Source: Thalassobaculum sp. OXR-137
Lineage (GTDB): Bacteria; Pseudomonadota; Alphaproteobacteria; Thalassobaculales; Thalassobaculaceae
DNA length: 64,000 bases
NCBI RefSeq assembly: GCF_034377285.1
Contig: NZ_CP139715.1
Location: forward strand, 1,302,001-1,366,000
Reading direction: 5' to 3'
The notes beneath the pieces are model-generated. The model did not search any database, had not been told where the DNA came from, and worked only from the letters and a program-made list of their open reading frames with translations. Each line of letters opens with the position of its first letter. Positions within the stretch are counted from its first letter, which is position 1. Positions 1 through 64,000 of the stretch are shown here, one piece after another. A program made the translations under genes and the position numbers.

Positions 1-139
1 CCATGCCCATGGAGACCATCTGCAGCAGGCGGTCGGCCGGGCGCTTGAAGATCGAGAAGGCCTTGGAGACGTTCTCGATGACGATGGCCGGCTCGCCGGC
101 CCGCCGCTCGGCGCCGGACGGGGATGCGTCAGACGACAT
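1..139 (-). CDS. ABC transporter ATP-binding protein, polysaccharide export type (N-terminal fragment)
   Basis: Only the first ~46 codons lie in the window; the gene runs off the left edge. The ATG at 139-137 overlaps the end of the upstream permease gene by 11 bp, which is typical of translational coupling. The visible residues (AIVIENVSKAFSIFKRP from about position 19) match the start of the nucleotide-binding subunit of Wzm/Wzt-type O-antigen or capsule exporters, where the first beta strand leads into a short insert ending with LLQM. Walker motifs lie outside the window, so the call rests on this N-terminus and on the partner permease. Confidence 0.75.
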   Translation of the reverse strand, partial: MSSDASPSGAERRAGEPAIVIENVSKAFSIFKRPADRLLQMVSMGM

Positions 140-959
140 CGGCGAAGCCCTTCTTGGTGCGCTGGAACCAGAACGCGCCGAGCCACAGGAAGACCGCCGA
201 CACCGCGGTGTAGATGCCGAGATGCTCCAGGTCGGGGGTCACGCCCCACAGGGCGAGGTCGCGGGTGGCGTGAACCGGCACCGACAGCGGGTTGAACCAG
301 ATCAGGGTCTTCAGGAAATCCGGCAGGGTCTCGGGCGGAAACAGGATCGGGCTGCCGAACAGCAGGACCGTCGACAGGATGCCGACCACGTGGCCGATAT
401 CCCGCAGGAACACGCCCAGCGAGGCCAGAATCCAGGAAATGCCGACGACCACGGCGAAGAACGGGATCCACACCAGCGGCACCAGCAGGACCGTCGGCGG
501 GACGGTGCCGTTGTAGAACAGGATCGCCGCGACCAGGATCACGAAGTTGAAGCCCAGGGTCACCGCCGCCGATCCGGTCGCCACCAGCGACAGCATCTCC
601 AGCGGAAAGACCACCTTCTTCACGAAGTTCACGTTCTCCAGCACCAGCACGGGCGAGCGCGTGATCACCTCGGTGATGAAGAAATGCAGCATCAGGCCGG
701 AAAACAGGATGATGCCGTAATTGTACTCCACGTCCGGCACCCGGGAGGGGAAGCGGACCTTCAGGATCGTGCTGAACACATAGGCGTAGATCACGAAGGT
801 CATCAGCGGGGTCAGCAGCGCCCAGACCATGCCCAGGGCCGACTTCCGGTAGCGCGACAGGATATCGCGGCGCACCAGTTGGCGCAGGATCAGGCGGTGG
901 GTGGCCAGGGAGCGGCAGATATCCGCGGGCGTGGTGAGGAATCGGGGAGTTGGCGTCAT
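129..959 (-). CDS. ABC-2 type polysaccharide/polyol-phosphate export permease (Wzm-like)
   Basis: A 276-residue integral membrane protein with about six hydrophobic segments. The N-terminal amphipathic stretch (LRQLVRRDILSRYRKSALG, about residues 25-43) followed by WALLTPL is the signature of ABC-2 family exporters of lipid-linked O-antigen, teichoic acid or capsule. The PILFPPETLP loop near residue 205 and the WFNPLSVPVHATRD segment are also typical. It would form the inner-membrane channel with the ATPase that overlaps its 3' end. Substrate cannot be told from sequence. No clear ribosome binding site precedes the chosen ATG. Confidence 0.88.
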   Translation of the reverse strand: MTPTPRFLTTPADICRSLATHRLILRQLVRRDILSRYRKSALGMVWALLTPLMTFVIYAYVFSTILKVRFPSRVPDVEYNYGIILFSGLMLHFFITEVITRSPVLVLENVNFVKKVVFPLEMLSLVATGSAAVTLGFNFVILVAAILFYNGTVPPTVLLVPLVWIPFFAVVVGISWILASLGVFLRDIGHVVGILSTVLLFGSPILFPPETLPDFLKTLIWFNPLSVPVHATRDLALWGVTPDLEHLGIYTAVSAVFLWLGAFWFQRTKKGFADVV

Positions 960-1096
960 CGAGTTCGCGTCACGGGCTCCGGCCGGTCAGCCGGCGGCTG
1001 CGCGAGCGGGCCGTCGACACTGCGCGCGGTTTAACCGATCGGTCGGGGGATGGCAATTGCGGCCCATGCCCGCGCCCTGCCGGCCGACGGTTCCGG

Positions 1097-1966
1097 TTAC
1101 CGCGTGGGGACCGGCTTTTCGGAATGGTAGTCGTAGAAGCCGCGCAGGGTCTTGCGACCGAGCCAGCCGGCCTCGACGTATTTCACCAGCAGCGGACAGG
1201 GCTGGTACTTCGAGTCCGCCAGGCCCGTGTGCAGCGAATGCATGATCGCGAGGCAGGTATCCAGTCCGATGAAGTCGGCCAGTTCCAGCGGCCCCATCGG
1301 GTGGTTGGCGCCGAGCTTCATGGCGGTGTCGATGCCCTCCACCGAGCCGACGCCGGCATACAGCGTGTAGATCGCCTCGTTGATCATTGGCATCAGGATG
1401 CGGTTCACGATGAAGGCGGGGAAATCCTCCGCCACGCTGACCGTCTTGCCGAGGGACAGGGCAAGCTTGCGGACCGCGTCGAAGGTCGGCTGCTCGGTCT
1501 GGATCGCCCGGATCAGCTCGACGAGCTGCATCACCGGGACCGGATTCATGAAATGCATGCCGACGAACTTGCCGGGCCGGTCGGTGGCGGCGGCGAGCCG
1601 GGTGATGGAGATCGACGAGGTGTTGGTGGCGATGATCGCGTCGGGCGAGAGGTGCGGGACCAGGGACTTCAGGACGTCGCGCTTGACCTCCTCGTCCTCA
1701 CTGGCGGCCTCGATCACCAGGTCGCAGTCGCCGAACAGGGCGAAGTCGTTGCCGGTCACGATGCGCTGCTGCGCGATCTCCGCCGCCTCGACGGACAGGC
1801 GGCCGCGGGCGACCTGACGGGCGATGTTGTTCTCGATGGTCTCCAGGGACGCGGCGATGACCTCGTCCTTGACGTCGATCATGCGCACGTCATACCCGGC
1901 CACCGCGCAGATCTGCGCGATCCCGGTACCCATCTGACCAGCACCTATGATGCCGATCCGTTCCAT
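1097..1966 (-). CDS. hbd: 3-hydroxybutyryl-CoA / 3-hydroxyacyl-CoA dehydrogenase
   Basis: A 289-residue NAD(P)-dependent dehydrogenase that would oxidise or reduce the 3-hydroxy group of short-chain acyl-CoA (butanoate or PHB metabolism, beta-oxidation). It begins with a Rossmann nucleotide-binding motif (GIIGAGQMGTG, residues 5-15). The catalytic His region GMHFMNPVP sits near residue 137, and the C-terminal dimerisation domain carries NHPMGPLELADFIGLDT. Length equals the usual single-domain form. It lies 79 bp downstream of etfA on the same strand, so the dehydrogenase and its electron carrier are probably co-expressed. A GC-rich hairpin sits between them. Confidence 0.93.
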   Translation of the reverse strand: MERIGIIGAGQMGTGIAQICAVAGYDVRMIDVKDEVIAASLETIENNIARQVARGRLSVEAAEIAQQRIVTGNDFALFGDCDLVIEAASEDEEVKRDVLKSLVPHLSPDAIIATNTSSISITRLAAATDRPGKFVGMHFMNPVPVMQLVELIRAIQTEQPTFDAVRKLALSLGKTVSVAEDFPAFIVNRILMPMINEAIYTLYAGVGSVEGIDTAMKLGANHPMGPLELADFIGLDTCLAIMHSLHTGLADSKYQPCPLLVKYVEAGWLGRKTLRGFYDYHSEKPVPTR

Positions 1967-1995
1967 GACCCCTCCGGGCGCCCCATCGGGCGTAT

Positions 1996-2038
1996 CCGGC
2001 CCCCGCGCCTTGCCGTGGCGGCTGCGCGCGGGGGCCGG
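1996..2038. other. GC-rich intercistronic hairpin between etfA and hbd
   Basis: Perfect 13-bp inverted repeat with arms at 1996-2008 (CCGGCCCCCGCGC) and 2026-2038, separated by 17 nt. No T-run follows on the minus strand, so it is not a standard intrinsic terminator. It may stabilise mRNA ends or tune expression of hbd relative to etfBA. Function is inferred only. Confidence 0.5.
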
Positions 2039-2045
2039 GTGATGG

Positions 2046-2984
2046 TCAGGCCTTGTCCAGAGCCTCGCTGAGCTCCGGCACGGCCTTGAAGAGATCCGCC
2101 ACCAGGCCGTAATCGGCGACCTGGAAGATCGGAGCCTCCTCGTCCTTGTTGATGGCGACGATGACCTTGCTGTCCTTCATGCCGGCCAGGTGCTGGATGG
2201 CACCGGAGATCCCGACCGCGATGTACAGGTCGGGCGCCACCACCTTGCCGGTCTGGCCGACCTGGTAGTCGTTCGGCACGAAGCCGGCATCGACCGCCGC
2301 GCGCGAGGCGCCGACGGCGGCCCCGAGCTTGTCGGCGATCTCTTCCAGCATCTTGAAGTTCTCGCCGTTCTGCATGCCGCGGCCGCCGGAGATGACGATC
2401 TTGGCGGAGGTCAGCTCCGGACGGTCGGACTTCGAGAGTTCCTGGCCGACGAAGCTGGACAGGCCCTTGTCGCCTTCCGCGCTGCCGTCCTCGACGCTGG
2501 CCGAACCGCCTTCCGCGGCGGCCGGGTCGAAGTTGGTGCCGCGCACGGTCACCACCTTGGTGGCGTCCGAGGACTTCACCGTCGCCAGCGCGTTGCCGGC
2601 ATAGATCGGCCGCACGAAGGTGTCGGCGTCGACGACCTCGATGATGTCCGACACCTGCGCGACGTCGAGCAGGGCGGCCACGCGCGGCATGATGTTCTTG
2701 CCGACGGTGGTCGCGGTCGCCAGCACGTGGCTGTGACCCTCGGCCAGCTTGGCGATCAGCGGCGCCAGGTTCTCGGCCAGCGTGTGCGCGTATTCCGCAC
2801 TGTCGACCTTGATGACCTTGGAGACGCCGTCGACCTTGGCGGCGGCCTGGGCGGCGCCGTCGCAGCCGGAACCGGCGATCAGGGCGACCACGTCGCCGCC
2901 GATCTGCGTGGCGGCGGTGACCGCGTGCAGGCTGGCGGGCGAAATGGCGTCGTTGGTGTGTTCGAAGAAGATCAGCGTGCTCAT
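2046..2984 (-). CDS. etfA: electron transfer flavoprotein subunit alpha
   Basis: A 312-residue FAD-binding ETF alpha subunit. It carries electrons from acyl-CoA dehydrogenases to ETF:ubiquinone oxidoreductase. The C-terminal FAD domain shows the family motif: [17 protein letters not shown] at about 254-270, followed by [20 protein letters not shown]. The SGGRGM segment (about 198) begins the FAD domain. It follows etfB by 2 bp, so the pair is translationally coupled. Standard length, no oddities. Confidence 0.97.
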
Positions 2985-2986
2985 GA

Positions 2987-3736
2987 TCAGATCACCTTCG
3001 CTTCGTTCTTCAGCTTCGAGACCAGCTCGGCGATGTCGGCGACCTTGGCGCCGCCTTCGCGCTTCGGCGGCTCGACGACCTTCACCGTCTGCAGGCGCGG
3101 CGCCGGATCGACACCGAGATCCGACGGGCTCATCTGCTCGATCGGCTTCTTCTTCGCCTTCATGATGTTCGGCAGCGAGGCGTAGCGCGGCTCGTTCAGG
3201 CGCAGGTCCGTGGTGACGATCGCCGGGGCCTTGACCTTGATGGTCTCAAGACCGCCATCGACCTCGCGGGTGACCGTGAGGTCGCCGTCGCCGAGTTCGA
3301 TCTTGGAGGCGAAGGTCGCCTGGCTCCAGCCCAGCAGCGCGGAGAGCATCTGGCCGGTCTGGTTGCAGTCGTCGTCGATCGCCTGCTTGCCGAGGATGCA
3401 GAGATCCGGGCTTTCCTTCTCCACGATGCTCTTCAGCATCTTGGCGACGGCCAGCGGCTCGACCTCGCCGTCATGGACGACGTGGATGCCGCGGTCGGCG
3501 CCCATGGCGAGCGCGGTGCGGATCGTTTCCTGAGCCTGGGTCGGGCCGATGGAAACGGCGATGACCTCGGTGGCCGTGCCGGCTTCCTTCAGACGGATCG
3601 CCTGTTCAACGGCGATCTCGTCGAACGGGTTCATCGACATTTTCACATTGGCGAGCTCGACACCGCTTTGGTCGGCCTTGACGCGGACCTTAACGTTGTA
3701 GTCGATCACCCGCTTGACGGGGACGAGTACCTTCAT
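2987..3736 (-). CDS. etfB: electron transfer flavoprotein subunit beta
   Basis: A 249-residue ETF beta subunit, the AMP-binding partner of EtfA. The opening [20 protein letters not shown] and the segment [21 protein letters not shown] are diagnostic. The family signature around [20 protein letters not shown] is present near residue 155. First gene of the etfB-etfA-hbd cluster. Start ATG at 3736 has an upstream GAGGGAGCC that can serve as ribosome binding site. A 10-bp inverted repeat lies about 40 bp upstream. Confidence 0.97.
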
Positions 3737-3774
3737 GGCTCCCTCGAACGATTTCGGATCTGGCGGTCCTGTTA

Positions 3775-3825
3775 GACCGAGCGCCGTGATTTCGGGCGAC
3801 CCCGCTCTTTAGAAAGCGCTCGGTC
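3775..3825. promoter_or_regulatory. inverted repeat upstream of etfB
   Basis: Perfect 10-bp arms (GACCGAGCGC at 3775-3784 and its complement at 3816-3825) with a 31-nt loop, 39 bp upstream of the etfB start. It could be an operator or a leader hairpin of the etfBA-hbd transcript. No match to a named operator is claimed. Confidence 0.4.
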
Positions 3826-3908
3826 CCAAGTCAACCCGGCCCCCGCCTTGGACCGATGGAATTGCGTCGATTCGCGGCTCCGGGGCCGTCTGGTCCTATG
3901 CTTTCCCG

Positions 3909-4484
3909 TTATCGGTTCGCGCCGGGGACCCACAGCACGTCAGTCGCGCCCCGGTCGTTGACCCAGCGCGCCAGCACGAACAGATGGTCCGACAGCCGGT
4001 TCATGTATTTAACCACTTCGGGGCCGATCGGTTCCTGGGTGGCGGCCAGCGTGATCTCCCGCTCGGCCCGCCGGGCCACGGTGCGGGCCACGTGCAGATG
4101 CGCCGCTGTCGGCTTGCCGCCCGGCAGGATGAAGGAGTTCAGCGGCGCCAGCTCGGCGTTCATCGCGTCGATCTCCGCCTCCAGGCGGGCGACCTGCTCG
4201 GCGGTGATGCGCAGCGGCGGATATTTCGGGTTCTCCTCCTCCGGCGTGCAGAGGTCGGCGCCCAGGTCGAACAGGTCGTTCTGGATCCGCGCCAGCATGG
4301 CGTCGGCCGCCTCGCCGCCATCGGCGACCGCGGTCAGCCGGGCCACGCCGATCACGGCATTGGCCTCGTCGACGGTGCCGTAGGCGGTCGGCCGGGGCGA
4401 GTGCTTGGCGACACGGGTGCCGTCGCCCAGCGAGGTCTGCCCCGCATCGCCGCCGCGGGTATAGATCTTGGTGAGCTTCACCAT
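3909..4484 (-). CDS. cob(I)alamin/cob(I)yrinate a,c-diamide adenosyltransferase, PduO type
   Basis: A 191-residue trimeric ATP:corrinoid adenosyltransferase of the PduO family, making adenosylcobalamin. Family motifs are in order: TRGGDAGQTSLGDG (residues 9-22, ATP-binding), the YGTVDEANAVIG helix (about 35), FILPGG (about 117), then RTVARRAER and MNRLSDHLFVLARW near the C-terminus. It lies between a HIG1 protein gene and etfB on the same strand. Its link to acyl-CoA enzymes suggests supply of cofactor to B12-dependent mutases such as methylmalonyl-CoA mutase (inference). Confidence 0.94.
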   Translation of the reverse strand: MVKLTKIYTRGGDAGQTSLGDGTRVAKHSPRPTAYGTVDEANAVIGVARLTAVADGGEAADAMLARIQNDLFDLGADLCTPEEENPKYPPLRITAEQVARLEAEIDAMNAELAPLNSFILPGGKPTAAHLHVARTVARRAEREITLAATQEPIGPEVVKYMNRLSDHLFVLARWVNDRGATDVLWVPGANR

Positions 4485-4500
4485 GGAGCGCTGCGGTCCC

Positions 4501-4701
4501 TCAGCCTTTGCCGATCGCCGTGAGCAGCGCCATGAAGACGCAGATCGCGATGAACTGGAACAGGATGCGGTAGCGCATCATCTTGTTGGACCATTTGGCG
4601 TTGAAATCCCCGCCGCGGGCCATGGCGATGACGCCCCAGACCAGAGCGCCGACGGTGGCGGCCATGGCCAGAAGCATCATGATGAAAAGAATCGTGTTCA
4701 T
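4501..4701 (-). CDS. HIG1-domain twin-transmembrane small protein
   Basis: A 66-residue inner-membrane protein with two hydrophobic helices (about 3-24 and 46-64) joined by a basic loop. The loop GGDFNAKWSNKMMRYRILFQ matches the conserved HIG_1_N signature (N-K-x-SNK-xMR-xR-xxxQ). Bacterial members are small accessory proteins of unknown role; mitochondrial relatives bind cytochrome oxidase. It ends 16 bp before the adenosyltransferase start and is probably co-transcribed with it. Confidence 0.85.
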   Translation of the reverse strand: MNTILFIMMLLAMAATVGALVWGVIAMARGGDFNAKWSNKMMRYRILFQFIAICVFMALLTAIGKG

Positions 4702-4834
4702 CCCTGAGATATAACCGGTCCGAAGCGGGCTTCGATAGGGAAACCGACATTTCCGTGTGACGGATCGACGCGCGCGGGCGCGACCGGCAGGAGCGCTGCC
4801 CGGAACTTTGTTTGCGAAATGCCCATCGTCTTTG

Positions 4835-4850
4835 CGGATTAGTTAATCCG
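4835..4850. promoter_or_regulatory. palindrome in the intergenic region upstream of the chemoreceptor gene
   Basis: CGGATTAGTTAATCCG is a 7-bp arm palindrome with a 2-bp centre, about 80 bp upstream of the chemoreceptor start and 134 bp from the divergent HIG1 gene. Size and position suit a dimeric regulator site; no regulator is identified. Confidence 0.3.
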
Positions 4851-4929
4851 ATTTTAAGACGAGCACCGCATTTTTCCCTCTCCACGGCCGGTATCCGCCG
4901 GCGTGGGCACGCCCTATCGGAGGTAGAAG

Positions 4930-6879
4930 ATGTCGCGGCTTTCCGTTACGCAACGCATTACGGCGATCAGCCTGGTTGCCGTCACCGGCTTCCTGTTGAT
5001 CCTGGGCGTCGTCTTCTGGGCGCATGTCGAGCAGGTCCAGGTGACCGAGCGTCAGCAGCGCGCCACCCAGAAGCTCGCTCTGGTGGAGCGGGTCGCCGAG
5101 GGTTTTCTGAACGCCCGCCGGCGGGAGAAGGATTTTCTGCTTCGCCTGGACGACAAGTATATCGAGCAGCATGCTGGCGTGATCGCCGAGCTGCAGGAGA
5201 ACTTCGCCGCCCTCTCCGGCCTGGCCGACGGCAACGAGGCCGCACTCCTGGCCCAGCTCCGTGACCGGATCGCCGCCTACCAGTCGGAATTCGTCGGCCT
5301 CTCGAACGCGACCATCGCCCTTGGCCTGGACGAGTCACTGGGGCTGCAGGGAAGCCTGCGCTCGGCTGTCCACAACGCGGAGACGCTGATCGAGCAGCAC
5401 GCGACCGACGATCTCATGGTCAAGCTGCTGATGATGCGCCGCCACGAGAAGGACTTCATCCTGCGTCAGGATCCCAAATATATCGGTCGGCTCGACGAGC
5501 GGATCGCCGAGTTCACCGCTCTGCTGGACGGCAAGCCGGTTGAGGACAGCGTGAAGGCGGGCATCGTCGCCGCCCTGGCGACCTACCGTGCCGAGTTTGG
5601 CAGCTACGCCGCCGCAGTGCTGGCGAACGTCGAGAAGACGGAGGCCCTGTCGAAGGCCTTCGCCTCGGCCGAGCCGCTGATGGAAGAGCTGCGGGCCGGC
5701 ATCGAGGCGGATTACGAGACCGCTGTGGAGGAATTCGACCGGATCAGCCAGGAGGCGTTTCTTATTACCCTGGTGCTGATCATCCTGATCGCGTCGGCCT
5801 GTCTGGCGCTCGGCCTGGTCGTCGGGCGCTCGGTGTCGCGGCCGGTGACCACCCTCACCGACCGCATGCGGGCCCTGGCCGGCGGCGACAAGTCCATCGA
5901 GGTGCCGAATACCGCGGCGACCGACGAGATCGGCGACATGGCCCGCGCGGTTCTGGTGTTCAAGGAGAACATGATCCGCAACGAGGAGATGGCGGCCGAG
6001 CAGGAGGCCCAGCGGGCCGCCCGCGAGCGCCGCGGTCAGGCGATCGAAAAGATCACCGGCACGTTCGACAATCAGGTGCGCGAGATGCTGCAGGTGGTCG
6101 CCAGCGCCACCCACGAGCTCGACGCCTCGGCCCAGTCGATGATGCAGATTTCCCAGGAGACCACCAGTCAGGCCTCCCTGGTCGCCAGCGCCTCCCATGA
6201 GGCCTCGGCGAACGTCCAGACGGTCGCCACGGCGACCGAGGAACTGGGCGCGTCGATCAGCGAGATCGGCACCCGGGTCAGCGACAGCTCCCGCATGGCC
6301 GGCGAGGCCGAGGAGCAGGCCCGCGCCAGCAGCGAGGCGGTCACCAGCCTGGAGACCTCGGCGCAGGAGATCGGCCAGATCGTCACGCTGATCCAGGAGA
6401 TCGCCGAGCAGACCAACCTGCTCGCCCTGAACGCCACGATCGAGGCCGCCCGGGCGGGCGATGCGGGCAAGGGCTTTGCCGTGGTCGCCAGCGAGGTGAA
6501 GAGCCTCGCCACCCAGACTGCCAAGGCGACCGAGCAGATCGGCAACCAGATCACCCGCATCCAGCACGAGACCGGCCGCTCCGCCGGCGCCATCCGGGCC
6601 ATCGCCCAGACCGTGTCGCAGCTTCGCGAGACGGCCGCCGGCATCGCCGCGGCGGTGGAGGAGCAGTCCTCCGCCACCCAGGAGATCAGCCGCAGCGTCC
6701 AGGAAGCGGCGGTCGGCACCGAGAGCGTGTCGGAGAATATCGGCCGGGTCGATGCCGGCGCGCGGGAGACCGGCGCCTCCGCCCAGGAGGTGCAGGCGAC
6801 CAGCAGCGAACTCGCCCGACAGAGCGAGGCGCTGAGCAAGATGATCGCCGGCTTCCTCGACGAGGTCCGGGCCGCCTGA
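4930..6879 (+). CDS. methyl-accepting chemotaxis protein with HBM-type sensor domain
   Basis: A 649-residue transmembrane chemoreceptor. TM1 spans about 9-30 and TM2 about 278-301, enclosing a periplasmic helical domain. That domain has two similar motifs ([10 protein letters not shown] near 59 and [16 protein letters not shown] near 174), typical of the bimodular HBM sensor. A HAMP domain follows (about 300-355). The signalling tip [18 protein letters not shown] (about 491-508) is canonical. There is no C-terminal CheR-tethering pentapeptide. The start has a good GGAGGT ribosome binding site 9 bp upstream. It is a stand-alone gene, convergent with the cupin gene after a 9-bp gap. Ligand unknown. 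Confidence 0.95.
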
Positions 6880-6888
6880 CCTTTCCGA

Positions 6889-7839
6889 TCAGTCCGAGAA
6901 GGCGAAGCCCATGGTGCGGGCGTAGTAGTGCAGCCCGCCGTCCTGGACGATCAGGAAGCGGGCGAGCCCGGCCCCGCCATTGTGGTGGCTGTGCACCTCG
7001 GCCGGCGGCGTGACCATGGTGGAGAACGGCGACCAGTCGATCCGGTGGCCGTCGATCATCGAGAAACAGCCCGGCCCGTCGACGCATAGGGTGATGGCGG
7101 CGGCGTTGTGCTTGTGCGGCCGCTGGTGGTGCCCCGGCGCCAGCGTGTTCATCGCCAGGGTCATCGACGGCATGGCGTTGCGGCTGTCCGCCGTGCGCTC
7201 GGAGGAGAAGATCAGCGCCACCCCGGCCGTGTTCTCGTCCGTCGGCATGTTGGTCAGGACCTCGATCTGCCGGGCGATCTCGTCCGCCGGATAGTGAACC
7301 GGATCGATCTGCGAGCTCTCCGCGCTCGGTGCGCGCAGCCCTTCGAAGGCCAGCACCGGCTCGTTGGTGACCACCCAGAGCACGGCCGCGGCGTCCCCGT
7401 CCGCCGTATGCGAGACCGCTTGGCCGCCTGGCAGAACCATCACGTCGCCCGGTCCCCAGGAGATCGTCTCGCTCCCGATCGTCGTCGTGCCGCTGCCGAC
7501 GATGGCGTAGATCACCTCGCCGCTGGCGATGAAAGCCGTCGTCACCGTGTCGCCCGCCGTCACCCGGATGTAGCGGGCCAGCACCAGGGGCGTGGTCGCG
7601 GGGAACGATCCGCCGAAGGCATCCGACTGATCCATCGCGAACAGACCGCTCGCCGCGTCCTCGGCGAAGGCGGCATCGCGTTCGGCGTCGAAGCGGGCGC
7701 GAGGGACCGACGGAAGCTTCAGGTTGAAGGCGTTGCCCGAGTTGAAGAACCGCGCCCGGCGTTGGGCGTCGGTGTCCGCCTGCATCGGCGGATCCCCGTC
7801 GAGAACGGCGGCGCTGGCGGGTTTCATCGCGGTCGACAT
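6889..7839 (-). CDS. cupin-domain (bicupin) protein
   Basis: A 316-residue protein with two cupin-like beta-barrel regions (about 85-165 and 215-310). The first contains GEVIYAIVGSGTTTIG and a GDVMVLPGG turn. The second has HHQRPHKHNA and HSHHNGG, giving several His for a metal site. This resembles bicupin dioxygenases of the gentisate family, but substrate is not clear. The ATG at 7839 was chosen because AGGAG lies 7 bp before it; a longer reading frame would overlap the upstream ArsR gene. It follows the ArsR gene on the same strand by 77 bp. Confidence 0.75.
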   Translation of the reverse strand: MSTAMKPASAAVLDGDPPMQADTDAQRRARFFNSGNAFNLKLPSVPRARFDAERDAAFAEDAASGLFAMDQSDAFGGSFPATTPLVLARYIRVTAGDTVTTAFIASGEVIYAIVGSGTTTIGSETISWGPGDVMVLPGGQAVSHTADGDAAAVLWVVTNEPVLAFEGLRAPSAESSQIDPVHYPADEIARQIEVLTNMPTDENTAGVALIFSSERTADSRNAMPSMTLAMNTLAPGHHQRPHKHNAAAITLCVDGPGCFSMIDGHRIDWSPFSTMVTPPAEVHSHHNGGAGLARFLIVQDGGLHYYARTMGFAFSD

Positions 7840-7916
7840 GGCGCTTCTCCTGGGCTGGTCCCGGTCTGCCCATGCTGACGGATGGGCGGGTGAGGCGCTA
7901 GAGACAGACTGTGCCG

Positions 7917-8612
7917 TCAGCCGATCCCGAATTGCTCGCGCAGGGCCTGCTGTCCCTTCGGCGTGATGCGCAGCGCCCGGCTGCCGGCGACCCGGGTGAC
8001 CCAGTGCTGCTCGAGGAAATGGGTGCACACCGCCGCTCCCAGCCGCCCGGCCAGATGCGGGCGCCGCTCGCTCCAGTCGAGGCAGGGGCGGCAGAGCGGG
8101 CGGCCGCCGCGCTTCGGTGGGCCGTCGACCGTGATGCCGAGCGCCGCCAGCCGGTCCAAGCCGTCGGGCGTGACGATGCCTGCTCCGTCGTCGAAGGCGA
8201 TGACGTCGCGGGCGACCAGCGCGTCGGTGACCGCCACGCCGAGCCCGCCGGCCAGATGGTCGTAGCAGGTCCGCGCCAGCCGCATCTGCGCATCGCGCGG
8301 GCCGGTCACCGGCTTGCGGACGGGCGACGGCAGGGTGATGGCGGCGATCCGCGCCACGCTCTCGATCAGGTCGGCCACCTCGGTGGAGGCGAGACGGTGG
8401 TAGCGATGACGCCCCTGGCGCTCGACCGCCAGCAGGTTGGCCTCGGCCAGCCGGGCGAGATGGCCGCTTGCGGTCTGCGGCGTGATCCCGGCCACCCCCG
8501 CCAGTTCGCCCGCGGTCAGGGCGCGGCCGTCCATCAGGGCATCGAGCATGGCCGCGCGGGCCGGCTCGCCGATCAGCAGGCCGATCTCCGCCATGCGGTT
8601 GGTGTTCACCAT
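7917..8612 (-). CDS. ArsR-family winged-helix transcriptional regulator
   Basis: A 231-residue protein whose N-terminal ~90 residues form a winged helix: a recognition helix (VAGITPQTASGHLARLAEANLL, from about 40) followed by a wing (VERQGRHRYHRLAS). The remaining ~130 residues carry several Cys and His (for example RPLCRPCLDW) and form an extended effector domain of the kind found in long ArsR-like regulators. GGAGG precedes the start. It is divergent from the NIPSNAP/ABM gene pair and upstream of the cupin gene, so it probably controls one or both (inference). Confidence 0.85.
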   Translation of the reverse strand: MVNTNRMAEIGLLIGEPARAAMLDALMDGRALTAGELAGVAGITPQTASGHLARLAEANLLAVERQGRHRYHRLASTEVADLIESVARIAAITLPSPVRKPVTGPRDAQMRLARTCYDHLAGGLGVAVTDALVARDVIAFDDGAGIVTPDGLDRLAALGITVDGPPKRGGRPLCRPCLDWSERRPHLAGRLGAAVCTHFLEQHWVTRVAGSRALRITPKGQQALREQFGIG

Positions 8613-8741
8613 GCGGGCCTCCGGGCCGGTGGACGATCGCTCCAGCCTACCCGCGGGGGCGGAACGACGCTACGGCGCGCACCGAAACATCCGGTCGGTC
8701 GGCTCGGGCATCTCTTCGGCATCGCAACCGAGGAGACCGCC

Positions 8742-9071
8742 ATGATCACCTGCGTCATCGAATACGAGATCGACCCCTACAAGCGGGCCGAGTTCGAGGC
8801 CTATTCCCGCGTCTGGGGCCAGGCGATCCCGCGCTCCGGCGCCGACCTGATCGGCTATTTCGCCCCGCACGAGGGGTCCGCCACCCGCGCCTACGGCATC
8901 TATTCGCTGGAGAACCTGGCGGCCTACGAGGCCTACCGCGCCCGGCTCGCGGCAGATCCCCTGGGTCGGGAGAACTACGAGTTCGCCAAGTCCGAGCGGT
9001 TCATCCTGAAGGAGAACCGGACCTTCCTCACCCTCGCGTCCGGCCCGCACGCGCCCTGGGTGACGCCGTGA
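8742..9071 (+). CDS. NIPSNAP-family protein
   Basis: A 109-residue ferredoxin-like alpha/beta-barrel protein. The opening MITCVIEYEIDPYKRAEFEAY and the motif GYFAPHEGSATRAYGIYSLENLAAYEAYRA are typical of bacterial NIPSNAP proteins, which are small dimers of mostly unknown function. The ATG at 8742 has GAGGAGA upstream. It overlaps the next gene by 4 bp (GTGA) and both are divergent from the ArsR regulator. A possible role is in oxidation or tailoring of a small aromatic or lipid, as inferred from the partner. Confidence 0.85.
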   Translation: MITCVIEYEIDPYKRAEFEAYSRVWGQAIPRSGADLIGYFAPHEGSATRAYGIYSLENLAAYEAYRARLAADPLGRENYEFAKSERFILKENRTFLTLASGPHAPWVTP

Positions 9072-9412
9072 TCGCCGTCCTGTTCGAGCTTGAGCCGTTG
9101 CCGGGGCAGCGCGACGCCTATCTGGCGATGGCCGCCGAGATGCGGCCTTTGCTGGAGGAGATCGACGGCTTCGTGTCGATCGAGCGGTTCCAGAGCCTGA
9201 CCAATCCCGACAAGCTGCTGTCCCTGTCGGTATTCCGCGACGAAGCGGCGGTGGCGGCCTGGCGCAACACGATGCATCACCGCCGCGCCCAGGCGGCGGG
9301 TCGAGGATCGGTCTTCCGCGACTATCGGCTGCGGGTCGCCGGGGTGCTGCGCGACTACGGCATGGCGGAGCGCGCCCAGGCACCGGAGGACTCCCGCGCG
9401 GCCCACGGGTGA
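9068..9412 (+). CDS. antibiotic biosynthesis monooxygenase (ABM) family protein
   Basis: A 114-residue member of the ABM dimeric alpha+beta barrel family. The features are an N-terminal beta strand (IAVLFELEPLPGQRDAY), the GFVSIERFQSLTNPDKLLSLSVFRD core (about 37-61) and the AAWRNTMHHRRAQAAG helix with a His pair. It starts at GTG overlapping the NIPSNAP stop, so the two are translationally coupled. Members are small cofactor-free oxygenases or haem degraders, or have no known function; no substrate is inferred. The last ~20 residues are disordered. Confidence 0.85.
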   Translation: MIAVLFELEPLPGQRDAYLAMAAEMRPLLEEIDGFVSIERFQSLTNPDKLLSLSVFRDEAAVAAWRNTMHHRRAQAAGRGSVFRDYRLRVAGVLRDYGMAERAQAPEDSRAAHG

Positions 9413-9538
9413 GGCGGCCGGGAGCCGGCGACGGGTGGCATGGTGCCGAAACCGCCATGACACTTTTCGCAGTTGCGAGATTGTCGCCGGGTCGGAGCGG
9501 GTCTATAGCCGACGGGTGCAATCTCATCGGATATCTTC

Positions 9539-10798
9539 ATGACCTCGAGCGCGCCTCCGGCCGCCTTCGTGGCAACGCGGCCGAGCTCGATCGCGATGCT
9601 CACCTTCATGGTCGCGCTGGGCCAGATGTCGCTCGGCCTGTACCTCCCGTCGCTGCCCTCGCTCGCCCAGGCGATCGGCGCCACCCGGGCCGAGGCGCAG
9701 CTCACCCTCACGGTCTTCCTCGGCGGCTTCGCGGTCAGCCAGTTGTTCTGGGGGCCGTTGGCCGACCGGCTCGGGCGCCGGATCACCCTGTTGAGCGGGA
9801 TGGTGATCTACGCCGCCGCCGGCCTCGCCTGCGCCCAGGCGGATACGATCCACGAACTGATCGCCTTCCGCTTCTTCCAGGCCCTGGGTGCCTGTTCGGG
9901 CCAGGTGGTGGCCCGGGCCATGGTGCGCGACAGCACGGAAGGTGCCGCGACGGCGGTGGTGATGAGCTACATCGCCATGTCCATGTCGCTGGCCCCGGCG
10001 ATCACGCCGGCGCTGGGCGGGTTCCTGGAGACCCATTTCGGGTGGCGGGCCAATTTCATCGCGCTCGGCGCCATCGGTGCGACCCTGTTCGTGCTGACCC
10101 TGACCCGGGTGCCGGAGACCCTGAAGACGCGGGTCCATGACGCCCTGTCGCCGATCCGGATCGTGCGCAATTACGGCACCCTGCTCACCGACCGGACCTA
10201 TGTCTGTTACATCGTGACCGTCGGCGGCATTTTCGGCGCCTATATGGCCTACACGACGGCCACGCCCTTCGTGCTGATGGAGATGCTGGGCTGGTCGCCC
10301 CAGGCCTTCGGCTTCCTGATCCTGTTCAACGTGGTCGCCTTCCTGACGGGCAGCATCGTCGCCGGCCGGCTCGCCCCGCTCTACGGGCCCCGGCGCATGG
10401 CCCGGATCGGCACCACCATCGGCCTCGCCGCCGGGCTGGCAATGATCGCCGCCCCGCTGATGGGCCACCTGTCGACCCCCGCCGTGATCGGCCCGGCCAT
10501 GCTGCTGCTGGTGGGCATGGCCTTCGCGATTCCCAACGCCATGGCCGGCGCGATGCAGAATTTCCCCTTCATCGCCGGCTCGGCCTCGGCGTTCCTGGGG
10601 TTCAGCCAGATGGCCCAGGCGATGGTCGCCTCCTTCGTGGTGGGCGCGATCGGCGGCAATATTCATCTGACCATGGCGGGTGCCACGCTGGCCTGCACGG
10701 TCGCCAGCCTGACCGCCGCCGCCCTGCTGCCAAGACCGCAGCCGGTGCGACCCGTTCCGGAGACCACCGCGAATCAGATAAGCTCGCCCCCGTCATGA
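9539..10798 (+). CDS. MFS drug resistance transporter, Bcr/CflA subfamily
   Basis: A 419-residue inner-membrane efflux pump with 12 predicted helices. It contains the DHA1 motif A between TM2 and TM3 (GPLADRLGRRITLL, about 76-89) and the Bcr-type N-terminus LGLYLPSLPSLA. The RFFQALGACSGQVVARAMVRD segment (about 112-132) is the motif seen in Bcr/CflA antiporters. Its last codons overlap the next gene by 4 bp (ATGA), so it is co-expressed with the YgjP-like peptidase. A second Bcr/CflA gene lies only 0.8 kb downstream. The ribosome binding site is weak. Confidence 0.93.
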   Translation: MTSSAPPAAFVATRPSSIAMLTFMVALGQMSLGLYLPSLPSLAQAIGATRAEAQLTLTVFLGGFAVSQLFWGPLADRLGRRITLLSGMVIYAAAGLACAQADTIHELIAFRFFQALGACSGQVVARAMVRDSTEGAATAVVMSYIAMSMSLAPAITPALGGFLETHFGWRANFIALGAIGATLFVLTLTRVPETLKTRVHDALSPIRIVRNYGTLLTDRTYVCYIVTVGGIFGAYMAYTTATPFVLMEMLGWSPQAFGFLILFNVVAFLTGSIVAGRLAPLYGPRRMARIGTTIGLAAGLAMIAAPLMGHLSTPAVIGPAMLLLVGMAFAIPNAMAGAMQNFPFIAGSASAFLGFSQMAQAMVASFVVGAIGGNIHLTMAGATLACTVASLTAAALLPRPQPVRPVPETTANQISSPPS

Positions 10799-11529
10799 CA
10801 CGCCTCGCGCCGCTCGAGCAGGACATCCTGGTCCTCACCGATACGGACGGGACCGAGATCCCGGTCCCGGTGCGGCGCAGTGCGCGGGCACGGCGGATGC
10901 TGCTGCGGGTCGATCCGGTGCGCGGCGGCCCCGAACTGGTGCTGCCGGCGGGGGCCAAGATCGACGCGGCCCGGACCTTCGCCACCAAGAATCTCGGCTG
11001 GCTGCGGGCTCGCCTGGCGCATCTGCCGGCGCGGACCGCCTTCGTTTCCGGCGCCACGGTGCCGATCCTCGGCCGTCCGCACCTGATCCGCCACCGTCCG
11101 GACCAGCGCGGCGGCGTGTGGCGGGTGGAGGATCCGGACGGCTCGGTGGAGCTCCACGTCTCCGGGACCGCCGAACATCTGCCGCGCCGCCTCACGGATT
11201 TCCTGAAGGGCGAGGCCCGCAGGACCGTCGGCCCCCGGGCCAAGCTGCATGCCGAGGCGCTGGGCCGGAAGGTCGGCCGGGTGACGGTGCGCGACACCGC
11301 GACCCGCTGGGGCAGTTGCTCGTCGCGCGGCGACCTGTCCTTCTCCTGGCGCCTGGTCCTGGCGCCGGAGGAGGTGCTGGACTACGTGGTCGCCCACGAG
11401 GCCGCCCATCTGGTGGAGATGAACCATTCCGACCGGTTCTGGGCCCTGGTCGAACTGCTGATGCCCGACTACAAGCGCCCGCGCACCTGGCTGAAGCGCC
11501 ACGGATCCAAGCTTCACGCCTATGGATGA
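10795..11529 (+). CDS. YgjP-like (DUF45) zinc metallopeptidase
   Basis: A 244-residue SprT/YgjP family protein. The zinc motif HEAAHLVEMNHSDRFW (about 199-214) supplies HExxH plus a downstream His. It is preceded by the conserved RWGSCSSRGDLSFSWRLVLAP, in which TRWGSCS is the family hallmark. The N-terminal region PVPVRRSARARRMLLRVD is also usual. The start overlaps the MFS gene stop by 4 bp. Cellular role is poorly known; members are assumed to be cytoplasmic peptidases. Confidence 0.9.
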   Translation: MTRLAPLEQDILVLTDTDGTEIPVPVRRSARARRMLLRVDPVRGGPELVLPAGAKIDAARTFATKNLGWLRARLAHLPARTAFVSGATVPILGRPHLIRHRPDQRGGVWRVEDPDGSVELHVSGTAEHLPRRLTDFLKGEARRTVGPRAKLHAEALGRKVGRVTVRDTATRWGSCSSRGDLSFSWRLVLAPEEVLDYVVAHEAAHLVEMNHSDRFWALVELLMPDYKRPRTWLKRHGSKLHAYG

Positions 11530-11610
11530 CGTCGTCCCGCGCGCCGCGCTTGTCGCGCGGTGTCGGGCGTCGTAAGTCGAGGCGTTCGCATCTGCAACTT
11601 AGGCACCTCC

Positions 11611-12810
11611 ATGTCCCGTCCCAGGCCCGACAGCGTTGCGGTCGCAGCCCTTCTGACCGCCCTGGTCGCCTTCGGGCCGATCTCGACGGACATGTACCTG
11701 CCGTCGCTGCCGGCCCTGGTCAGCGATTTCCAGACCGACGTGCCGACGGTGCAGCTCACCCTGAGCGCCTTCATGGTCGCCTTCGCGCTGGCCATGCTGG
11801 TCTACGGTCCGCTGTCCGACCGGTTCGGCCGGCGGCCGGTGCTGCTGGGAGCGGTGGTCCTCTACGTCATCTCCTCGGTCGCCTGCGTCTTCGCGCCGAC
11901 CATCGAGGCGCTGGTGGTGGCCCGGGTGTTCCAGGCCATGGGGTGCTGCGCCGGGCCGGTGCTGGGCCGCGCGGTGGTGCGCGACGTCTACGGCCGCGAG
12001 CGGGCGGCCCAGGTGCTGTCCTATATGGGCACGGCCATGGCGCTGGCGCCCGCCATCGGGCCGATCGCCGGCGGCTGGCTGCAGGTCGCCTTCGGCTGGC
12101 AGGCGGTCTTCGTGGTGCTCAGCCTGTTCTCACTGATCGCCCTGTTCGGCACCTATTTCATGCTGGACGAGACCAACCCGCACAAGAACCCCTACGCGAT
12201 CTCGCCGCGGGGCATCGTCGCCAACTATGCCCTGCTGCTGTCGCACCGGGTCTATGTCGGGTATCTGGCGACCATCGCCGCCTGCTACTGCGTGATCTTC
12301 AGCTTCATCTCCGGCTCGTCCTTCGTGCTGATCGAGGTGATCGGCCTGTCGCCGGATCTCTACGGCTACTGCTTCGCCACCATCGTCGTCGGCTATATGA
12401 CCGGCACCTTCATCTCTGGACGGTTCGGCCGGCGGGTCGGCGGCGAGCGGCTGATCCTGATCGGCGCCACCCTGGCCGCCATCGGTGGCGGGGCCATGGC
12501 CTTCTTCGCCTGGACCGGCCATGTCACCGTGCTGAGCATCGTGCTGCCGCAGATGCTGGCCATGGTCGGGGTCGGCTTCGTCTTCCCGAACAGCCAGGCC
12601 GGCGCCATCGGCCCGTTCCCGCAGATGGCGGGGGCGGCCTCGGCCCTGGTCGGATTCTTCCAGATGGGGGTCGCCTCGGTGGTCGGCCTGGCCATCGGAC
12701 ATGCCTTCGACGGCACCGCACGGCCGCTGGCCACCGGCGTGGCCGTGTCCGGCATCCTGATGCTGGTGTTCTTCCTGACCCTGGTCTGGCCGGCGCGGCA
12801 CCGCGCATAG
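11611..12810 (+). CDS. MFS drug resistance transporter, Bcr/CflA subfamily (second copy)
   Basis: A 399-residue 12-helix transporter closely matching the upstream pump in layout. It has ISTDMYLPSLPALVSDF at the N-terminus, motif A YGPLSDRFGRRPVLLG (about 68-83), and RVFQAMGCCAGPVLGRAVVRD (about 107-127). I start it at ATG 11611, giving MSRPRPDS and the normal N-terminal extension; an upstream start would add 17 residues without a clear ribosome binding site. It is followed 8 bp later by a GNAT gene. The two pumps probably arose by an old duplication. Confidence 0.92.
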   Translation: MSRPRPDSVAVAALLTALVAFGPISTDMYLPSLPALVSDFQTDVPTVQLTLSAFMVAFALAMLVYGPLSDRFGRRPVLLGAVVLYVISSVACVFAPTIEALVVARVFQAMGCCAGPVLGRAVVRDVYGRERAAQVLSYMGTAMALAPAIGPIAGGWLQVAFGWQAVFVVLSLFSLIALFGTYFMLDETNPHKNPYAISPRGIVANYALLLSHRVYVGYLATIAACYCVIFSFISGSSFVLIEVIGLSPDLYGYCFATIVVGYMTGTFISGRFGRRVGGERLILIGATLAAIGGGAMAFFAWTGHVTVLSIVLPQMLAMVGVGFVFPNSQAGAIGPFPQMAGAASALVGFFQMGVASVVGLAIGHAFDGTARPLATGVAVSGILMLVFFLTLVWPARHRA

Positions 12811-12818
12811 GGGACGCC

Positions 12819-13289
12819 GTGGCACTGTCTCTCTGGCTGCGCCCCGCCAAGACCGCCGACGCCCGCACGGTGTCCCGGGTCATCCGGCGTTCCATCGTGG
12901 AGCTCTGTGCGGAGGATCACGGCGGCGACCTGCATCGGATCGCCGAGTGGCTGGCCAACAAGTCGCCGCAGCAGGTAGGCCGCTGGATCGCCGACCGCGA
13001 GCAGTTCTGGTGCGTGGCCGGGCGCGAGGCGATCGAGGGGGCGGGCGCCATCCGCCGGGACGGTCGGCTTCTGCTGCTCTATGTCGACCCGTCGGCCCGG
13101 TTCACCGGCGTCAGCCGGGCGCTGCTCGACCAGCTTGAGCTGGACGCCTTCCAGGCCGGCGCCAATGCCGTCCGGGTGACCAGCACCCGCACGGCGCTGC
13201 GGTTCTATCTGGCCTCGGGCTACCGCCGCACCAAGCCGGAAAGCGAGGAGCTGGTGAAGCCCCTTGGCGCCAACACCCTGGCGGTCTGA
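12819..13289 (+). CDS. GNAT-family N-acetyltransferase
   Basis: A 156-residue GNAT protein. The N-terminal part (LRPAKTADARTVSRVIRRSI) is the usual first strand and helix. The acetyl-CoA binding region is LLLYVDPSARFTGVSRALLDQLE (about 88-110), a variant of the RxxGxG/A loop. The C-terminal TALRFYLASGYRRTK is the conserved FY-x-x-xGF/Y motif. The start is a GTG 8 bp after the MFS stop, implying an operon. Substrate unknown. Confidence 0.85.
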   Translation: MALSLWLRPAKTADARTVSRVIRRSIVELCAEDHGGDLHRIAEWLANKSPQQVGRWIADREQFWCVAGREAIEGAGAIRRDGRLLLLYVDPSARFTGVSRALLDQLELDAFQAGANAVRVTSTRTALRFYLASGYRRTKPESEELVKPLGANTLAV

Positions 13290-13333
13290 CGGCGCCGCGG
13301 TCCGGCCCTCGTGAAACCAAGGCCGGAAAACCA

Positions 13334-13366
13334 AGAAGCCGACGGTCGGCTCTGACTGTCGGCTTC
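13334..13366 (-). terminator. probable intrinsic terminator of thrS-infC
   Basis: A 9-bp perfect stem (GAAGCCGAC at 13335-13343 pairing with 13358-13366) with a 14-nt loop lies 36 bp beyond the infC stop. Reading leftward on the minus strand it is followed by TTGGTTTTCC, a moderate U-tract. It can also slow transcription from the GNAT gene in the other direction. Confidence 0.6.
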
Positions 13367-13401
13367 CTTACTGCGGCGTTTCCTGCGGCTGTCGGCGGCG
13401 C

Positions 13402-13941
13402 TTAGCGCGGCGCGACCACCATAATCATCTGCCGGCCCTCGAGCTTGGGATGCGCCTCGACCTTGGCGACCTCGGCGACCTCTTCCTGCACGCGCTTGAG
13501 CACGTTCAGACCGATCTCCTGGTGCGCCATCTCACGACCCCGGAAGCGCATTGTCAGCTTGACCTTGTCCCCGTCGCTGAGGAAGCGGTTCACGCTGCGC
13601 ATCTTCGTCTGGTAGTCGTGCTCGTCGATATTCGGGCGCATCTTGATCTCTTTGACCTCGATGACCTTCTGCTTCTTCTTGGCTTCGTTCTTTTTCTTCT
13701 GAGCCTCGTACTTGAACTTGCCGTAATCCAGGATCTTACAGACCGGCGGATCGGCATTCGGTGACACCTCGACCAGGTCAAGGCCGAAGCCTTCGGCCTG
13801 CGCGATGGCCTCGTCGACGCTCATCACGCCCAGCATGTCGCCATCGGGACCGACGCAGCGCACCTTCGGCACGCGGATGTCACGGTTGACCCGAGGGCCG
13901 TCCTTTTGCGGCGGGGTCGTATTAAAAGGTGGTCTGGCGAT
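13402..13941 (-). CDS. infC: translation initiation factor IF-3, with non-canonical ATC start
   Basis: IF-3 (179 residues). The N-domain holds [23 protein letters not shown]; the lysine-rich linker ([19 protein letters not shown]) leads into the C-domain with [16 protein letters not shown]. Only a GTG inside the protein (13872) gives a conventional start, but this would delete the conserved N-terminal residues [14 protein letters not shown]. Reading upstream in frame gives [15 protein letters not shown]. It starts at ATC (13941-13939), preceded by a perfect AGGAGGT 5 bp away. Rare AUU/AUC starts are the known basis of IF-3 autoregulation. It lies 17 bp downstream of thrS. Confidence 0.93.
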
Positions 13942-13958
13942 AGGTTACCTCCTGTGTT

Positions 13959-15896
13959 TCATTCAGCGGAGCGGCTGGCGGAACGATCCGGGGCCGCCGC
14001 TTCATCCTTTAGTCTATGAACGGCGTCGTCGAGAGCAAGGATTTCCTGCGCCTTGCCGCCGAGACGGCGGACCGCGACTTGCTTTCCTTCGGCTTCGCGG
14101 GCGCCGACGACAAGCAGCGCCGGCACCTTTGCCTCGGAATGTTCGCGGACCTTGTAGTTAATCTTTTCGTTCCGTAAGTCCAGAGCGACACGAAGTCCGG
14201 CGGCCTTGCAGGCGGCGGCAACCTCGCGCGCGTAGTCGTCGGCGGCGTCGGTGATCGTCGCGACGACGACCTGGACCGGGGCCAGCCACATGGGGAACCG
14301 ACCGGAGAACTGCTCGATCAGAATGCCGATCCAGCGCTCCATGGAGCCGAAGATCGCCCGGTGCAGCATGACCGGCCGCTTGCGTTCGCCGCTTTCGGCC
14401 ACATAGGTGGCGTCCAGCCGCTCCGGCAGCACGAAGTCGACCTGCAGCGTGCCGCACTGCCAGTCGCGGCCGATGGCATCGCGCAGCACGAACTCCAGCT
14501 TCGGGCCGTAGAAGGCGCCCTCGCCCGGGTTCAGGGTCGTCTCCAGCCCGGCGGCGTCGCAGGCCTCGCGCAGCGCGCCCTCGGCCCGGTCCCACACCGT
14601 ATCCTCGCCGGCCCGGACCTCGGGACGGTCGGAGAACTTGATGCGGATGTCCTGGAAGCCGAAATCGGCATAGATCGATTTCAGCAGGTCGCAGAACCGG
14701 ATGCTCTCGTCGGTGATCTGGTCTTCCGTGCAGAAGATATGCGCGTCGTCCTGGGTGAAGGCGCGCACCCGCATGATGCCGTGCAGCGCGCCCGACGGCT
14801 CGTTGCGGTGGCAGGAGCCGAATTCGGCCAGGCGCAGCGGCAGGTCGCGGTAGGACTTGAGCCCCTGCTTGTAGACCTGGACATGGCCCGGGCAGTTCAT
14901 CGGCTTCAGCGCCAGGACCCTGTCGTCCTCGGAATTGGCCGTGAACATGGCCTCGCGGAACTTGTCCCAGTGGCCCGAGGCCTCCCACAGCGCCCGGTCG
15001 ATGAGCTGCGGCGTCTTGATCTCCTGATAGCCGGACGCTTCGAGGCGGCGCCGGATATACATCTCGATCTCGCGGTACAGCGTCCAGCCCTTGGGGTGCC
15101 AGAACACCGAGCCGACCGCCTCTTCCTGGATGTGGAACAGGTCGAGCTCGCGGCCGAGCCGGCGGTGGTCGCGCTTCTCGGCCTCTTCGATCATCGTCAG
15201 ATGGGCCTGGAGTGCCTTCTCGTCCGCGAAGGCCGTGCCGTAGATCCGCTGGAGCTGCTCGCGCTTGGCGTCGCCGCGCCAGTAGGCACCGGCCACCCGC
15301 ATCAGCTTGAAGGCATGGCCCACGCCCTTGGTGGACGGGCCGTGCGGGCCGCGGCACAGGTCAAGGAAGTTGCCCTGGCGGTAGAAGCTGATCGTCTCGC
15401 CCTGGGGGATCGCTTCCGTCAGCTCGACCTTGAACGGCTCGTTCGTCGCCTTGTAGTGCTCAACCGCCTGGTCGCGGGTCCATTCCTCGCGCACGATCTT
15501 CTCGTCGCGGTCGACGATCTCGTGCATGCGCTGTTCGATCGTCTCCAGATCGTCCGGCGTGAAGGGCTGCTCGCGGTAGAAGTCGTAATAGAAGCCGTTC
15601 TCGATCGACGGGCCGATCGTCACCTGCGTGCCGGGATACAGCTCCAGCACCGCCTCGGCCAGGATATGGGCGCAGTCGTGCCGGATATGCGCCAGCGCCT
15701 TGTCGTCCTTGCGGGTGACCAGCGCCAGATTGGCGTCCTCGGAGATCAGGTGGTCGAGATCGACCGGCTTGCCGTCGACCTCGGCGATGAAGGCGGCCTT
15801 GGCCAGGCCGGGGCCGATATCGGCGGCGACGGCGGCGGGCGTGACCGGCGCGTCGTAGGAACGGACGGAACCGTCGGGAAGCGTGATGGCGGGCAT
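13959..15896 (-). CDS. thrS: threonyl-tRNA synthetase
   Basis: A 645-residue class II synthetase that charges tRNA-Thr. The N-terminal TGS domain (about 1-62) is followed by the editing domain with [11 protein letters not shown] (about 74-84, HxxxH zinc/editing motif). The catalytic core contains motif 2 ([23 protein letters not shown] is split by the window of residues ~363-385) and motif 3 ([17 protein letters not shown]). The anticodon-binding domain occupies the last ~110 residues. The C-terminus ends in a short disordered tail. First gene of thrS-infC. Confidence 0.98.
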
Positions 15897-16217
15897 TGGA
15901 GTTCTCTTTGTCGAAACCGGGGGCAGAGCGGGCGGAAGCGGTCCGGCCCCTCAGGGCCTCCGCTCAGGCGTCATGCCGCCTCGGACGCGCGCAGGAATGC
16001 GCCAGCCGTCCGAGACGGCCAGATAGTCAGCGTCCAAGTAGTGATGAGACCCTGCGGGTGCATGGGTTCGTCCGGTTTCGTTGCGTTCGTCCGGGTTTTA
16101 CGCGCCTCGGCGGTGCGAGGCAAGGGCCGGGCGTAACGGGCGCTCCGAGCTCGGTCTTGCACAGCCCGAGGCGAACAGGTTCACTCGCCCCAACCGAACG
16201 AGCCACCGAGATCCGCG
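15897..16217. other. intergenic region between thrS and the redoxin/2OG-oxygenase gene
   Basis: About 320 bp without a supportable gene, between divergent genes, so it should hold both promoters. A direct repeat GTTCGTCCGG occurs at 16066-16075 and 16085-16094 (19-bp period, about two helical turns), which could be a regulator site. I see no convincing -35/-10 pair or tRNA-like leader. Open frames through it have no gene-like features. Confidence 0.5.
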
Positions 16218-17270
16218 ATGACGACCCAGATGCGACCGCTTCCCGCCCTCGATGTCGGCGATATCGTGCCCACGCTGCCGCTGAAGCGGCGCAACGGCGA
16301 GCCGTTCGACGTCCATGCCGACGACGAGTCCGGCAACATCGATCTCCTCGTCTTCGCCGGCGATCCGAAGACCGGCAAGCCGGCGGTCGACGCCCTGGCG
16401 GCGCGGCGCGACGATCTGGATGCTCTGGGGGTGCGGGTGCGGATCGTGCTGTCCGGCGCGGCCAAGGGCGAGTTCCCCTTCGCCGTTCTGAGCGATCCGG
16501 ACGGCACCGCCTCGCGGCTGGCGGGGCTGACCGTCGCCCTGGGCAAGGTCACCGGCGGCGGTCCCGTGCTGCTCCTGGTCGGGCCTAACCAGCACCTGGC
16601 GGCGCGGATCGGCCCGCAGGACGGCAATCCGGCCGAGGCGGTCCTGGCGGTCGTCCGGCCGATGGTCGAGCGCCGCCGCGCCGGTCTGGTGCCGGTGATG
16701 CATCCGCCGGTGCTGGTCGTGCCGGACGTGTTCAACGACGCCGACTGCAAGCGGCTGATCAATATCTTTGCGATGCAGGGCAACGAGTTCGTCGAGCCCG
16801 GGCACAACCAGCTCCAGGGCCGCACCACCGACTGCAAGATGCGGATCCCGGATTACGGCCGCGACGACCGGATCGACCACTGGGTCTGCTCCCAGGAGAC
16901 CAACAACATCATCGACGCCCGCATCGGCCCGCGCCTGATCCCGGAGATCCAGCGCGCCTTCAACTACCGGGTCACCCGCCACGAGCGCTATCGCATCGCC
17001 CGCTACGAGGGGGCGCAGAAGGGCTCCAAGCACGGCCACCGGGACAACACCCAGCCGGTGGTCGCCCATCGGCGGTTCGCGGTGACGATCAATCTGAACA
17101 GCGACGAGTACGAGGGGGCGGAGATCCGTTTTCCGGAATTCTCGGAAGCGATCTACAAGCCGCCGGCGGGGTCGGCGATCGTGTTCTCCTGTTCGCTGCT
17201 GCACGAGGTGATGCCGATGCGCTCCGGCCGCCGCTTCGCGCTGCTGGCGTTCCTGTTCGGCGAGACGTAA
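16218..17270 (+). CDS. redoxin-like / 2OG-Fe(II) oxygenase fusion protein
   Basis: A 350-residue two-domain protein. Residues ~1-155 have the alkyl-hydroperoxide-reductase/TSA layout (ALDVGDIVPTLPL, then FPFAVLSDPDGTASRLAG and VLLLVGPNQHLAARIG) but contain no cysteine, so this domain cannot act as a peroxiredoxin. Residues ~160-350 form a prolyl-4-hydroxylase-like 2OG oxygenase: iron ligands H274 and D276 (HGHRDN) and H329 (SLLHEV), and a 2-oxoglutarate-binding Arg in SGRRFALL (338/339). It could hydroxylate a protein or small molecule. Single gene, divergent from thrS and followed by the palindromic array. Confidence 0.85.
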   Translation: MTTQMRPLPALDVGDIVPTLPLKRRNGEPFDVHADDESGNIDLLVFAGDPKTGKPAVDALAARRDDLDALGVRVRIVLSGAAKGEFPFAVLSDPDGTASRLAGLTVALGKVTGGGPVLLLVGPNQHLAARIGPQDGNPAEAVLAVVRPMVERRRAGLVPVMHPPVLVVPDVFNDADCKRLINIFAMQGNEFVEPGHNQLQGRTTDCKMRIPDYGRDDRIDHWVCSQETNNIIDARIGPRLIPEIQRAFNYRVTRHERYRIARYEGAQKGSKHGHRDNTQPVVAHRRFAVTINLNSDEYEGAEIRFPEFSEAIYKPPAGSAIVFSCSLLHEVMPMRSGRRFALLAFLFGET

Positions 17271-17293
17271 GGGGCTTCGGGTCTCCCCTTTCT

Positions 17294-18067
17294 CCGACTT
17301 CCTGGACGCGAAGGGCGCAGCCCGCAGCGATCCAGGACCGAGCCCCGGCGTCGGTCCCAGGATCCTGGACAGCCCCCCGGATCAAGTCCGGGCGGCTTCC
17401 AGGAAGTCGGATAGGGGTGGTGTCGGATAAGAGGGAGGTCTGAAGAGGCGCGCGCGAATTGGCGGCTTTTATCCTCCCTCTGCCTCTCCCTCTCCCTTTT
17501 CCCCGACTTCCTGGACGCGGAGGGCGCAGCCCGCAGCGATCCAGGACCGAGCCGCGGCGTCGATCCCTGGGTCCTGGACAGCCTCCCGGACCAAGTCCGG
17601 GCGGCTTCCAGGAAGTCGGATGGGGGTCGTGTTGGATAATAGAAGGGGTGGTGTCGGATAAGAGGGAGGTCTGAAGAGGGGCGCGCGATCTGGCGGCTTT
17701 TATCGTCCCTCTGCCTCTCCCGCTCCCTATTTCTCCGACTTCCTGGACGCGAAGGGCGCAGCCCGCAGCGATCCACGACCGAGCCCCAGCGTCGATCCCT
17801 GGGTCCTGGACAGCCCCCCGGATGAGGTCCGGGCGGCTTCCAGGAAATCGGATAGGGGTGGTGTCGGATAAGAGGGACATCTGCAGAGGAACCCGTGATC
17901 TGGCGGCTTTTATCGTCCCTCTCCCGCTCCCTCGCCTTTTCTCTATTTACCCGACCTCCTGGACGCGAAGGGCGCAGCCCGCAGCGATCCAGGACCGTGC
18001 CCCGGCGTCGGTCCCAGGGTTCTGGACAGCCTCCCGGATCAAGTCCGGGCGGCTTCCAGGAAGTCGG
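17294..18067. repeat. array of four 117-bp palindromic elements
   Basis: Four near-identical units of exactly 117 bp lie at 17294-17410, 17503-17619, 17735-17851 and 17951-18067 (periods 209, 232, 216 bp). Each begins CCGACTTCCTGGA and ends with its reverse complement (copy 3 has one arm mismatch, copy 4 another). Nested inner stems include a CCCGGATCAAGTCCGGG hairpin. The spacers are also related and carry complementary GAGGGAGG and CCTCCCTC tracts plus a conserved TGGCGGCTTTTAT box. The array fills the gap between the oxygenase gene (stop 17270) and the convergent lysozyme gene (stop 18132). Reading frames through it are repeats, not genes. Confidence 0.92.
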
Positions 18068-18131
18068 ATGGGGGTCGTGTTGGATAGGAGGGACATCGGA
18101 TCAGCGGATCCTCGGGTACCGGTGCCGGCCA

Positions 18132-18722
18132 TCATGCCGGCCGCTTGGCCTCTTGCGCGGCGGCTTCGAACTGGTCGCGAGTCCAGGCGTTGCGGGACGG
18201 TGACGGGCCGATCCGGCGGCTTTCCTGGGCGCAGACCAGATAGTCGTGCAGCGCCAGTCCCTTGGTGCGGAAGGTGGGGAAGTTCCTGAAGAGCCCCTGG
18301 GGCCCGAGATTGTAGGCCATGTCGAAGGTGGCGAGCTGAACCCGGGTCGGCCAGGCCGCGAAGCCGCCGCCGACGTCCTGGAACAGCCGCTGCGCCTCGC
18401 CGAAGATCTCGGCGAACTTGCCCCGGAACAGGTCGGCCGACTGCTCCGGCGTGATGCGCAGGTCCGACAGGTCCTGAAACGCATTGGCGCCCCGCGGCGA
18501 CCGGTCGGTCGCCGCGGCGACGGCGCCGTAGGCCGTCTGCTTGTCCGCCTCGCTCGCCGCCTGTCCGTTGCGCCCCAGAGGAAGGGCCGAGACCGCGGCG
18601 GCGGTCGGGATCATGTGGCCGATGCCGATGGTGACCTTGCCCACCGTGTCCAGATAGAGCCAGGGAATGTCACCTTCGAAACGCCGGGCGATCGGCAGGT
18701 AGTCGTCGGCGGTGATCAGCAT
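18132..18722 (-). CDS. GH24-type lysozyme (phage T4-like muramidase)
   Basis: A 196-residue protein with the GH24 catalytic triad in canonical spacing: E16-x8-D25-x5-T31 within RRFEGDIPWLYLDTVGKVT, followed by IGIGH. A C-terminal FDMAYNLGPQGL (about 143-154) matches the second conserved block of this fold. It has no signal peptide or membrane segment, so export would need a holin or other route. No phage structural or integrase genes flank it, so it may be a domesticated muramidase. An ATG at 18722 is used. It is 24 bp downstream of the Rid gene on the same strand. Confidence 0.85.
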   Translation of the reverse strand: MLITADDYLPIARRFEGDIPWLYLDTVGKVTIGIGHMIPTAAAVSALPLGRNGQAASEADKQTAYGAVAAATDRSPRGANAFQDLSDLRITPEQSADLFRGKFAEIFGEAQRLFQDVGGGFAAWPTRVQLATFDMAYNLGPQGLFRNFPTFRTKGLALHDYLVCAQESRRIGPSPSRNAWTRDQFEAAAQEAKRPA

Positions 18723-18746
18723 GCTGAAACTCCCTGGCTGGAGACA

Positions 18747-19142
18747 TCATCGTCGTGCGGCCACCGCCTCGATCTCGACCGTCCAGTCCGGGTTGGCGAG
18801 GGCGGAGATCACCAGCAGGGTGCTCGGCACCTTGCGGCTGCCCAGGAACTCGTTGCGGGTGGTCCGCATGGTCGGAATGTCGGCCGCGTCGGTCAGGTAG
18901 AACCGCAGGAATACAAGGTCGTCGAGGGTCAGTCCGGCATCCGCCAGCAGGTTGGCGATATTGGCAAAAGCCTGCCGGATCTGGGTTTCGGTATCCCGCC
19001 CGGCCAGCGTGCCGTCCGCCTTCAGCCCGATCTGGCCCGACAGAATGAGCCAGTCCTTTACTCCTTGCACCATCAGGCCCTGGGTGAAGGTGGGGATGCC
19101 GAGATTGGGTACGGTGTCCGGATCGTGGGTGGTGGTCGTCAT
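18747..19142 (-). CDS. RidA/YjgF-family protein lacking the catalytic Arg
   Basis: A 131-residue YjgF/Rid protein (trimeric enamine/imine deaminase fold). It contains the sequence WLILSGQIGLKADGTLAG (about 31-48), ETQIRQAFANIANLLADAGLTLDD and the C-terminal VPSTLLVISALANPDWTVEIEAVA. In true RidA the segment before the last strand is PARS with the catalytic Arg; here it reads VPSTL, so the Arg is absent, as in the uncharacterised Rid4-7 subfamilies. It is the third gene of a Rid-GST-Rid set transcribed leftward. Confidence 0.88.
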   Translation of the reverse strand: MTTTTHDPDTVPNLGIPTFTQGLMVQGVKDWLILSGQIGLKADGTLAGRDTETQIRQAFANIANLLADAGLTLDDLVFLRFYLTDAADIPTMRTTRNEFLGSRKVPSTLLVISALANPDWTVEIEAVAARR

Positions 19143-19234
19143 CGTCGCCTCGCCGATTTGAAGAGATTATAGGGTTTTTGCGATTAAAGCAACCTTAAAC
19201 TGCATTGATGTGTTCTAAAGTTGCAGTGAGCCGA

Positions 19235-19882
19235 TCAGTAGCTCAACCGTCCGGCCATGTGGTCGAAGGGCAGCATGACATGCTCCCGATAGGCCGGACG
19301 TTCCTGCAGGCGGCGGTACCAGTCCTCCACATGGGGGACCGGCGGCCGCTCGATCGGGATGCCGAAATAGCGGAACAGGTTGGTGCCGGCCGGGATGTCG
19401 GCCAGCCCGAAGCGGTCGCCGCCGAGCCAGGGCCGGGTCGCCAGCTCGGCGTCGAGGAGCCGCATATGGGCGGCGCAGCGCGCCAGTTTCTGCGCCACGG
19501 CGGCAGTGTCCCGCTGCTCGGCCGGGGTCCGGTAGAAGCCCCAGAACACGCCGGTCAGGAAGTCCGGCTGCAGGGTGGTACCGGACCAGTCCATCCAGCG
19601 CTCCGCCCGCGACCGCTCGCCCGGATCCTGCGACCAGTACGCGTCCTTGCCGTACCGGGCGGCGAGATAGCGCAGGATGGTGTGGGATTCCCAGACCACC
19701 GTGCCGCCGTCGTCGATCACCGGCACCCGGCCATGGGGGTTCATCGCCCGGAAGGCGGGATCGTCGAGCCCGCCATGGTCGCCGCCGGCCGGGATATGCC
19801 GGTGCTCCAGCCCCAACTCGCCGATGAACCACAGAACCTTCTGCACATTGAACGCATCGCGGCGTCCCCAGACCGTCAGCAT
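19235..19882 (-). CDS. glutathione S-transferase family protein
   Basis: A 215-residue cytosolic GST. The N-terminal thioredoxin-like domain starts LTVWGRRDAFNVQKVLW (residues 2-18) and has VPVIDDGGTVVWESHTILRYLA (about 54-75) with the cis-Pro and the glutathione-binding E-S pair. The all-helical C-domain ends with the LGGDRFGLADI capping motif (about 153-163). Sandwiched between two Rid genes on the same strand: 27 bp from the upstream Rid and 92 bp from the downstream one. Such pairing suggests shared detoxification of a reactive electrophile or imine (inference). Confidence 0.9.
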   Translation of the reverse strand: MLTVWGRRDAFNVQKVLWFIGELGLEHRHIPAGGDHGGLDDPAFRAMNPHGRVPVIDDGGTVVWESHTILRYLAARYGKDAYWSQDPGERSRAERWMDWSGTTLQPDFLTGVFWGFYRTPAEQRDTAAVAQKLARCAAHMRLLDAELATRPWLGGDRFGLADIPAGTNLFRYFGIPIERPPVPHVEDWYRRLQERPAYREHVMLPFDHMAGRLSY

Positions 19883-19909
19883 CGGATCTCTCCTCGACAG
19901 CGCCGGCGC

Positions 19910-20302
19910 TCAGCGGGCGGCGACGATTTCCAGTTCGACCCGCCATTCCGGCAGGACCAGGCCGGAGACCAGGATCAGGGTGCTCGGGATGACCTTGTCC
20001 TCGCCGAAGAACTCGGTGCGGGCCTGGCGCAGGGCCAGGATGTCGTCGCGGTCGATCAGGTAGATCCGCAGATGGGCGACGTCGTCCTTGGTCATCCCGG
20101 CGCCGTCCAGCAGCATGCCGATATTGGCGAAGGCCTGGCGGCACTGGGCGAGGGTGCCGGACGCGGTGGTGCCGTCGGGCAGGACTCCGACCTGGCCGGC
20201 GATGTGGAGCCACTTGCTCACCCCTTCGGTGACCATGGCGTGGGTGTAGTTCGGGGTGCCCATGACCGCCATGCCGGCGGGGTCGAGAGGGGTCTGCGTC
20301 AT
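19910..20302 (-). CDS. RidA/YjgF-family protein lacking the catalytic Arg (second copy)
   Basis: A 130-residue Rid protein related to the one at 18747-19142 (shared CRQAFANIGMLLDGAGMTKDD and IPSTLILVSGLVLPEWRVELEIVAAR layout, split here for length). Again IPSTL replaces PARS, so the catalytic Arg of RidA is missing. The ATG at 20302 is chosen because the preceding sequence has GGAGAGCGACCG as ribosome binding site and the residues upstream have no Rid similarity. First gene of the Rid-GST-Rid set. Confidence 0.88.
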   Translation of the reverse strand: MTQTPLDPAGMAVMGTPNYTHAMVTEGVSKWLHIAGQVGVLPDGTTASGTLAQCRQAFANIGMLLDGAGMTKDDVAHLRIYLIDRDDILALRQARTEFFGEDKVIPSTLILVSGLVLPEWRVELEIVAAR

Positions 20303-20479
20303 CGGTCGCTCTCCGCATTTGGGTGGAAGATCCGCACCGGCGGCGCGGGCGGGCCATTGAAGCGCAGATCCGGCTGCGGGCGTAGGGGGCGTCTTGCGCC
20401 GACAGCCCGATTCACTTCGCGGGCGCGGCGCTGTAGAGTGCCGCCGGCGAACCTGGGGGCGGGTATTCGGGAGACGGCG

Positions 20480-21136
20480 ATGCTGCGGCACTGGCGTAAA
20501 TTTCTGATCGGAACGGCCCTGGTTCTCGTGCTGGGCGTGGCCGGCGGACGCGGCGCGGAGGCCCACCCGCATGTGTGGATCGACGTGCGCACGACCGTGG
20601 TGACCGACGAGGCCGGGCGGGTGGCGGCGGTCGAGCAGGAATGGCTGTTCGATCCGATCTACTCCGCCTATGTGACCGGCGGCGCGGATCCGGCCTCGGC
20701 CAAGGGACGCAAGGCGCTGGCGGATCTCATGGACGAGAGCATGCGCAACCTGCGGGAATACGACTATTTCATGCGGGTGCGGGCCGACGGCGCGCGCCTC
20801 GCGCTGGCCGATGTGGCGGGCGGCTACACCTCCCAGATGTCCGGCGACCGGTTGATCTACCGCTTCACGGTGCCGCTGAAGCAACCCGTCGATCCGCGCG
20901 GCCACGACCTCGATATCGCCGTCTTCGATCCGACCTACTACATCGAGATGCTGCATCTGGAGGGCGACGTGGTCGCCTTTAAGGGGCCGAATGCGACCGG
21001 ATGCGGGGCGCGGATCGTCCAGCCGGCCCCGGACATGGATGCCATAGCCCTGGCCCAGTCGCTCGACAAGGACGCCACCGCCGACGACACGCTCGGCGCC
21101 CAGTTCGCCGAGACTGTGATCGTCACCTGCAAATGA
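20480..21136 (+). CDS. DUF1007 family exported protein
   Basis: A 218-residue protein with an N-terminal signal peptide (hydrophobic stretch about 10-22, predicted cleavage near AEA-HP). The mature N-terminus AHPHVWIDVRT carries paired His, typical of DUF1007, a periplasmic family linked to metal homeostasis. The EQEWLFDPIYSAY segment and FDPTYYIEM are also conserved. It overlaps the NicO gene by 4 bp (ATGA), so the two are translationally coupled. A role in passing metal ions to or from the membrane exporter is inferred from this fixed pairing. Confidence 0.88.
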   Translation: MLRHWRKFLIGTALVLVLGVAGGRGAEAHPHVWIDVRTTVVTDEAGRVAAVEQEWLFDPIYSAYVTGGADPASAKGRKALADLMDESMRNLREYDYFMRVRADGARLALADVAGGYTSQMSGDRLIYRFTVPLKQPVDPRGHDLDIAVFDPTYYIEMLHLEGDVVAFKGPNATGCGARIVQPAPDMDAIALAQSLDKDATADDTLGAQFAETVIVTCK

Positions 21137-22188
21137 GCCCGCCGATGTCCACGAGCGAGCCGCGCGTGAATGCGCGCACCCTCTTTCCCGCGGTCGCTCT
21201 GGTTCTGCTGGTCTGCGCCGCGATCCTGCTGGCCTTTGCACCGCAGTTCGACCTGGCGATCCCGTACTGGTCGTATGTGGCTTTCGAGATCCAGGCGATC
21301 CAGCGCGAGCTGCACCGGGGGCTCGCCGCGGCCATCGCCGCCGTGCGCGACGAAGGCATGGTGGCCGCCTGGACCCTGGTCGGGCTGAGCTTCCTCTACG
21401 GCATCTTCCACGCCGCCGGGCCCGGGCACGGCAAGGTGGTGATCTCCACCTATCTGCTGACCCAGGAGAGCGAGCTGAAGCGCGGGCTGCTGCTGTCCGC
21501 CGCCGCGGCCCTGGTGCAGGGCATCGTCGCCATCCTGCTTGTGGAGGCGACGGTCCGCGTGCTCGGGCTGACCATGCGCCAGGCCGAAGGCGTGGTCCCG
21601 AGCCTGGAGGCGGCAAGCTACGGGCTGATCGCCCTGGTCGGCGCCGGTCTGGTCTTCACCCGCGGCCGCCGGCTGCTTGCCGGGCTGACGGAATACGGAG
21701 CATCCCACGACCACCACGATCATCATCACGGCCATGCTCATGCCCATGCCCACGATCATGCGCACGACCATGATCACGGGCACGACCACGGTCATTGCGG
21801 CCATTCCCATGGGCCGGCCCGCGAGGATCTGGCCGCCCCCCTGAGCCTGCGCAGCGCGGCGGCCCTGGTGGTGTCGATCGGCATCCGGCCATGCAGCGGC
21901 GCGGTGCTGGTGCTGGTGGTGGCCTATTCGATGGGGTTGCGGCTGACCGGCATGGCCTCGGTGCTGGCGATGTCCGTGGGCACGGCGATCACGGTCGGGT
22001 TCCTGGCCTCGCTGTCGGTCTTCGCCCGCGATCTCGCCCGGCGGCTGGCCGCCCGCCTGCCGGATCATGCCGGACGCCTCTCGCTCGCCTCCGAAGCGGT
22101 GGCCGTTCTCGGCGGGCTGGCGATCCTGGTGCTGGGACTGTTGCTGCTGCAGGCGGTGCTCACCGCCCCGGCGCATCCGCTCCGGTAA
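21133..22188 (+). CDS. NicO-family nickel/cobalt (divalent metal) exporter
   Basis: A 351-residue inner-membrane transporter of the NicO/RcnA family with about six or seven helices. The first conserved block FLYGIFHAAGPGHGKVVISTYLL (about 86-108) has the HxxGPGHGK motif; the second, SIGIRPCSGAVLVLVVAYSMGL (about 249-270), is also diagnostic. Between them lies a His/Asp-rich cytoplasmic or periplasmic loop of ~37 residues (DHHDHHHGHAHAHAHDHA and on), a metal-binding region. Coupled to the DUF1007 gene. Its 3' end overlaps the convergent glycosyltransferase gene by 29 bp. Confidence 0.9.
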   Translation: MSPPMSTSEPRVNARTLFPAVALVLLVCAAILLAFAPQFDLAIPYWSYVAFEIQAIQRELHRGLAAAIAAVRDEGMVAAWTLVGLSFLYGIFHAAGPGHGKVVISTYLLTQESELKRGLLLSAAAALVQGIVAILLVEATVRVLGLTMRQAEGVVPSLEAASYGLIALVGAGLVFTRGRRLLAGLTEYGASHDHHDHHHGHAHAHAHDHAHDHDHGHDHGHCGHSHGPAREDLAAPLSLRSAAALVVSIGIRPCSGAVLVLVVAYSMGLRLTGMASVLAMSVGTAITVGFLASLSVFARDLARRLAARLPDHAGRLSLASEAVAVLGGLAILVLGLLLLQAVLTAPAHPLR

Positions 22189-23152
22189 GGTCGCCCGTCA
22201 GTCGCGGATCGTCGGTCACCCAGTCGCCGATCGCCGCCAGCACCGCCGCCTCGTCCAGGTCCGCTAGGTCGTCCCGCTGCAGCCAGCGGGTATGCGGCCC
22301 GCGCGGCCCGGTGCGGCCGGGATCGCTGTCGGCGGAGAACAGGGCCAGCGTCGGCGCGCCGGCGAGAGCCGCCAGATGGGTCGGGCCGGTATCGTTGCCG
22401 ATCACCAGCCGGGCCGCCCGGGCGACGGCGGCCAGGTCCGCCAGGCTGGTCGCCCCGGTCAGGTCCAGCGCCTCCGGTGCCTGGGCCTGGATCGCATGGG
22501 CAAGCCCGCTTTCCCCGTCGGTGCCGGCCACAACGCTGCCCAGCCCCCGCGCGTCGAGCCGGGACGCCAGCGCGCCGAACCTGTCCGCCGGCCAACGCTT
22601 GGCGGGCCGGCCGGGGGAGGCGCCGGGGATCAGCAGCGCGAAGGGCCTGGCGGGCAGGCGGTCGGCGATCGGGGCGTCGAGGAAGCTCAGATCGGACAGT
22701 GGAACGTCGGTAATTCCGGCGACCGCCAACTGTTCGCGCTGGCGGTCGACGGTGTGCAGCGGCGACGGGGCTTGGTAGACATGGCGGTGGCTGCAGCCCG
22801 GCACCTTGCCCGACCATTGCGGCCCGCCGGCTCCCCCCATCAACCGGAAATACGCGGCAGAGCGGTCGGAGGTCTGCAGGTCGTAGACCCGCTGGAACCG
22901 CCCGCCCCGCAGCTTTTGACGCAGCGCCAGCCAGGCAAGGGGGTTGAGCTTGGGTGCGGGATCGATCCAGATCGTGTCGAACAGCCCGCTGGCCTCCGCC
23001 AGGCCGCGATAGGCGGTGCGGGTCAGCAGCGTCAGGCGGGCCGCGGGATGGGCCCGGCGGATCGCCTGCATCGGGCCGAGCGCGAGCAGAAAATCTCCCA
23101 GCGCGCCGAGCTTGATGACCAGCACGCGCTCCATCGCCGCCGCATCGGTCAT
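22160..23152 (-). CDS. glycosyltransferase family 9 (heptosyltransferase-like)
   Basis: A 330-residue GT-B glycosyltransferase. The N-terminus VLVIKLGALGDFLLALGPMQAIRR (from residue 9) is the hallmark of ADP-heptose:LPS heptosyltransferases. The C-domain has VIGNDTGPTHLAALAGAPTLALFS (about 264-287), the nucleotide-sugar site. It probably adds a heptose-like residue to LPS core. The start at ATG 23152 overlaps the upstream GT4 gene by 4 bp, so the two form an operon. Convergent with the NicO gene and overlapping it. Confidence 0.9.
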   Translation of the reverse strand: MTDAAAMERVLVIKLGALGDFLLALGPMQAIRRAHPAARLTLLTRTAYRGLAEASGLFDTIWIDPAPKLNPLAWLALRQKLRGGRFQRVYDLQTSDRSAAYFRLMGGAGGPQWSGKVPGCSHRHVYQAPSPLHTVDRQREQLAVAGITDVPLSDLSFLDAPIADRLPARPFALLIPGASPGRPAKRWPADRFGALASRLDARGLGSVVAGTDGESGLAHAIQAQAPEALDLTGATSLADLAAVARAARLVIGNDTGPTHLAALAGAPTLALFSADSDPGRTGPRGPHTRWLQRDDLADLDEAAVLAAIGDWVTDDPRLTGDLTGADAPGR

Positions 23153-24390
23153 AGGCGTTCGCAACCCCGTTCCGACAGAACCTCGGTATAGACCGCCAGG
23201 GTGCGGGCGCACATCTGGTAGCGCGAGAAGTTCTCCCGCACATGGGCGATGGCCCGGGCGGAGATCCGCGCCCGGTCCTCCTCGTCCAGGGTCAGCGCGA
23301 TGCGCAGGCCGTCGGCCAGGGCGGCGACGTCGCCCGGGGTCACCAGCCAGCCGGTCTCGCCCACGATGACCGTCTCTCGCGCGCCGCCATGATCGGCGGC
23401 GACGATGGGCCGGCCCATGGCCTGGGCCTCGATCATCACCCGGCCGAACGGCTCGGGGTCGAGGCTGGCGGAGACCACCACGTCGGCCAGCTTGTAGGCG
23501 GCCGGCATGTCGTCGGTGCGGCCGACGAAGTGGACAAAGCCGCCGACGCCGCTGGCATGGGCATGGGCCTCCAGCGCCTTCTTCGCCTCGGGCCGGGCGG
23601 TATCGTCGCCGACCATCAGGCAGTGGAACGAGCCCCGCTCCAGCCGGGCCAGCGCGTCGATCAACAGCTTGTGGCCCTTCCAGGCGGTGATCCGCCCCGG
23701 CATCATCACGATGGGCACGCCGTCCGGCAGGCGCCATTTGTTGACCAGCCGGATCATCCGCTCGGCCGGCACCTTGTCCGGATCGAACATCTCCAGATCC
23801 ACCCCGCGCGGGATCACCCGCAGCCGGGCCGGGTCCAGCCTGTAGTCGGCGAGCAGCCGCTCGGCGATGTAGTGGGAGATCGCGATCACCCGCTCGCCAC
23901 GCACCATCACCGAATTGTAGGCCCGCTTCAGGGCGGTGGAGGCGGCCGGGCGCTGGTGGAAGGTGGTCACGAACGGCACCCGGTTGTGCGCCGCCGCCCT
24001 CATCGCGTGCCAGGCGGGCAGGCGGGAGCGCGCGTGGACCAGGTCGACCCGCTCGCGATGGATCACGTCGACCAGCGAATCGAACGTGGCGCGCCAGTGC
24101 AGCGGATTCTTCGAATGCACCGGCAATTCGATGTGAGTGGCGCCGACCCGCTCCAGTTCGTGCACCATCGGGCCGCCCCGCGAGACCACGAGCGACCGCC
24201 AGCCGGCCTGGACGATGGCCCGCGCCATGTCGACCGTGCCCCGCTCCACGCCGCCGGAAACCAGGGCCGGCAGAACCTGCAGCACCGTCGGGCCCATTCC
24301 GCCGTGACTGGGCCGGAACGCCTCGAAATCTTCGGGGAAAATGTTAGGATCGGGCGCGGCGCTCGCGCCGGCCTCCAACGGCTCTGTCAC
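23149..24390 (-). CDS. glycosyltransferase family 4
   Basis: A GT-B enzyme of ~413 residues. The N-domain has VLQVLPALVSGGVERGTVDMA, the glycine-rich acceptor side loop. The C-domain has IMVPGR-like VMMPGRITAWKGHKLLIDAL and ends with the GT4 E-x7-E block (EPFGRVMIEAQAMGRPIVAADHGG split around residues 320-340). It likely transfers a sugar to LPS core or another envelope glycan. The open frame reaches TTG at 24405, but GTG at 24390 has GGAA 7 bp upstream and is chosen; ATG at 24297 is also possible. Operon with the GT9 gene. Confidence 0.88.
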   Translation of the reverse strand: MTEPLEAGASAAPDPNIFPEDFEAFRPSHGGMGPTVLQVLPALVSGGVERGTVDMARAIVQAGWRSLVVSRGGPMVHELERVGATHIELPVHSKNPLHWRATFDSLVDVIHRERVDLVHARSRLPAWHAMRAAAHNRVPFVTTFHQRPAASTALKRAYNSVMVRGERVIAISHYIAERLLADYRLDPARLRVIPRGVDLEMFDPDKVPAERMIRLVNKWRLPDGVPIVMMPGRITAWKGHKLLIDALARLERGSFHCLMVGDDTARPEAKKALEAHAHASGVGGFVHFVGRTDDMPAAYKLADVVVSASLDPEPFGRVMIEAQAMGRPIVAADHGGARETVIVGETGWLVTPGDVAALADGLRIALTLDEEDRARISARAIAHVRENFSRYQMCARTLAVYTEVLSERGCERL

Positions 24391-24441
24391 CGGCAATTCC
24401 AGCAATCGGTACGGTCCAAATCGAGAAGGGACCCTAGCACA

Positions 24442-25224
24442 ATGACGCCTTCGTCACAGCATGGTGAAACGCCTTCATCGGCACCCCGGACCCTGGCCAC
24501 GCAGGACGGCGAGACCCTCGCCTATCATCACATGCCGGGGCGGGAGCCCGGGATCCTGTTCTGCGGCGGATTCATGTCCGACATGACCGGCACCAAGGCC
24601 CTGGCACTGGAAGCGCTGGCGCAAGAGCGGGGCCAGGCCTTCACCCGATTCGACTATCGCGGTCACGGCCAGTCCTCCGGCGCGTTCCGCGACGGGACCA
24701 TCGGCAAATGGACGTCGGATGCGCTGGCCATCCTCGACGCGGTGACCTCCGGTCCGGTCGTGGTGGTGGGATCCTCCATGGGCGGCTGGATCGCGCTGCT
24801 GCTGGCGATCGCCCGGCCGCAGCGGATGGCGGGGCTGGTCGGCATCGCCGCGGCACCGGACTTCACCGAGGATCTGATGTGGGCGGAATTCGACGAGGCG
24901 GTCCGTCAGACGCTTATAACCGACCGGGTCTATCTGGAGCCGTCGGAGTATTCAGAGGAGCCCTACACGATCACCATGGACCTGATCGAGGAGGGCCGGA
25001 ACCATCTGATCATGCGCGGGCCGATCCCGATCCGGGTGCCGGTGCGGCTGCTCCACGGAATGCGGGATACCAGCGTCCCCCACCGTCTGTCGCTTCTGCT
25101 GGCGGAGCGGCTGGAGACCGACGACGTGCAGGTTCATCTGGTCAAGGACGGCGATCATCGGCTCTCGACCGACCGCGATATCGCTCTTCTGGCCGCCGCG
25201 GTCGCCGAGCTGTCCGGCGGCTGA
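24442..25224 (+). CDS. alpha/beta hydrolase
   Basis: A 260-residue alpha/beta-hydrolase fold protein. The nucleophile elbow is GSSMGG (about 110-115), so Ser112 is the nucleophile. The conserved FTRFDYRGHGQSSG (about 67-80) supplies the oxyanion loop region. An acidic residue in LLHGMRDTSVP (about 213-223) and a late His in VKDGDHRLS (about 236-244) complete the triad. It resembles ABHD10-type acyl-protein thioesterases. The ATG at 24442 is the only start in this frame after the divergent GT4 gene begins. Single gene, convergent with the histidine kinase. Confidence 0.88.
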   Translation: MTPSSQHGETPSSAPRTLATQDGETLAYHHMPGREPGILFCGGFMSDMTGTKALALEALAQERGQAFTRFDYRGHGQSSGAFRDGTIGKWTSDALAILDAVTSGPVVVVGSSMGGWIALLLAIARPQRMAGLVGIAAAPDFTEDLMWAEFDEAVRQTLITDRVYLEPSEYSEEPYTITMDLIEEGRNHLIMRGPIPIRVPVRLLHGMRDTSVPHRLSLLLAERLETDDVQVHLVKDGDHRLSTDRDIALLAAAVAELSGG

Positions 25225-25251
25225 GGGGCGATCCCCGGCGTGAGGCGTTCG

Positions 25252-26049
25252 CTAGGACGATATGTCCTGCGGATCCGCCGACCGAAGGGGCAGGCGGATA
25301 ATGGCGCAGGTCCCGGACTCCTTGCCCGAGCGGAACTCCAGGGTGCCGCCGAGCTCGGCCACCGTGCGCCGGGCAATGATGAGGCCGAGGCCGGAACCGG
25401 TATCGCCGTGCGGACCGACGGTGGTCGCCGAGCGGTCGTGGGGATCGACCGGGGCCATCTGCGCCGCAAGCACGGTCGGATCCATGCCGATGCCGTTATC
25501 GGAGACCACGAACATGGCCACGTTCTCCAGCGGCTCGCGCCGGGCGATCAGCGACACCCGGCCGCCCCGCGGCGTGAACTTGATGGCATTGGTCAGCAGA
25601 TTGTTCAGCACCGTGCCGAGCGAGGCGGTATCGACGGCGAGCTCCGGCAGATCCGCCTGAATGTCGACTGCGAGGGTTAGCCCCCTGGCCTCGGCCATGG
25701 GGCCGTACATGGCGGCGAGGTCGTTCAGCAGCGCGCCGACCGAGACCGCCGACGCCTTGGAGCGGGCCATCGGCGCCTGAACGAGCCGGTCGCAGAGACC
25801 GATCATTTTTGTGGTCGCGTCATGCGCCAGCGCCGCGTATTCCTGATAGCGTGCGTTCCCCAGGGGGCCGAAACGCTCGTCTTTCATGATCTCCATGATG
25901 GCCGACAGGGCGTTCAGCGGATTGCGGAGCTCATGGGCGATCTCCCGCAGCTGGGCCGCGGCGTCCGGCGTCAAACGGGAGGACTCGCCAGAGGAGTCGC
26001 CGAGTTCATTTGGACGTTCTTTTGACATCATGATGCAAGTTTCCACCAT
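25252..26049 (-). CDS. soluble sensor histidine kinase (no transmembrane domain)
   Basis: A 265-residue protein consisting almost wholly of a histidine kinase core. The H-box is REIAHELRNPLNALSAI (His at about residue 40). The ATPase domain has the N-box NNLLTNAIKFTPRGG (about 148-162), G1 box VSDNGIGMDP (about 181-190) and G2 box DTGSGLGL (about 216-223). No membrane segments or sensor domain precede it. The start ATG at 26049 overlaps the divergent TPR gene; ATGs at 26031 and 26028 are alternatives. No response regulator gene is adjacent. Confidence 0.88.
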   Translation of the reverse strand: MVETCIMMSKERPNELGDSSGESSRLTPDAAAQLREIAHELRNPLNALSAIMEIMKDERFGPLGNARYQEYAALAHDATTKMIGLCDRLVQAPMARSKASAVSVGALLNDLAAMYGPMAEARGLTLAVDIQADLPELAVDTASLGTVLNNLLTNAIKFTPRGGRVSLIARREPLENVAMFVVSDNGIGMDPTVLAAQMAPVDPHDRSATTVGPHGDTGSGLGLIIARRTVAELGGTLEFRSGKESGTCAIIRLPLRSADPQDISS

Positions 26050-26830
26050 CCTCTCTTACCATCCGGTAAAGAAGACGGCCCTGATCTTGGCGATTGTGGG
26101 GCTGGTTTTCGGTCACGTCGGGGCGGTCTTGGCCCAGAGCGACGGCAGCACCAGCCAGGAGGCGATGTACGACGCCTGCCTGAATCAGGCGCGCAGCGAG
26201 CCCAAGGCGGCTTACGAGGCGGCCCTGGACTGGCACAAGGCGGGCGGCGGCTTGCCGGCCCGGCATTGTGCGGCGGTCGCCCTGCTCGGCCTGGATGCGT
26301 TCGAGGAAGCCGCGACCCGCCTGGAGAAGCTGGCGGGCGAGGTGCCGGATGCGCGGGTCGACCTGCGCCTCGGCCTGATCGCCCAGGCGGCGCAGGGCTG
26401 GATGATGGCGGGCCGGGCGGAGCGGTCGGCGCAGCTCCTGTCCCTGGTGATCAATGTCCGGCCGAACGACCCCCAGCTCCGGGCCGACCGGGCGGTGGCG
26501 TCTCTCGCGCTCGGCGACTACTGGGCGGCGGTGGACGATCTCGACATGGCTCTGCAGGGCGCGCCGAAGGACGTGGAGCTACTGCTGTACCGGGCGTCGG
26601 CCTATCGCTATCTCGGCGTGCCGGACCTCGCCCGCGACGATGTCACCCGCGCCCTGGCCGTCGATCCCGACGCGCCGGGGGCATGGCTCGAGCGGGGCAT
26701 CCTCGATCAGATCGCCGGGGACAAGCCGGCCGCCCGGCGGGCTTGGATCAAGGTGCTGGAGATCGCGCCGGACGGGATGGTCGGCGATGCGGCGCGGGCC
26801 CGGCTCGAAGCCCTGGACGTGGCCCAGTAG
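26030..26830 (+). CDS. tetratricopeptide-repeat exported protein
   Basis: A protein of ~266 residues. The N-terminus MMQVSTILSYHPVKKTALILAIVGLVFG carries a Lys-Lys then hydrophobic stretch and a small-residue cleavage site (VLAQ), i.e. a signal peptide. Behind it are TPR-like helical pairs: EAATRLEKLAGEVPDARVDLR, AERSAQLLSLVINVRPNDPQLRADRA, GDYWAAVDDLDMALQGAPKDVELLLYRA and DLARDDVTRALAVDPDAPGAW. Periplasmic location and scaffold role are inferred. Start is uncertain (ATG at 26030 or 26033); the 5' end overlaps the divergent histidine kinase gene. Confidence 0.8.
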   Translation: MMQVSTILSYHPVKKTALILAIVGLVFGHVGAVLAQSDGSTSQEAMYDACLNQARSEPKAAYEAALDWHKAGGGLPARHCAAVALLGLDAFEEAATRLEKLAGEVPDARVDLRLGLIAQAAQGWMMAGRAERSAQLLSLVINVRPNDPQLRADRAVASLALGDYWAAVDDLDMALQGAPKDVELLLYRASAYRYLGVPDLARDDVTRALAVDPDAPGAWLERGILDQIAGDKPAARRAWIKVLEIAPDGMVGDAARARLEALDVAQ

Positions 26831-26869
26831 GCCAGGGCGGGTAGGTCAGGGCGGATAGATCCGGCGCCG

Positions 26870-27262
26870 TCAGACGACCAGCGCCTGATCCTCCGTCATC
26901 TCGTCGGGCAGGTCGGCGCTGCGGCCCGCTTCCGCGCTCAGGATCAGACCGGCGAATTCCGACAGGAAGACCGAGCCCTTCACCGTGCGCTGGACCAGCA
27001 CGCTGCGCCGGTCCTCCTCGTCCACCTTGCGGCGCAGGAAGCCGAGGGTGCACAGCCGGTCGAGCGCCCGGGTCACCGCCGGCTTGGAGATGTTCAGGGC
27101 GACGGCGAGGCCGCGCACCGTATGGGGCGGCGTGGTGAGATAGACGGTCAGCAGCAGGCCCATCTGCCGCGCGGTGAGGTCGGGTCCGTCCCGGCGCACG
27201 CTCTGAACGGTGGCGGCTCTCCACAGGTTGAGAACGCGGTGCTGCTGATCGGATCGGTGCAT
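26870..27262 (-). CDS. MarR-family transcriptional regulator
   Basis: A 130-residue winged-helix regulator. The DNA-binding region holds VRGLAVALNISKPAVTRALDRLCTLGFL (recognition helix SKPAVTRALDRL, about 60-71) followed by the wing RKVDEEDRRSVLVQRT. These match MarR. The start ATG at 27262 is chosen for its GGGGAAGG ribosome binding site 6 bp upstream; a start at 27307 would add 15 unlikely residues. It sits between the TPR protein (convergent) and the leucyl aminopeptidase gene. Its ligand is unknown. Confidence 0.9.
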   Translation of the reverse strand: MHRSDQQHRVLNLWRAATVQSVRRDGPDLTARQMGLLLTVYLTTPPHTVRGLAVALNISKPAVTRALDRLCTLGFLRRKVDEEDRRSVLVQRTVKGSVFLSEFAGLILSAEAGRSADLPDEMTEDQALVV

Positions 27263-27356
27263 CGACGGGCCTTCCCCGGTCATTCCGGAAGCGGATCGAA
27301 GATACATGTGCTTGGCGGCAAAGGGAAGAGCGATCGTTTCGATACCAGTCGACCCG

Positions 27357-28742
27357 TCAGCCGCCGAACCGCGCCTTGATCGTGTTGAAGGTCGCGCGGA
27401 TGCCCTGAGCCTCGCCGCCCTGAGGCCTTCCCGGCCGGTCGCTCAGGTTCCAGGCGATCAGATCCACATGCATCCAGGGCGTTGTTTTGGAAACGAAATG
27501 CTCCAGGAAAAGCGCCGCGGTGATGGCGCCGCCATAGGGGCCGGAACCGGTGTTCGACAGGTCCGCGATCTTGGTCTTGAGCATGGCCTTGTAGGGCTGG
27601 TGCAGCGGCAGGCGCCACAGCGGATCCTCCTCGGCGAGCCCGCCGGCGAGGATCTCCCCGGCCAGCGAATCGTCGTTGCAGAACAGCGCCGGCAGGTCCG
27701 GGCCGAGCGCCACCCGCGCCGCGCCGGTGAGGGTGGCGAAGTCGATCAGCAGATCCGGCTTCTCGCTGTCCGCCTCGGTCAGGGCGTCGCACAGGACCAG
27801 CCGGCCCTCGGCGTCGGTATTGCCGACCTCGACCGTCGTGCCCTTGCGGGTGCGGCAGATATCCATCGGCAGGAAGGCGTTGCCGGAGACCATGTTCATG
27901 ACCGCCGGCACGAGCACGCGCAGGCGCACCGGCAGGTTCGCCGCCATGATCATGCGGGCCAGCGCCAGCACCTGGGCGGAGCCGCCCATGTCCTTCTTCA
28001 TGGTCAGCATGCCGTTCGACGGCTTCAGGTCGTAGCCGCCGGTGTCGAAGCACACGCCCTTGCCGACCAGGGTGACCTTCGGGTGCTTGGCGTCGCCCCA
28101 GGCGATGTCGATCAGGCGCGGCTCGTCCTCCGCCCCGCGGCCGACCATGTGGATGGTCGGGTAGTTCTTCTTCAGGAGCTGGTCGCCGACGGTGACGGCG
28201 ATCTTCGCCTTGAACTCCTTGGCCAGGGCCTTCGCCGCCTCGGCCAGATCGCTCGGCCGCAGGTCGGAGCCCGGGGTGTTGATCAGGTCGCGGGCGAGGG
28301 TCGTCGAGGTGGCGATATTCTCCACATGGTCGCGGTCCGCCCCCTTCGGCCAGACCAGCTCCGCCTCGATCTCGGGCATCTCGGTGTAGCGGGTGAAGCG
28401 GTAGGTCGCCAGCGCCCAGCCGGTGGCCGCCCGGGTGGCGTCCTCGGACGAAAGGTCGGCGTCGATCGCGTAGCGCCCAGCGGGCAGGCTCGCGGGCAGG
28501 CCGGCGAACTCCCACAGGCCGATCCGATCGGCGGTCTCGACCCCGACCAGAACCCGGGCGATATCGCCGGATTTTCCGGGAACGATGCAGGTCTCGCCGG
28601 GCTTTGCCTTGTAGCCGGTGGCCGCGATCCAGGCCTTGGTCGCCGCATCGGCTTCGACCGCCCATTCCGTCAGACCGTCAGCGGTGACCGGGGTGACCGG
28701 GATGGTTCCGGCGGTGGCGCGGGCGACGAGGTTGAAGGCCAC
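27357..28742 (-). CDS. leucyl aminopeptidase family (M17) protein
   Basis: A 461-residue M17 zinc aminopeptidase that removes N-terminal residues in cytoplasmic peptide turnover. Catalytic blocks are VTLVGKGVCFDTGGYDLKPS (about 223-242, metal-binding Asp and catalytic Lys) and the family signature NTDAEGRLVL (about 303-312, catalytic Arg and metal-binding Asp/Glu). Asp-Met-Gly-Gly-Ser of KKDMGGSAQVLALA is present. The N-domain (1-150) is of the less conserved type. Convergence with no neighbour on its strand; divergent from the GST gene. Confidence 0.93.
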   Translation of the reverse strand: MAFNLVARATAGTIPVTPVTADGLTEWAVEADAATKAWIAATGYKAKPGETCIVPGKSGDIARVLVGVETADRIGLWEFAGLPASLPAGRYAIDADLSSEDATRAATGWALATYRFTRYTEMPEIEAELVWPKGADRDHVENIATSTTLARDLINTPGSDLRPSDLAEAAKALAKEFKAKIAVTVGDQLLKKNYPTIHMVGRGAEDEPRLIDIAWGDAKHPKVTLVGKGVCFDTGGYDLKPSNGMLTMKKDMGGSAQVLALARMIMAANLPVRLRVLVPAVMNMVSGNAFLPMDICRTRKGTTVEVGNTDAEGRLVLCDALTEADSEKPDLLIDFATLTGAARVALGPDLPALFCNDDSLAGEILAGGLAEEDPLWRLPLHQPYKAMLKTKIADLSNTGSGPYGGAITAALFLEHFVSKTTPWMHVDLIAWNLSDRPGRPQGGEAQGIRATFNTIKARFGG

Positions 28743-28781
28743 GGCGATGCTCCTGGCTGATGGCGACCGGACGAATGGTCA

Positions 28782-28808
28782 GTGACAGTTTCGTTCTTTC
28801 GGTATACT
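28782..28808 (+). promoter_or_regulatory. possible sigma-70-like promoter for the GST gene
   Basis: GTGACA (28782-28787) and TATACT (28803-28808) resemble -35 and -10 boxes with a short 15-bp spacer, about 70 bp upstream of the GST start on the plus strand. Pattern match only, and the spacer is below the usual 17 bp. Confidence 0.3.
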
Positions 28809-28877
28809 CGCTGCGGCTTAACAGGCACAAGCAAGCACCCCACATGAGGGGTCTGCGCAACTGAACGGCGAGAGGTT

Positions 28878-29546
28878 ATGTCAGACACGGCCGACCTTCC
28901 CCTGACGTTGATCATCGGGAACAAGAACTACTCGAGTTGGTCTCTTCGGGCCTGGTTGATCCTCCGTCAGGCGGGTCTCAAGGCCGATGAGGTGCTGATT
29001 GCGCTGAGCGAACCCGGCTCCAAGAGCGAGCTGCTGAAACACTCCCCCTCCGGTCGCGTTCCCTGCCTGGTGCACGGCGACCTGACGATCTGGGACAGCC
29101 TTGCGATCGGCGAATACGTTGCCGAGCTGGCGCCGGATGCCGGGCTTTGGCCGGCCGATCGGTCGGCCCGCGCCCTGGCCCGGTCGGTCTCTGCGGAGAT
29201 GCACAGCGGTTTCAGCGCCCTGCGCGCCAACATGCCGATGAACATCCGCTCGTCCTTCCCCAAGGAAGGCCGCAAGCCGGGTGTGCAGGAGGATATCGAT
29301 CGGGTGAAGGCGATCTGGCGTCTCTGCCTGTCGCGCCATGGCGGGGACGGACCGTTCCTGTTCGGCCACTTCACCATCGCCGACGCCATGTACGCGCCGG
29401 TGGTCAGCCGCTTCCGCACCTTCGCGGTGGACCTGGGCGAGCAGGAACAGGCCTATGCCGATGCCATCTGGTCGATGCCGGCGATGAAGGAATGGGTCGA
29501 GGCGGCCGAGGACGAGCCCATGGTGATCGACGACGCCGAGTTCTGA
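28878..29546 (+). CDS. glutathione S-transferase
   Basis: A 222-residue GST. The N-terminal thioredoxin domain starts LTLIIGNKNYSSWSLRAWLILRQ (about 7-29) with the Ser-Ser-Trp-Ser active-site stretch of YfcF/zeta-like GSTs. VPCLVHGDLTIWDSLAIGEYVAE (about 61-83) provides the cis-Pro and the D-S pair that binds glutathione. The C-domain contains FLFGHFTIADAMYAPVVSR (about 157-175). GAGAGG is an upstream ribosome binding site. It is divergent from the M17 peptidase gene and may share its regulatory region. Confidence 0.92.
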   Translation: MSDTADLPLTLIIGNKNYSSWSLRAWLILRQAGLKADEVLIALSEPGSKSELLKHSPSGRVPCLVHGDLTIWDSLAIGEYVAELAPDAGLWPADRSARALARSVSAEMHSGFSALRANMPMNIRSSFPKEGRKPGVQEDIDRVKAIWRLCLSRHGGDGPFLFGHFTIADAMYAPVVSRFRTFAVDLGEQEQAYADAIWSMPAMKEWVEAAEDEPMVIDDAEF

Positions 29547-29572
29547 GCGGAGCCCGCTGCGTCAGCGGACGC

Positions 29573-29794
29573 TCAGTCGGCGTCGTTCACGCAGTGGACC
29601 GGCCGATCGAAATAGGTGGAATCCGAGCACCGTTTCCCCATGACCTTGTTCAGGTGGTAGAAACCGTTGCGTCCCGTCGCCAATTGCGGGCCGACGGCCA
29701 GCGCGCCGCCTCCCCAAACATAGGGATTACATCCCGCAAGCATGCCAAGAAGCAGGGCTGCGACGGACAGTCGGGCGATGGTGGTCTGGAACAT
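29573..29794 (-). CDS. small lipoprotein of unknown function
   Basis: A 73-residue protein beginning MFQTTIARLSVAALLLGMLAGC, a lipoprotein signal peptide with lipobox L-A-G-C (Cys at residue 22), so it should be lipidated and sit in the inner or outer membrane. The mature part (NPYVWGGGALAVGP, then a region with two more Cys) has no recognised domain. GGAGG lies 5 bp upstream of the ATG at 29794, which decides the start. Convergent with the GST gene. Confidence 0.75.
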   Translation of the reverse strand: MFQTTIARLSVAALLLGMLAGCNPYVWGGGALAVGPQLATGRNGFYHLNKVMGKRCSDSTYFDRPVHCVNDAD

Positions 29795-29900
29795 CGTAAT
29801 CCTCCGAACTTCTTTCGGGGGGCCGGTCGGCCGGGCTTCGCCCTTTTGGCGATGGGGCGATAATACATAAAATACCGCGTATTTCCACGCTGAATCCGTG

Positions 29901-29917
29901 TTGCGAGTGACTCGCAA
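29901..29917. promoter_or_regulatory. palindromic site upstream of nitroreductase gene
   Basis: TTGCGAGTGACTCGCAA is a perfect 7-bp inverted repeat with a 3-bp centre, about 80 bp from the nitroreductase start and about 107 bp from the divergent lipoprotein gene. Typical size for a dimeric regulator operator. No gene for a dedicated regulator is adjacent. Confidence 0.4.
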
Positions 29918-29997
29918 AACGATCTTGCGCCATGGGGGCTTTGCCCTGAGGGTATGGAACCCTATCTTCGCGGCATACTCAATCGGAGCACGTTCAC

Positions 29998-30618
29998 ATG
30001 TCCGTCGCTGAAACCCTCGCGACCGCCGCCTCCCCCGACACGCTCGACCTGCTGCTGACGCGCCGCTCGGTCGTCGCCAAGAACCTGGGCGAGCCGGGAC
30101 CGGACGCCGAAACCCTGAAGAAGATCATCGCCGCCGGTCTGCGCGTGCCCGATCACGGCAAGATCGGCCCCTGGCGGGTCCAGATCCTGCTGAAGGACGG
30201 CCAGGCCGCCCTGGGCGATGTCTTCGCGTCGGCCTATCTGGCCGAGAATCCGGATGCCGAGGAGCGGATGGTGGAGATGGAACGCCATCGCCCGCAGCGC
30301 AGTCCGGTCCTTCTGGCGGTGACGTCCAAGATCGACCCGCACCACCCCAAGATCCCGGAGCTGGAGCAGCGGCTGTCCGGCGGGGCGCTGTGCCAGAACA
30401 TCCTGGTGGCGGCCCATGCCAGCGGCTTCGCCGCCCAGTGGCTGACCGAGTGGCCGGCCTTCCACGCCTCGGTGAAGGAAGCGCTCGGCCACAGCCCGGA
30501 GACCGACATCATCGGCTTCATCTATATCGGCACCCCGACCGAGGCGCCGACAGAGCGCGGCCGCCCGGCCTACGAGGACGTGGTCAGCGCGTGGACGGGG
30601 CCGGAACCCCGGGCCTGA
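29998..30618 (+). CDS. nitroreductase family protein (YdjA-like)
   Basis: A 206-residue FMN-dependent NAD(P)H oxidoreductase-like protein. The N-terminal LDLLLTRRSVVAKNLGEPGPD (about 16-36) carries the Arg-Arg-Ser flavin-phosphate site. The middle block LRVPDHGKIGPWRVQILL (about 48-65) matches the YdjA/TdcF-like subfamily. Late ASGFAAQWLTEWP and IGFIYIGTP are the usual flavin-contact segments. Physiological substrate unknown. Convergent with the Lon-like gene after a 6-bp gap. Confidence 0.9.
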   Translation: MSVAETLATAASPDTLDLLLTRRSVVAKNLGEPGPDAETLKKIIAAGLRVPDHGKIGPWRVQILLKDGQAALGDVFASAYLAENPDAEERMVEMERHRPQRSPVLLAVTSKIDPHHPKIPELEQRLSGGALCQNILVAAHASGFAAQWLTEWPAFHASVKEALGHSPETDIIGFIYIGTPTEAPTERGRPAYEDVVSAWTGPEPRA

Positions 30619-30624
30619 CGCCGC

Positions 30625-33030
30625 TCACCCCTCGGCGGCGTCGCGCTGGGCGAACCGGCGCCGCGTGTCGGCGAAGGCCCGCATCCTGGCCTCGACCTTG
30701 GCGTTGATCGTTCCCTCGGGATAGCTGCCGTCGGCCCCGCGCGGGCCGGCGGGCACGCCGGTCAGGATCTCGATGCCCTCGGCGATGCTCGACACCGCCC
30801 AGATCCGGAACTTGCCCTTCTTGACCGCGTCCCGCACCTCCTCCTTGAGCATCAGGTGGCGCACATTGGCGGCCGGGATCATCACGCCCTGGTCGCCGCT
30901 CAGGCCCCGTGCCGCGCAGATGTCGAAGAACCCCTCGATCTTCTCGTTCACCCCGCCGATCGCCTGCACGTCGCCCATCTGGTTGACCGAGCCGGTGACG
31001 GCGATGCCCTGGCGGATCGGCACCTCGGAGAGGGCCGAGAGCAGGGCGTAGAGCTCGGTGGACGACGCGCTGTCCCCGTCCACCCCGCCATAGGACTGCT
31101 CGAACACCACGCTGGCCTGCAGCGAGGCCGGGACGTCGGTGGCGTAGGTCGCCGCCAGATAGCCCTGCAGGATCAGCATCCCCTTGGAATGCAGCGGGCC
31201 GCCCAGCTCGACCTCGCGCTCGATATCGACCACCTTGCCGTTGCCGGGGCGCACGCGGGCGGTGATGCGGGTCGGCCGGCCGAAGGCGTGGGTGCCGATC
31301 TGCAGCACGCTCAGCCCGTTGACCTGGCCGACCGTCTCGCCCTCGGTGGCGATCAGCATGGTCTCGGCCAGGATCTGCTCGCGCATGCGCCGCTCGATCC
31401 GATCGGAGCGCCGGCGATAGGCCTCCAGGGCGGCCTCGACATCGGCCTCCACGACGGTCCGGTGATTGTGCTCGCGGGCCTGGTAGTCGGCCTCCCGCAT
31501 GAGGTCGGCGATCAGCCCGACCCGGGTGGTCACCCGCTCGCGGTCGGACACCAGCCGCGAGCAATGCTCGATCACCCGCTCCACCGCCTTGCGGTCGAAG
31601 GGGCGCAGGGTCTCGTTCTTCTGGATCGTGGCGATCAGCCGGGCGTAGAGCGCGTCGTGCTCGGCGTCGCGCTCCATGATATCGTCGAAATCGGCCGCCA
31701 CCTTGAACAGGTCGGCGAAGTCCGGATCGGCGGCGGCGAGCATGTGGTAGAGCTGCTGGTCGCCGAACAGCACCACCTTCACCGACAGCGGGATCTCGGC
31801 CGGCTGGATCGAGACGGCAAGCGCCGTGGTGGCCGCGTCCTGGGGGCTCTCGATCGTGACGCTGCCGCTGTAGAGCGCCCGCTTCAGCGCATCCCAGGCG
31901 AAGGGTTGCTGCAGCAGCTTGCGCGCGTCGATCAGCAGGTAGCCGCCATTGGCGCAATGCAGCGCGCCGGGGCGGATCAGGGTGAAGTCGGTCAGCATCG
32001 AGCCCATCTGCGCCCGGTATTCGATCCGGCCGACTAGCCGTCCCAGGGTCGGGTGGTCCTCGATGATCACCGGCGCGCCGGCCTCGGGATCGTGGCTGAC
32101 GAAGACGTTGACCCGGAACCGCCGCTGCGGATCGGGGGCGGCCGCGGGATCGGTCTGGCCGGGGCCCTGCTTGGCCTCGTTCGGCTGGGCGAAGAGGTGG
32201 ATCTTCTCGACCAGCTCCTGCTGCAGCGACGCGAGCCAGGCAGCCAGCTCCTCGGTCGGCGTCAGGCCGTCGCGGACCTCCTCGATCTCCTCGTCCACCA
32301 TGGACCGGGCGACGGTCTCATTCAGAGTGCGGATCGCCTTCTGGCGGTTGCGCTCCAGCAGCGGCGCCTTGTGCAGGGCGTCGCGCAGCATGGACTGGAC
32401 CTCCTGGATCGAGGCCTGGAGCCGCTCGCGCCGGACCTCGGGCAAGGCGTTGAACTTCTCCTGCGCCATCGGCTTGCCGCCGTCTTCGGGGGCGACGGCG
32501 AAGCCCTGCTCCGTGCGCACCAGGACCAGCTCGCGCTCCTTCGCCGCGGCCGCGACGGTTTCCAGCGCCTTCTCGCCCTCCTTGGCGAATTCCTGGTCGA
32601 TCGCTTCGCGGCGGGAGCGGTACTCGTCGCCTTCGAGCACGGCGGCCACGGAGGCGGTCAGGTCATCGATCAGTTTCTCGATGCGCCGGTGCAGGTTGTG
32701 ACCTTCCCCGGGCGGCAGGCGCAGGGCGATGGGACGGTGCGGATCCTTGAAGTCGTTGACATAAACCCAGTCGTCGCCGGACGGGAAGCGGGTCGCCCGC
32801 TCCTGCAGATAGCCGCGCACGGCGGCGTGCTTCCCCGAGCCCTTCGGGCCGATGACGAAGAGGTTGTAGCCGCGACCGCGCATCCGGGCGGCGAAGCGCA
32901 CCGCCTCCAGCGCCCGGTCCTGGCCGATCAGCGTATCGACCGGCTCCAGGTCCTTGGTGGTCTTGAAGCCGAGCCCCGAAAGGTCGGTGTGGCGGTACAG
33001 GTCGGCGACGTTCAGGGCGGGGATGGGCAT
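30625..33030 (-). CDS. Lon-like ATP-dependent protease (AAA family, LonB-type)
   Basis: An 801-residue protein. The AAA domain has a Walker A-like VIGPKGSGKHAAV (about 57-69). A long insert (about 100-300) with coiled-coil features precedes the second part, where NGGYLLIDARKLLQQPFAW (about 368) lies in the Walker B region. The C-terminal Lon-type protease domain shows the catalytic Ser in GGVDGDSASSTELYALLSAL and the catalytic Lys in GGVNEKIEGFFD. The start ATG at 33030 has AGAGGATC upstream. It is divergent from the hydrolase gene. Substrates are unknown. Confidence 0.93.
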   Translation of the reverse strand: MPIPALNVADLYRHTDLSGLGFKTTKDLEPVDTLIGQDRALEAVRFAARMRGRGYNLFVIGPKGSGKHAAVRGYLQERATRFPSGDDWVYVNDFKDPHRPIALRLPPGEGHNLHRRIEKLIDDLTASVAAVLEGDEYRSRREAIDQEFAKEGEKALETVAAAAKERELVLVRTEQGFAVAPEDGGKPMAQEKFNALPEVRRERLQASIQEVQSMLRDALHKAPLLERNRQKAIRTLNETVARSMVDEEIEEVRDGLTPTEELAAWLASLQQELVEKIHLFAQPNEAKQGPGQTDPAAAPDPQRRFRVNVFVSHDPEAGAPVIIEDHPTLGRLVGRIEYRAQMGSMLTDFTLIRPGALHCANGGYLLIDARKLLQQPFAWDALKRALYSGSVTIESPQDAATTALAVSIQPAEIPLSVKVVLFGDQQLYHMLAAADPDFADLFKVAADFDDIMERDAEHDALYARLIATIQKNETLRPFDRKAVERVIEHCSRLVSDRERVTTRVGLIADLMREADYQAREHNHRTVVEADVEAALEAYRRRSDRIERRMREQILAETMLIATEGETVGQVNGLSVLQIGTHAFGRPTRITARVRPGNGKVVDIEREVELGGPLHSKGMLILQGYLAATYATDVPASLQASVVFEQSYGGVDGDSASSTELYALLSALSEVPIRQGIAVTGSVNQMGDVQAIGGVNEKIEGFFDICAARGLSGDQGVMIPAANVRHLMLKEEVRDAVKKGKFRIWAVSSIAEGIEILTGVPAGPRGADGSYPEGTINAKVEARMRAFADTRRRFAQRDAAEG

Positions 33031-33198
33031 ATCGATCCTCTGGGCGGGAGCCGGGGCATTCGACACCGCGGCGCCCGGAATGTCGAGGCTCGACGCCGGG
33101 CCGCACGGGCGGTGTAATGACCGGACCGACCCGGAGACCCAAACCATCCATCGGCCCGACAAAGCACCAATCAACAAACCACCACGCGGGGAAGCGCC

Positions 33199-35146
<1,948 letters not shown>

Positions 35147-35454
35147 CCAAGATCACAGTCGCTGACGAAAGTCAGGACCGAGCTGCTTGCGGCGCCGGTG
35201 CGTTGATCCTGAAGCGAGTTCAGGATGACGGCAGCAGGGATGACGGCAGGAGGTAGAGTGGGAGCTGCTGTCTGTACTCACACATTCCAAAAAACCCGCC
35301 TTTCGTCCAAAACCGACGTCCCCCAAACCGACTTCCCCTCAAACCGACTTCCTGGACTTGATCCAGGATCGTGCTTCCGAAACGTCCGCGGCACGGTCCT
35401 GGAGAGCGCCTGCGGCGCTTCCAGGAAGTCGGAATTGGGGGACGCCTGCCCCTC
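35147..35454. other. intergenic region right of the IS element
   Basis: This 308-bp stretch has no supportable gene. It contains the IS right end, a short hairpin (ATCCTGAA 35206-35213 / TTCAGGAT 35219-35226), a short repeated AAACCGACTTCC (around 35325-35350) and the palindromic element at 35344-35432. It precedes the htpX stop codon, read leftward. Confidence 0.6.
35344..35432. repeat. palindromic element sharing termini with the 17294-18067 array
   Basis: An 89-bp element begins CCGACTTCCTGGA and ends TCCAGGAAGTCGG, identical to the terminal arms of the four 117-bp units at 17294-18067 but with a shorter, different interior (an inner CTTGATCCAGGATC stem and a GCCTGCGGCGC hairpin). It lies in the gap downstream of htpX. 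This shows that the arms define a dispersed family. Confidence 0.8.
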
Positions 35455-36321
35455 TCAGCCCCACGGCCCGCGCTGGGGCGTGTCCTGCCCCGCCATCGCC
35501 TTCAGCCGGGCGATGCGCTCGCGCATCGGCGGGTGGGTGGCGAACAGGCCGTCCAGGGCATGGGCGTGAAGCGGGTTCACGATGAACATGTGTGCCGTCG
35601 CCGGATTGTTCTCGGCGGCGTGGTTGTCGATCCGCCGCGCCCCGTCCTCGAGCTTCTGCAGCGCCGAGGCGAGCCAGAGCGGCCGGCCGCAGATCTCCGC
35701 GCCGATCCGGTCGGCGTCGTATTCCCGCACCCGGCTGATCGCCATCTGCACCAGGGTGGCGGCCAGCGGCGCGAGGATGGTCATCGCCAGCACGCCGATG
35801 ATGCCCATCGGGTTGTTGCGGTTGCCGCCCAGGAACGAGCTCCACATCGCCATGTTGGCCAGCATCGAGATCGCGCCGGCGATGCTTGCGGTGATGGTCA
35901 TGATCAGGGTGTCGCGGTTCTTCACATGGGCCAGCTCATGGGCCATGACCCCGGCGATCTCCTCGTGGGAGAGATTGCGCAGCAGGCCGGTGGTGGCGGC
36001 GACGGCGGCGTTCTCCGGGTTGCGGCCGGTGGCGAAGGCGTTCGGCTGGTCCTGGTCGATCACATAGACCTTGGGCATGGGCAGATCGGCGCGCTGGGCG
36101 AGCTGGCCGATCATGTCGTGGAACCACGGAAGCTCGGTGCGGCCGATCTGCCGCGCGCCGTGCATCCGCAGGACCATCTTGTCGGAGTTCCAGTAGGCGA
36201 ACAGGTTCATGCCGCCGGCCAGGAGCAGGGCGATCACCATGCCGCCGCTGCCGCCGAGCAGATAGCCCACTCCCATGAACAGCGCCGTCAGCGCGGCGAT
36301 CATCAGGCTGACCCGAACCAT
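35455..36321 (-). CDS. htpX: zinc metalloprotease HtpX
   Basis: A 288-residue inner-membrane M48 protease for membrane protein quality control. Two N-terminal helices (about 5-35, [20 protein letters not shown] region) precede the zinc motif [11 protein letters not shown] (HExxH, about 127-131 in [12 protein letters not shown]). A second hydrophobic pair and the downstream Glu ([12 protein letters not shown]) follow, all typical. The start ATG at 36321 is chosen because the GGAGAG ribosome binding site lies 8 bp upstream; the frame upstream has no HtpX similarity. Heat-shock control is usual but no promoter is identified. Confidence 0.95.
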
Positions 36322-36431
36322 GCCGGTGCTCTCCGTTGTCGATGTCGGTGAAACGAAACTGAATGTGTGGGGGCGCAACCGGCCCTTCAAGATCTGGCGA
36401 AACGGCGCCGAACGCCCTATATCGGCAGCTT

Positions 36432-36671
36432 ATGAACGATCCGAAGCAGCCCCAGTTCCGCCAGGTCTCCGTCCCGCAGACCAAGGAGGCCCCGACGGCC
36501 CCCGCCCGTGCGAAGCGCATCCCCGCGCCGGGCGAGGAAGTGGCCGTGCCGGCCCAGCTCGATCCCCGCGCCGCCGCCAAGGACCTGCCGCCCGAGCGCG
36601 GCGGCTATAACGGCCCCGAGCCGACCCGTTTCGGCGACTGGGAACACAAGGGCCGGACGACGGATTTCTGA
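36432..36671 (+). CDS. SDHAF4-like succinate dehydrogenase assembly factor (DUF1674)
   Basis: A 79-residue protein whose last 20 residues carry the family signature GGYNGPEPTRFGDWEHKG followed by RTTDF at the C-terminus. In mitochondria this family (SDHAF4) assists flavinylated SdhA assembly; bacterial members are presumed to do the same. The N-terminal half is low-complexity and rich in Pro, Lys and Ala. The ATG at 36432 is chosen as giving the normal length. Divergent from htpX. Confidence 0.9.
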   Translation: MNDPKQPQFRQVSVPQTKEAPTAPARAKRIPAPGEEVAVPAQLDPRAAAKDLPPERGGYNGPEPTRFGDWEHKGRTTDF

Positions 36672-36700
36672 GGGCGCTTTCCTTTTCGCCTTCCTTCATT

Positions 36701-36832
36701 CCCTCTTCTCACTCCCCGGATTTATTCCGGGCTGATCGGATGAGCCATGTGAAGACCTTGGATCTCTGGGTGAGCTGCGCGCAATCCGTTGGGCTTCCCC
36801 CGGAATAAGTCCGGGGAGTGAGTGAAAGAGGG
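36701..36832. repeat. 132-bp palindromic intergenic element
   Basis: Long inverted repeat with arms 36701-36730 and 36800-36832: CCCTCTTCTCACTCCCCGG at the left end pairs with a near-perfect complement on the right, with one or two small bulges. Inside lies ~70 bp including ATTTATTCCGGG. It lies between the SDHAF4 gene and the isocitrate-lyase-family gene and differs from the 117-bp family. It can fold as a long hairpin in either strand, perhaps with terminator function. Confidence 0.7.
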
Positions 36833-36945
36833 CGGAGGCGGGGAGCCAAATCTCCCGAAACCCGCCTTGCGTTTCTGCACCTTTGATCGCCGCCCGCCTC
36901 GGCGTACCCTCCCGGCAAACAGGATCCACGGGAGGATGAACGGAA

Positions 36946-37827
36946 ATGGCCACCCTCAAGAGCAAGTTCCAGAAGGGCAAGCTGCTCACCGCACCCGGCG
37001 TGTTCGACGGCGTGTCGGTGCGGCTCGCCGATGCCATGGGCTTCGACGCGCTGTACATGACTGGATACGGCACGGTCGCCTCGCATCTGGGTCTGCCCGA
37101 TGCCGGCCTTGCCTCCTACCGCGACATGGTCGAGCGGGTGCGTACCCTGTCCGAACTGTCCTCCGCGCCGCTGATCTGCGATGGCGATACCGGCTATGGC
37201 GGGCTGCTGAACGTCGACCACACGGTCAAGGGCTATGAGCGCGCCGGGGCTGCGGCGATCCAGTTGGAAGACCAGGAATTCCCGAAGAAATGCGGCCACA
37301 CGCCGAACCGCAAGGTCATTCCCATCGACCAGGCGGCGGCCAAGATCAAGGTCGCGGCCGAGGCGCGGGACAGTACCGACTTCCTGATCATCGCCCGCAC
37401 CGACGCCCGGACCGCCCACGGACTGGACGAGGCGCTGCGCCGGGCCGACGCCTTCGCCAAGGCCGGTGCCGACATCCTCTTCGTCGAAGCTCCGGAATCC
37501 GTCGAGGAGATGGAAATCATCGGCAAGCGCTTCGACCTGCCGCTGCTGGTCAACGTGGTGGAGGGCGGCAAGACCCCCGTGCTCACCGCCGAGCAGTATG
37601 CCGAGATCGGTTATCAGCTCGCGATCTATCCGGCCGCCGGGTTCCTCGCCGTCGGACACGCGCTGAACTCGGTCTATTCCACCCTGAAGCGCACCGGCGC
37701 GTCGACCGAGCTGGAGGTGCCGATCGCCGATTTCATGACCTTCTCCAAGGCAATGGGCTTCGAGGACGTGTGGAAGTTCGAGCGCGACCATGCCGATCTC
37801 GAAACCAAGAGCCAGGCGGCCGAGTAG
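36946..37827 (+). CDS. isocitrate lyase / PEP mutase superfamily protein
   Basis: A 293-residue TIM-barrel protein of the ICL/PEPM superfamily. APGVFDGVSVRLADAMGFDALYMTGYG (about 16-42) is the conserved first block. CDGDTGYGG (about 84-92) supplies Mg-binding Asp residues. The key active-site loop is KKCGHTP (about 118-124), with the catalytic Cys as in methylisocitrate lyase and carboxyvinylphosphonate mutase. VIARTDAR-type IIARTDARTAHGL follows (about 148). Specific substrate (oxaloacetate, methylisocitrate or other) cannot be decided. It precedes the zinc dehydrogenase by 11 bp and is likely co-transcribed. Confidence 0.9.
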   Translation: MATLKSKFQKGKLLTAPGVFDGVSVRLADAMGFDALYMTGYGTVASHLGLPDAGLASYRDMVERVRTLSELSSAPLICDGDTGYGGLLNVDHTVKGYERAGAAAIQLEDQEFPKKCGHTPNRKVIPIDQAAAKIKVAAEARDSTDFLIIARTDARTAHGLDEALRRADAFAKAGADILFVEAPESVEEMEIIGKRFDLPLLVNVVEGGKTPVLTAEQYAEIGYQLAIYPAAGFLAVGHALNSVYSTLKRTGASTELEVPIADFMTFSKAMGFEDVWKFERDHADLETKSQAAE

Positions 37828-37838
37828 GGGGCGAAGCC

Positions 37839-38876
37839 ATGCGCGCGACCGTTCTGCACGGCATCGAGGATCTTCGGGTCGAGCCCCGGGATGAACGGCC
37901 GCTCGGCGAGGGCGAGGTCCGGGTGCGGGTCGAGGCTGGGGGCATCTGCGGCTCCGACCTCCATTACTTCCACCACGCGCGCATGGGCGACTTCCCGGTG
38001 CGCGAGCCCTTCGTTCTCGGGCACGAGGCGGCGGGGCGTATCGCCGAGGTCGGTCCCGGAGTGGAGGGCTTGGCGGTCGGCGACGGGGTGGCGATCAATC
38101 CGAGCCATCCCTGCGGCACCTGCGACTACTGCCGTTCCGGGCGGGAGAACCTCTGCGCCGACATGGTGTTCCTAGGCTCCTCGCGCCGGTTCCCCCATGC
38201 CCAGGGCCTGTTCGCGGAGACCTACGCCACCCATGCGCGGCAATGCGTGACGGTGCCGGCCGGGACCGATCCGGGTGTGGCCGCCCTGGCCGAGCCGCTG
38301 TCGGTCTGCCTGCACGCCGCCGGCCATGCCGGGCCGATGCTCGGCCGCCGGGTGCTGGTGACCGGGGCGGGTCCGATCGGCGCCCTGTGTCTGGTGGTGG
38401 CCCGCCTGGGCGGGGCGGTGGAGACGGTGATCACCGACGTGATGGACGAGCCGCTCAAGGCGGCGGAGGCGCTGGGCGCGACCCGGGTGGTGAATGTGGC
38501 CAAGACGCCGGACGGGCTTTCTGACCCGGCCCATCCGCGCGGGCGCTTCGACGTGGCCTTCGAGTGTTCCGGCAACCCGCATGCCCAGCGCTCCTGCCTG
38601 GAGGCGCTGGCGCCCGGCGGGTTGCTGGTCCAGGTCGGGACCTATGCCGACCCGAAGATCACGGTCGCGGCGGATTACGTGATGGTGAAGGAGCTGACCC
38701 TGAAGAGCTCGTTCCGTTTCGCCCGGGAATTTCCCACCGCGGTGGCGCTGCTGGCGTCGGGACGGATCGACACCGGTCCGCTGCTCAGCCACAACTTCCC
38801 GATCGAGGACGCGATGACGGCCTTCCGGACGGCGGCGGATCGAAAGCAGGCGATGAAGGTGCAGATCCGGTTCTGA
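37839..38876 (+). CDS. zinc-containing medium-chain dehydrogenase, L-idonate 5-dehydrogenase-like
   Basis: A 345-residue MDR zinc alcohol dehydrogenase. Catalytic zinc ligands are Cys37 (GICGSD), His62 (LGHEAAG) and a Glu; the structural zinc Cys cluster is CGTCDYCRSGRENLC (about 92-106). The Rossmann segment is VTGAGPIGALCLV (about 172-184). Length and the sequence KSSFRFAREFP fit L-idonate 5-dehydrogenase (sorbitol/idonate type). Co-directional and adjacent to the ICL/PEPM enzyme, so the pair may act in one sugar-acid route (inference). Confidence 0.85.
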   Translation: MRATVLHGIEDLRVEPRDERPLGEGEVRVRVEAGGICGSDLHYFHHARMGDFPVREPFVLGHEAAGRIAEVGPGVEGLAVGDGVAINPSHPCGTCDYCRSGRENLCADMVFLGSSRRFPHAQGLFAETYATHARQCVTVPAGTDPGVAALAEPLSVCLHAAGHAGPMLGRRVLVTGAGPIGALCLVVARLGGAVETVITDVMDEPLKAAEALGATRVVNVAKTPDGLSDPAHPRGRFDVAFECSGNPHAQRSCLEALAPGGLLVQVGTYADPKITVAADYVMVKELTLKSSFRFAREFPTAVALLASGRIDTGPLLSHNFPIEDAMTAFRTAADRKQAMKVQIRF

Positions 38877-38906
38877 GGGGGCGTGCCCGCGTCCGATCTT
38901 TCCCAG

Positions 38907-39021
38907 CCGTCATCCCGGGAGACCCCGGACCCGATCCGGGGGCGGCCCGGGACCTCGCTGGTGCTGCGGCCGGGTCCCGGCCCCGCCCCGGGTCGAGCCC
39001 GGGGACGGTCCGGGATGACGG
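38907..39021. repeat. 115-bp palindromic intergenic element with CCGTCATCCCGG ends
   Basis: The element starts CCGTCATCCCGG (38907-38918) and ends with its complement CCGGGATGACGG (39010-39021). The interior is GC-rich with nested GGGACC, CCCGG and GACCCCGGACCC blocks. It lies between the dehydrogenase and the convergent rsmD stop. Elements with TCATCCCGG-type arms are common alphaproteobacterial intergenic palindromes. Confidence 0.75.
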
Positions 39022-39038
39022 GGAGGGGGAGGGAGCGT

Positions 39039-39617
39039 CTATTCGCTCTCGTCGGACCCGTCCGACGCCCTGCCCAGCATCAGGATGCGCGCGCGGCCGT
39101 AGGTCCGCTCGTCCAGCACCTCGAACCCGTCCGGGATCTCAGTGCGCTCGCGCCTGTCGGTCTCGATCACCACCACCGTGTCGTCGCCGATCCAGCCGCC
39201 CTTCAGCGCCGCCGCCAGTGCCGGGACCCAGGCTTCGCTGCCGTAGGGCGGATCCATGAAGATCACCCCGCAGCCGACCAGCGCGCGTTCGTGCCAGCGG
39301 GTCGCGTCGCCTGAGCGCACCTGGGCGCGGCCGCCCACCCGCAGCTTCTCCACATTGGCCCGCAGCGCATCCAGGGCGGTCGGGTGGTTGTCCACCAGCA
39401 CCACCCGCTCCGCGCCTCGGGAGAGGGCCTCCAGGCCCATGGCGCCGGTGCCGGCGAACAGGTCGAGCACCACCCGGTCGCGCAGGACCGTGCCGAAGCG
39501 GCCGCTTTCCAGCATGCTGAACACCGCCTCGCGCACCCGCTGCGGGGTGGGGCGGGTGTCCAGGCCTTCCGGCGAGAGCAGGTTAGTTCCGCGGTGTTTT
39601 CCGGCGATGATCCGCAC
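39039..39617 (-). CDS. rsmD: 16S rRNA (guanine(966)-N(2))-methyltransferase
   Basis: A 192-residue class I methyltransferase modifying G966 of 16S rRNA. It opens [16 protein letters not shown], the SAM motif I is [20 protein letters not shown] (about 48-67), and the catalytic motif is DPPY in FMDPPYGSE (about 126-134). These are the RsmD hallmarks. Its first codons overlap the pseudouridine synthase gene end by 35 bp, so the two rRNA-modification genes are coupled. Confidence 0.95.
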
Positions 39618-40704
39618 GGTTTCCGTCCTTGTTGCGTGGCGCGTCAGACTTGGCCGGACCGGGGCCGCCCTTGCCCTTGGCGGGCGTCGGCTTTCCGAAA
39701 GGGGGCTTCGCGGCGGCGGACTTCGCCGGGCCCGGCTTCCCGGAAACAGGCTTCCCCGGCGCCGGCTTGGCGGAGCCAGGCTTTGCGGATCCCGACTTTG
39801 CAGGCCCCTCTTTCCCGCCCGGCGGCTTGGTGCCGGTGCGTTTCGGCTTGGCCTTGGCCCGACCGGTCTCGTCGCCGATATCGAGGCCGAGCTGGCCCTT
39901 CAGCACACGGGTCTTCACCTCTTCCACCCCATTGGGTGGAATGTCGCCGAGCTGGAACGGGCCGTAGGAGATCCGCAGCAGCCGGCTGACGGTCAGCCCC
40001 AGATACTCCATCACCCGACGGATTTCGCGGTTCTTGCCTTCCTTGATCCCGACGGTCAGCCAGGAATTGGTGCGCGAGGCCTTGTCGATGGTGACGTCGA
40101 TGGCACCGTAGGCGACCCCGTCGATCGTCACGCCGCGCTTCAGTCCGGCCAGCGCCTTCTCGTCCAGCGGTCCGAAGACCCGCACCCGGTAGCGCCGGGT
40201 CCAGCCGGTCGACGGCAGTTCCAGATAACGTGCCAACCCACCGTCGTTGGTCAGCAGCAGCAGTCCCTCGCTGTCCAGGTCGAGGCGGCCGACCGTCACC
40301 ACCCGGGGCATGTCGGCGGGCAGCGAGTCGAAGACCGTCTTGCGGCCCTCGGGATCTCGGGCGGTGGTCACCGTGCCCCGGTCCTTGTGGTAGCGCCACA
40401 GGCGCGGCGGCTCGATCTTCGGCAGCGGCTTGCCGTCGACCACGATCTCGCTCTCGTCGGTGACGGTGACCGCAGGACTGTCCAGCAGCGTGCCGTCGAC
40501 CGCCACGCGGCCTTCGGCGATCCAGCGCTCGGCATCCCGGCGCGAGCACAGGCCGGCCCGGGCCAGGCGCTTGGCGATCCGTTCGGTCCCGCGCTGTTCC
40601 TCGAACAGGGCTTCCAGCTCGGCGATCGGACGCGGTGCCGGCCTGCCGGGGCGGCCGGCGGGCTTGTCTGAGGATCTGTCGGCGGGTTTGCGGGGTGCGT
40701 TCAT
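39583..40704 (-). CDS. RsuA/RluB-type rRNA pseudouridine synthase with long basic tail
   Basis: A 373-residue protein. An S4 RNA-binding domain (about 40-85, [22 protein letters not shown]) precedes the pseudouridine synthase domain with catalytic Asp in [15 protein letters not shown] (about 137-151). The C-terminal ~95 residues are a repetitive Lys/Pro/Ala/Gly tail, encoded by GC-rich imperfect repeats at about 39600-39870. This tail may bind RNA or be disordered. Overlaps rsmD by 35 bp. Target could be 23S (RluB) or 16S (RsuA); RluB-like length suggests 23S, uncertain. Confidence 0.9.
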
Positions 40705-40829
40705 CGTTCAGCGTGTACCGCGCGCGGGCGCGAACCGCAATGTTGCTGCGCACAGGGGCGTTGCTGCGCACAGGGGTAACGGGCGCGAGCGGCATGGACA
40801 GGCGCCGCCGCACGCCCTATCCAGGCCGG

Positions 40830-41282
40830 ATGAGCGCCCCGACCACCCCGATGGCCATCGCCCTGGAGCAGGCCCGGCTCGCCGCCGAGGCCGGCGAGGT
40901 GCCGGTCGGCGCGGTGGTGCTTGACTCGGCGGGCCGGGTGATCGCCCGGGCCCATAACCAAGTGGAAGCGCCGCCCGACCCGGCCGGCCATGCGGAAATT
41001 CTCGCCCTGCGCGCGGCGGCGCAGATCCTCGGCACACCGCGGCTGGTGGACTGCGATCTGGTGGTGACGCTGGAGCCCTGCGCGATGTGCGCCCAGGCGA
41101 TCGCCCATGCCCGCATCCGCCGGCTGACCTTCGGCGCCTACGATCCCAAGGGCGGCGGGGTGGAGCACGGTCCGCGCATCTTCACCCAGCCGACCTGCCA
41201 CCACCGCCCGGAGGTGATCGGCGGGGTGGAGGAAACGGCCGCCTCCCTGCTGCTGAAGGATTTCTTCGCCGCCCGGCGCTAA
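40830..41282 (+). CDS. tadA: tRNA adenosine(34) deaminase
   Basis: A 150-residue zinc deaminase that converts A34 to inosine in tRNA-Arg(ACG). Zinc ligands: His in GHAEILALRAAA (HAE motif, Glu as proton shuttle) and the two Cys in LEPCAMCAQAIAH (PCxxC). The tail GGVEETAASLLLKDFFAARR is the usual C-terminal helix. The ATG at 40830 gives normal length. Convergent with the ChaC gene, whose stop overlaps by 4 bp. Divergent from the pseudouridine synthase. Confidence 0.94.
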   Translation: MSAPTTPMAIALEQARLAAEAGEVPVGAVVLDSAGRVIARAHNQVEAPPDPAGHAEILALRAAAQILGTPRLVDCDLVVTLEPCAMCAQAIAHARIRRLTFGAYDPKGGGVEHGPRIFTQPTCHHRPEVIGGVEETAASLLLKDFFAARR

Positions 41283-41887
41283 TAGCCCAGGGTCAGGCGG
41301 GCGATTTCCTCCGTGGCGGCGGACGGTTCGGTCAGCGCGGCCAGCACCGCCTCCAGAGAGCGGTCGCGCAGGCCCATGGCGTGGACCTTGGCCACCGTCT
41401 GGCGCAGGTAGTCCGGGTTCGGGCCCGACAGCCCGTGGGCGCCGGCGACGATGGCCGCCTGCTGCTCCACCGTCAGGGCGCCGGCGTAGTCTGCCTCGCG
41501 CCGGTCGACGATATAGGTCACCGCCCGCTGCCGCCTGCCGCCGCCGAGATCGACGGTCACCATGCTGCGCCGGTAGACCGGGTAATGGGCGATCTCGCGC
41601 TCGTCGAGATAGGCCAGTGTCTCCGGCACGCCCGCCTCCGGCACCCGGTAGGCGACACCCCGGCAGGCGCCGCCGCGGTCGAGGCCCATCACCAGTCCGG
41701 GCCGTGCCGCCGTGCCGCGATGGTGGCGCGAGACCACGCAGAGCCGGCGCCGGTAGCCGCGCAGCAGCGCGTCGGCCCGCTCCACGTGGTGGAAGCCCGG
41801 CCGCCACATCAGCGAACCGTAGCCGAAGACCCAGATGTCGCCGGCCTCAATGCTGCCATCCTGGCCTGTCACGGTATGCGCATCCAC
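41279..41887 (-). CDS. gamma-glutamylcyclotransferase, ChaC type
   Basis: A 202-residue ChaC-family enzyme that releases 5-oxoproline from glutathione. The N-terminal WVFGYGSLMWRPGF (about 18-31) is the signature, and the catalytic Glu lies in YLDEREIAHYPVYRR (about 92-106). VDLGGGRRQRAVTYIVDRR follows. The start is GTG at 41887 with a GGGGAAGAG ribosome binding site. Convergent with tadA. It would control glutathione turnover. Confidence 0.9.
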   Translation of the reverse strand: MDAHTVTGQDGSIEAGDIWVFGYGSLMWRPGFHHVERADALLRGYRRRLCVVSRHHRGTAARPGLVMGLDRGGACRGVAYRVPEAGVPETLAYLDEREIAHYPVYRRSMVTVDLGGGRRQRAVTYIVDRREADYAGALTVEQQAAIVAGAHGLSGPNPDYLRQTVAKVHAMGLRDRSLEAVLAALTEPSAATEEIARLTLGY

Positions 41888-41948
41888 AACTCTTCCCCGT
41901 CGCGATCCCGATCCGTATTGTGCTCATCCAAGCACCTGGGCCCTGGTC

Positions 41949-43046
41949 ATGACCACCGCAAGCGACCCCATCGACCCTGTTTCCGATCGTCGCCCGCCGC
42001 CCGGGCGGCCGAGCCGCCGGCGATTCTGGGCGATGATCGCCTTCGCCGTCCTCGCCTTCGCCGCGATCGCCTGGAGCGTCGGCTGGGTGCTCCTGTCGAT
42101 TCAGCTTCGGGCGTCGATCGACGGCTGGATGGACTATCGCCGGTCGGTCGGCGACCGGCTGACTCATGGCGACCGGGAACTAGACGGCTTTCCCTTGCGG
42201 ATCCGCTTCACCTACGCGGATGTGGCCTGGGGCAGGACCGACGGTCAGCGCGACCTGATGACCGCGACCGACCGGCTGGTGATCTCCGCCCGGCCGTGGG
42301 AGCCGCTCACCCTGAAGCTCGACAGTCCGGGACCGGTCACCGGGTCCTGGCAGGCGCCGTCCATGTCGGTCGGGCTGACGGCGGCGAGCGCCGATGGGGA
42401 AATCAGCTTCGTGCCGGGGGCGCTGGACGATCTGGCGCTGGACCTGCGCCAGGCGGTGGCGGTCGACCGCGAGCGGCGGGTCATCGCCCGGGCCGAGCGA
42501 CTGGTCGTCGAGGCGGATCCCTCGCCCACGGACGACGGCAGCGGCCTCCCGGCCACGCTGCAGTTCTTCATCTCGGCCGATGCCTTGCAGCCGACCGATC
42601 TGCTGACCCCGAACCTGCCGTTCGAGGGACCGGCCGACGGCCGGATCCGCGCCAGCGTCCGGGGACCGCTGCCGATCTCGCTCGACCCGGCCTCGCTCGC
42701 CCTGTGGCGGGACGCGGGCGGCGTCGTCGACGTGGAGCATCTCGGGTTGAATTGGCGGCCCATGGACCTGACGGCCGACGGCACCCTGACCCTGGACGGC
42801 ATGATGCGGCCGGAAGGGGCGGCCTCGGCCGAGGTGCGCGGCCTGCCGGCGATGATCGACCGGGCGGTGGATCGCGGTCTGCTGGCGGAGGACGTGGCGA
42901 CCCTGCTGCGGCTGGCCACGGCGGCGTTCTCGCGCACGGGCAGCGAAGGCGGCTCGCCCTCGGTGCGCGCGCCGCTGACTGTGCAGGACGGCCGCCTGGC
43001 CATCGGGCCGTTCAAGATCCTGAAAGTGCCGTCCCTGGTCCGCTGA
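41949..43046 (+). CDS. DUF2125 family membrane-anchored protein
   Basis: A 365-residue protein with one N-terminal helix (about 27-49, RFWAMIAFAVLAFAAIAWSV region) followed by a large periplasmic domain, a bitopic anchor. The conserved ELDGFPLRIRFTY (about 79-91), mid-region repeats of beta strands and C-terminal DGRLAIGPFKILKVPSLVR fit DUF2125. Function unknown; the fold has been linked with lipid-carrier-like envelope proteins, but this is not shown here. The ATG at 41949 is used. Divergent from the ChaC gene by ~60 bp. Confidence 0.85.
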   Translation: MTTASDPIDPVSDRRPPPGRPSRRRFWAMIAFAVLAFAAIAWSVGWVLLSIQLRASIDGWMDYRRSVGDRLTHGDRELDGFPLRIRFTYADVAWGRTDGQRDLMTATDRLVISARPWEPLTLKLDSPGPVTGSWQAPSMSVGLTAASADGEISFVPGALDDLALDLRQAVAVDRERRVIARAERLVVEADPSPTDDGSGLPATLQFFISADALQPTDLLTPNLPFEGPADGRIRASVRGPLPISLDPASLALWRDAGGVVDVEHLGLNWRPMDLTADGTLTLDGMMRPEGAASAEVRGLPAMIDRAVDRGLLAEDVATLLRLATAAFSRTGSEGGSPSVRAPLTVQDGRLAIGPFKILKVPSLVR

Positions 43047-43076
43047 CCGATTTCCCGGCCGCGCCTCCGGGTGGCG

Positions 43077-44945
43077 TCAGCCGAGGGTGCTGACGGCCAT
43101 CCCGCTGGATGCCTGTTTGGCTTCCTTCTTCAGCCGGGCGATCACGTCCATCACCGTGTCGATCGGCACCTCGTTGCGGCCCGGCCGGAGGTTCAGGAGG
43201 CCGGCGCTGACGCTCAGCAGGCCGTAGCGGTTGAGCCGACCGTCGCGTCCCCGCATCTCCAGGAAGCCCCGTTCCCGCGTTTCGGCATCGTAGAAGCTCT
43301 CGACGTCGTGGGCGAAGCGCTGGATCAGGGTGGCGACCTGTTTCGCCACCAGGTCGGGATCGTCGGTGCGGAAGCCGACGAAGAAATCGTCGCCGCCGAT
43401 ATGGGCGACGAAGGCGTCCTGGGTCGCGGCATGCTTCTGCAGCAGCTCGGCGAAGAGCTGGATGGCCCGGTCGCCGTTGCGGAAGCCGTAGGTGTCGTTG
43501 AACGGCTTGAAGCTGTCGAAGTCGAAATAGGCCAGGACGATGCCGGTCTCCAGATCCTCCAGCGCATCGTTGACCCAGTCCCCGATGGAGAGGTTGCCCG
43601 GCAGCCGGGTGAGGGGATTCTGGTCGCGGGCGGCGGCGACGGTCTTCTCGTGCAGGACCTTGAGCAGCGCGGTCGAGCTCATGAACCCGGCATAGCGGCC
43701 GCGCTCCACCATCAGGATGCCCGGCGCGTCCGAGCGGTGGGCGAAGATCTCCAGGATCTTCTCGATGGGCATGTCGACGCTGGCGGTCGGGCAGGAGCGC
43801 ACCAGATCGCGCAGCGAGCGGCCGTAGGCCTTGTTCGCGATCAGGTCGCGGCCGAATGGGGAATAGGCGTAGCCCTTCAGGTCGGCATCGCCGACCACCC
43901 CGACGGGAACCCCGGCCTGGTCCACCACGGGGATCACGCTCAGGTCCCGGTGCTGGCGGAACATGTCGAACACCTCGACCATGGGCAGGTCGATGGACAT
44001 GGTCGGCAGCATCTCCAGATGGCCCTGAACCCGCGACTTGTCGGTCGACCGGTTGCGCCGCTCCCTTGCGTTGATGCCGGCGACGATCGGGTAGAGCGAC
44101 AGGACGTGATCGAGATCGGTGGTCGGCTTCTGGATCAGGTAGCCCTGGGCGTAGTCGAAGCCCAGATCCTTGCAGGTGCGGAAATCCGCCTCCGTCTCCA
44201 CGCCCTCGGCGACCATGGCGATGCCGAAGACATGCATGATGTCGACCAGCCGCGACAGGAACAGCCGGCGCTTGGGATCGGCGGAGACGCCGTTCACGAA
44301 ATACCGGTCGATCTTCACGAAGTTCGGCTGCAGCTCATGCAGCAGCCGGAGCCTCGAATACCCCTGTCCGAAATCGTCCAGGGCCAGACGGACGCCGGCG
44401 CCGGAGATCTGGTGCATAACCGCCAGGGCCTCGTCGCCGGCCACGATATCCTGGGTCTCTGGGAGTTCCAGGCAGAACCGGTCCGCGCTCAGTCCGCTGG
44501 CGGCGATGGCGGCCGCCATCCCGTCGATGATCGTGCGGCCGCCCGAGGCCAGCAGGCGGGCGTCGACGTTCAGGAACAGGATGGCGGTCCGGCTCGGCAG
44601 CTTCAGGAAGGCCTCGACCGCCTTGCGCTGCAGGCGCCGCTCGACTTCCTCCAGCACGCCATATGCGTGAGCCGTGTCGAAGAAGGCGGCGATGGAGGCG
44701 TATCCGGCCCGATCGACCCCGCGGAGCAGCGCTTCGTAGCCGAAGGCGATTCCGGTATCGATGTTGACGATCGGCTGGAACGCGTACAAAAGCGTGTTGT
44801 CGACCGCGTCGAGCAATCGCTCTGTGTCCTCGGCCCGGTCATTGCTCGGCGTGGACGCGTCAAGCGCCCCAGCGAGAAGGTCTGCGTCGGCTCGATGCAT
44901 CTGTCTCTCGTCCGCTAGGCTTGACGGTCTGGCGACATGAGACAC
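43077..44945 (-). CDS. EAL-CBS-GGDEF domain protein (c-di-GMP signalling)
   Basis: A 622-residue cytoplasmic protein in an unusual order: EAL phosphodiesterase domain (about 45-300), a CBS pair (about 315-430, SVDMPIEKILEIFAHRSD region), then a GGDEF domain (about 440-610). The EAL site looks intact: YEALLRG (about 69), NVDARLL, DDFGQGYSRL, VAEGVETEADFRT. The GGDEF motif is degenerate: HIGGDDFFVGF (about 513-523) with Asp in place of Glu. So phosphodiesterase activity is likely and cyclase activity doubtful. ATG at 44945 has AGGGA; 44900 is an alternative start. Divergent from the TIR-like gene. Confidence 0.9.
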   Translation of the reverse strand: MSHVARPSSLADERQMHRADADLLAGALDASTPSNDRAEDTERLLDAVDNTLLYAFQPIVNIDTGIAFGYEALLRGVDRAGYASIAAFFDTAHAYGVLEEVERRLQRKAVEAFLKLPSRTAILFLNVDARLLASGGRTIIDGMAAAIAASGLSADRFCLELPETQDIVAGDEALAVMHQISGAGVRLALDDFGQGYSRLRLLHELQPNFVKIDRYFVNGVSADPKRRLFLSRLVDIMHVFGIAMVAEGVETEADFRTCKDLGFDYAQGYLIQKPTTDLDHVLSLYPIVAGINARERRNRSTDKSRVQGHLEMLPTMSIDLPMVEVFDMFRQHRDLSVIPVVDQAGVPVGVVGDADLKGYAYSPFGRDLIANKAYGRSLRDLVRSCPTASVDMPIEKILEIFAHRSDAPGILMVERGRYAGFMSSTALLKVLHEKTVAAARDQNPLTRLPGNLSIGDWVNDALEDLETGIVLAYFDFDSFKPFNDTYGFRNGDRAIQLFAELLQKHAATQDAFVAHIGGDDFFVGFRTDDPDLVAKQVATLIQRFAHDVESFYDAETRERGFLEMRGRDGRLNRYGLLSVSAGLLNLRPGRNEVPIDTVMDVIARLKKEAKQASSGMAVSTLG

Positions 44946-45018
44946 AGAAATCCCTAATCAAACCTTAACGGCGCCGGTTGAGCTCAACGGTAATTTTTCG
45001 GAAAAGTTGCATCAAACA

Positions 45019-45423
45019 ATGGCTGACGACGTTACCTGCATCCACGTCATCTTCGATCTCGAACGCGAGCGGCTGACCGCTCGAAAATTTCTCCACGAGA
45101 TGGCGGAACAGAACTGGCCGGTGCAGGTGACGGGCGCATCAAAACGTGAGGATTTGGATCCCAGGGCCAAGGAGGTCGTGGTCACCGAACGGATGCGCGC
45201 GGCCAAAATCGGCCTGGTTCTGGTGACGCCGATGTCCGGGGTGAGCAGGAACGTCAACGAAGAGGTCAAATTCGCCAAACGCGCGAACCTGAATCTCGTG
45301 GGCGTGCTGCTTGCCGGATCGACGGCCCACACGAACCTGCCGGAGGGCTTGCACCGCTCCCGCGTGGTCGGCTGGGACTGGGGGGCCCTGAAGAAGGAAC
45401 TGATGCCGAAGCGCGACGGTTAG
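45019..45423 (+). CDS. TIR-like (MTH538/DUF1863-type) domain protein
   Basis: A 134-residue single-domain protein. Features resembling the TIR-like MTH538/DUF1863 fold are the central IGLVLVTP strand, the NEEVKFAKRANLNLVGVLLAG helix-strand (VNxEI-like motif with a Glu), LPEGL and VVGWDWGALKKEL at the end. No other domain is fused. The nearest partner is the divergent EAL-CBS-GGDEF gene; no ThsA- or NADase-type effector is next to it. The ATG at 45019 is chosen; an upstream TTG at 45007 is less likely. Confidence 0.65.
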   Translation: MADDVTCIHVIFDLERERLTARKFLHEMAEQNWPVQVTGASKREDLDPRAKEVVVTERMRAAKIGLVLVTPMSGVSRNVNEEVKFAKRANLNLVGVLLAGSTAHTNLPEGLHRSRVVGWDWGALKKELMPKRDG

Positions 45424-46592
45424 CCGTTCTCCGCCGGGAGCCGGCGCGCCGCAGCCAGGACGATGGCCGCGGCCAGCGCCAGGCCGATCAACTGAACCGA
45501 GAAGCCGATGCCGGCCCCGTGAAGCAGGGCGAAGACCGGAGCGGCGACCGACCCCACCCCCAGGGACAGGGTATACTCCACCGAGATCGCCCGGGAGCGG
45601 ATGCCGGGCGCCAGGTGCCTGCCGAGCAGCCAGGTGGTCACCGGGATTTCGGCGAACAGGGCCGTCACCGCCAGCAGTGCCAGCACCAGGGCGACCCATC
45701 CCGTCGCCTGCGCCATGCCCAGGAATAGAACCACCTGCACCGCGAGCAGGGCGGTGAGAACCGGTCTGGCGCCGATCCGGTCCAGGAGTTCCCCCACCGG
45801 CAGTTGCGCGACGGCGGCCACCGAGAAGACGGCTCCCGCGGACAGGCCGATCCAGGCCAGTCCGGCACCGTCCTGCGCCAGTCGTTCGTCCAAGTATTTC
45901 GGCAGCGAAACCGAGATCATGTTGAAGATCAGCCCGCCGAGCAGCGCCGATATGCAGACCACCACGAAGACGGTCTTCTGATGCGGGCGGACGGGTGACG
46001 CCGTCGGCGCCGTCGTCCCGTCGCTCCGGCCGTCGGTGCGCCGGTCGGCGCGGAGCCCCGCCCGGGCCAGAAGCAGAGCGCCGAGCAGGATCGACGCGGC
46101 GGCCGGCACGGCGAAGGCCAGATGCCATCCCCCGGCCTGGGCCAGTACGCCGGTCGCCGCCGCGGCGCCGCCGAGACCCAGATTGCCGAACACGCCGTTG
46201 ACCGCCAGCGCCCGGCCCGACCGCACACCCCCGTCGGTGAGCAGGGCGAGGCCTACCGGATGATAAATCGCGGCGAACAGACCGAGGGCGCCGAGCCCGG
46301 CCGCGAGGCCTGAGGGGCTGTCGGACAGGGCGATCCAGAGGCATGCGCCACCGATGCCGAGAAAGAAGACGGCGATCAGCACCACCCGGTCCACCCGGTC
46401 CCCCAGCCATCCGGCCGGCAGGGTGCCGAGCGCGAAGGCGATGTAGAGCGGCGAGCCCAGAAGCAGCACCTCCCCGTAGGGAACGTCCCAGGACGGCGCG
46501 ATGGCCAGGGCGGCGGTGGGAAAGATCAGAAGCGCGTAGTGCGTCAGGAAATGCGCGGCGTTGACGAAGAGCGACAGCTCGGTGCGGGACAT
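45420..46592 (-). CDS. MFS transporter
   Basis: A 390-residue 12-helix major facilitator. The segment GTLPAGWLGDRVDRVVLIAVFF (about 57-78) contains motif A (GxLaDrxGRkxxl variant). AIYHPVGLALLTDGGVRSGRAL (about 110-131) resembles fosmidomycin resistance (Fsr)-type transporters. Its start is 66 bp from the divergent AraC-type regulator gene, and a palindrome lies between them. Substrate unknown, regulation by the AraC protein likely. Its stop overlaps the TIR-like gene stop. Confidence 0.9.
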   Translation of the reverse strand: MSRTELSLFVNAAHFLTHYALLIFPTAALAIAPSWDVPYGEVLLLGSPLYIAFALGTLPAGWLGDRVDRVVLIAVFFLGIGGACLWIALSDSPSGLAAGLGALGLFAAIYHPVGLALLTDGGVRSGRALAVNGVFGNLGLGGAAAATGVLAQAGGWHLAFAVPAAASILLGALLLARAGLRADRRTDGRSDGTTAPTASPVRPHQKTVFVVVCISALLGGLIFNMISVSLPKYLDERLAQDGAGLAWIGLSAGAVFSVAAVAQLPVGELLDRIGARPVLTALLAVQVVLFLGMAQATGWVALVLALLAVTALFAEIPVTTWLLGRHLAPGIRSRAISVEYTLSLGVGSVAAPVFALLHGAGIGFSVQLIGLALAAAIVLAAARRLPAENG

Positions 46593-46647
46593 GGCGGACC
46601 TCGGCTGGGGATCGTCGTTGCAGCCTGCCGGGACGGTGCCTTACTGT

Positions 46648-46657
46648 CTGTCGACAG
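46648..46657. promoter_or_regulatory. palindrome between MFS and AraC-type genes
   Basis: CTGTCGACAG is a perfect 10-bp palindrome in the 66-bp space between the divergent starts (46592 and 46659), immediately upstream of the regulator ATG. Position suits an autoregulatory operator shared with the MFS gene. Confidence 0.4.
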
Positions 46658-46658
46658 A

Positions 46659-47432
46659 ATGTCCGATACTGACCCTCAGATGCCAGATCCGACCCGGCGC
46701 GACGTGTCCGGTTTTGCCCTGACCTATGGGTCCGGCACCGCGATCGACGCGCACGCCCATCCCGCACATCAGCTTATCCACGCGATATCGGGCGCGATGC
46801 GGGTGGTGTCCGGCGGCGGGTTGTGGTTCCTGCCGCTCGGCCGCGCCCTGTGGATTCCCGCCGGGGTCGAGCACGCGATTCGCTGCGACGGCGAGGTCGG
46901 CATGCGCACCGCCTATCTGAGCCCGGCCTGTCCGGGCGTCCCGGTCGATGTGCGGATGGTCTCCGTCTCGCCGCTGCTGCGTGAGGTGCTGGTCCGGCTC
47001 GCAGAAGGCGGCGAGGCCGGGCTGAGGCCGGCTCTGTTGGCTGTGCTGCTCCATGAGATTGCGGAGGCGGGTCTGCCGCCGCTGCGCTTGCCCTATCCGG
47101 CCGATCCGCGCGTCGCGGACCTGCTGGCGCATCTCCACACCGATCCGGCGGATCCGATGACGCTGGCGCAATGGGCGAAGCGGCTGGGCTTTTCCGAGCG
47201 CAGCCTGATCCGGGCGGTGCGGGTGCAGACCGGAATGACCTTCCGCGAACTCCGGCGTCACTCCCGGATCCTGGTGGCCATCGAACGGCTCTGCGAGGGG
47301 CGTCCGGTGACGGCCGTCGCCTATGACGTGGGTTTCGAGACGCCCAGCGCCTTCGCCCATGCCTTCCGCACTGTCACCGGCAAGACGCCGCGGCAATTCG
47401 TGGCCGAGGCGCGGGCCGCGTCCGGCCGGTGA
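46659..47432 (+). CDS. AraC-family transcriptional regulator with cupin N-domain
   Basis: A 257-residue regulator. The N-terminal cupin-like domain holds AHAHPAHQLIHAISGAMRVV (about 28-47) and PLGRALWIPAGVEH. The C-terminal double helix-turn-helix (about 150-250) has AQWAKRLGFSERSLIRAVRVQTGMTF and AVAYDVGFETPSAFAHAFRTVTGKTPRQF, the AraC signature. Divergent from the MFS gene and probably its regulator. ATG at 46659. Its stop is 7 bp from the convergent purD stop. Confidence 0.92.
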   Translation: MSDTDPQMPDPTRRDVSGFALTYGSGTAIDAHAHPAHQLIHAISGAMRVVSGGGLWFLPLGRALWIPAGVEHAIRCDGEVGMRTAYLSPACPGVPVDVRMVSVSPLLREVLVRLAEGGEAGLRPALLAVLLHEIAEAGLPPLRLPYPADPRVADLLAHLHTDPADPMTLAQWAKRLGFSERSLIRAVRVQTGMTFRELRRHSRILVAIERLCEGRPVTAVAYDVGFETPSAFAHAFRTVTGKTPRQFVAEARAASGR

Positions 47433-47439
47433 CCGGGGC

Positions 47440-48711
47440 TCAGCCCTGCAGCGCCCGCCAGGCGATGTCGCGCCGGCAGAACCCGCCGGGCCAATCGATC
47501 CCGTCCACCGCCGCATAGGCCCGTGTCCGAGCCTCGGAGGCGTCCTTGCCGATGGCGGTCACCCCCAGCACCCGGCCGCCGGTGGCCAGCAGGCTGCCGT
47601 CCTCGCCCTTGGTGGTGCCGGCATGGAACACGACCACGTCGTCGCTCTCCACCGCCTCGGTGCCGGCGATGACCGTATTCTTCTCGTAGGCGCCCGGATA
47701 GCCGTTGGCGGCCATGACCACGCAGAGCGCGGTGTCGTCGTGCCAGCGCAGGTGGAAGTGGTCGATCTGGCCGTCGGCGGTGGCGATCAGGGCGGACAGG
47801 AAGTCGCCCTTCACCCGCAGCATCAGCGCCTGGCATTCCGGGTCGCCGAAGCGGACGTTGTATTCGATCAGCTTCGGCCCCCCGTCGGTGATCATCAGCC
47901 CGGCGAACAGCACGCCGCGGAAGGTGCGACCCTCCGCCGCCATGCCGGCGACGGTCGGCTCGATGATCTCCTTCACGATGCGGGCGGCCATGGCGTCGTC
48001 GACGATCGGGGCGGGGGAATAGGCGCCCATGCCGCCGGTATTCGGCCCGGTATCGCCGTCGCCGACCCGCTTGTGGTCCTGGGCGCCGGCGAGCGGCAGG
48101 ATCGCCTTGCCGTCGGTGAGCGCGAAGAAGCTGGCCTCCTCGCCGATCATCCATTCCTCGACGACGATCTCCGCCCCGGCCTCGCCGAACGCCCGGTCGG
48201 CCATGATCGCGTCGACCGCTTCCAGAGCCTCGTCGAGGGTCTCAGCCATGATCACGCCCTTGCCGGCGGCCAGCCCGTCGGCCTTGATCACGATGGGCGC
48301 ACCCTGCTCGCGGATATAGACCTTGGCGGCCTCGGGATCTGTAAAGCGGCCATAAGCGGCGGTCGGAATGTCGTGGCGGGTGCAGAAGTCCTTGGTGAAG
48401 GCCTTGGAGCCTTCCAGCACGGCGGCGGCGGCCGTCGGACCGAAGGACTTGATGCCGGCGGCGTCCAGCCTGTCGACCAGGCCGGCGACCAGCGGCCCTT
48501 CCGGGCCCACCACCACGAAATCGACGGCGGAGTCCGTGCAGAAGGCCACCAGGGCGTCATGGTCGTCCACGCCGATGGGCACGCATTCGGCCTCGCGCGC
48601 AATGCCCGCATTGCCGGGGGCGCAGAACAGCTTCGTCACCAGCGGCGAGGCGGCGATGGCCCAGCACAGGGCATGCTCGCGCCCGCCGGAACCCACGACC
48701 AGAATGCGCAT
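47440..48711 (-). CDS. purD: phosphoribosylamine-glycine ligase
   Basis: A 423-residue ATP-grasp ligase in purine synthesis: ATP + phosphoribosylamine + glycine to GAR. N-terminal [22 protein letters not shown]-grasp [11 protein letters not shown] (about 141-151) and the GARS signature [17 protein letters not shown] (about 288-304) are present. The ATG at 48711 gives the usual length; the frame extends further upstream without homology. Convergent with the AraC gene. Confidence 0.97.
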
Positions 48712-48810
48712 GTCAGGCTTCTCCAGGTCCGATCCTTCATCCCGCCGCGCGGCCTGTCCGGCGGCAGGCGCGGACCATACGCCGTGCCGCCGGGCCATGC
48801 CACACCGTCG

Positions 48811-49842
48811 TCATTCCGCCGGCCGGTCCGCCGCCGGCAGGGCGAGAAGCATCTCGTGGCGCAGAATTCGGGGCCGGTCCGCGAGCGCTTCGGCCGCCGC
48901 ACGCCAGCGGGGTTCCGGCACCGTGTCGAACCCCGACCGTCGCAGCCAGGCGGAGAGCCAGGGCAGGGACACCGGCTCCGGATTGCGGTGGTGGGCCGGG
49001 TCGAACGCCGCCTCGTCCTCCGGCGGGCAGGCATGCAGCTCGAACAGAATCGGGGCGCCGAGCCCGGTCAGTGCGGTCAGCGGGCCGGTCATGTCGTCGA
49101 AGTGATAGATCAGCCCCAGCGCACAGACGGCATCGACGCGCTCCAGTCCGGGAAATGCCGCGCGCAGGCGGTCGAGGATCGCCGGCAGATCCTGGGCCGG
49201 GCCGAGCTGGACGGTCACCCGGTCGCCCAGGCCGTTGAGGGCGCAAAAGGTGGCGGTGCGCAGGGCCATGGTGACCGCGACGTCGAGGGCGACGACCCGG
49301 GCTCCCGCGCGGGCGAGGTTGAGGGAGAAGAAGCCGTCGGCGCATCCGGCATCGACGATCACCCGGTCGCGCAGACTGCCGCCGCAGGCCCGCTCCAGCA
49401 GCGGCCTGGCCAGGGTCCATTCCGTGGTGTGATAGGCCCCGCTGCGGTCCGGTGCGTTGAAGCGGCTTGGTGGGACGGGGCCGTCGAGGCCGGGCAGGCT
49501 GACCGGATGGTAATATCCGCGATCCCCCAGAGCCCGGACCATCAAGCTGTCGAATGCTGCCTTGGTGCGGGGCATGAGCTCGGGAACCGGGGCTCGCGGT
49601 ACCGCATTCTCCACCCAACGGGGAGAGATCGCGGCGACCGCGCGCAGCACCCGCTCCGCCTCTTCGCGGATGTGCGGGTCCGGGGCGTCCGTGGCGAGCC
49701 AGGCGGTGGCGGAGAGAAACTCCGCCGTCCTGACGAGTTCGGCATAGGACGGCAGGCCCTGCTCGCGGGCGACGGCGCTGGCGGCCCGGAAATCGCCCTG
49801 GAGGACGTATTGTGCGATGGAGTTTGTCATCGAATCTTCCAT
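48811..49842 (-). CDS. class I SAM-dependent methyltransferase
   Basis: A 343-residue protein. The SAM-binding motif I is VIVDAGCADGFFSLNLARAG (about 162-181), with motif II VVALDVAVTMALRTATF and a later CALGLIYHFDDM (about 241-252). The N-terminal ~150 residues include an accessory helical region. Substrate not identifiable; the overall plan resembles methyltransferases attached to O-antigen or tailoring loci, but no such genes are adjacent. ATG at 49842; ATG at 49830 has GGAAG nearer and is an alternative. Divergent from xseA. Confidence 0.82.
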   Translation of the reverse strand: MEDSMTNSIAQYVLQGDFRAASAVAREQGLPSYAELVRTAEFLSATAWLATDAPDPHIREEAERVLRAVAAISPRWVENAVPRAPVPELMPRTKAAFDSLMVRALGDRGYYHPVSLPGLDGPVPPSRFNAPDRSGAYHTTEWTLARPLLERACGGSLRDRVIVDAGCADGFFSLNLARAGARVVALDVAVTMALRTATFCALNGLGDRVTVQLGPAQDLPAILDRLRAAFPGLERVDAVCALGLIYHFDDMTGPLTALTGLGAPILFELHACPPEDEAAFDPAHHRNPEPVSLPWLSAWLRRSGFDTVPEPRWRAAAEALADRPRILRHEMLLALPAADRPAE

Positions 49843-49938
49843 TGGTTGTCATGTCCCTGTGGATGATGCGGGAATGGGGGCCGGAAATAGAATTCGTTGC
49901 CCCGTGACGACGGCGGCCGATCGGTGTTACGGAGACCC

Positions 49939-51471
49939 ATGGAAGACGCAGCCCCACCTCCCGGATCCGACACCGTCGGAAACCTGCCGGAGTTCTCCGT
50001 CGGCGAGATCAGCCTGGCGGTTAAACGCACGGTGGAATCCAGTTTCGAGCGCGTGCGGGTGCGCGGAGAGGTGTCGCGGCCCATGCGCGCCGGCTCCGGC
50101 CACGTCTATCTGACGCTCAAGGACGAGAACGCGGTGCTCGATGCCGTGTGCTGGAAGGGAGCGGCCCAGCGGCTGTCGATCCAGCCCGAGGACGGCATGG
50201 AGGTCATCGCCACCGGCAAGCTGACCACCTATCCCGGCCGTTCCAAGTACCAGATGGTCATCGAGCAGATGGAGCTGGCGGGCGAGGGCGCGCTGCTCAA
50301 GCTGCTGGAGGACAGACGCAAGCGGCTCGCCGCCGAGGGCCTGTTCGACGCCGACCGCAAGCGGCCGATCCCGTTCCTGCCCGGCGTCATCGGCGTGGTC
50401 ACCTCGCCGACCGGGGCGGTGATCCGGGACATCCTGCACCGGCTGGCCGATCGCTTCCCGGTGCATGTCATCGTCTGGCCGGTTCTGGTCCAGGGCGACG
50501 CGGCGAAGGATCAGGTTTCCCGCGCCATCCGCGGTTTCAACAGCCTGCCGGAGCAGGGCGGGCCGATGCCGCGTCCGGACCTGCTGATCGTCGCGCGCGG
50601 CGGCGGCAGCCTGGAGGATCTCTGGGCATTCAACGAGGAGGAGGTGGTGCGCGCCGCCGCCGGCTCGGATATCCCGCTGATCTCCGCCGTCGGCCACGAG
50701 ACCGACACGACCCTGATCGACTTCGCCAGCGACCGCCGGGCGCCGACCCCGACCGCGGCGGCCGAGATGGCGGTGCCGGTGCGCACCGACCTGATTGCCC
50801 GCATCGCCGAGGACACCGCCCGGCTGACCGGCGCCGTCAGCCGCCGGCTGAACGAGGGTCGGACCATCGTCTCCGGACTGGCCCGTGGGCTCGGCGACCC
50901 GGGCGCTCGGATCGAGCAGGCGCAGCAGCGGCTGGACTATGCCTCGGGCACCTCGCTGAGCCGGATCACCGCTCTGCTCGACCGGCTGAAATATGCGGTC
51001 GACCGGCCGATCCCCTCGCCGGCGGAGATCCTGGCCCGCACCCGGGGACGATTCGACACGGTGGCGCGCGGTTTGCGGGTCGGACCGATCGAGCGCTCCG
51101 TGGTCGACGGCGCCCGGGAACTAGACAGATATTTGCGCAGAGCTGAGGCGGCCTACGACCGGCGTTTGAAGGTAGAGAAGACTCGAGTCGATTCCCTGGA
51201 GAAGCTCCTCAACGCCAATTCCTTCGAGCGCGTGCTGGAACGCGGTTTCGCCCTGGTGCGCGACGAGTCCGGCGCGCCGGTGAAATCCGCCGCCGAGACC
51301 AGCGCCGGTCAGACGGTGTCCCTGCGGTTCCGGGACGGCGAGACCTCGGCGGTCATCGGCGCCGGGTCCGGACCCTCCGGGGGCGGCGGGGCGAAACCTA
51401 AGCCCAAGGCCAAACCGACACCGGCATCCTCGTCCGACACCCCCACCCCCACCCAGGAGACCCTGTTCTGA
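49939..51471 (+). CDS. xseA: exodeoxyribonuclease VII large subunit
   Basis: A 510-residue subunit of the single-strand exonuclease ExoVII. The N-terminal OB domain includes GEISLAVKRTVESSFERVRVRGEVS (about 21-45) and AVCWKGAAQRL. The catalytic region holds GVVTSPTGAVIRDILHRLADRFP (about 153-175), LIVARGGGSLEDLWAFNEEEVVR (about 217-239) and SAVGHETDTTLIDFASDRRAPTPTAAAE. A long coiled-coil and low-complexity C-tail follows. ATG at 49939 has GGAG; the frame upstream is not homologous. The ATG of the next gene overlaps its stop by 1 bp. Confidence 0.96.
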   Translation: MEDAAPPPGSDTVGNLPEFSVGEISLAVKRTVESSFERVRVRGEVSRPMRAGSGHVYLTLKDENAVLDAVCWKGAAQRLSIQPEDGMEVIATGKLTTYPGRSKYQMVIEQMELAGEGALLKLLEDRRKRLAAEGLFDADRKRPIPFLPGVIGVVTSPTGAVIRDILHRLADRFPVHVIVWPVLVQGDAAKDQVSRAIRGFNSLPEQGGPMPRPDLLIVARGGGSLEDLWAFNEEEVVRAAAGSDIPLISAVGHETDTTLIDFASDRRAPTPTAAAEMAVPVRTDLIARIAEDTARLTGAVSRRLNEGRTIVSGLARGLGDPGARIEQAQQRLDYASGTSLSRITALLDRLKYAVDRPIPSPAEILARTRGRFDTVARGLRVGPIERSVVDGARELDRYLRRAEAAYDRRLKVEKTRVDSLEKLLNANSFERVLERGFALVRDESGAPVKSAAETSAGQTVSLRFRDGETSAVIGAGSGPSGGGGAKPKPKAKPTPASSSDTPTPTQETLF

Positions 51472-52283
51472 TGCGCCGGTTCCTCGCGATCGCCTGTCTC
51501 CTCCTGCTGTCGACGGTGGCGCGGGCGGAGACCACCTTCAACGGAAGCTTCACTCAGGGCGGTGTGGTGTTCGGCAAGACCGATCCGGGCACAAAGCTTG
51601 TGCTGGACGGCATTCCGGTGGTGGTCGACCGCGACGGCGTCTTCGTCTTCGGGTTCCACCGGGATGCGCCGGTGACCTCCACCCTGGTGATCACCGCGCC
51701 GGACGGCTCGGCGGAGACCCGGACCCTCGATGTGGCGCCGCGCGAGTTCAGGATTCAGCGCATCGACGGCCTGCCGGACACCATGGTGACCCCGCCCAAG
51801 GAGGTGCTGGACCGGATCCAGCGCGATCAGGCCGAGGTGAAGGCGGCGCGGGCGGCCGACCGGGTCGAGTCCGATTTCCGCTCCGGCTTCATCTGGCCGG
51901 TCACCGGACCGATCTCCGGCGTGTACGGCAGCCAGCGGATCCTCAACGGCCAGCCGCGCCAGCCCCATTACGGCATCGACATCGCGGTCCCCAAAGGCAC
52001 GCCGGTGGTGGCGCCGGCAGACGGTCTGGTGACCCTGTCGGCGACCGACCACTACTACACCGGCGGCACCCTGATCCTCGACCACGGCCACGGCCTGTCC
52101 AGCACCTTCATCCATATGGACAGCGTCGCGGTGAAGGTCGGAGAGCACATCAGGCAGGGCACCGTGATCGGCACGGTCGGGGCGACCGGCCGGGCGACCG
52201 GCCCGCATCTCGACTGGCGGATGAACTGGTACGACCGGCGTCTGGACCCGGCTTTCGTGGTCCCGCCGATGCCCGGCCAGTAG
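51471..52283 (+). CDS. M23-family (LytM) peptidase with variant metal site
   Basis: A 270-residue exported protein. The signal peptide (MRRFLAIACLLLLSTVARA) is cleaved near residue 20. A beta-rich N-domain (about 25-110) precedes a LytM/M23 peptidase domain (about 145-260). Zinc ligands H166 and D170 (HYGID) are intact, and the GHGLSSTFIHMDSVAVKVGE strand follows. The last motif, normally HLHW/F, reads H246-L-D248 (GPHLDWRMNW), so one His ligand is Asp. It may be an active murein endopeptidase or a degenerate activator. Overlaps xseA by 1 bp. Confidence 0.9.
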   Translation: MRRFLAIACLLLLSTVARAETTFNGSFTQGGVVFGKTDPGTKLVLDGIPVVVDRDGVFVFGFHRDAPVTSTLVITAPDGSAETRTLDVAPREFRIQRIDGLPDTMVTPPKEVLDRIQRDQAEVKAARAADRVESDFRSGFIWPVTGPISGVYGSQRILNGQPRQPHYGIDIAVPKGTPVVAPADGLVTLSATDHYYTGGTLILDHGHGLSSTFIHMDSVAVKVGEHIRQGTVIGTVGATGRATGPHLDWRMNWYDRRLDPAFVVPPMPGQ

Positions 52284-52286
52284 ACG

Positions 52287-53255
52287 CTACGGCGTCATCC
52301 CGTCGAGCAGGGCGGCGATCGCCGCCGGATCCCGCCAGCTCAGCGACACGTCCACGACCGTGACCATCGGCCGGGCCTCCGGCGGCAGGCGCACCGCGTC
52401 CTTCGCGGTGGTGACCGGGATGGCGTTCAGGCCCACCGCGCGCTCGACCAGTTCCATGACCTCCAGCGGCCGGTAGGCGTGGTGATCGGCGAAAGCCTGA
52501 AACCCGACCAGTTCGGCGCCGATCTCGGTCAGGGTTTCGCGGAACTTATCCGGGCGGCCGATCCCGGCGAAACCGAGAACGCGCTGACCGCGCAGAGTGA
52601 GGGAGGCCGGCGACGGCTCCAGAACGGCGCGCAGCAGCGGCCGCCGGTCGCCCACCCGTGTGGCGATCCCGGTCCGGTCGTCGCCGATCAGCACCACGGC
52701 GGCGGATTTCTGCAGGGCGGCGTCCCAGGGCTCGCGCAGGGGGCCGGCGGGCATCAGCTGGCCGTTGCCGATCCCCGCCCCGCCGTCGACCACGAGAAGA
52801 CTGAGCGTGGGGATCAGGGACGGGTTCTGCAGCCCGTCGTCCATGACGATGACGTCGATGCCGATCTCCTCCAGAAGCCGCGCGCCGGCCGCCCGGTCCC
52901 GGGCGATCACGGTTGGGGCGGCGGCGGCCAGCAGCAGCGGCTCGTCGCCCACCTCGGCACTGCCATGGACCGCCGGATCGACACGGACCGGCCCGCTCAG
53001 GGTGCCGCCATGGCCACGGGACAGCAGGCCGACCCGGCTGCCGCGGACGATCAGCTCGGCGGCGACGGCGAGGACCGTCGGGGTCTTGCCCGCGCCGCCG
53101 GCGGTGGCGTTGCCGACGCAGATCAGCGGCACCGCCGGACGGTAAGTTGTGGTTGTGGCCCTGCGGATCTGGGCGCCGAGACGCCACAGCCAACTTGCCG
53201 GGGCGAGGGCAGCCGCCGGCCAGCCGCCGGTCGTCCAGAAGCCGGGGGCCTTCAT
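52287..53255 (-). CDS. lpxK: tetraacyldisaccharide 4'-kinase
   Basis: A 322-residue inner-membrane-associated kinase in lipid A synthesis, phosphorylating the 4' position. The P-loop is VGNATAGGAGKTPTV (about 46-60). The family segment LLSRGHGGTLSGPVRVD is near 77, and IVMDDGLQNPSLIPTL (about 135-150) contains the DDG motif. The start ATG at 53255 overlaps the waaA stop by 4 bp, giving a coupled operon. The frame extends far upstream only by overlap with waaA. Confidence 0.96.
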   Translation of the reverse strand: MKAPGFWTTGGWPAAALAPASWLWRLGAQIRRATTTTYRPAVPLICVGNATAGGAGKTPTVLAVAAELIVRGSRVGLLSRGHGGTLSGPVRVDPAVHGSAEVGDEPLLLAAAAPTVIARDRAAGARLLEEIGIDVIVMDDGLQNPSLIPTLSLLVVDGGAGIGNGQLMPAGPLREPWDAALQKSAAVVLIGDDRTGIATRVGDRRPLLRAVLEPSPASLTLRGQRVLGFAGIGRPDKFRETLTEIGAELVGFQAFADHHAYRPLEVMELVERAVGLNAIPVTTAKDAVRLPPEARPMVTVVDVSLSWRDPAAIAALLDGMTP

Positions 53256-54523
53256 CGGGGCCCGCCCGGAAGGAGCGGGGTCAGCGCGTCGAGGATCCGG
53301 ACGAGGCCCGCGCGCCCCTCGGCGGCGACGGCCCGCGCCCGCCCGCCCATGGCGGCGGCCGACTCGGGCGAGTCGAGCAGCGCGCCGACGGTCTGGGCCA
53401 GGCTCTCGGCGTCCGTCACCTCCCGCGCGGCGTCGGCGGCGAGCAGGGCGTCGGCGGCATCCCGGTTGTTGGGGATCAGCGGCCCGAAGACGAGGGCGGT
53501 CCCGCAATGGGCCGGCTCGATCGGGTTGTGCCCGCCGACCGGCACCAGGGACCCGGCGAGGAAGGTCACCGGGATGGCGGAGTAGAACCCGGCCACCTCG
53601 CCCATCGTGTCGGCGAGATAGACGGCGGTGCCGGAGGTCACCGTCTCGCCCGCGGACCGGCGCGCGGCGGTCAGGCCCTGGGCCCGGATCAACCCGGCGA
53701 TCTCGTCGGCCCGGGTGACGTGGCGGGGGATGATGACCGTCAGCAGGTCTGGTCGTCCGGAGGCGAGCCGGGCATGGGCGTCGAGCACCACCGCGTCCTC
53801 GCCCGGATGGGTGCTGGCGGCGAGCCAGACCGGGCGCCCGGCGACGGCGGCGCGGATTTCCGCGGTCAGCGCCTCGTTGCCCTCCGGCGGATCGCCGGCA
53901 GCCTTCAGATTGCCGGCATAGCGGACGTCGGCGCAGCCCAGGGCGGAGAACCGCCGCGCCTGATCGGCGCTCGCCGCCAGCACCAGATCGAAGGCGCCGA
54001 ACAGCGGGCGGGCGAGCCATCCCATCCGGCGCCAGCGCTGGAACGCGCCGACCGACAGCCGGCCGTCGACGATGACCAGCGGAATGCCGCGCCCGTCCGC
54101 CTCGGTCACCAGGGTCGGCCACAGGTCGGATTCCATCCAGATGCCGAGATCGGGGCGCCAATGGTCGAGGAAGCGGCCGACCCAGGCCGGGCGGTCGACC
54201 GGCACGAACTGGTGGATCACGCCCTCGGGCAGGCGCCTGGCCATGGCGTCGGCGGAGGTGGTGGTGCCGGTGGTCATCAGCAGCGTCAGATCGGGCCGGG
54301 TCTGGCGCAGGGCGCGGATCAGGGTGAGCAGCCCGACCGCTTCGCCCACGCTGGCCGCGTGCAGCCAGACCAGAGGGCCGTCGGGCCTGGGCCGGTCGGC
54401 GACGCCGCGGCGTTCGTCCAACCGGCGGGGATCCTCCTTGCCGCGCGCCACCCGCCGGTCGAGATAGGCGTCGATCGCCGGTCCCAGGGCGGTCGCCAGG
54501 CCCTTGTAGAGCGACAGGATCAT
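53252..54523 (-). CDS. waaA: 3-deoxy-D-manno-octulosonic acid (Kdo) transferase
   Basis: A 423-residue GT30 glycosyltransferase that adds Kdo to lipid IVA at the inner membrane. An N-terminal basic-hydrophobic anchor (MILSLYKGLATALGPA) is followed by VWLHAASVGEAVGLLTLIRALR (about 51-72), the WaaA signature. ESDLWPTLVTEA (about 131-142) and FLAGSLVPVGGHNPIEPA (about 330-347) are conserved. ATG at 54523 overlaps the upstream DUF374 stop by 4 bp. Central member of the waaA-lpxK operon. Confidence 0.95.
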   Translation of the reverse strand: MILSLYKGLATALGPAIDAYLDRRVARGKEDPRRLDERRGVADRPRPDGPLVWLHAASVGEAVGLLTLIRALRQTRPDLTLLMTTGTTTSADAMARRLPEGVIHQFVPVDRPAWVGRFLDHWRPDLGIWMESDLWPTLVTEADGRGIPLVIVDGRLSVGAFQRWRRMGWLARPLFGAFDLVLAASADQARRFSALGCADVRYAGNLKAAGDPPEGNEALTAEIRAAVAGRPVWLAASTHPGEDAVVLDAHARLASGRPDLLTVIIPRHVTRADEIAGLIRAQGLTAARRSAGETVTSGTAVYLADTMGEVAGFYSAIPVTFLAGSLVPVGGHNPIEPAHCGTALVFGPLIPNNRDAADALLAADAAREVTDAESLAQTVGALLDSPESAAAMGGRARAVAAEGRAGLVRILDALTPLLPGGPR

Positions 54524-55236
54524 GGGGCGGTTCCGCGCTTCGCGGCGGGTTTCGCCGCCGCCGGCGGGATCGGCTCCAGGCCAAGCGCCCGGTCGGCTTC
54601 GTCGGTCACCCGGTTCAGCGCCTCCTCGATCCGCAGGCGGAACCCTTCGCGGTCGGCCGCCGCCTCGGTCACGTCGATGGGCGGACCGAAGACCACGATC
54701 CCCCGGGTGAAGGGCAGCGGCACGAGAAAGCGGTCCCAGGACCTGGCCTGGAATCGGGGGCGGGAACTGCAGGCGACCGGGATCACCGGAACCCCGCAGA
54801 TCCGCGCCGCCTCCACCACGCCGGGCTGGCATCGCATCCGCGGACCGCGGGGGCCGTCGGGGGTGATGCCGACCGGGATCCCATCGTTGAGCGCCCGCAT
54901 CATGCCGCGCAGGGCGCTGCCGGGGTTGCGGCGGGTCGACCCTTCGATCGGGCGCGACACGAAGGCGGCGAGGGCCTTGCCCAGCATGCGGCCGTCGCCA
55001 TGGGGGGAGTGCAGCATGGCGAGCGGGCGGCCCCGGCTCCAGCCGGCGGCGATCAGCCCGAGCCGGTTGTGCCAGAAGGCCGCGAGAAACGGCTTGCCGG
55101 TCTCCAGCATCGCCGCCGCCGCCGGATCGACCCGCTGCTCCACCCGGATCGTGGCCAGCAGCAGGCGGAGATAGCCGCGCAGCATCCAGGTGAGCACGGC
55201 GGTGCCCGCATCGCTCTTCAGGACGGATTTCAACAT
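54520..55236 (-). CDS. lysophospholipid acyltransferase family (DUF374) protein
   Basis: A membrane-associated acyltransferase of ~238 residues. It contains FLAAFWHNRLGLIAAGW (WHNR as HX4D-type motif region) and GITPDGPRGPRMRCQPGVV (about 119-137), both diagnostic of DUF374 family members. It is fused in the operon with waaA (4-bp overlap), a common alphaproteobacterial linkage, and may acylate a lipid A or lysophospholipid substrate. ATG 55236 (MLKSVLKS) is preferred; a GTG at 55260 is possible. Confidence 0.88.
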   Translation of the reverse strand: MLKSVLKSDAGTAVLTWMLRGYLRLLLATIRVEQRVDPAAAAMLETGKPFLAAFWHNRLGLIAAGWSRGRPLAMLHSPHGDGRMLGKALAAFVSRPIEGSTRRNPGSALRGMMRALNDGIPVGITPDGPRGPRMRCQPGVVEAARICGVPVIPVACSSRPRFQARSWDRFLVPLPFTRGIVVFGPPIDVTEAAADREGFRLRIEEALNRVTDEADRALGLEPIPPAAAKPAAKRGTAP

Positions 55237-55343
55237 GGGTTCGGCGGACGACCTCGGCACGGGGACGGCCCTGCCGGGCCGCGTTGGCGCCTTCTACCAC
55301 GCTCCGGGACGGCCCGCATGCCCGAGGCGGCGGGCCGGGACGC

Positions 55344-55970
55344 TCAGATCCGCTCGCTGAGCCAGATCGCCAGGCGGGAGCCGGCGGCGATCGCCGCGCG
55401 CATGACCGGATAGCCGACCGTCTCCTCGCCGCCATGCTCGCGGCCGATATCGGCGTGCTCCGCCTCTTCGGCGCGGAACGTCTCGATCGTCTCCTTCAGC
55501 GCCGCCTCGTCCTCGCCGAGGGACTCGTATTGCCGGCGGTAGTGGTCGTCGATCACCTCCTCCACCGCGATGGTGCAGGCCATGGCCGCCTTCTCGCCCA
55601 TCAGCGCGGTGCCGGCGCCGAGCGCGAAGCCGGCGACGTTCCAGAACGGGTGCAGCAGGGTCGGCCGGGCGCGCCGCTCGACGATCAGCTTCTCGAAGGC
55701 GGCGAGGTGTTTCTCTTCCTGCTGCTTCATGTGGCGGATGGTCTTGCCGCAGGGCTTGCGGCCGAGGATCGCGAGCTGACCCTCGTAGATCCGCTGCGCC
55801 CCGAATTCGCCGGCATGGTCGACCCGCAGGATCCGGTCGATCTGCGCGCGCTTGGACAGGTCGCCGGGCAGGCGGGGCCGGGCGGCAGGCTTCGGGCTGG
55901 CGGGCTTCGGGTTGGCGGATTTCGGGTTGGCGGATTTCGGGTTGGCGGATTTCGGGGCGGTGTCGGTCAT
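55344..55970 (-). CDS. coq7: 2-nonaprenyl-3-methyl-6-methoxy-1,4-benzoquinol hydroxylase (demethoxyubiquinone hydroxylase)
   Basis: A 208-residue di-iron hydroxylase of ubiquinone synthesis. Metal ligands sit in RVDHAGEFGAQRIYEGQ (first E-x-x-H half), EEKHLAAFE, VEEVIDDHY and AEHADIGREH, the characteristic two-helix-pair plan of COQ7. The first ~25 residues are a repetitive NPKSA/NPKPA tail encoded by a 15-bp tandem repeat. Located between dsbB and the acyltransferase gene on the minus strand. Confidence 0.95.
   Translation of the reverse strand: MTDTAPKSANPKSANPKSANPKPASPKPAARPRLPGDLSKRAQIDRILRVDHAGEFGAQRIYEGQLAILGRKPCGKTIRHMKQQEEKHLAAFEKLIVERRARPTLLHPFWNVAGFALGAGTALMGEKAAMACTIAVEEVIDDHYRRQYESLGEDEAALKETIETFRAEEAEHADIGREHGGEETVGYPVMRAAIAAGSRLAIWLSERI
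55896..55955. repeat. 15-bp tandem repeat inside coq7 5' region
   Basis: Four tandem copies of a 15-bp unit: three perfect GTTGGCGGATTTCGG (55911-55925, 55926-55940, 55941-55955) and one variant GCTGGCGGGCTTCGG (55896-55910). They encode a five-residue repeat (NPKSA and SPKPA type) in the disordered N-terminus of Coq7. Being in-frame, copy number changes would only alter tail length. Confidence 0.85.
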
Positions 55971-55973
55971 GGC

Positions 55974-56462
55974 TCAGGCTCCCGGTCGGACTTCGTTCTG
56001 CTTCAGCATGGCGCGGACCGCCACGAGGGCAACCCCGAGCGCGAAGAGCACGTTCCATCCGGCCATGGAGATACCTAAGAGCGAGAACGCAATCTCGTCG
56101 CAGCGCACGATCGGGGCGCTCATGATCTGGGCGCGAAGGGCGGCCAGGTCATCGGTGCTGGACAATGAGCCGCAGCCGGACGTGCCTTCCCACCAGCCCT
56201 GCTCGACCCCCACATGGAATGCGCCAATGCCGCCGGAGACCAGGACGGCGAGGATTGCGAGGGCGGTCAGCGCCGCCGCGGCCGCCCGGTTGCGGCGCAG
56301 GGCGGCCGCCGCCACACCGAGCAGAATGGCGGCGACATAGGGCCAGCGCTGCCAGATGCACAGCACGCAGGGCTGCAGGTCGAAGCCGTACTGGGAGATC
56401 AGCGCGGCGATCAGGGCCGCCGCGGCGGCGCCGGCGACGAAGAGCGGGGTCACAGCAGCCAT
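55974..56462 (-). CDS. dsbB: disulfide bond formation protein DsbB
   Basis: A 162-residue four-helix inner-membrane protein that passes electrons from DsbA to quinone. The first Cys pair is C32/C35 (LQPCVLCIW), followed by QRWPY. The second pair comprises Cys in SGCGSLSS (about 110) and VRCDEIAFS (about 131). Its length is standard. Its start overlaps the upstream VTT gene stop by 13 bp; coq7 follows after 3 bp. Confidence 0.93.
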   Translation of the reverse strand: MAAVTPLFVAGAAAAALIAALISQYGFDLQPCVLCIWQRWPYVAAILLGVAAAALRRNRAAAAALTALAILAVLVSGGIGAFHVGVEQGWWEGTSGCGSLSSTDDLAALRAQIMSAPIVRCDEIAFSLLGISMAGWNVLFALGVALVAVRAMLKQNEVRPGA

Positions 56463-57031
56463 TTGATCGCCACGAAGCCTCCCAGCAGGAGCACGAAGAA
56501 CACGGTGGTGATCAGCCCGAGATGCTTTTCCAGCAGCCGGCGGATCGGCGGGCCAAAGTACCAGAGGAGGCCGGCAACGGCGAAGAACCGGATGCCGCGG
56601 GCCAGAACCGAGGCGACGATGAAGATCAGCAGGTCGAGCCGTGTCAGACCGCTGGCGATGGTGATGACCTTGTAGGGGAAGGGCGTGACGCCGGCGCCGA
56701 ACACGACCCAGGCGCCCCAGTCGTTATACATGTCGGCGAAGGCGTCGAACTTGTCCGCCTTGCCGTAGAGTTCGAGAATCGGCTGGCCGATCGCGTCGAA
56801 GAACAGCGCGCCGATGGCGTAGCCGAGCAGGCCACCGAGGACGGAGGCGACGGTGGTGATCGCCGCGATCCGCCAAGCCTTCGAGCGGTCGGACAGGATC
56901 ATCGGGATCATCATCACGTCCGGCGGGATCGGAAAGACCGAGCTTTCCACGAAGGACACCAGCGCCAGCCACCTCTCGGCGTGCCGGTGGCCGGAAACCC
57001 GCAGGGTCCAGTCGTAAAAGGGACGGAGCAT
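56450..57031 (-). CDS. VTT/DedA-family membrane protein (YqaA-like)
   Basis: A 193-residue membrane protein with the VTT (SNARE-associated/DedA) domain: FVESSVFPIPPDVMMIPMIL (about 27-46) and GALFFDAIGQPILELYGKADKFDAF. PFPYKVITIASGL (about 115-127) is the conserved F-x-x-K-x-x-T-I-x-x-G re-entrant motif. Such proteins act in lipid scrambling or envelope stress responses. ATG at 57031 opens the operon with dsbB, coq7, the acyltransferase, waaA and lpxK, all on the minus strand. Confidence 0.9.
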   Translation of the reverse strand: MLRPFYDWTLRVSGHRHAERWLALVSFVESSVFPIPPDVMMIPMILSDRSKAWRIAAITTVASVLGGLLGYAIGALFFDAIGQPILELYGKADKFDAFADMYNDWGAWVVFGAGVTPFPYKVITIASGLTRLDLLIFIVASVLARGIRFFAVAGLLWYFGPPIRRLLEKHLGLITTVFFVLLLGGFVAIKWLL

Positions 57032-57192
57032 GTCTCGGACCTCGGCAGGTGTCGGCGATGCGCGCTGCGATACCAGCCGGGGAGTGGGGCGGCAAGATGG
57101 CACGGGGGACCAGGCGGCGCTCTCCGGCGCGATCTGGGGCGCGATCCGATTGACCGGGTGTCGCGCTCTGGGCATAGTGCGCCCCGCCCGGC

Positions 57193-57279
57193 GCCCCCGT
57201 GGCGGAATTGGTAGACGCGACAGACTCAAAATCTGTTTTCCGCAAGGAAGTGTCCGTTCGAGTCGGACCGGGGGCACCA
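57193..57279 (+). tRNA. tRNA-Leu (anticodon CAA)
   Basis: An 87-nt cloverleaf with long variable arm, as expected for class II leucine tRNA. The 7-bp acceptor stem pairs GCCCCCG (57193-57199) with CGGGGGC (57269-57275), followed by discriminator A and encoded CCA (57277-57279). The D-arm GGCGGAATTGGTAGACGC is typical. The anticodon loop CTCAAAA gives CAA, reading UUG. T-arm GTTCGAGTC is present. It lies between divergent VTT and the GT gene, antisense to neither. Confidence 0.96.
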
Positions 57280-57314
57280 CGGATCTCTCCCTGCCGGCCG
57301 CCACCAGCGATGCT

Positions 57315-58601
57315 CTAGCCGTTCGGACGCTCGCCCGCGCTGGGATAGGCCATCGGGAAGCTGGGCTCCTCGGCGGTAGCGCGCCGCAATGCGGGGGCGG
57401 CGCCGGCGGGACCGCGCCGGAGGATCTCCGCGATGATCTCGGGGATCTGTCTCGCGGCGCTGTTGCGAAGTGGCATATCCGACGTGTTGTCGCGGTGATG
57501 GGCAGAGCCCGACAGCAGCGACGCCAGCGTCTCGGCGAACTGCTTCGGTGTCGAGAAAACGTCACCGGCGCCGTTCCGCTTGATCCACTTGAGGACCGCG
57601 TGCTCCTGCGGCAGGACGTTCGCCCGGTCGATCAGCAGCGGCAGGCCGAAGGCCAGCGCCTCGCTCACCGATAGCGGACCGGTCTTTCCCACGAAGACGT
57701 CGGCGACGGCCATGTAGCGGTGAACCTCGCGGGTGAAGCCTTTCACGACGGTGGGAAACGGCAGGCGGGCGGCGGCGACGGCTGACGCCAGCGCATCATT
57801 GCGACCGCACAGGAAGACCACCTGAGCCCGCGGCGGCGAGTCCCGCAGCGCCTCGGCCATCTCCAGCATCCGCCAACTTCCGTAACCGCCATAGAGCATG
57901 CACACCACCGGCAGATCCGGGTCGAGACCGAGCGCGCGGCGGGCCGCCGGGATATCCGCCGGCTTGGCTTCGAGAAACACCGGCCGGGTCAGCAGTCCGG
58001 ACATCGGGAACAGGCGATCGGCGGGGTGGCGTTTGCGCACCAGCTGGTCGTGGCAGACATCGGTTCCGGCGATCGCGTAGTAGCGATCGCCCTTCGGGAA
58101 CCACACATGCCGGTTCAACTCGGCCCAATCGGTCATCAGCACGGCGAACGGGACCCCACCCTTCCGATATCCGGCGAGACTGTCCGCAATCAGATGGTTG
58201 ATGACCGGGAGCACCGAGACGACGAGGTCGGGTTCGAGGCGCTCCCACAAATCGGCGAACGCCTGCCTTCCCCTGTTGCCGAGCAGGGCCACGTTCAGCA
58301 CGGCGCCGGCATAGAAGCCGAGACAGAAAAGGCCGGTCCGGCCCCGCCGCAGAATCAGGTCGTTGTAGGTCGCCTCGACGGTCCGCGAGGTGAACCGGGC
58401 GAAGAGGTCGAGGTCCGAAAGAACCTCCTGGTAGGCGTTCACCAGAGTCACACGGTATCCGCCGGTCGCGCACAGGATGTCGCGAAGCGCCTCGGCGGTC
58501 GCCCGGTGGCCGCCGCCGGCATCGGTGTAGACCACGACCACGTGGCGACTGCCGGCTGCATCGGACGCCGTCGGAAGGCCCGCCGGTGTCGCCTCGTTCA
58601 T
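57315..58601 (-). CDS. MGDG-synthase-like glycosyltransferase (GT28 type)
   Basis: A 428-residue GT-B glycosyltransferase. The N-domain VVVYTDAGGGHRATAEALRDIL (about 21-42) with the GGGH motif is the PF06925-like acceptor domain of monogalactosyldiacylglycerol synthases and related diacylglycerol glucosyl/glucuronosyl transferases. The C-domain includes VGKTGPLSVSEALAFGLPLLI (about 314-334), the nucleotide-sugar site. It would glycosylate a membrane lipid using UDP-sugar. The ATG at 58601 is used. Divergent from the radical SAM pair. With galE 5 kb further, supply of UDP-galactose is plausible. Confidence 0.88.
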   Translation of the reverse strand: MNEATPAGLPTASDAAGSRHVVVVYTDAGGGHRATAEALRDILCATGGYRVTLVNAYQEVLSDLDLFARFTSRTVEATYNDLILRRGRTGLFCLGFYAGAVLNVALLGNRGRQAFADLWERLEPDLVVSVLPVINHLIADSLAGYRKGGVPFAVLMTDWAELNRHVWFPKGDRYYAIAGTDVCHDQLVRKRHPADRLFPMSGLLTRPVFLEAKPADIPAARRALGLDPDLPVVCMLYGGYGSWRMLEMAEALRDSPPRAQVVFLCGRNDALASAVAAARLPFPTVVKGFTREVHRYMAVADVFVGKTGPLSVSEALAFGLPLLIDRANVLPQEHAVLKWIKRNGAGDVFSTPKQFAETLASLLSGSAHHRDNTSDMPLRNSAARQIPEIIAEILRRGPAGAAPALRRATAEEPSFPMAYPSAGERPNG

Positions 58602-58950
58602 CGGCCCGATCCGAGCATGACGGCATTCGGATATCCGAGCGCGGTGCCGTGACCGAACTGCCTCACGCAAATCCTCATTCGACCCCCTCCAGACGGCGCC
58701 CCACCCGATCCAGTCAAACCGGTCGAACCCTGCGCGCTGTCCCTTCTGTTCCCGCAGTAGCGCAGTATAGCGTGTCCTCCCGACTCTGGAGTGAGACAGA
58801 TGGACACCTCCCACTGCGCTGGAACTGAAGGGTTTTTGTCGCCGGATACTAAAATTGAGACTACGATGCCGCTACTGATTAACCCGGCTGGTCTGGCGCC
58901 GTCGCTACCTTGAAGGGTGCGACCGGAGTTGGTCCCAGGAGGAGTCACCG
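58602..58950. other. intergenic region between the glycosyltransferase and radical SAM genes
   Basis: This 349-bp stretch separates divergent genes and carries no supportable coding sequence. It has a perfect palindrome TCGGATATCCGA (58627-58638) just upstream of the glycosyltransferase, a possible operator. AGGAGG at about 58936 provides the ribosome binding site for the radical SAM gene. No convincing -35/-10 pairs are seen. Confidence 0.55.
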
Positions 58951-60696
58951 ATGCCAGCGCTGCCGGTTACGTCGAACGAAGGGGTTTCCGCAAGCCGCAA
59001 ACGGCTCGGGTTGCTGCTGATCAAGCCGTCCCAGTACGACGATGACGGCTACGTCATCCAGTGGTGGCGGTCCTACATCGTCACCAACGCATTGGCCGTC
59101 GTCGCCAGTCTGTTCAAGGATGCCGCAGACCGTCAGGCCCTGGGTCCGGACATCGCAATCGAGACCCGGCTGCTCGACGAGGTCGTCCAGTTCGTTCGGC
59201 CGGACGAACTGACGGGCTGGCTGGCCGAGTTCGATTACGCCGCGGTGTTGCTGGTGGCGGTCCAGACCAGCCAGTTTCCCCGGGCCCTGGCGATCGGGGC
59301 GGAGTTCCGGGCCGCGGGCTACCCGGTGATCATCGGCGGCGTCCATGTCAGCGGGACCTATGCGATGACGCCCGGATGGAAACCGGGCTTCGCCGGGGTC
59401 GAAGAGGCGGATGTCAGCCTGTTCGCCGGCGAGCTCGAACCCCATGTCGATTCGTTGCTGACCGATATCGTCAGCGGAACCGTCAAACCGTTCTACAACC
59501 ACCTCGCCAACAACGCCGATCTCGGCAAGGCGCCGACCCAGCGGGCGACCCACGACCTGGCGGCGAAGACCTTCGACCGTTATTACGGACTCGAGATCGG
59601 CCGCGGCTGCCCGTTCGTGTGCAGCTTCTGCACGATCATCAACTTTCACGGCCGCACGATGCGTCACCGCACCCTGGCCGATATCGAATCCTATCTGCGC
59701 GAATGCGCCGCCGGCGGCGGCCGCACCATGCTCATCACCGACGACAACTTCGCCCGCAGCCCGATCTGGCGCGACGTCTGCGGGATCTTCGCGCGTCTGC
59801 GCCGGGAACTCGGCATCGACTGGGACGTGACGATCCAGGTCGATGCCCTGGCCGTGCGGATCGACGGTTTCGTCGAGGCGTGCCAGGAAGCCGGGGTGAC
59901 GCGGATCTTCATCGGCATGGAATCCGTCCGGGCCGATAACCTGAAGGCCGCGGGGAAAGGCCAGAACAAGCTCCACCAGCTCCGCGACATGGTCATGACC
60001 TGGCGCCGCGCCGGCGTGATCATCTATGCCGGCATGATCGTGGGCCTGCCCAACGACACGCCGGAACGGATCGCCGAAGACGTCCGCATCCTGCAGGACG
60101 TCATCCCCGTCGATATCCTGTCGCCGTTTCTCTACACCCCCTTGCCCGGCTCCGCCGACCACAAGGACATGGTCACGGTCGGCATCCCGATGGACGAAGA
60201 CCTGAACCGGTACGAGACGGTCCATACGGTGATCGACCACCCGCTGATGAGCCGGGAGGTCTGGCAGGCGCTGTATTGGGACACGTGGCGGATGTTCTAC
60301 ACGCTGCCCCATCTGCGCACGACCATCGCCCGGGGCCTGAAGCACGGCCTGCCCATGGCCGCGTTGCGCAGCACCTATGTCTGCAGCAATACCGCGGCCT
60401 GTTTCGAGCGGGTGCATTCCGGCAATTCCGGGGCGGTCCGGTACCGCGACCGACGGACGCGGCGGGAAGGCTTTCCGAAAGCGCCGGCGGTTCCGCATGC
60501 GATCCGCCAGTTCACGCGGAATACGTGGATCCTGTCCCGGATCGGCGTGCGCCTGCTCTACGCCTACGGTCTGGAGCTGTTCCTGAGGTGGGAGCAGCGT
60601 CGCGGCCGGTTGGACCGGTACATTCCCGAAGAACAGGTGCCCGCGCCGGCTCATGACGCCGGAACGCCGTCGCCCGGGACAATCGCCGCCGAATAG
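58951..60696 (+). CDS. radical SAM enzyme with B12-binding-like N-domain (copy 1)
   Basis: A 581-residue enzyme. The N-terminal ~210 residues have a Rossmann-type layout (GLLLIKPSQYDDDGY at 20-34, VIIGGVHVSG at 126-135 with the GG-x-H of cobalamin-binding radical SAM proteins), but lack a clear DxHxxG base-off motif. The [4Fe-4S] Cys triad is C220-x3-C224-x2-C227 in GRGCPFVCSFC, then the TIM-barrel core to about 430. A C-terminal part with LLYAYGLELFL suggests membrane proximity. Next to its paralogue and divergent from a lipid glycosyltransferase; product unknown. Confidence 0.88.
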   Translation: MPALPVTSNEGVSASRKRLGLLLIKPSQYDDDGYVIQWWRSYIVTNALAVVASLFKDAADRQALGPDIAIETRLLDEVVQFVRPDELTGWLAEFDYAAVLLVAVQTSQFPRALAIGAEFRAAGYPVIIGGVHVSGTYAMTPGWKPGFAGVEEADVSLFAGELEPHVDSLLTDIVSGTVKPFYNHLANNADLGKAPTQRATHDLAAKTFDRYYGLEIGRGCPFVCSFCTIINFHGRTMRHRTLADIESYLRECAAGGGRTMLITDDNFARSPIWRDVCGIFARLRRELGIDWDVTIQVDALAVRIDGFVEACQEAGVTRIFIGMESVRADNLKAAGKGQNKLHQLRDMVMTWRRAGVIIYAGMIVGLPNDTPERIAEDVRILQDVIPVDILSPFLYTPLPGSADHKDMVTVGIPMDEDLNRYETVHTVIDHPLMSREVWQALYWDTWRMFYTLPHLRTTIARGLKHGLPMAALRSTYVCSNTAACFERVHSGNSGAVRYRDRRTRREGFPKAPAVPHAIRQFTRNTWILSRIGVRLLYAYGLELFLRWEQRRGRLDRYIPEEQVPAPAHDAGTPSPGTIAAE

Positions 60697-60748
60697 TCAA
60701 TTATTCGGCGGTAGCCGAGCCAGAGTGCCGCGAACGGGGGCAGTACCG

Positions 60749-62494
60749 ATGACAGTCACATCGATCAAACCTGAGACCGAACGATCCTCCAGCAAGAAAC
60801 GGCTCGGCCTGTTGCTGATCAAGCCGTCGCACTACGACGACGACGGTTATGTCATCCAATGGTGGCGTTCGTTCGTGGTCAACAACGCCCTGGCCGTGAT
60901 GGGCAGCGTCATCAGCGACGCCGCCGACCGCCAGGCCGTGGGTCCGGATATCGACATCGAGCGGCGCCTGATCGACGAAGTGACCGAGGTGGTCCGCCCG
61001 GATCGGCTGATCGACTGGCTGGCCGAGTTCGATTACGCCGCGGTGTTGCTGGTGGCGGTCCAGACCAGCCAGTTTCCCCGGGCCCTCGACATCACCCGCC
61101 CGTTCGCCGCAGCCGGCTATCCGGTCATCATCGGCGGCGTCCATGTCAGCGGGGCGCTGGCCATGGTGCCGAACTGGGAACCGGCTTTCGCGGGTGCCTC
61201 CGAAGCCGGCGCCAGCCTGTTCGCAGGCGAGTTCGAACCGCATGTCGACGAGCTGCTGAACGACATCGTCGCCGGCAGCGTGAAGCCGTTCTACGACCGC
61301 TTAGCCAGCCCCGCCGATCTCGGCGTCTCCCCGCGTCAGCGCGCCGAACATGGCCTCGCCGCGCAGACGGTCGAGCGGCACTACGGCCTGGAGACGGGAC
61401 GCGGCTGCCCGTTCGTCTGCAGCTTCTGCACGATCATCAACTTTCACGGCCGGAAGATGCGGCACCGCCATGCCGAGGCCATCGAGGCGTACTTGCGGGA
61501 CTGCCATGCCCATGGCGGGCGCCACATCCTCGTCACCGACGACAACTTCGCCCGGAGCCCCGTCTGGCGGGAGGTCACGGCCACCCTCGAGCGCCTGCAG
61601 CGCGAGCTCAACGTCGAGTGGGACGTGGCGATCCAGGTCGACGCGCTGGCCTACCGGATCGACGGATTCGTCGATGCCTGCAAAGCCGCCGGCGTTAAGC
61701 GGGTGTTCATCGGCATCGAGTCGGTGCGGCCGGACAACCTGAAGGCCGCGGCCAAGGGACAGAACAAGCTCCACCTGATGCACGACATGGCGATGACCTG
61801 GCGCCGGGCCGGCGTGCTGATCTACGGCGCGATGATCGTCGGTCTGGCGAACGATACGCCCGAGCGCGTCGCCGAGGACGTCAGGATCCTGCAGGAGGAG
61901 ATCCCGGTCGATATCCTGTCCGCGTTCCTGCTGACCCCGCATCCCGGCTCCGCCGACCATAAACACGCGGTCGCGGCCGGTGTCGTAATGGACGACGACC
62001 TCAACCGCTACGATACGGTCCACCCGGTGGTCGACCATCCGATCATGTCCCGGGACGAGTGGGAGGCGTTGTACTGGGACACCTGGAAACGCTTCTACAC
62101 CAAGTCGTACATGAAGACGGTGATCGCCCGCGCCCTGCGGTACGGCGTCAAGCTCGACATCATCCGCAGCACGTTCGTCTGCGCCTATACGGCCTCGTGC
62201 TACGAGCGGGTGCACCCGCTGGACAGCGGCGGCCTGCGGTTCCGCGACCGGATGTCCCGCCGGCCGAACCTACCGCGTCCGGCTGCGATCCCACACGCGA
62301 TCCGCCAGTTCGCGACGAACACCGTCATGCTGACCCGGATCGCGAGCCTGCTGCTCTACGCCTACGGGTTGGAGCTGTATTTGCGGGTGGAGCGGGCGCG
62401 GGGCCGTCTGGATCTTCACACCCGCATCCGGACGACGCCGGAAGTCGAGGAGACCCCGACCCTGGCGCAGGCGCCGGTGGCCGCCGCGGAATGA
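60749..62494 (+). CDS. radical SAM enzyme with B12-binding-like N-domain (copy 2)
   Basis: A 581-residue paralogue of the upstream gene, of identical length and with motifs in the same register: GLLLIKPSHYDDDGY at 20-34, GGVHVSG at about 129-135, and Cys residues C220, C224 and C227. The N-terminal 17 residues and C-terminal ~40 differ most. A 72-bp stretch is identical at 61015-61086 and 59217-59288 (same codon register). The start ATG at 60749 has GGGGGCAG upstream; it lies 52 bp after copy 1, so both are likely in one transcript. Substrate unknown. Confidence 0.88.
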   Translation: MTVTSIKPETERSSSKKRLGLLLIKPSHYDDDGYVIQWWRSFVVNNALAVMGSVISDAADRQAVGPDIDIERRLIDEVTEVVRPDRLIDWLAEFDYAAVLLVAVQTSQFPRALDITRPFAAAGYPVIIGGVHVSGALAMVPNWEPAFAGASEAGASLFAGEFEPHVDELLNDIVAGSVKPFYDRLASPADLGVSPRQRAEHGLAAQTVERHYGLETGRGCPFVCSFCTIINFHGRKMRHRHAEAIEAYLRDCHAHGGRHILVTDDNFARSPVWREVTATLERLQRELNVEWDVAIQVDALAYRIDGFVDACKAAGVKRVFIGIESVRPDNLKAAAKGQNKLHLMHDMAMTWRRAGVLIYGAMIVGLANDTPERVAEDVRILQEEIPVDILSAFLLTPHPGSADHKHAVAAGVVMDDDLNRYDTVHPVVDHPIMSRDEWEALYWDTWKRFYTKSYMKTVIARALRYGVKLDIIRSTFVCAYTASCYERVHPLDSGGLRFRDRMSRRPNLPRPAAIPHAIRQFATNTVMLTRIASLLLYAYGLELYLRVERARGRLDLHTRIRTTPEVEETPTLAQAPVAAAE

Positions 62495-62623
62495 TCCTGT
62501 CGGAATGCGGCGATGCCGTTGCCGAGGCGGCGAAGCGGCGCGCGGTACCTTCTGAAACCTCCGGGCCGACCCGGTTGCCGGCTGGTCCGGCCCCGGCGAC
62601 CCACCCAACCAGACCGATGCATC

Positions 62624-63265
62624 ATGACTGATCTTGCCCTGTCCTCCCTGACCGACGTCATCCTGGCCTGCGAGCTGCTTTTTCTGGCGGGCCTGGCCTT
62701 CAGAACGGATGTCGAGAGCGGGTCGCCTGCCTGGCTGTGGGCGATCTACCTCACGGTCTCCGGCATCGCGACCGCGCTGGGCGCGATCGACCACGGCTTT
62801 TTCGAGCCGATCGACCACCCTGGCCATGGAGCGATGAAGTTCGCCACCCGGGCCACCCTGGCCGTTGGTGCCGTCATTCTGCTGCTCACGTCGGCCCGTC
62901 AGTTCTTGTCGTCGTTGTGGACGCGGGTTGTGGTCGCGGCCGGCCTGGTCGCGCTGGCCGCCACGCTCTGGGTTAATTGGACGAGCGACGATCTGCTCGC
63001 CGTGGTCGCCATGAACGCGGTCGGCATGCTGCTTGCGCTCGTGCTGCACCTCTTCAATCTGCGGACCGGGCGCGGGTCGTCGATGATGTGCGTCGGTATC
63101 GTTCTGAGCATCGCGGCGTCGTCGCTGGTGTTCTCCGGCGGGAACGGATTTTTCGGCCTGGGCCTGTACGGGACCATGCATGTCGCCCTGATGCCGGCCG
63201 CGCTCGCGCTGTTCCTGGGCGGCCTGAAGCTGCGGCGCACCCGGAGCGGTGAGGCACCGGCTTGA
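62624..63265 (+). CDS. multi-helix membrane protein of unknown function
   Basis: A 213-residue integral membrane protein with about six or seven hydrophobic segments, for example ILACELLFLAGLAF (about 13-26), TLAVGAVILLLTS (about 77-89), VVVAAGLVALAATLWV and MPAALALFLGGLKL at the end. No recognised domain; the HGFFEPIDHPGHGAMKFATRAT stretch (about 57-78) is the most polar and contains three His. It is co-directional with the radical SAM genes and galE but starts 130 bp after the second. Ribosome binding site is weak. Confidence 0.75.
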   Translation: MTDLALSSLTDVILACELLFLAGLAFRTDVESGSPAWLWAIYLTVSGIATALGAIDHGFFEPIDHPGHGAMKFATRATLAVGAVILLLTSARQFLSSLWTRVVVAAGLVALAATLWVNWTSDDLLAVVAMNAVGMLLALVLHLFNLRTGRGSSMMCVGIVLSIAASSLVFSGGNGFFGLGLYGTMHVALMPAALALFLGGLKLRRTRSGEAPA

Positions 63266-63296
63266 GACACCGACACCTGCACCTCGAGGAGCATTG

Positions 63297-64000
63297 ATGG
63301 CGCGCGTGCTTGTCACCGGCGGGGCCGGTTATGTCGGCTCCCATGCCTGCAAGGCCCTGGCCCGTGCCGGACACGAACCGATCGTGCTCGACAACCTGTC
63401 GCAGGGACATCGCGCTCTGGTGCGGTGGGGGCCGCTGGTGGTCGGCGATATCGCCGACCCGGTCTGTGTCGATGGAGTCTTTCGCGAGTACCGCCCTGAC
63501 GCGGTCATGCATTTTGCCGCGATCGCCAGCGTCGGCGAGTCGATGGTCGATCCGGCGGTCTACTATCGGATCAATATCGGCGGCACCATGACGATCCTCG
63601 ATGCGATGCGGGATCACGATGTCGCCCCGCTGGTTTTTTCGAGCAGCTGCGCGGTCTACGGCTGCCCGCCGACCGCCCTGATCGTCGAGGAGAGTTCACT
63701 GGAGCCGGTGAACCCGTACGGCGCCAGCAAGAAGATGATGGAACGAATCATCGCCGATTACGGGCAGGCATACGGGCACCGATCGCTCTGCCTGCGCTAT
63801 TTCAACGCCGGCGGGGCCGACCCGGACGGCGAGGCGGGCGAATCCCACGATCCGGAAACCCACGTCATTCCGTTGCTGCTGATGGCCGCGACCGGCCGGA
63901 TCCCGCAGTTCGATATCTACGGCACGGACTACCCGACACCGGACGGCAGCGCGATCCGGGACTATGTCCATGTCAGCGACCTGGCGGAAGCGCATGTCGC
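63297..64000 (+). CDS. galE: UDP-glucose 4-epimerase (C-terminus beyond window)
   Basis: An extended short-chain dehydrogenase cut by the window end after ~234 codons. It opens MARVLVTGGAGYVGSHACKALARA, with the TGxxGxxG NAD site (residues 7-14). The catalytic Ser is in SSSCAVYG (about 123) and the YxxxK motif is YGASK (about 145-149). LRYFNAGGADPDGE and the late RDYVHVSDLA are GalE signatures. It interconverts UDP-glucose and UDP-galactose and could feed the MGDG-type glycosyltransferase upstream. GAGGAG ribosome binding site lies 6 bp before the ATG. Confidence 0.93.
   Translation, partial: MARVLVTGGAGYVGSHACKALARAGHEPIVLDNLSQGHRALVRWGPLVVGDIADPVCVDGVFREYRPDAVMHFAAIASVGESMVDPAVYYRINIGGTMTILDAMRDHDVAPLVFSSSCAVYGCPPTALIVEESSLEPVNPYGASKKMMERIIADYGQAYGHRSLCLRYFNAGGADPDGEAGESHDPETHVIPLLLMAATGRIPQFDIYGTDYPTPDGSAIRDYVHVSDLAEAHV

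Follow-up and report, generated by a model that had tools for sequence, protein, structure and literature searches.

The last 6.7 kb of the window, i.e., of the whole stretch of 64,000 nucleotides analysed here (G000:C1:1302001-1366000 of the 5.65 Mb genome of Thalassobaculum sp. OXR-137), harbour a glycosyltransferase (GT) gene, two adjacent genes for radical SAM (rSAM) enzymes termed rSAM1 and rSAM2, a gene for a membrane protein and galE, and the gene set continues beyond the window in the extended version of the same locus, L005 (Table 1). Profiles and reading frames confirmed the original prediction of an MGDG-type GT, two rSAM enzymes of 581 residues, a polytopic membrane protein and galE. 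This set is not a product of chance, since homologues of approximately 80-84% identity occur in other assemblies and at least 572 stretches encode an rSAM relative. Long antisense open reading frames also run over the rSAM genes (e.g., 58945-60654 on the minus strand), and we judge these to be shadow frames of high-GC DNA.

Table 1. Genes of the locus; plain coordinates are window positions, and L005 coordinates refer to the window's own locus extended past the window end.
Feature	Position	Strand	Remarks
MGDG-synthase-type glycosyltransferase (MGD1/UgtP kind)	57315..58601	-	428 aa from likely start 58601
rSAM1, B12-type (by fold) radical SAM enzyme	58951..60696	+	581 aa
rSAM2, B12-type radical SAM enzyme	60749..62494	+	581 aa; longer frame opens at 60653
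DUF6962 seven-helix membrane protein (modelled)	62624..63265	+	213 aa; PF22285 E 3e-36
galE, UDP-glucose 4-epimerase	63297..64000	+	cut by window end; whole gene L005 8250-9377
DGD-type glycosyltransferase, beyond window	L005 9314-10549	-	DGD2 similarity
Fatty acid desaturase with histidine boxes, beyond window	L005 10663-11604	+	
Small methyltransferase, beyond window	L005 11625-12227		
cNMP-binding/CPBP membrane protein (cNMP-CPBP), beyond window	L005 12422-13558		
HlyD and RND pump, beyond window	after cNMP-CPBP gene in L005		

rSAM1 and rSAM2 share 66% identity and carry the marks of the radical SAM superfamily, namely a PF04055 match above the cut-off of 29.5 bits (55.7 bits for rSAM1, 48.9 bits for rSAM2) and the CxxxCxxC motif, the cysteines of which (C220, C224 and C227) are invariant in an alignment of 45 family members (A3). 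The B12-binding profile PF02310 matches both proteins weakly and below its cut-off (17.3 and 15.4 bits vs 32.1; E 0.0044 and 0.017), and across the family it reaches E<=0.01 in 10 of the 45 members, with a best value of 0.00025. The B12-like Rossmann N-domain that the original prediction had seen is borne out by the structural model of rSAM1 (pLDDT 90.6), where a Rossmann N-domain and the rSAM barrel adopt the B12-type arrangement. The best fold matches of the model are AprD4 (model residues 17-456), followed by the B12-type methylases MgmA, CysS (16-542) and TsrM (18-540). Identity to these proteins and to OxsB (PDB 6fd2, 9ccb, 9n1b-d, 6wte/6wtf and 5ul2-4) amounts to only 14-19%, and compared with these solved B12-type enzymes the window proteins have a long C-terminal helix (residues 513-550 in the rSAM1 model), and their family a near-invariant N-terminal KPSxYDDDGYVI stretch. 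Judged by the modelled fold of rSAM1, rSAM1 and rSAM2 are B12-type enzymes, and their use of cobalamin is putative. AprD4 carries a B12-type domain yet is not known to need cobalamin.

A search of curated subgroups, as the original prediction had proposed, did not place the pair in any of them. The best NCBIfam score was 77.1 bits (TIGR04013; cut-off 251), and the profiles for HpnR, HpnJ, BchE, PhpK, the ladderane enzymes (rSAM_ladder_B12) and AprD4 gave 31-66 bits against cut-offs of 360-650. The window pair thus has the rSAM core in common with TIGR04013, BchE, HpnJ, HpnR, PhpK and rSAM_ladder_B12, but falls short of all their cut-offs (251-650 bits). The tetraether synthase GDGT-MAS/Tes is an rSAM enzyme that acts on lipid tails, and its additional domains are described as housing three auxiliary metal sites (PMC9433317), whereas the only invariant cysteines of the window family are, over 45 rows, the three of the rSAM motif. 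Membership in a Tes-like family was ruled out, as auxiliary-cluster cysteines were not found in A3. The C-terminal hydropathy peaks at 0.80-2.14 in the 11 rows of A3 that belong to the clade of the window enzymes, and that of the remaining, distant rows reaches 1.57 and thus overlaps this range.

In a maximum likelihood tree computed by a quick method from the 45 rows, these 11 window-clade rows are separated from the rest at an SH-aLRT value of 100. Within the clade, rSAM1 groups with copies of strain BAL199 and of a metagenome-assembled genome (MAG, locus L012), and rSAM2 with copies of BAL199, L012 and Thalassobaculum fulvum, each at SH-aLRT 100, while a third copy of L012 and those of L014, L015 and L010 lie outside both orthologue groups. 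A recent tandem duplication was ruled out, given that the orthologues of each enzyme form a separate group spanning several assemblies; by this topology rSAM1 and rSAM2 are old paralogues, whose duplication is older than the split of these assemblies. The retention of both copies suggests that the two enzymes have different tasks. The earlier proposal that they act successively gains support only insofar as old paralogues have been kept side by side.

The GT encoded in the window carries the motif AGGGHRAT, and its best solved relative is Arabidopsis MGD1 (4wyi; E 1.3e-27 over 367 residues), followed by a processive diacylglycerol glucosyltransferase (9wde; E 8.8e-20). Over these 367 residues the protein thus resembles plant MGD1 and bacterial GTs of the UgtP/YpfP type, but differs from MGDG synthases in missing the cut-off of the MGDG_synth profile (PF06925; 19.0 bits vs 25), which a relative in genome G002 passes with 27.7 bits; NF010135 scores 89.9 bits, far under its cut-off of 500. 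We regard the protein by likeness as an MGDG-type glycosyltransferase, the sugar and linkage of which are predicted from its similarity to MGD1. The second GT, located outside the window, resembles a plant DGD enzyme over most of its length, residues 30-394 of 411 matching Arabidopsis DGD2 (8p6s; 365 residues, E 8e-45), the one distinct PDB sequence that was matched at E<=1. Unlike plant DGD1 and DGD2, this gene sits in a bacterial cluster together with rSAM genes, and its activity is predicted. GalE was identified on its in-window part alone (TIGR01179; 299.6 bits vs a cut-off of 262.3); at E<=1e-30 the genome has two GalE-like places, this one and another of 48% identity elsewhere. A galactolipid fits this arrangement because the DGD-type transferase adjoins galE, and we infer galactose to be the sugar of the lipid.

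DGD-type genes are rare. In surveys that scored at most 4 or 13 candidates per genome, 3 of the 385 class genomes sampled and 2 of 398 from the phylum matched the DGD-type profile at E<=1e-40, each count including the own genome. A further survey of this kind around G140 covered 143 genomes and gave such a gene in one, G140 itself, where no other part of the cluster was found on the 7.8 kb contig that carries it. The DUF6962 protein was modelled with 7 helices, and a Foldseek search with the model gave no match at E<=0.001. It is at most a candidate member of the CREST membrane hydrolases, the marks of which are a seven-helix fold and a His/Asp/Ser metal site. Of 385 class genomes sampled, 2 exceed the cut-off of its family profile and 8 reach E<=0.001, and no mention of DUF6962 was found in the open-licence literature.

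The conservation of this neighbourhood, a comparison that the original prediction had called for, was surveyed by scanning contigs for rSAM relatives, and the best 79 loci of the at least 572 stretches were kept. Among the matches listed, the closest named relatives are from strain BAL199, a Rhodospirillaceae MAG and T. fulvum. By identity, the window clade comprises eight loci (L005, L010, L011, L012, L013, L014, L015 and L016); L102 and L103 were not counted, as they were taken to represent the assemblies of L011 and L013 again. The gene cluster is present at six of the eight (L005, L011-L014 and L016), and at the other two, L010 in the own genome and L015, the clade rSAM lies outside any such cluster. 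All six linked loci contain the desaturase and cNMP-CPBP, five the MGD-type GT, five the DGD-type GT and five a PlsC-like acyltransferase, which is absent from the window's own locus; DUF6962 and HlyD are each found at four, and galE at three when at least 49% identity is required, a 27% match in T. fulvum not being counted. Within the stretches examined, L014 is without a DGD-type gene and L016 without an MGD-type gene. The cluster of L016 also holds a divergent member of the rSAM family (7767-9482; 36% identity to rSAM1), which the tree places on its distant side, with a long branch, and which is the one exception to the rule that the clade marks the cluster. The gene content is thus kept at six of eight clade loci and the gene order is reshuffled. 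The recurrence of the same genes in new orders takes the proposed glycolipid link beyond the neighbourhood in one genome.

The distant clade, as represented among the best matches listed, comprises 73 loci (L017-L089; 1.43 Mb) from Rhizobium, Rhodopseudomonas, Chromatiaceae and others. By tblastn at E<=1e-5, a search that remote homologues of lipid enzymes could escape and for which some loci were short, the cluster was found at none of the 73, and only HlyD in one, a lipid kinase in two and RND in three were detected. Clustering of 40 distant loci gave ABC-type ATPases (10 loci) and AMP-binding/carrier-type enzymes (5 loci) as the largest common groups, and by eye these appear to be generic neighbours. 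A plasmid collection contained two distant rSAM matches only, of which the annotated one has no lipid neighbour. A survey without linkage to lipid or sugar genes was named as evidence against the original prediction; such a lack holds for the distant clade (0 of 73 loci) and does not hold for the window clade (6 of 8). Presence across genomes points in the same direction: in a sample of 25 genomes from the own genus and family, with genes called at E<=1e-20, MGD- and DGD-type genes co-occur in four (G000, G002, G007 and G018) and never occur apart, and a window-clade rSAM is found in three of these four genomes vs none of the 21 others (one-sided Fisher 0.0017, a value that ignores kinship).

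Genome G002, which has both transferase genes but in which no member of this rSAM family was found at E<=1e-20, provides a clue to the substrate. Between its MGD-type GT and its methyltransferase and DUF6962 genes lies a gene of the cyclopropane fatty acid synthase (CMAS) family (L128 10021-11208; PF02353 E 3.6e-79), and a CMAS 56% identical to it is found in T. fulvum between rSAM2 and the desaturase. At the position of rSAM1, T. fulvum carries another B12-type rSAM (L013 8416-9924; PF02310 E 1.5e-19). For the three loci that contain rSAM1, those of the window, BAL199 and MAG L012, the stretches examined gave no CMAS match; the own genome encodes CMAS-family proteins elsewhere, and the two full ones share 36% and 31% identity with the G002 protein. 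Over five loci, CMAS and rSAM1 therefore alternate; no CMAS match was obtained either at L014 and L016, the clade rSAMs of which belong to neither orthologue group. We dropped the notion that CMAS replaces the rSAM pair: as T. fulvum contains CMAS together with rSAM2, CMAS could at most replace rSAM1. CMAS, which in G002 and T. fulvum lies in this cluster, is a protein family different from rSAM, and its members, as the family name implies, act on acyl-chain double bonds (PMC11387697). The original prediction had left open whether a lipid or its head group is modified; since the desaturase is constant and CMAS alternates with rSAM1, acyl chains appear more likely than the sugar as rSAM target, on the strength of five loci.

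Taken together, we tentatively favour, with somewhat less than even confidence, a galactoglycerolipid cluster of which the window contains the left half, and in which the rSAM pair successively alters acyl chains. GalE would supply UDP-galactose, the MGD1-type transferase would place the first sugar onto diacylglycerol, the DGD-type transferase encoded just past the window would add the second, and the desaturase would work on the acyl chains. rSAM1 and rSAM2, probably resting on the membrane via the long C-terminal helix, would act in turn on unactivated acyl-chain carbons near the double bond made by the desaturase. The likeliest chemistry would be C-methylation, or else another C-C or C-H change; methylation is an argument by analogy, drawn from the B12-type fold common to MgmA, CysS, TsrM and others. 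In relatives without rSAM1 a CMAS-type enzyme would perform the tail-modifying task, and the HlyD/RND pair may carry the lipid towards the outer membrane. Gene content, conserved linkage, family, fold and the old paralogy are seen in the sequences themselves; the sugar, the acyl target, the methylation, the order of steps, the contact with the membrane and the export belong to the proposed model.

A somewhat unlikely alternative has the rSAM pair modify the sugar head group, galactose being, e.g., deoxygenated, epimerised or C-methylated. The closest fold match, AprD4, has a sugar as its substrate, and a desaturase could serve any lipid, but the AprD4 match covers the common rSAM architecture and is followed by B12-type methylases, the genes present at all six linked loci are those for the desaturase and cNMP-CPBP rather than the patchy sugar genes (DGD-type, MGD-type and galE), and the enzyme that alternates with rSAM1 is by family an acyl-chain enzyme. 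Instead of a bulk membrane galactolipid, the cluster might make a specialised glycolipid or natural product that the rSAM pair tailors, e.g., a glycosylated fatty acyl compound for export, a possibility that we consider unlikely. The rarity of the gene set (the DGD-type survey of the class) would suit such a product, as would a locus in G415, a genome from another class of the phylum, where a distant DGD-like gene (34%) and an rSAM gene (21% to rSAM1) accompany a megasynthase with ketosynthase and condensation domains, a TylF methyltransferase, RND, HlyD, a TMEM164-family protein and cNMP-CPBP (28%). However, no megasynthase was seen at the window locus, and a glycerolipid is in keeping with the relatives of plant MGD and DGD and with the PlsC-like and lipid-kinase genes of related loci.

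It is improbable that the rSAM pair simply lies next to the cluster and has, like the distant relatives, an unrelated or general housekeeping function: the distant clade is without a conserved lipid neighbour of this kind and L010 and L015 are unlinked, but the linkage survives reshuffling in six assemblies, and within the family rSAM presence tracks the cluster. Modification of hopanoids in the manner of HpnP, HpnR or HpnJ is highly improbable. The weak HpnJ and HpnR matches that could suggest it reach 38-66 bits, the cut-offs being 577.6 and 650, and SQHop_cyclase_N found no match in the own genome, with B. subtilis positive among 14 controls. The genus Thalassobaculum is also listed among the genera without shc (PMC12583986). 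The absent squalene-hopene cyclase and the low profile scores rule out the hopanoid reading, unless the cell acquires a hopanoid from its surroundings.

The original prediction knew of no described pathway with this layout, and none was found in the open-licence literature, which is weak evidence of absence; the literature consulted on glycolipids in Thalassobaculum likewise yielded no report of a galactolipid. The folds and enzyme classes are known; the combination of genes was not found described in this literature, and the rSAM family stays under all NCBIfam cut-offs. It is possible, if doubtful, that a bacterial MGD plus DGD pathway, the tails of which are rebuilt by the rSAM pair, leads to an undescribed class of branched or ring-bearing galactolipids, with rSAM1 and CMAS as two solutions to the same step.

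Within one clade, the survey ties a large rSAM family (at least 572 stretches) to a concrete candidate class of substrate. If the favoured galactolipid reading is true, the rSAM repertoire would extend, beyond archaea and hopanoids, to chemistry at unactivated carbons of lipid tails. Moreover, relatives of both plastid galactolipid synthases, whose best solved kin are MGD1 and DGD2, are found in one bacterial cluster. Homologues of plant DGD1 occur in some proteobacteria, and the direction of transfer was unsettled in 2019 according to the account consulted (PMC6946739). The cluster bears on this unsettled origin of the plastid DGD gene, and such loci would, if the reading is correct, be candidates for little-known bacterial kin of that gene.

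Most members of the clade formed by the tandem B12-type radical SAM enzymes rSAM1 and rSAM2 and their nearest relatives share one ending. In the set of open reading frames compared, seven of the nine from this close clade terminate in -AAE and the remaining two in -AGE and -AAA, as against 4 of 77 other family members, one of these four being the broken copy at L016; two further close-clade loci outside the nine, L014 and L015, also end in -AAE. This extreme C-terminus is conserved although the tail beyond residue 565 has a pLDDT below 50 in the structure model; it may be a tag for recognition or make contact with a partner.

The same genome has a third copy of the clade, away from the cluster. 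Its neighbour encodes a large protein in which two stretches are of glycosyltransferase family 2, and gpsA-like, S6PP-like and GT20-like genes lie close by. In Thalassobaculum fulvum, rSAM2 is adjoined by a different B12-type radical SAM enzyme, for which the top NCBIfam scores (ApyD, HpnJ and BchE) all fall far below the cut-off. A large sister clade comprises relatives from Rhizobium, Rhodopseudomonas, Chromatiaceae, anammox bacteria and Acidobacteriota, and the lipid genes of the window cluster are absent beside its members (73 loci, L017-L089, among the best 79 of at least 572 stretches). AMP-binding or carrier-type enzymes, assigned by eye, lie near the radical SAM gene in 5 of 40 distant-clade loci (L025, L044, L062, L086 and L105), possibly a lead towards acyl activation, or else chance.

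A megasynthase cluster in G415, a genome from another class of the phylum, contains accessory genes like those of the window cluster: its genes encode a radical SAM enzyme, a DGD-like glycosyltransferase, TylF, RND and HlyD components, a TMEM164-family protein and a cNMP-CPBP protein.

Coordinates of the features discussed
Feature	Sequence	Position	Strand	Remark
MGD-type glycosyltransferase	window	57315-58601		best solved kin MGD1
DGD-type glycosyltransferase	L005 (window locus extended)	9314-10549		best solved kin DGD2
rSAM1 C-terminal codons	window	60685-60693	+	-AAE-type ending compared across family
rSAM2 C-terminal codons	window	62483-62491	+	-AAE-type ending compared across family
Third rSAM-clade copy, own genome	L010 (C1:2629906)	7880-9646		outside cluster
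Different B12-type rSAM, T. fulvum	L013	8416-9924		PF02310, E 1.5e-19
Ketosynthase/condensation megasynthase cluster	L130 (G415:C45)	1-18911

A single bacterial cluster unites kin of the two galactolipid synthases of plastids, with MGD1 and DGD2 as the best relatives of solved structure, which bears on the unsettled origin of plant DGD.
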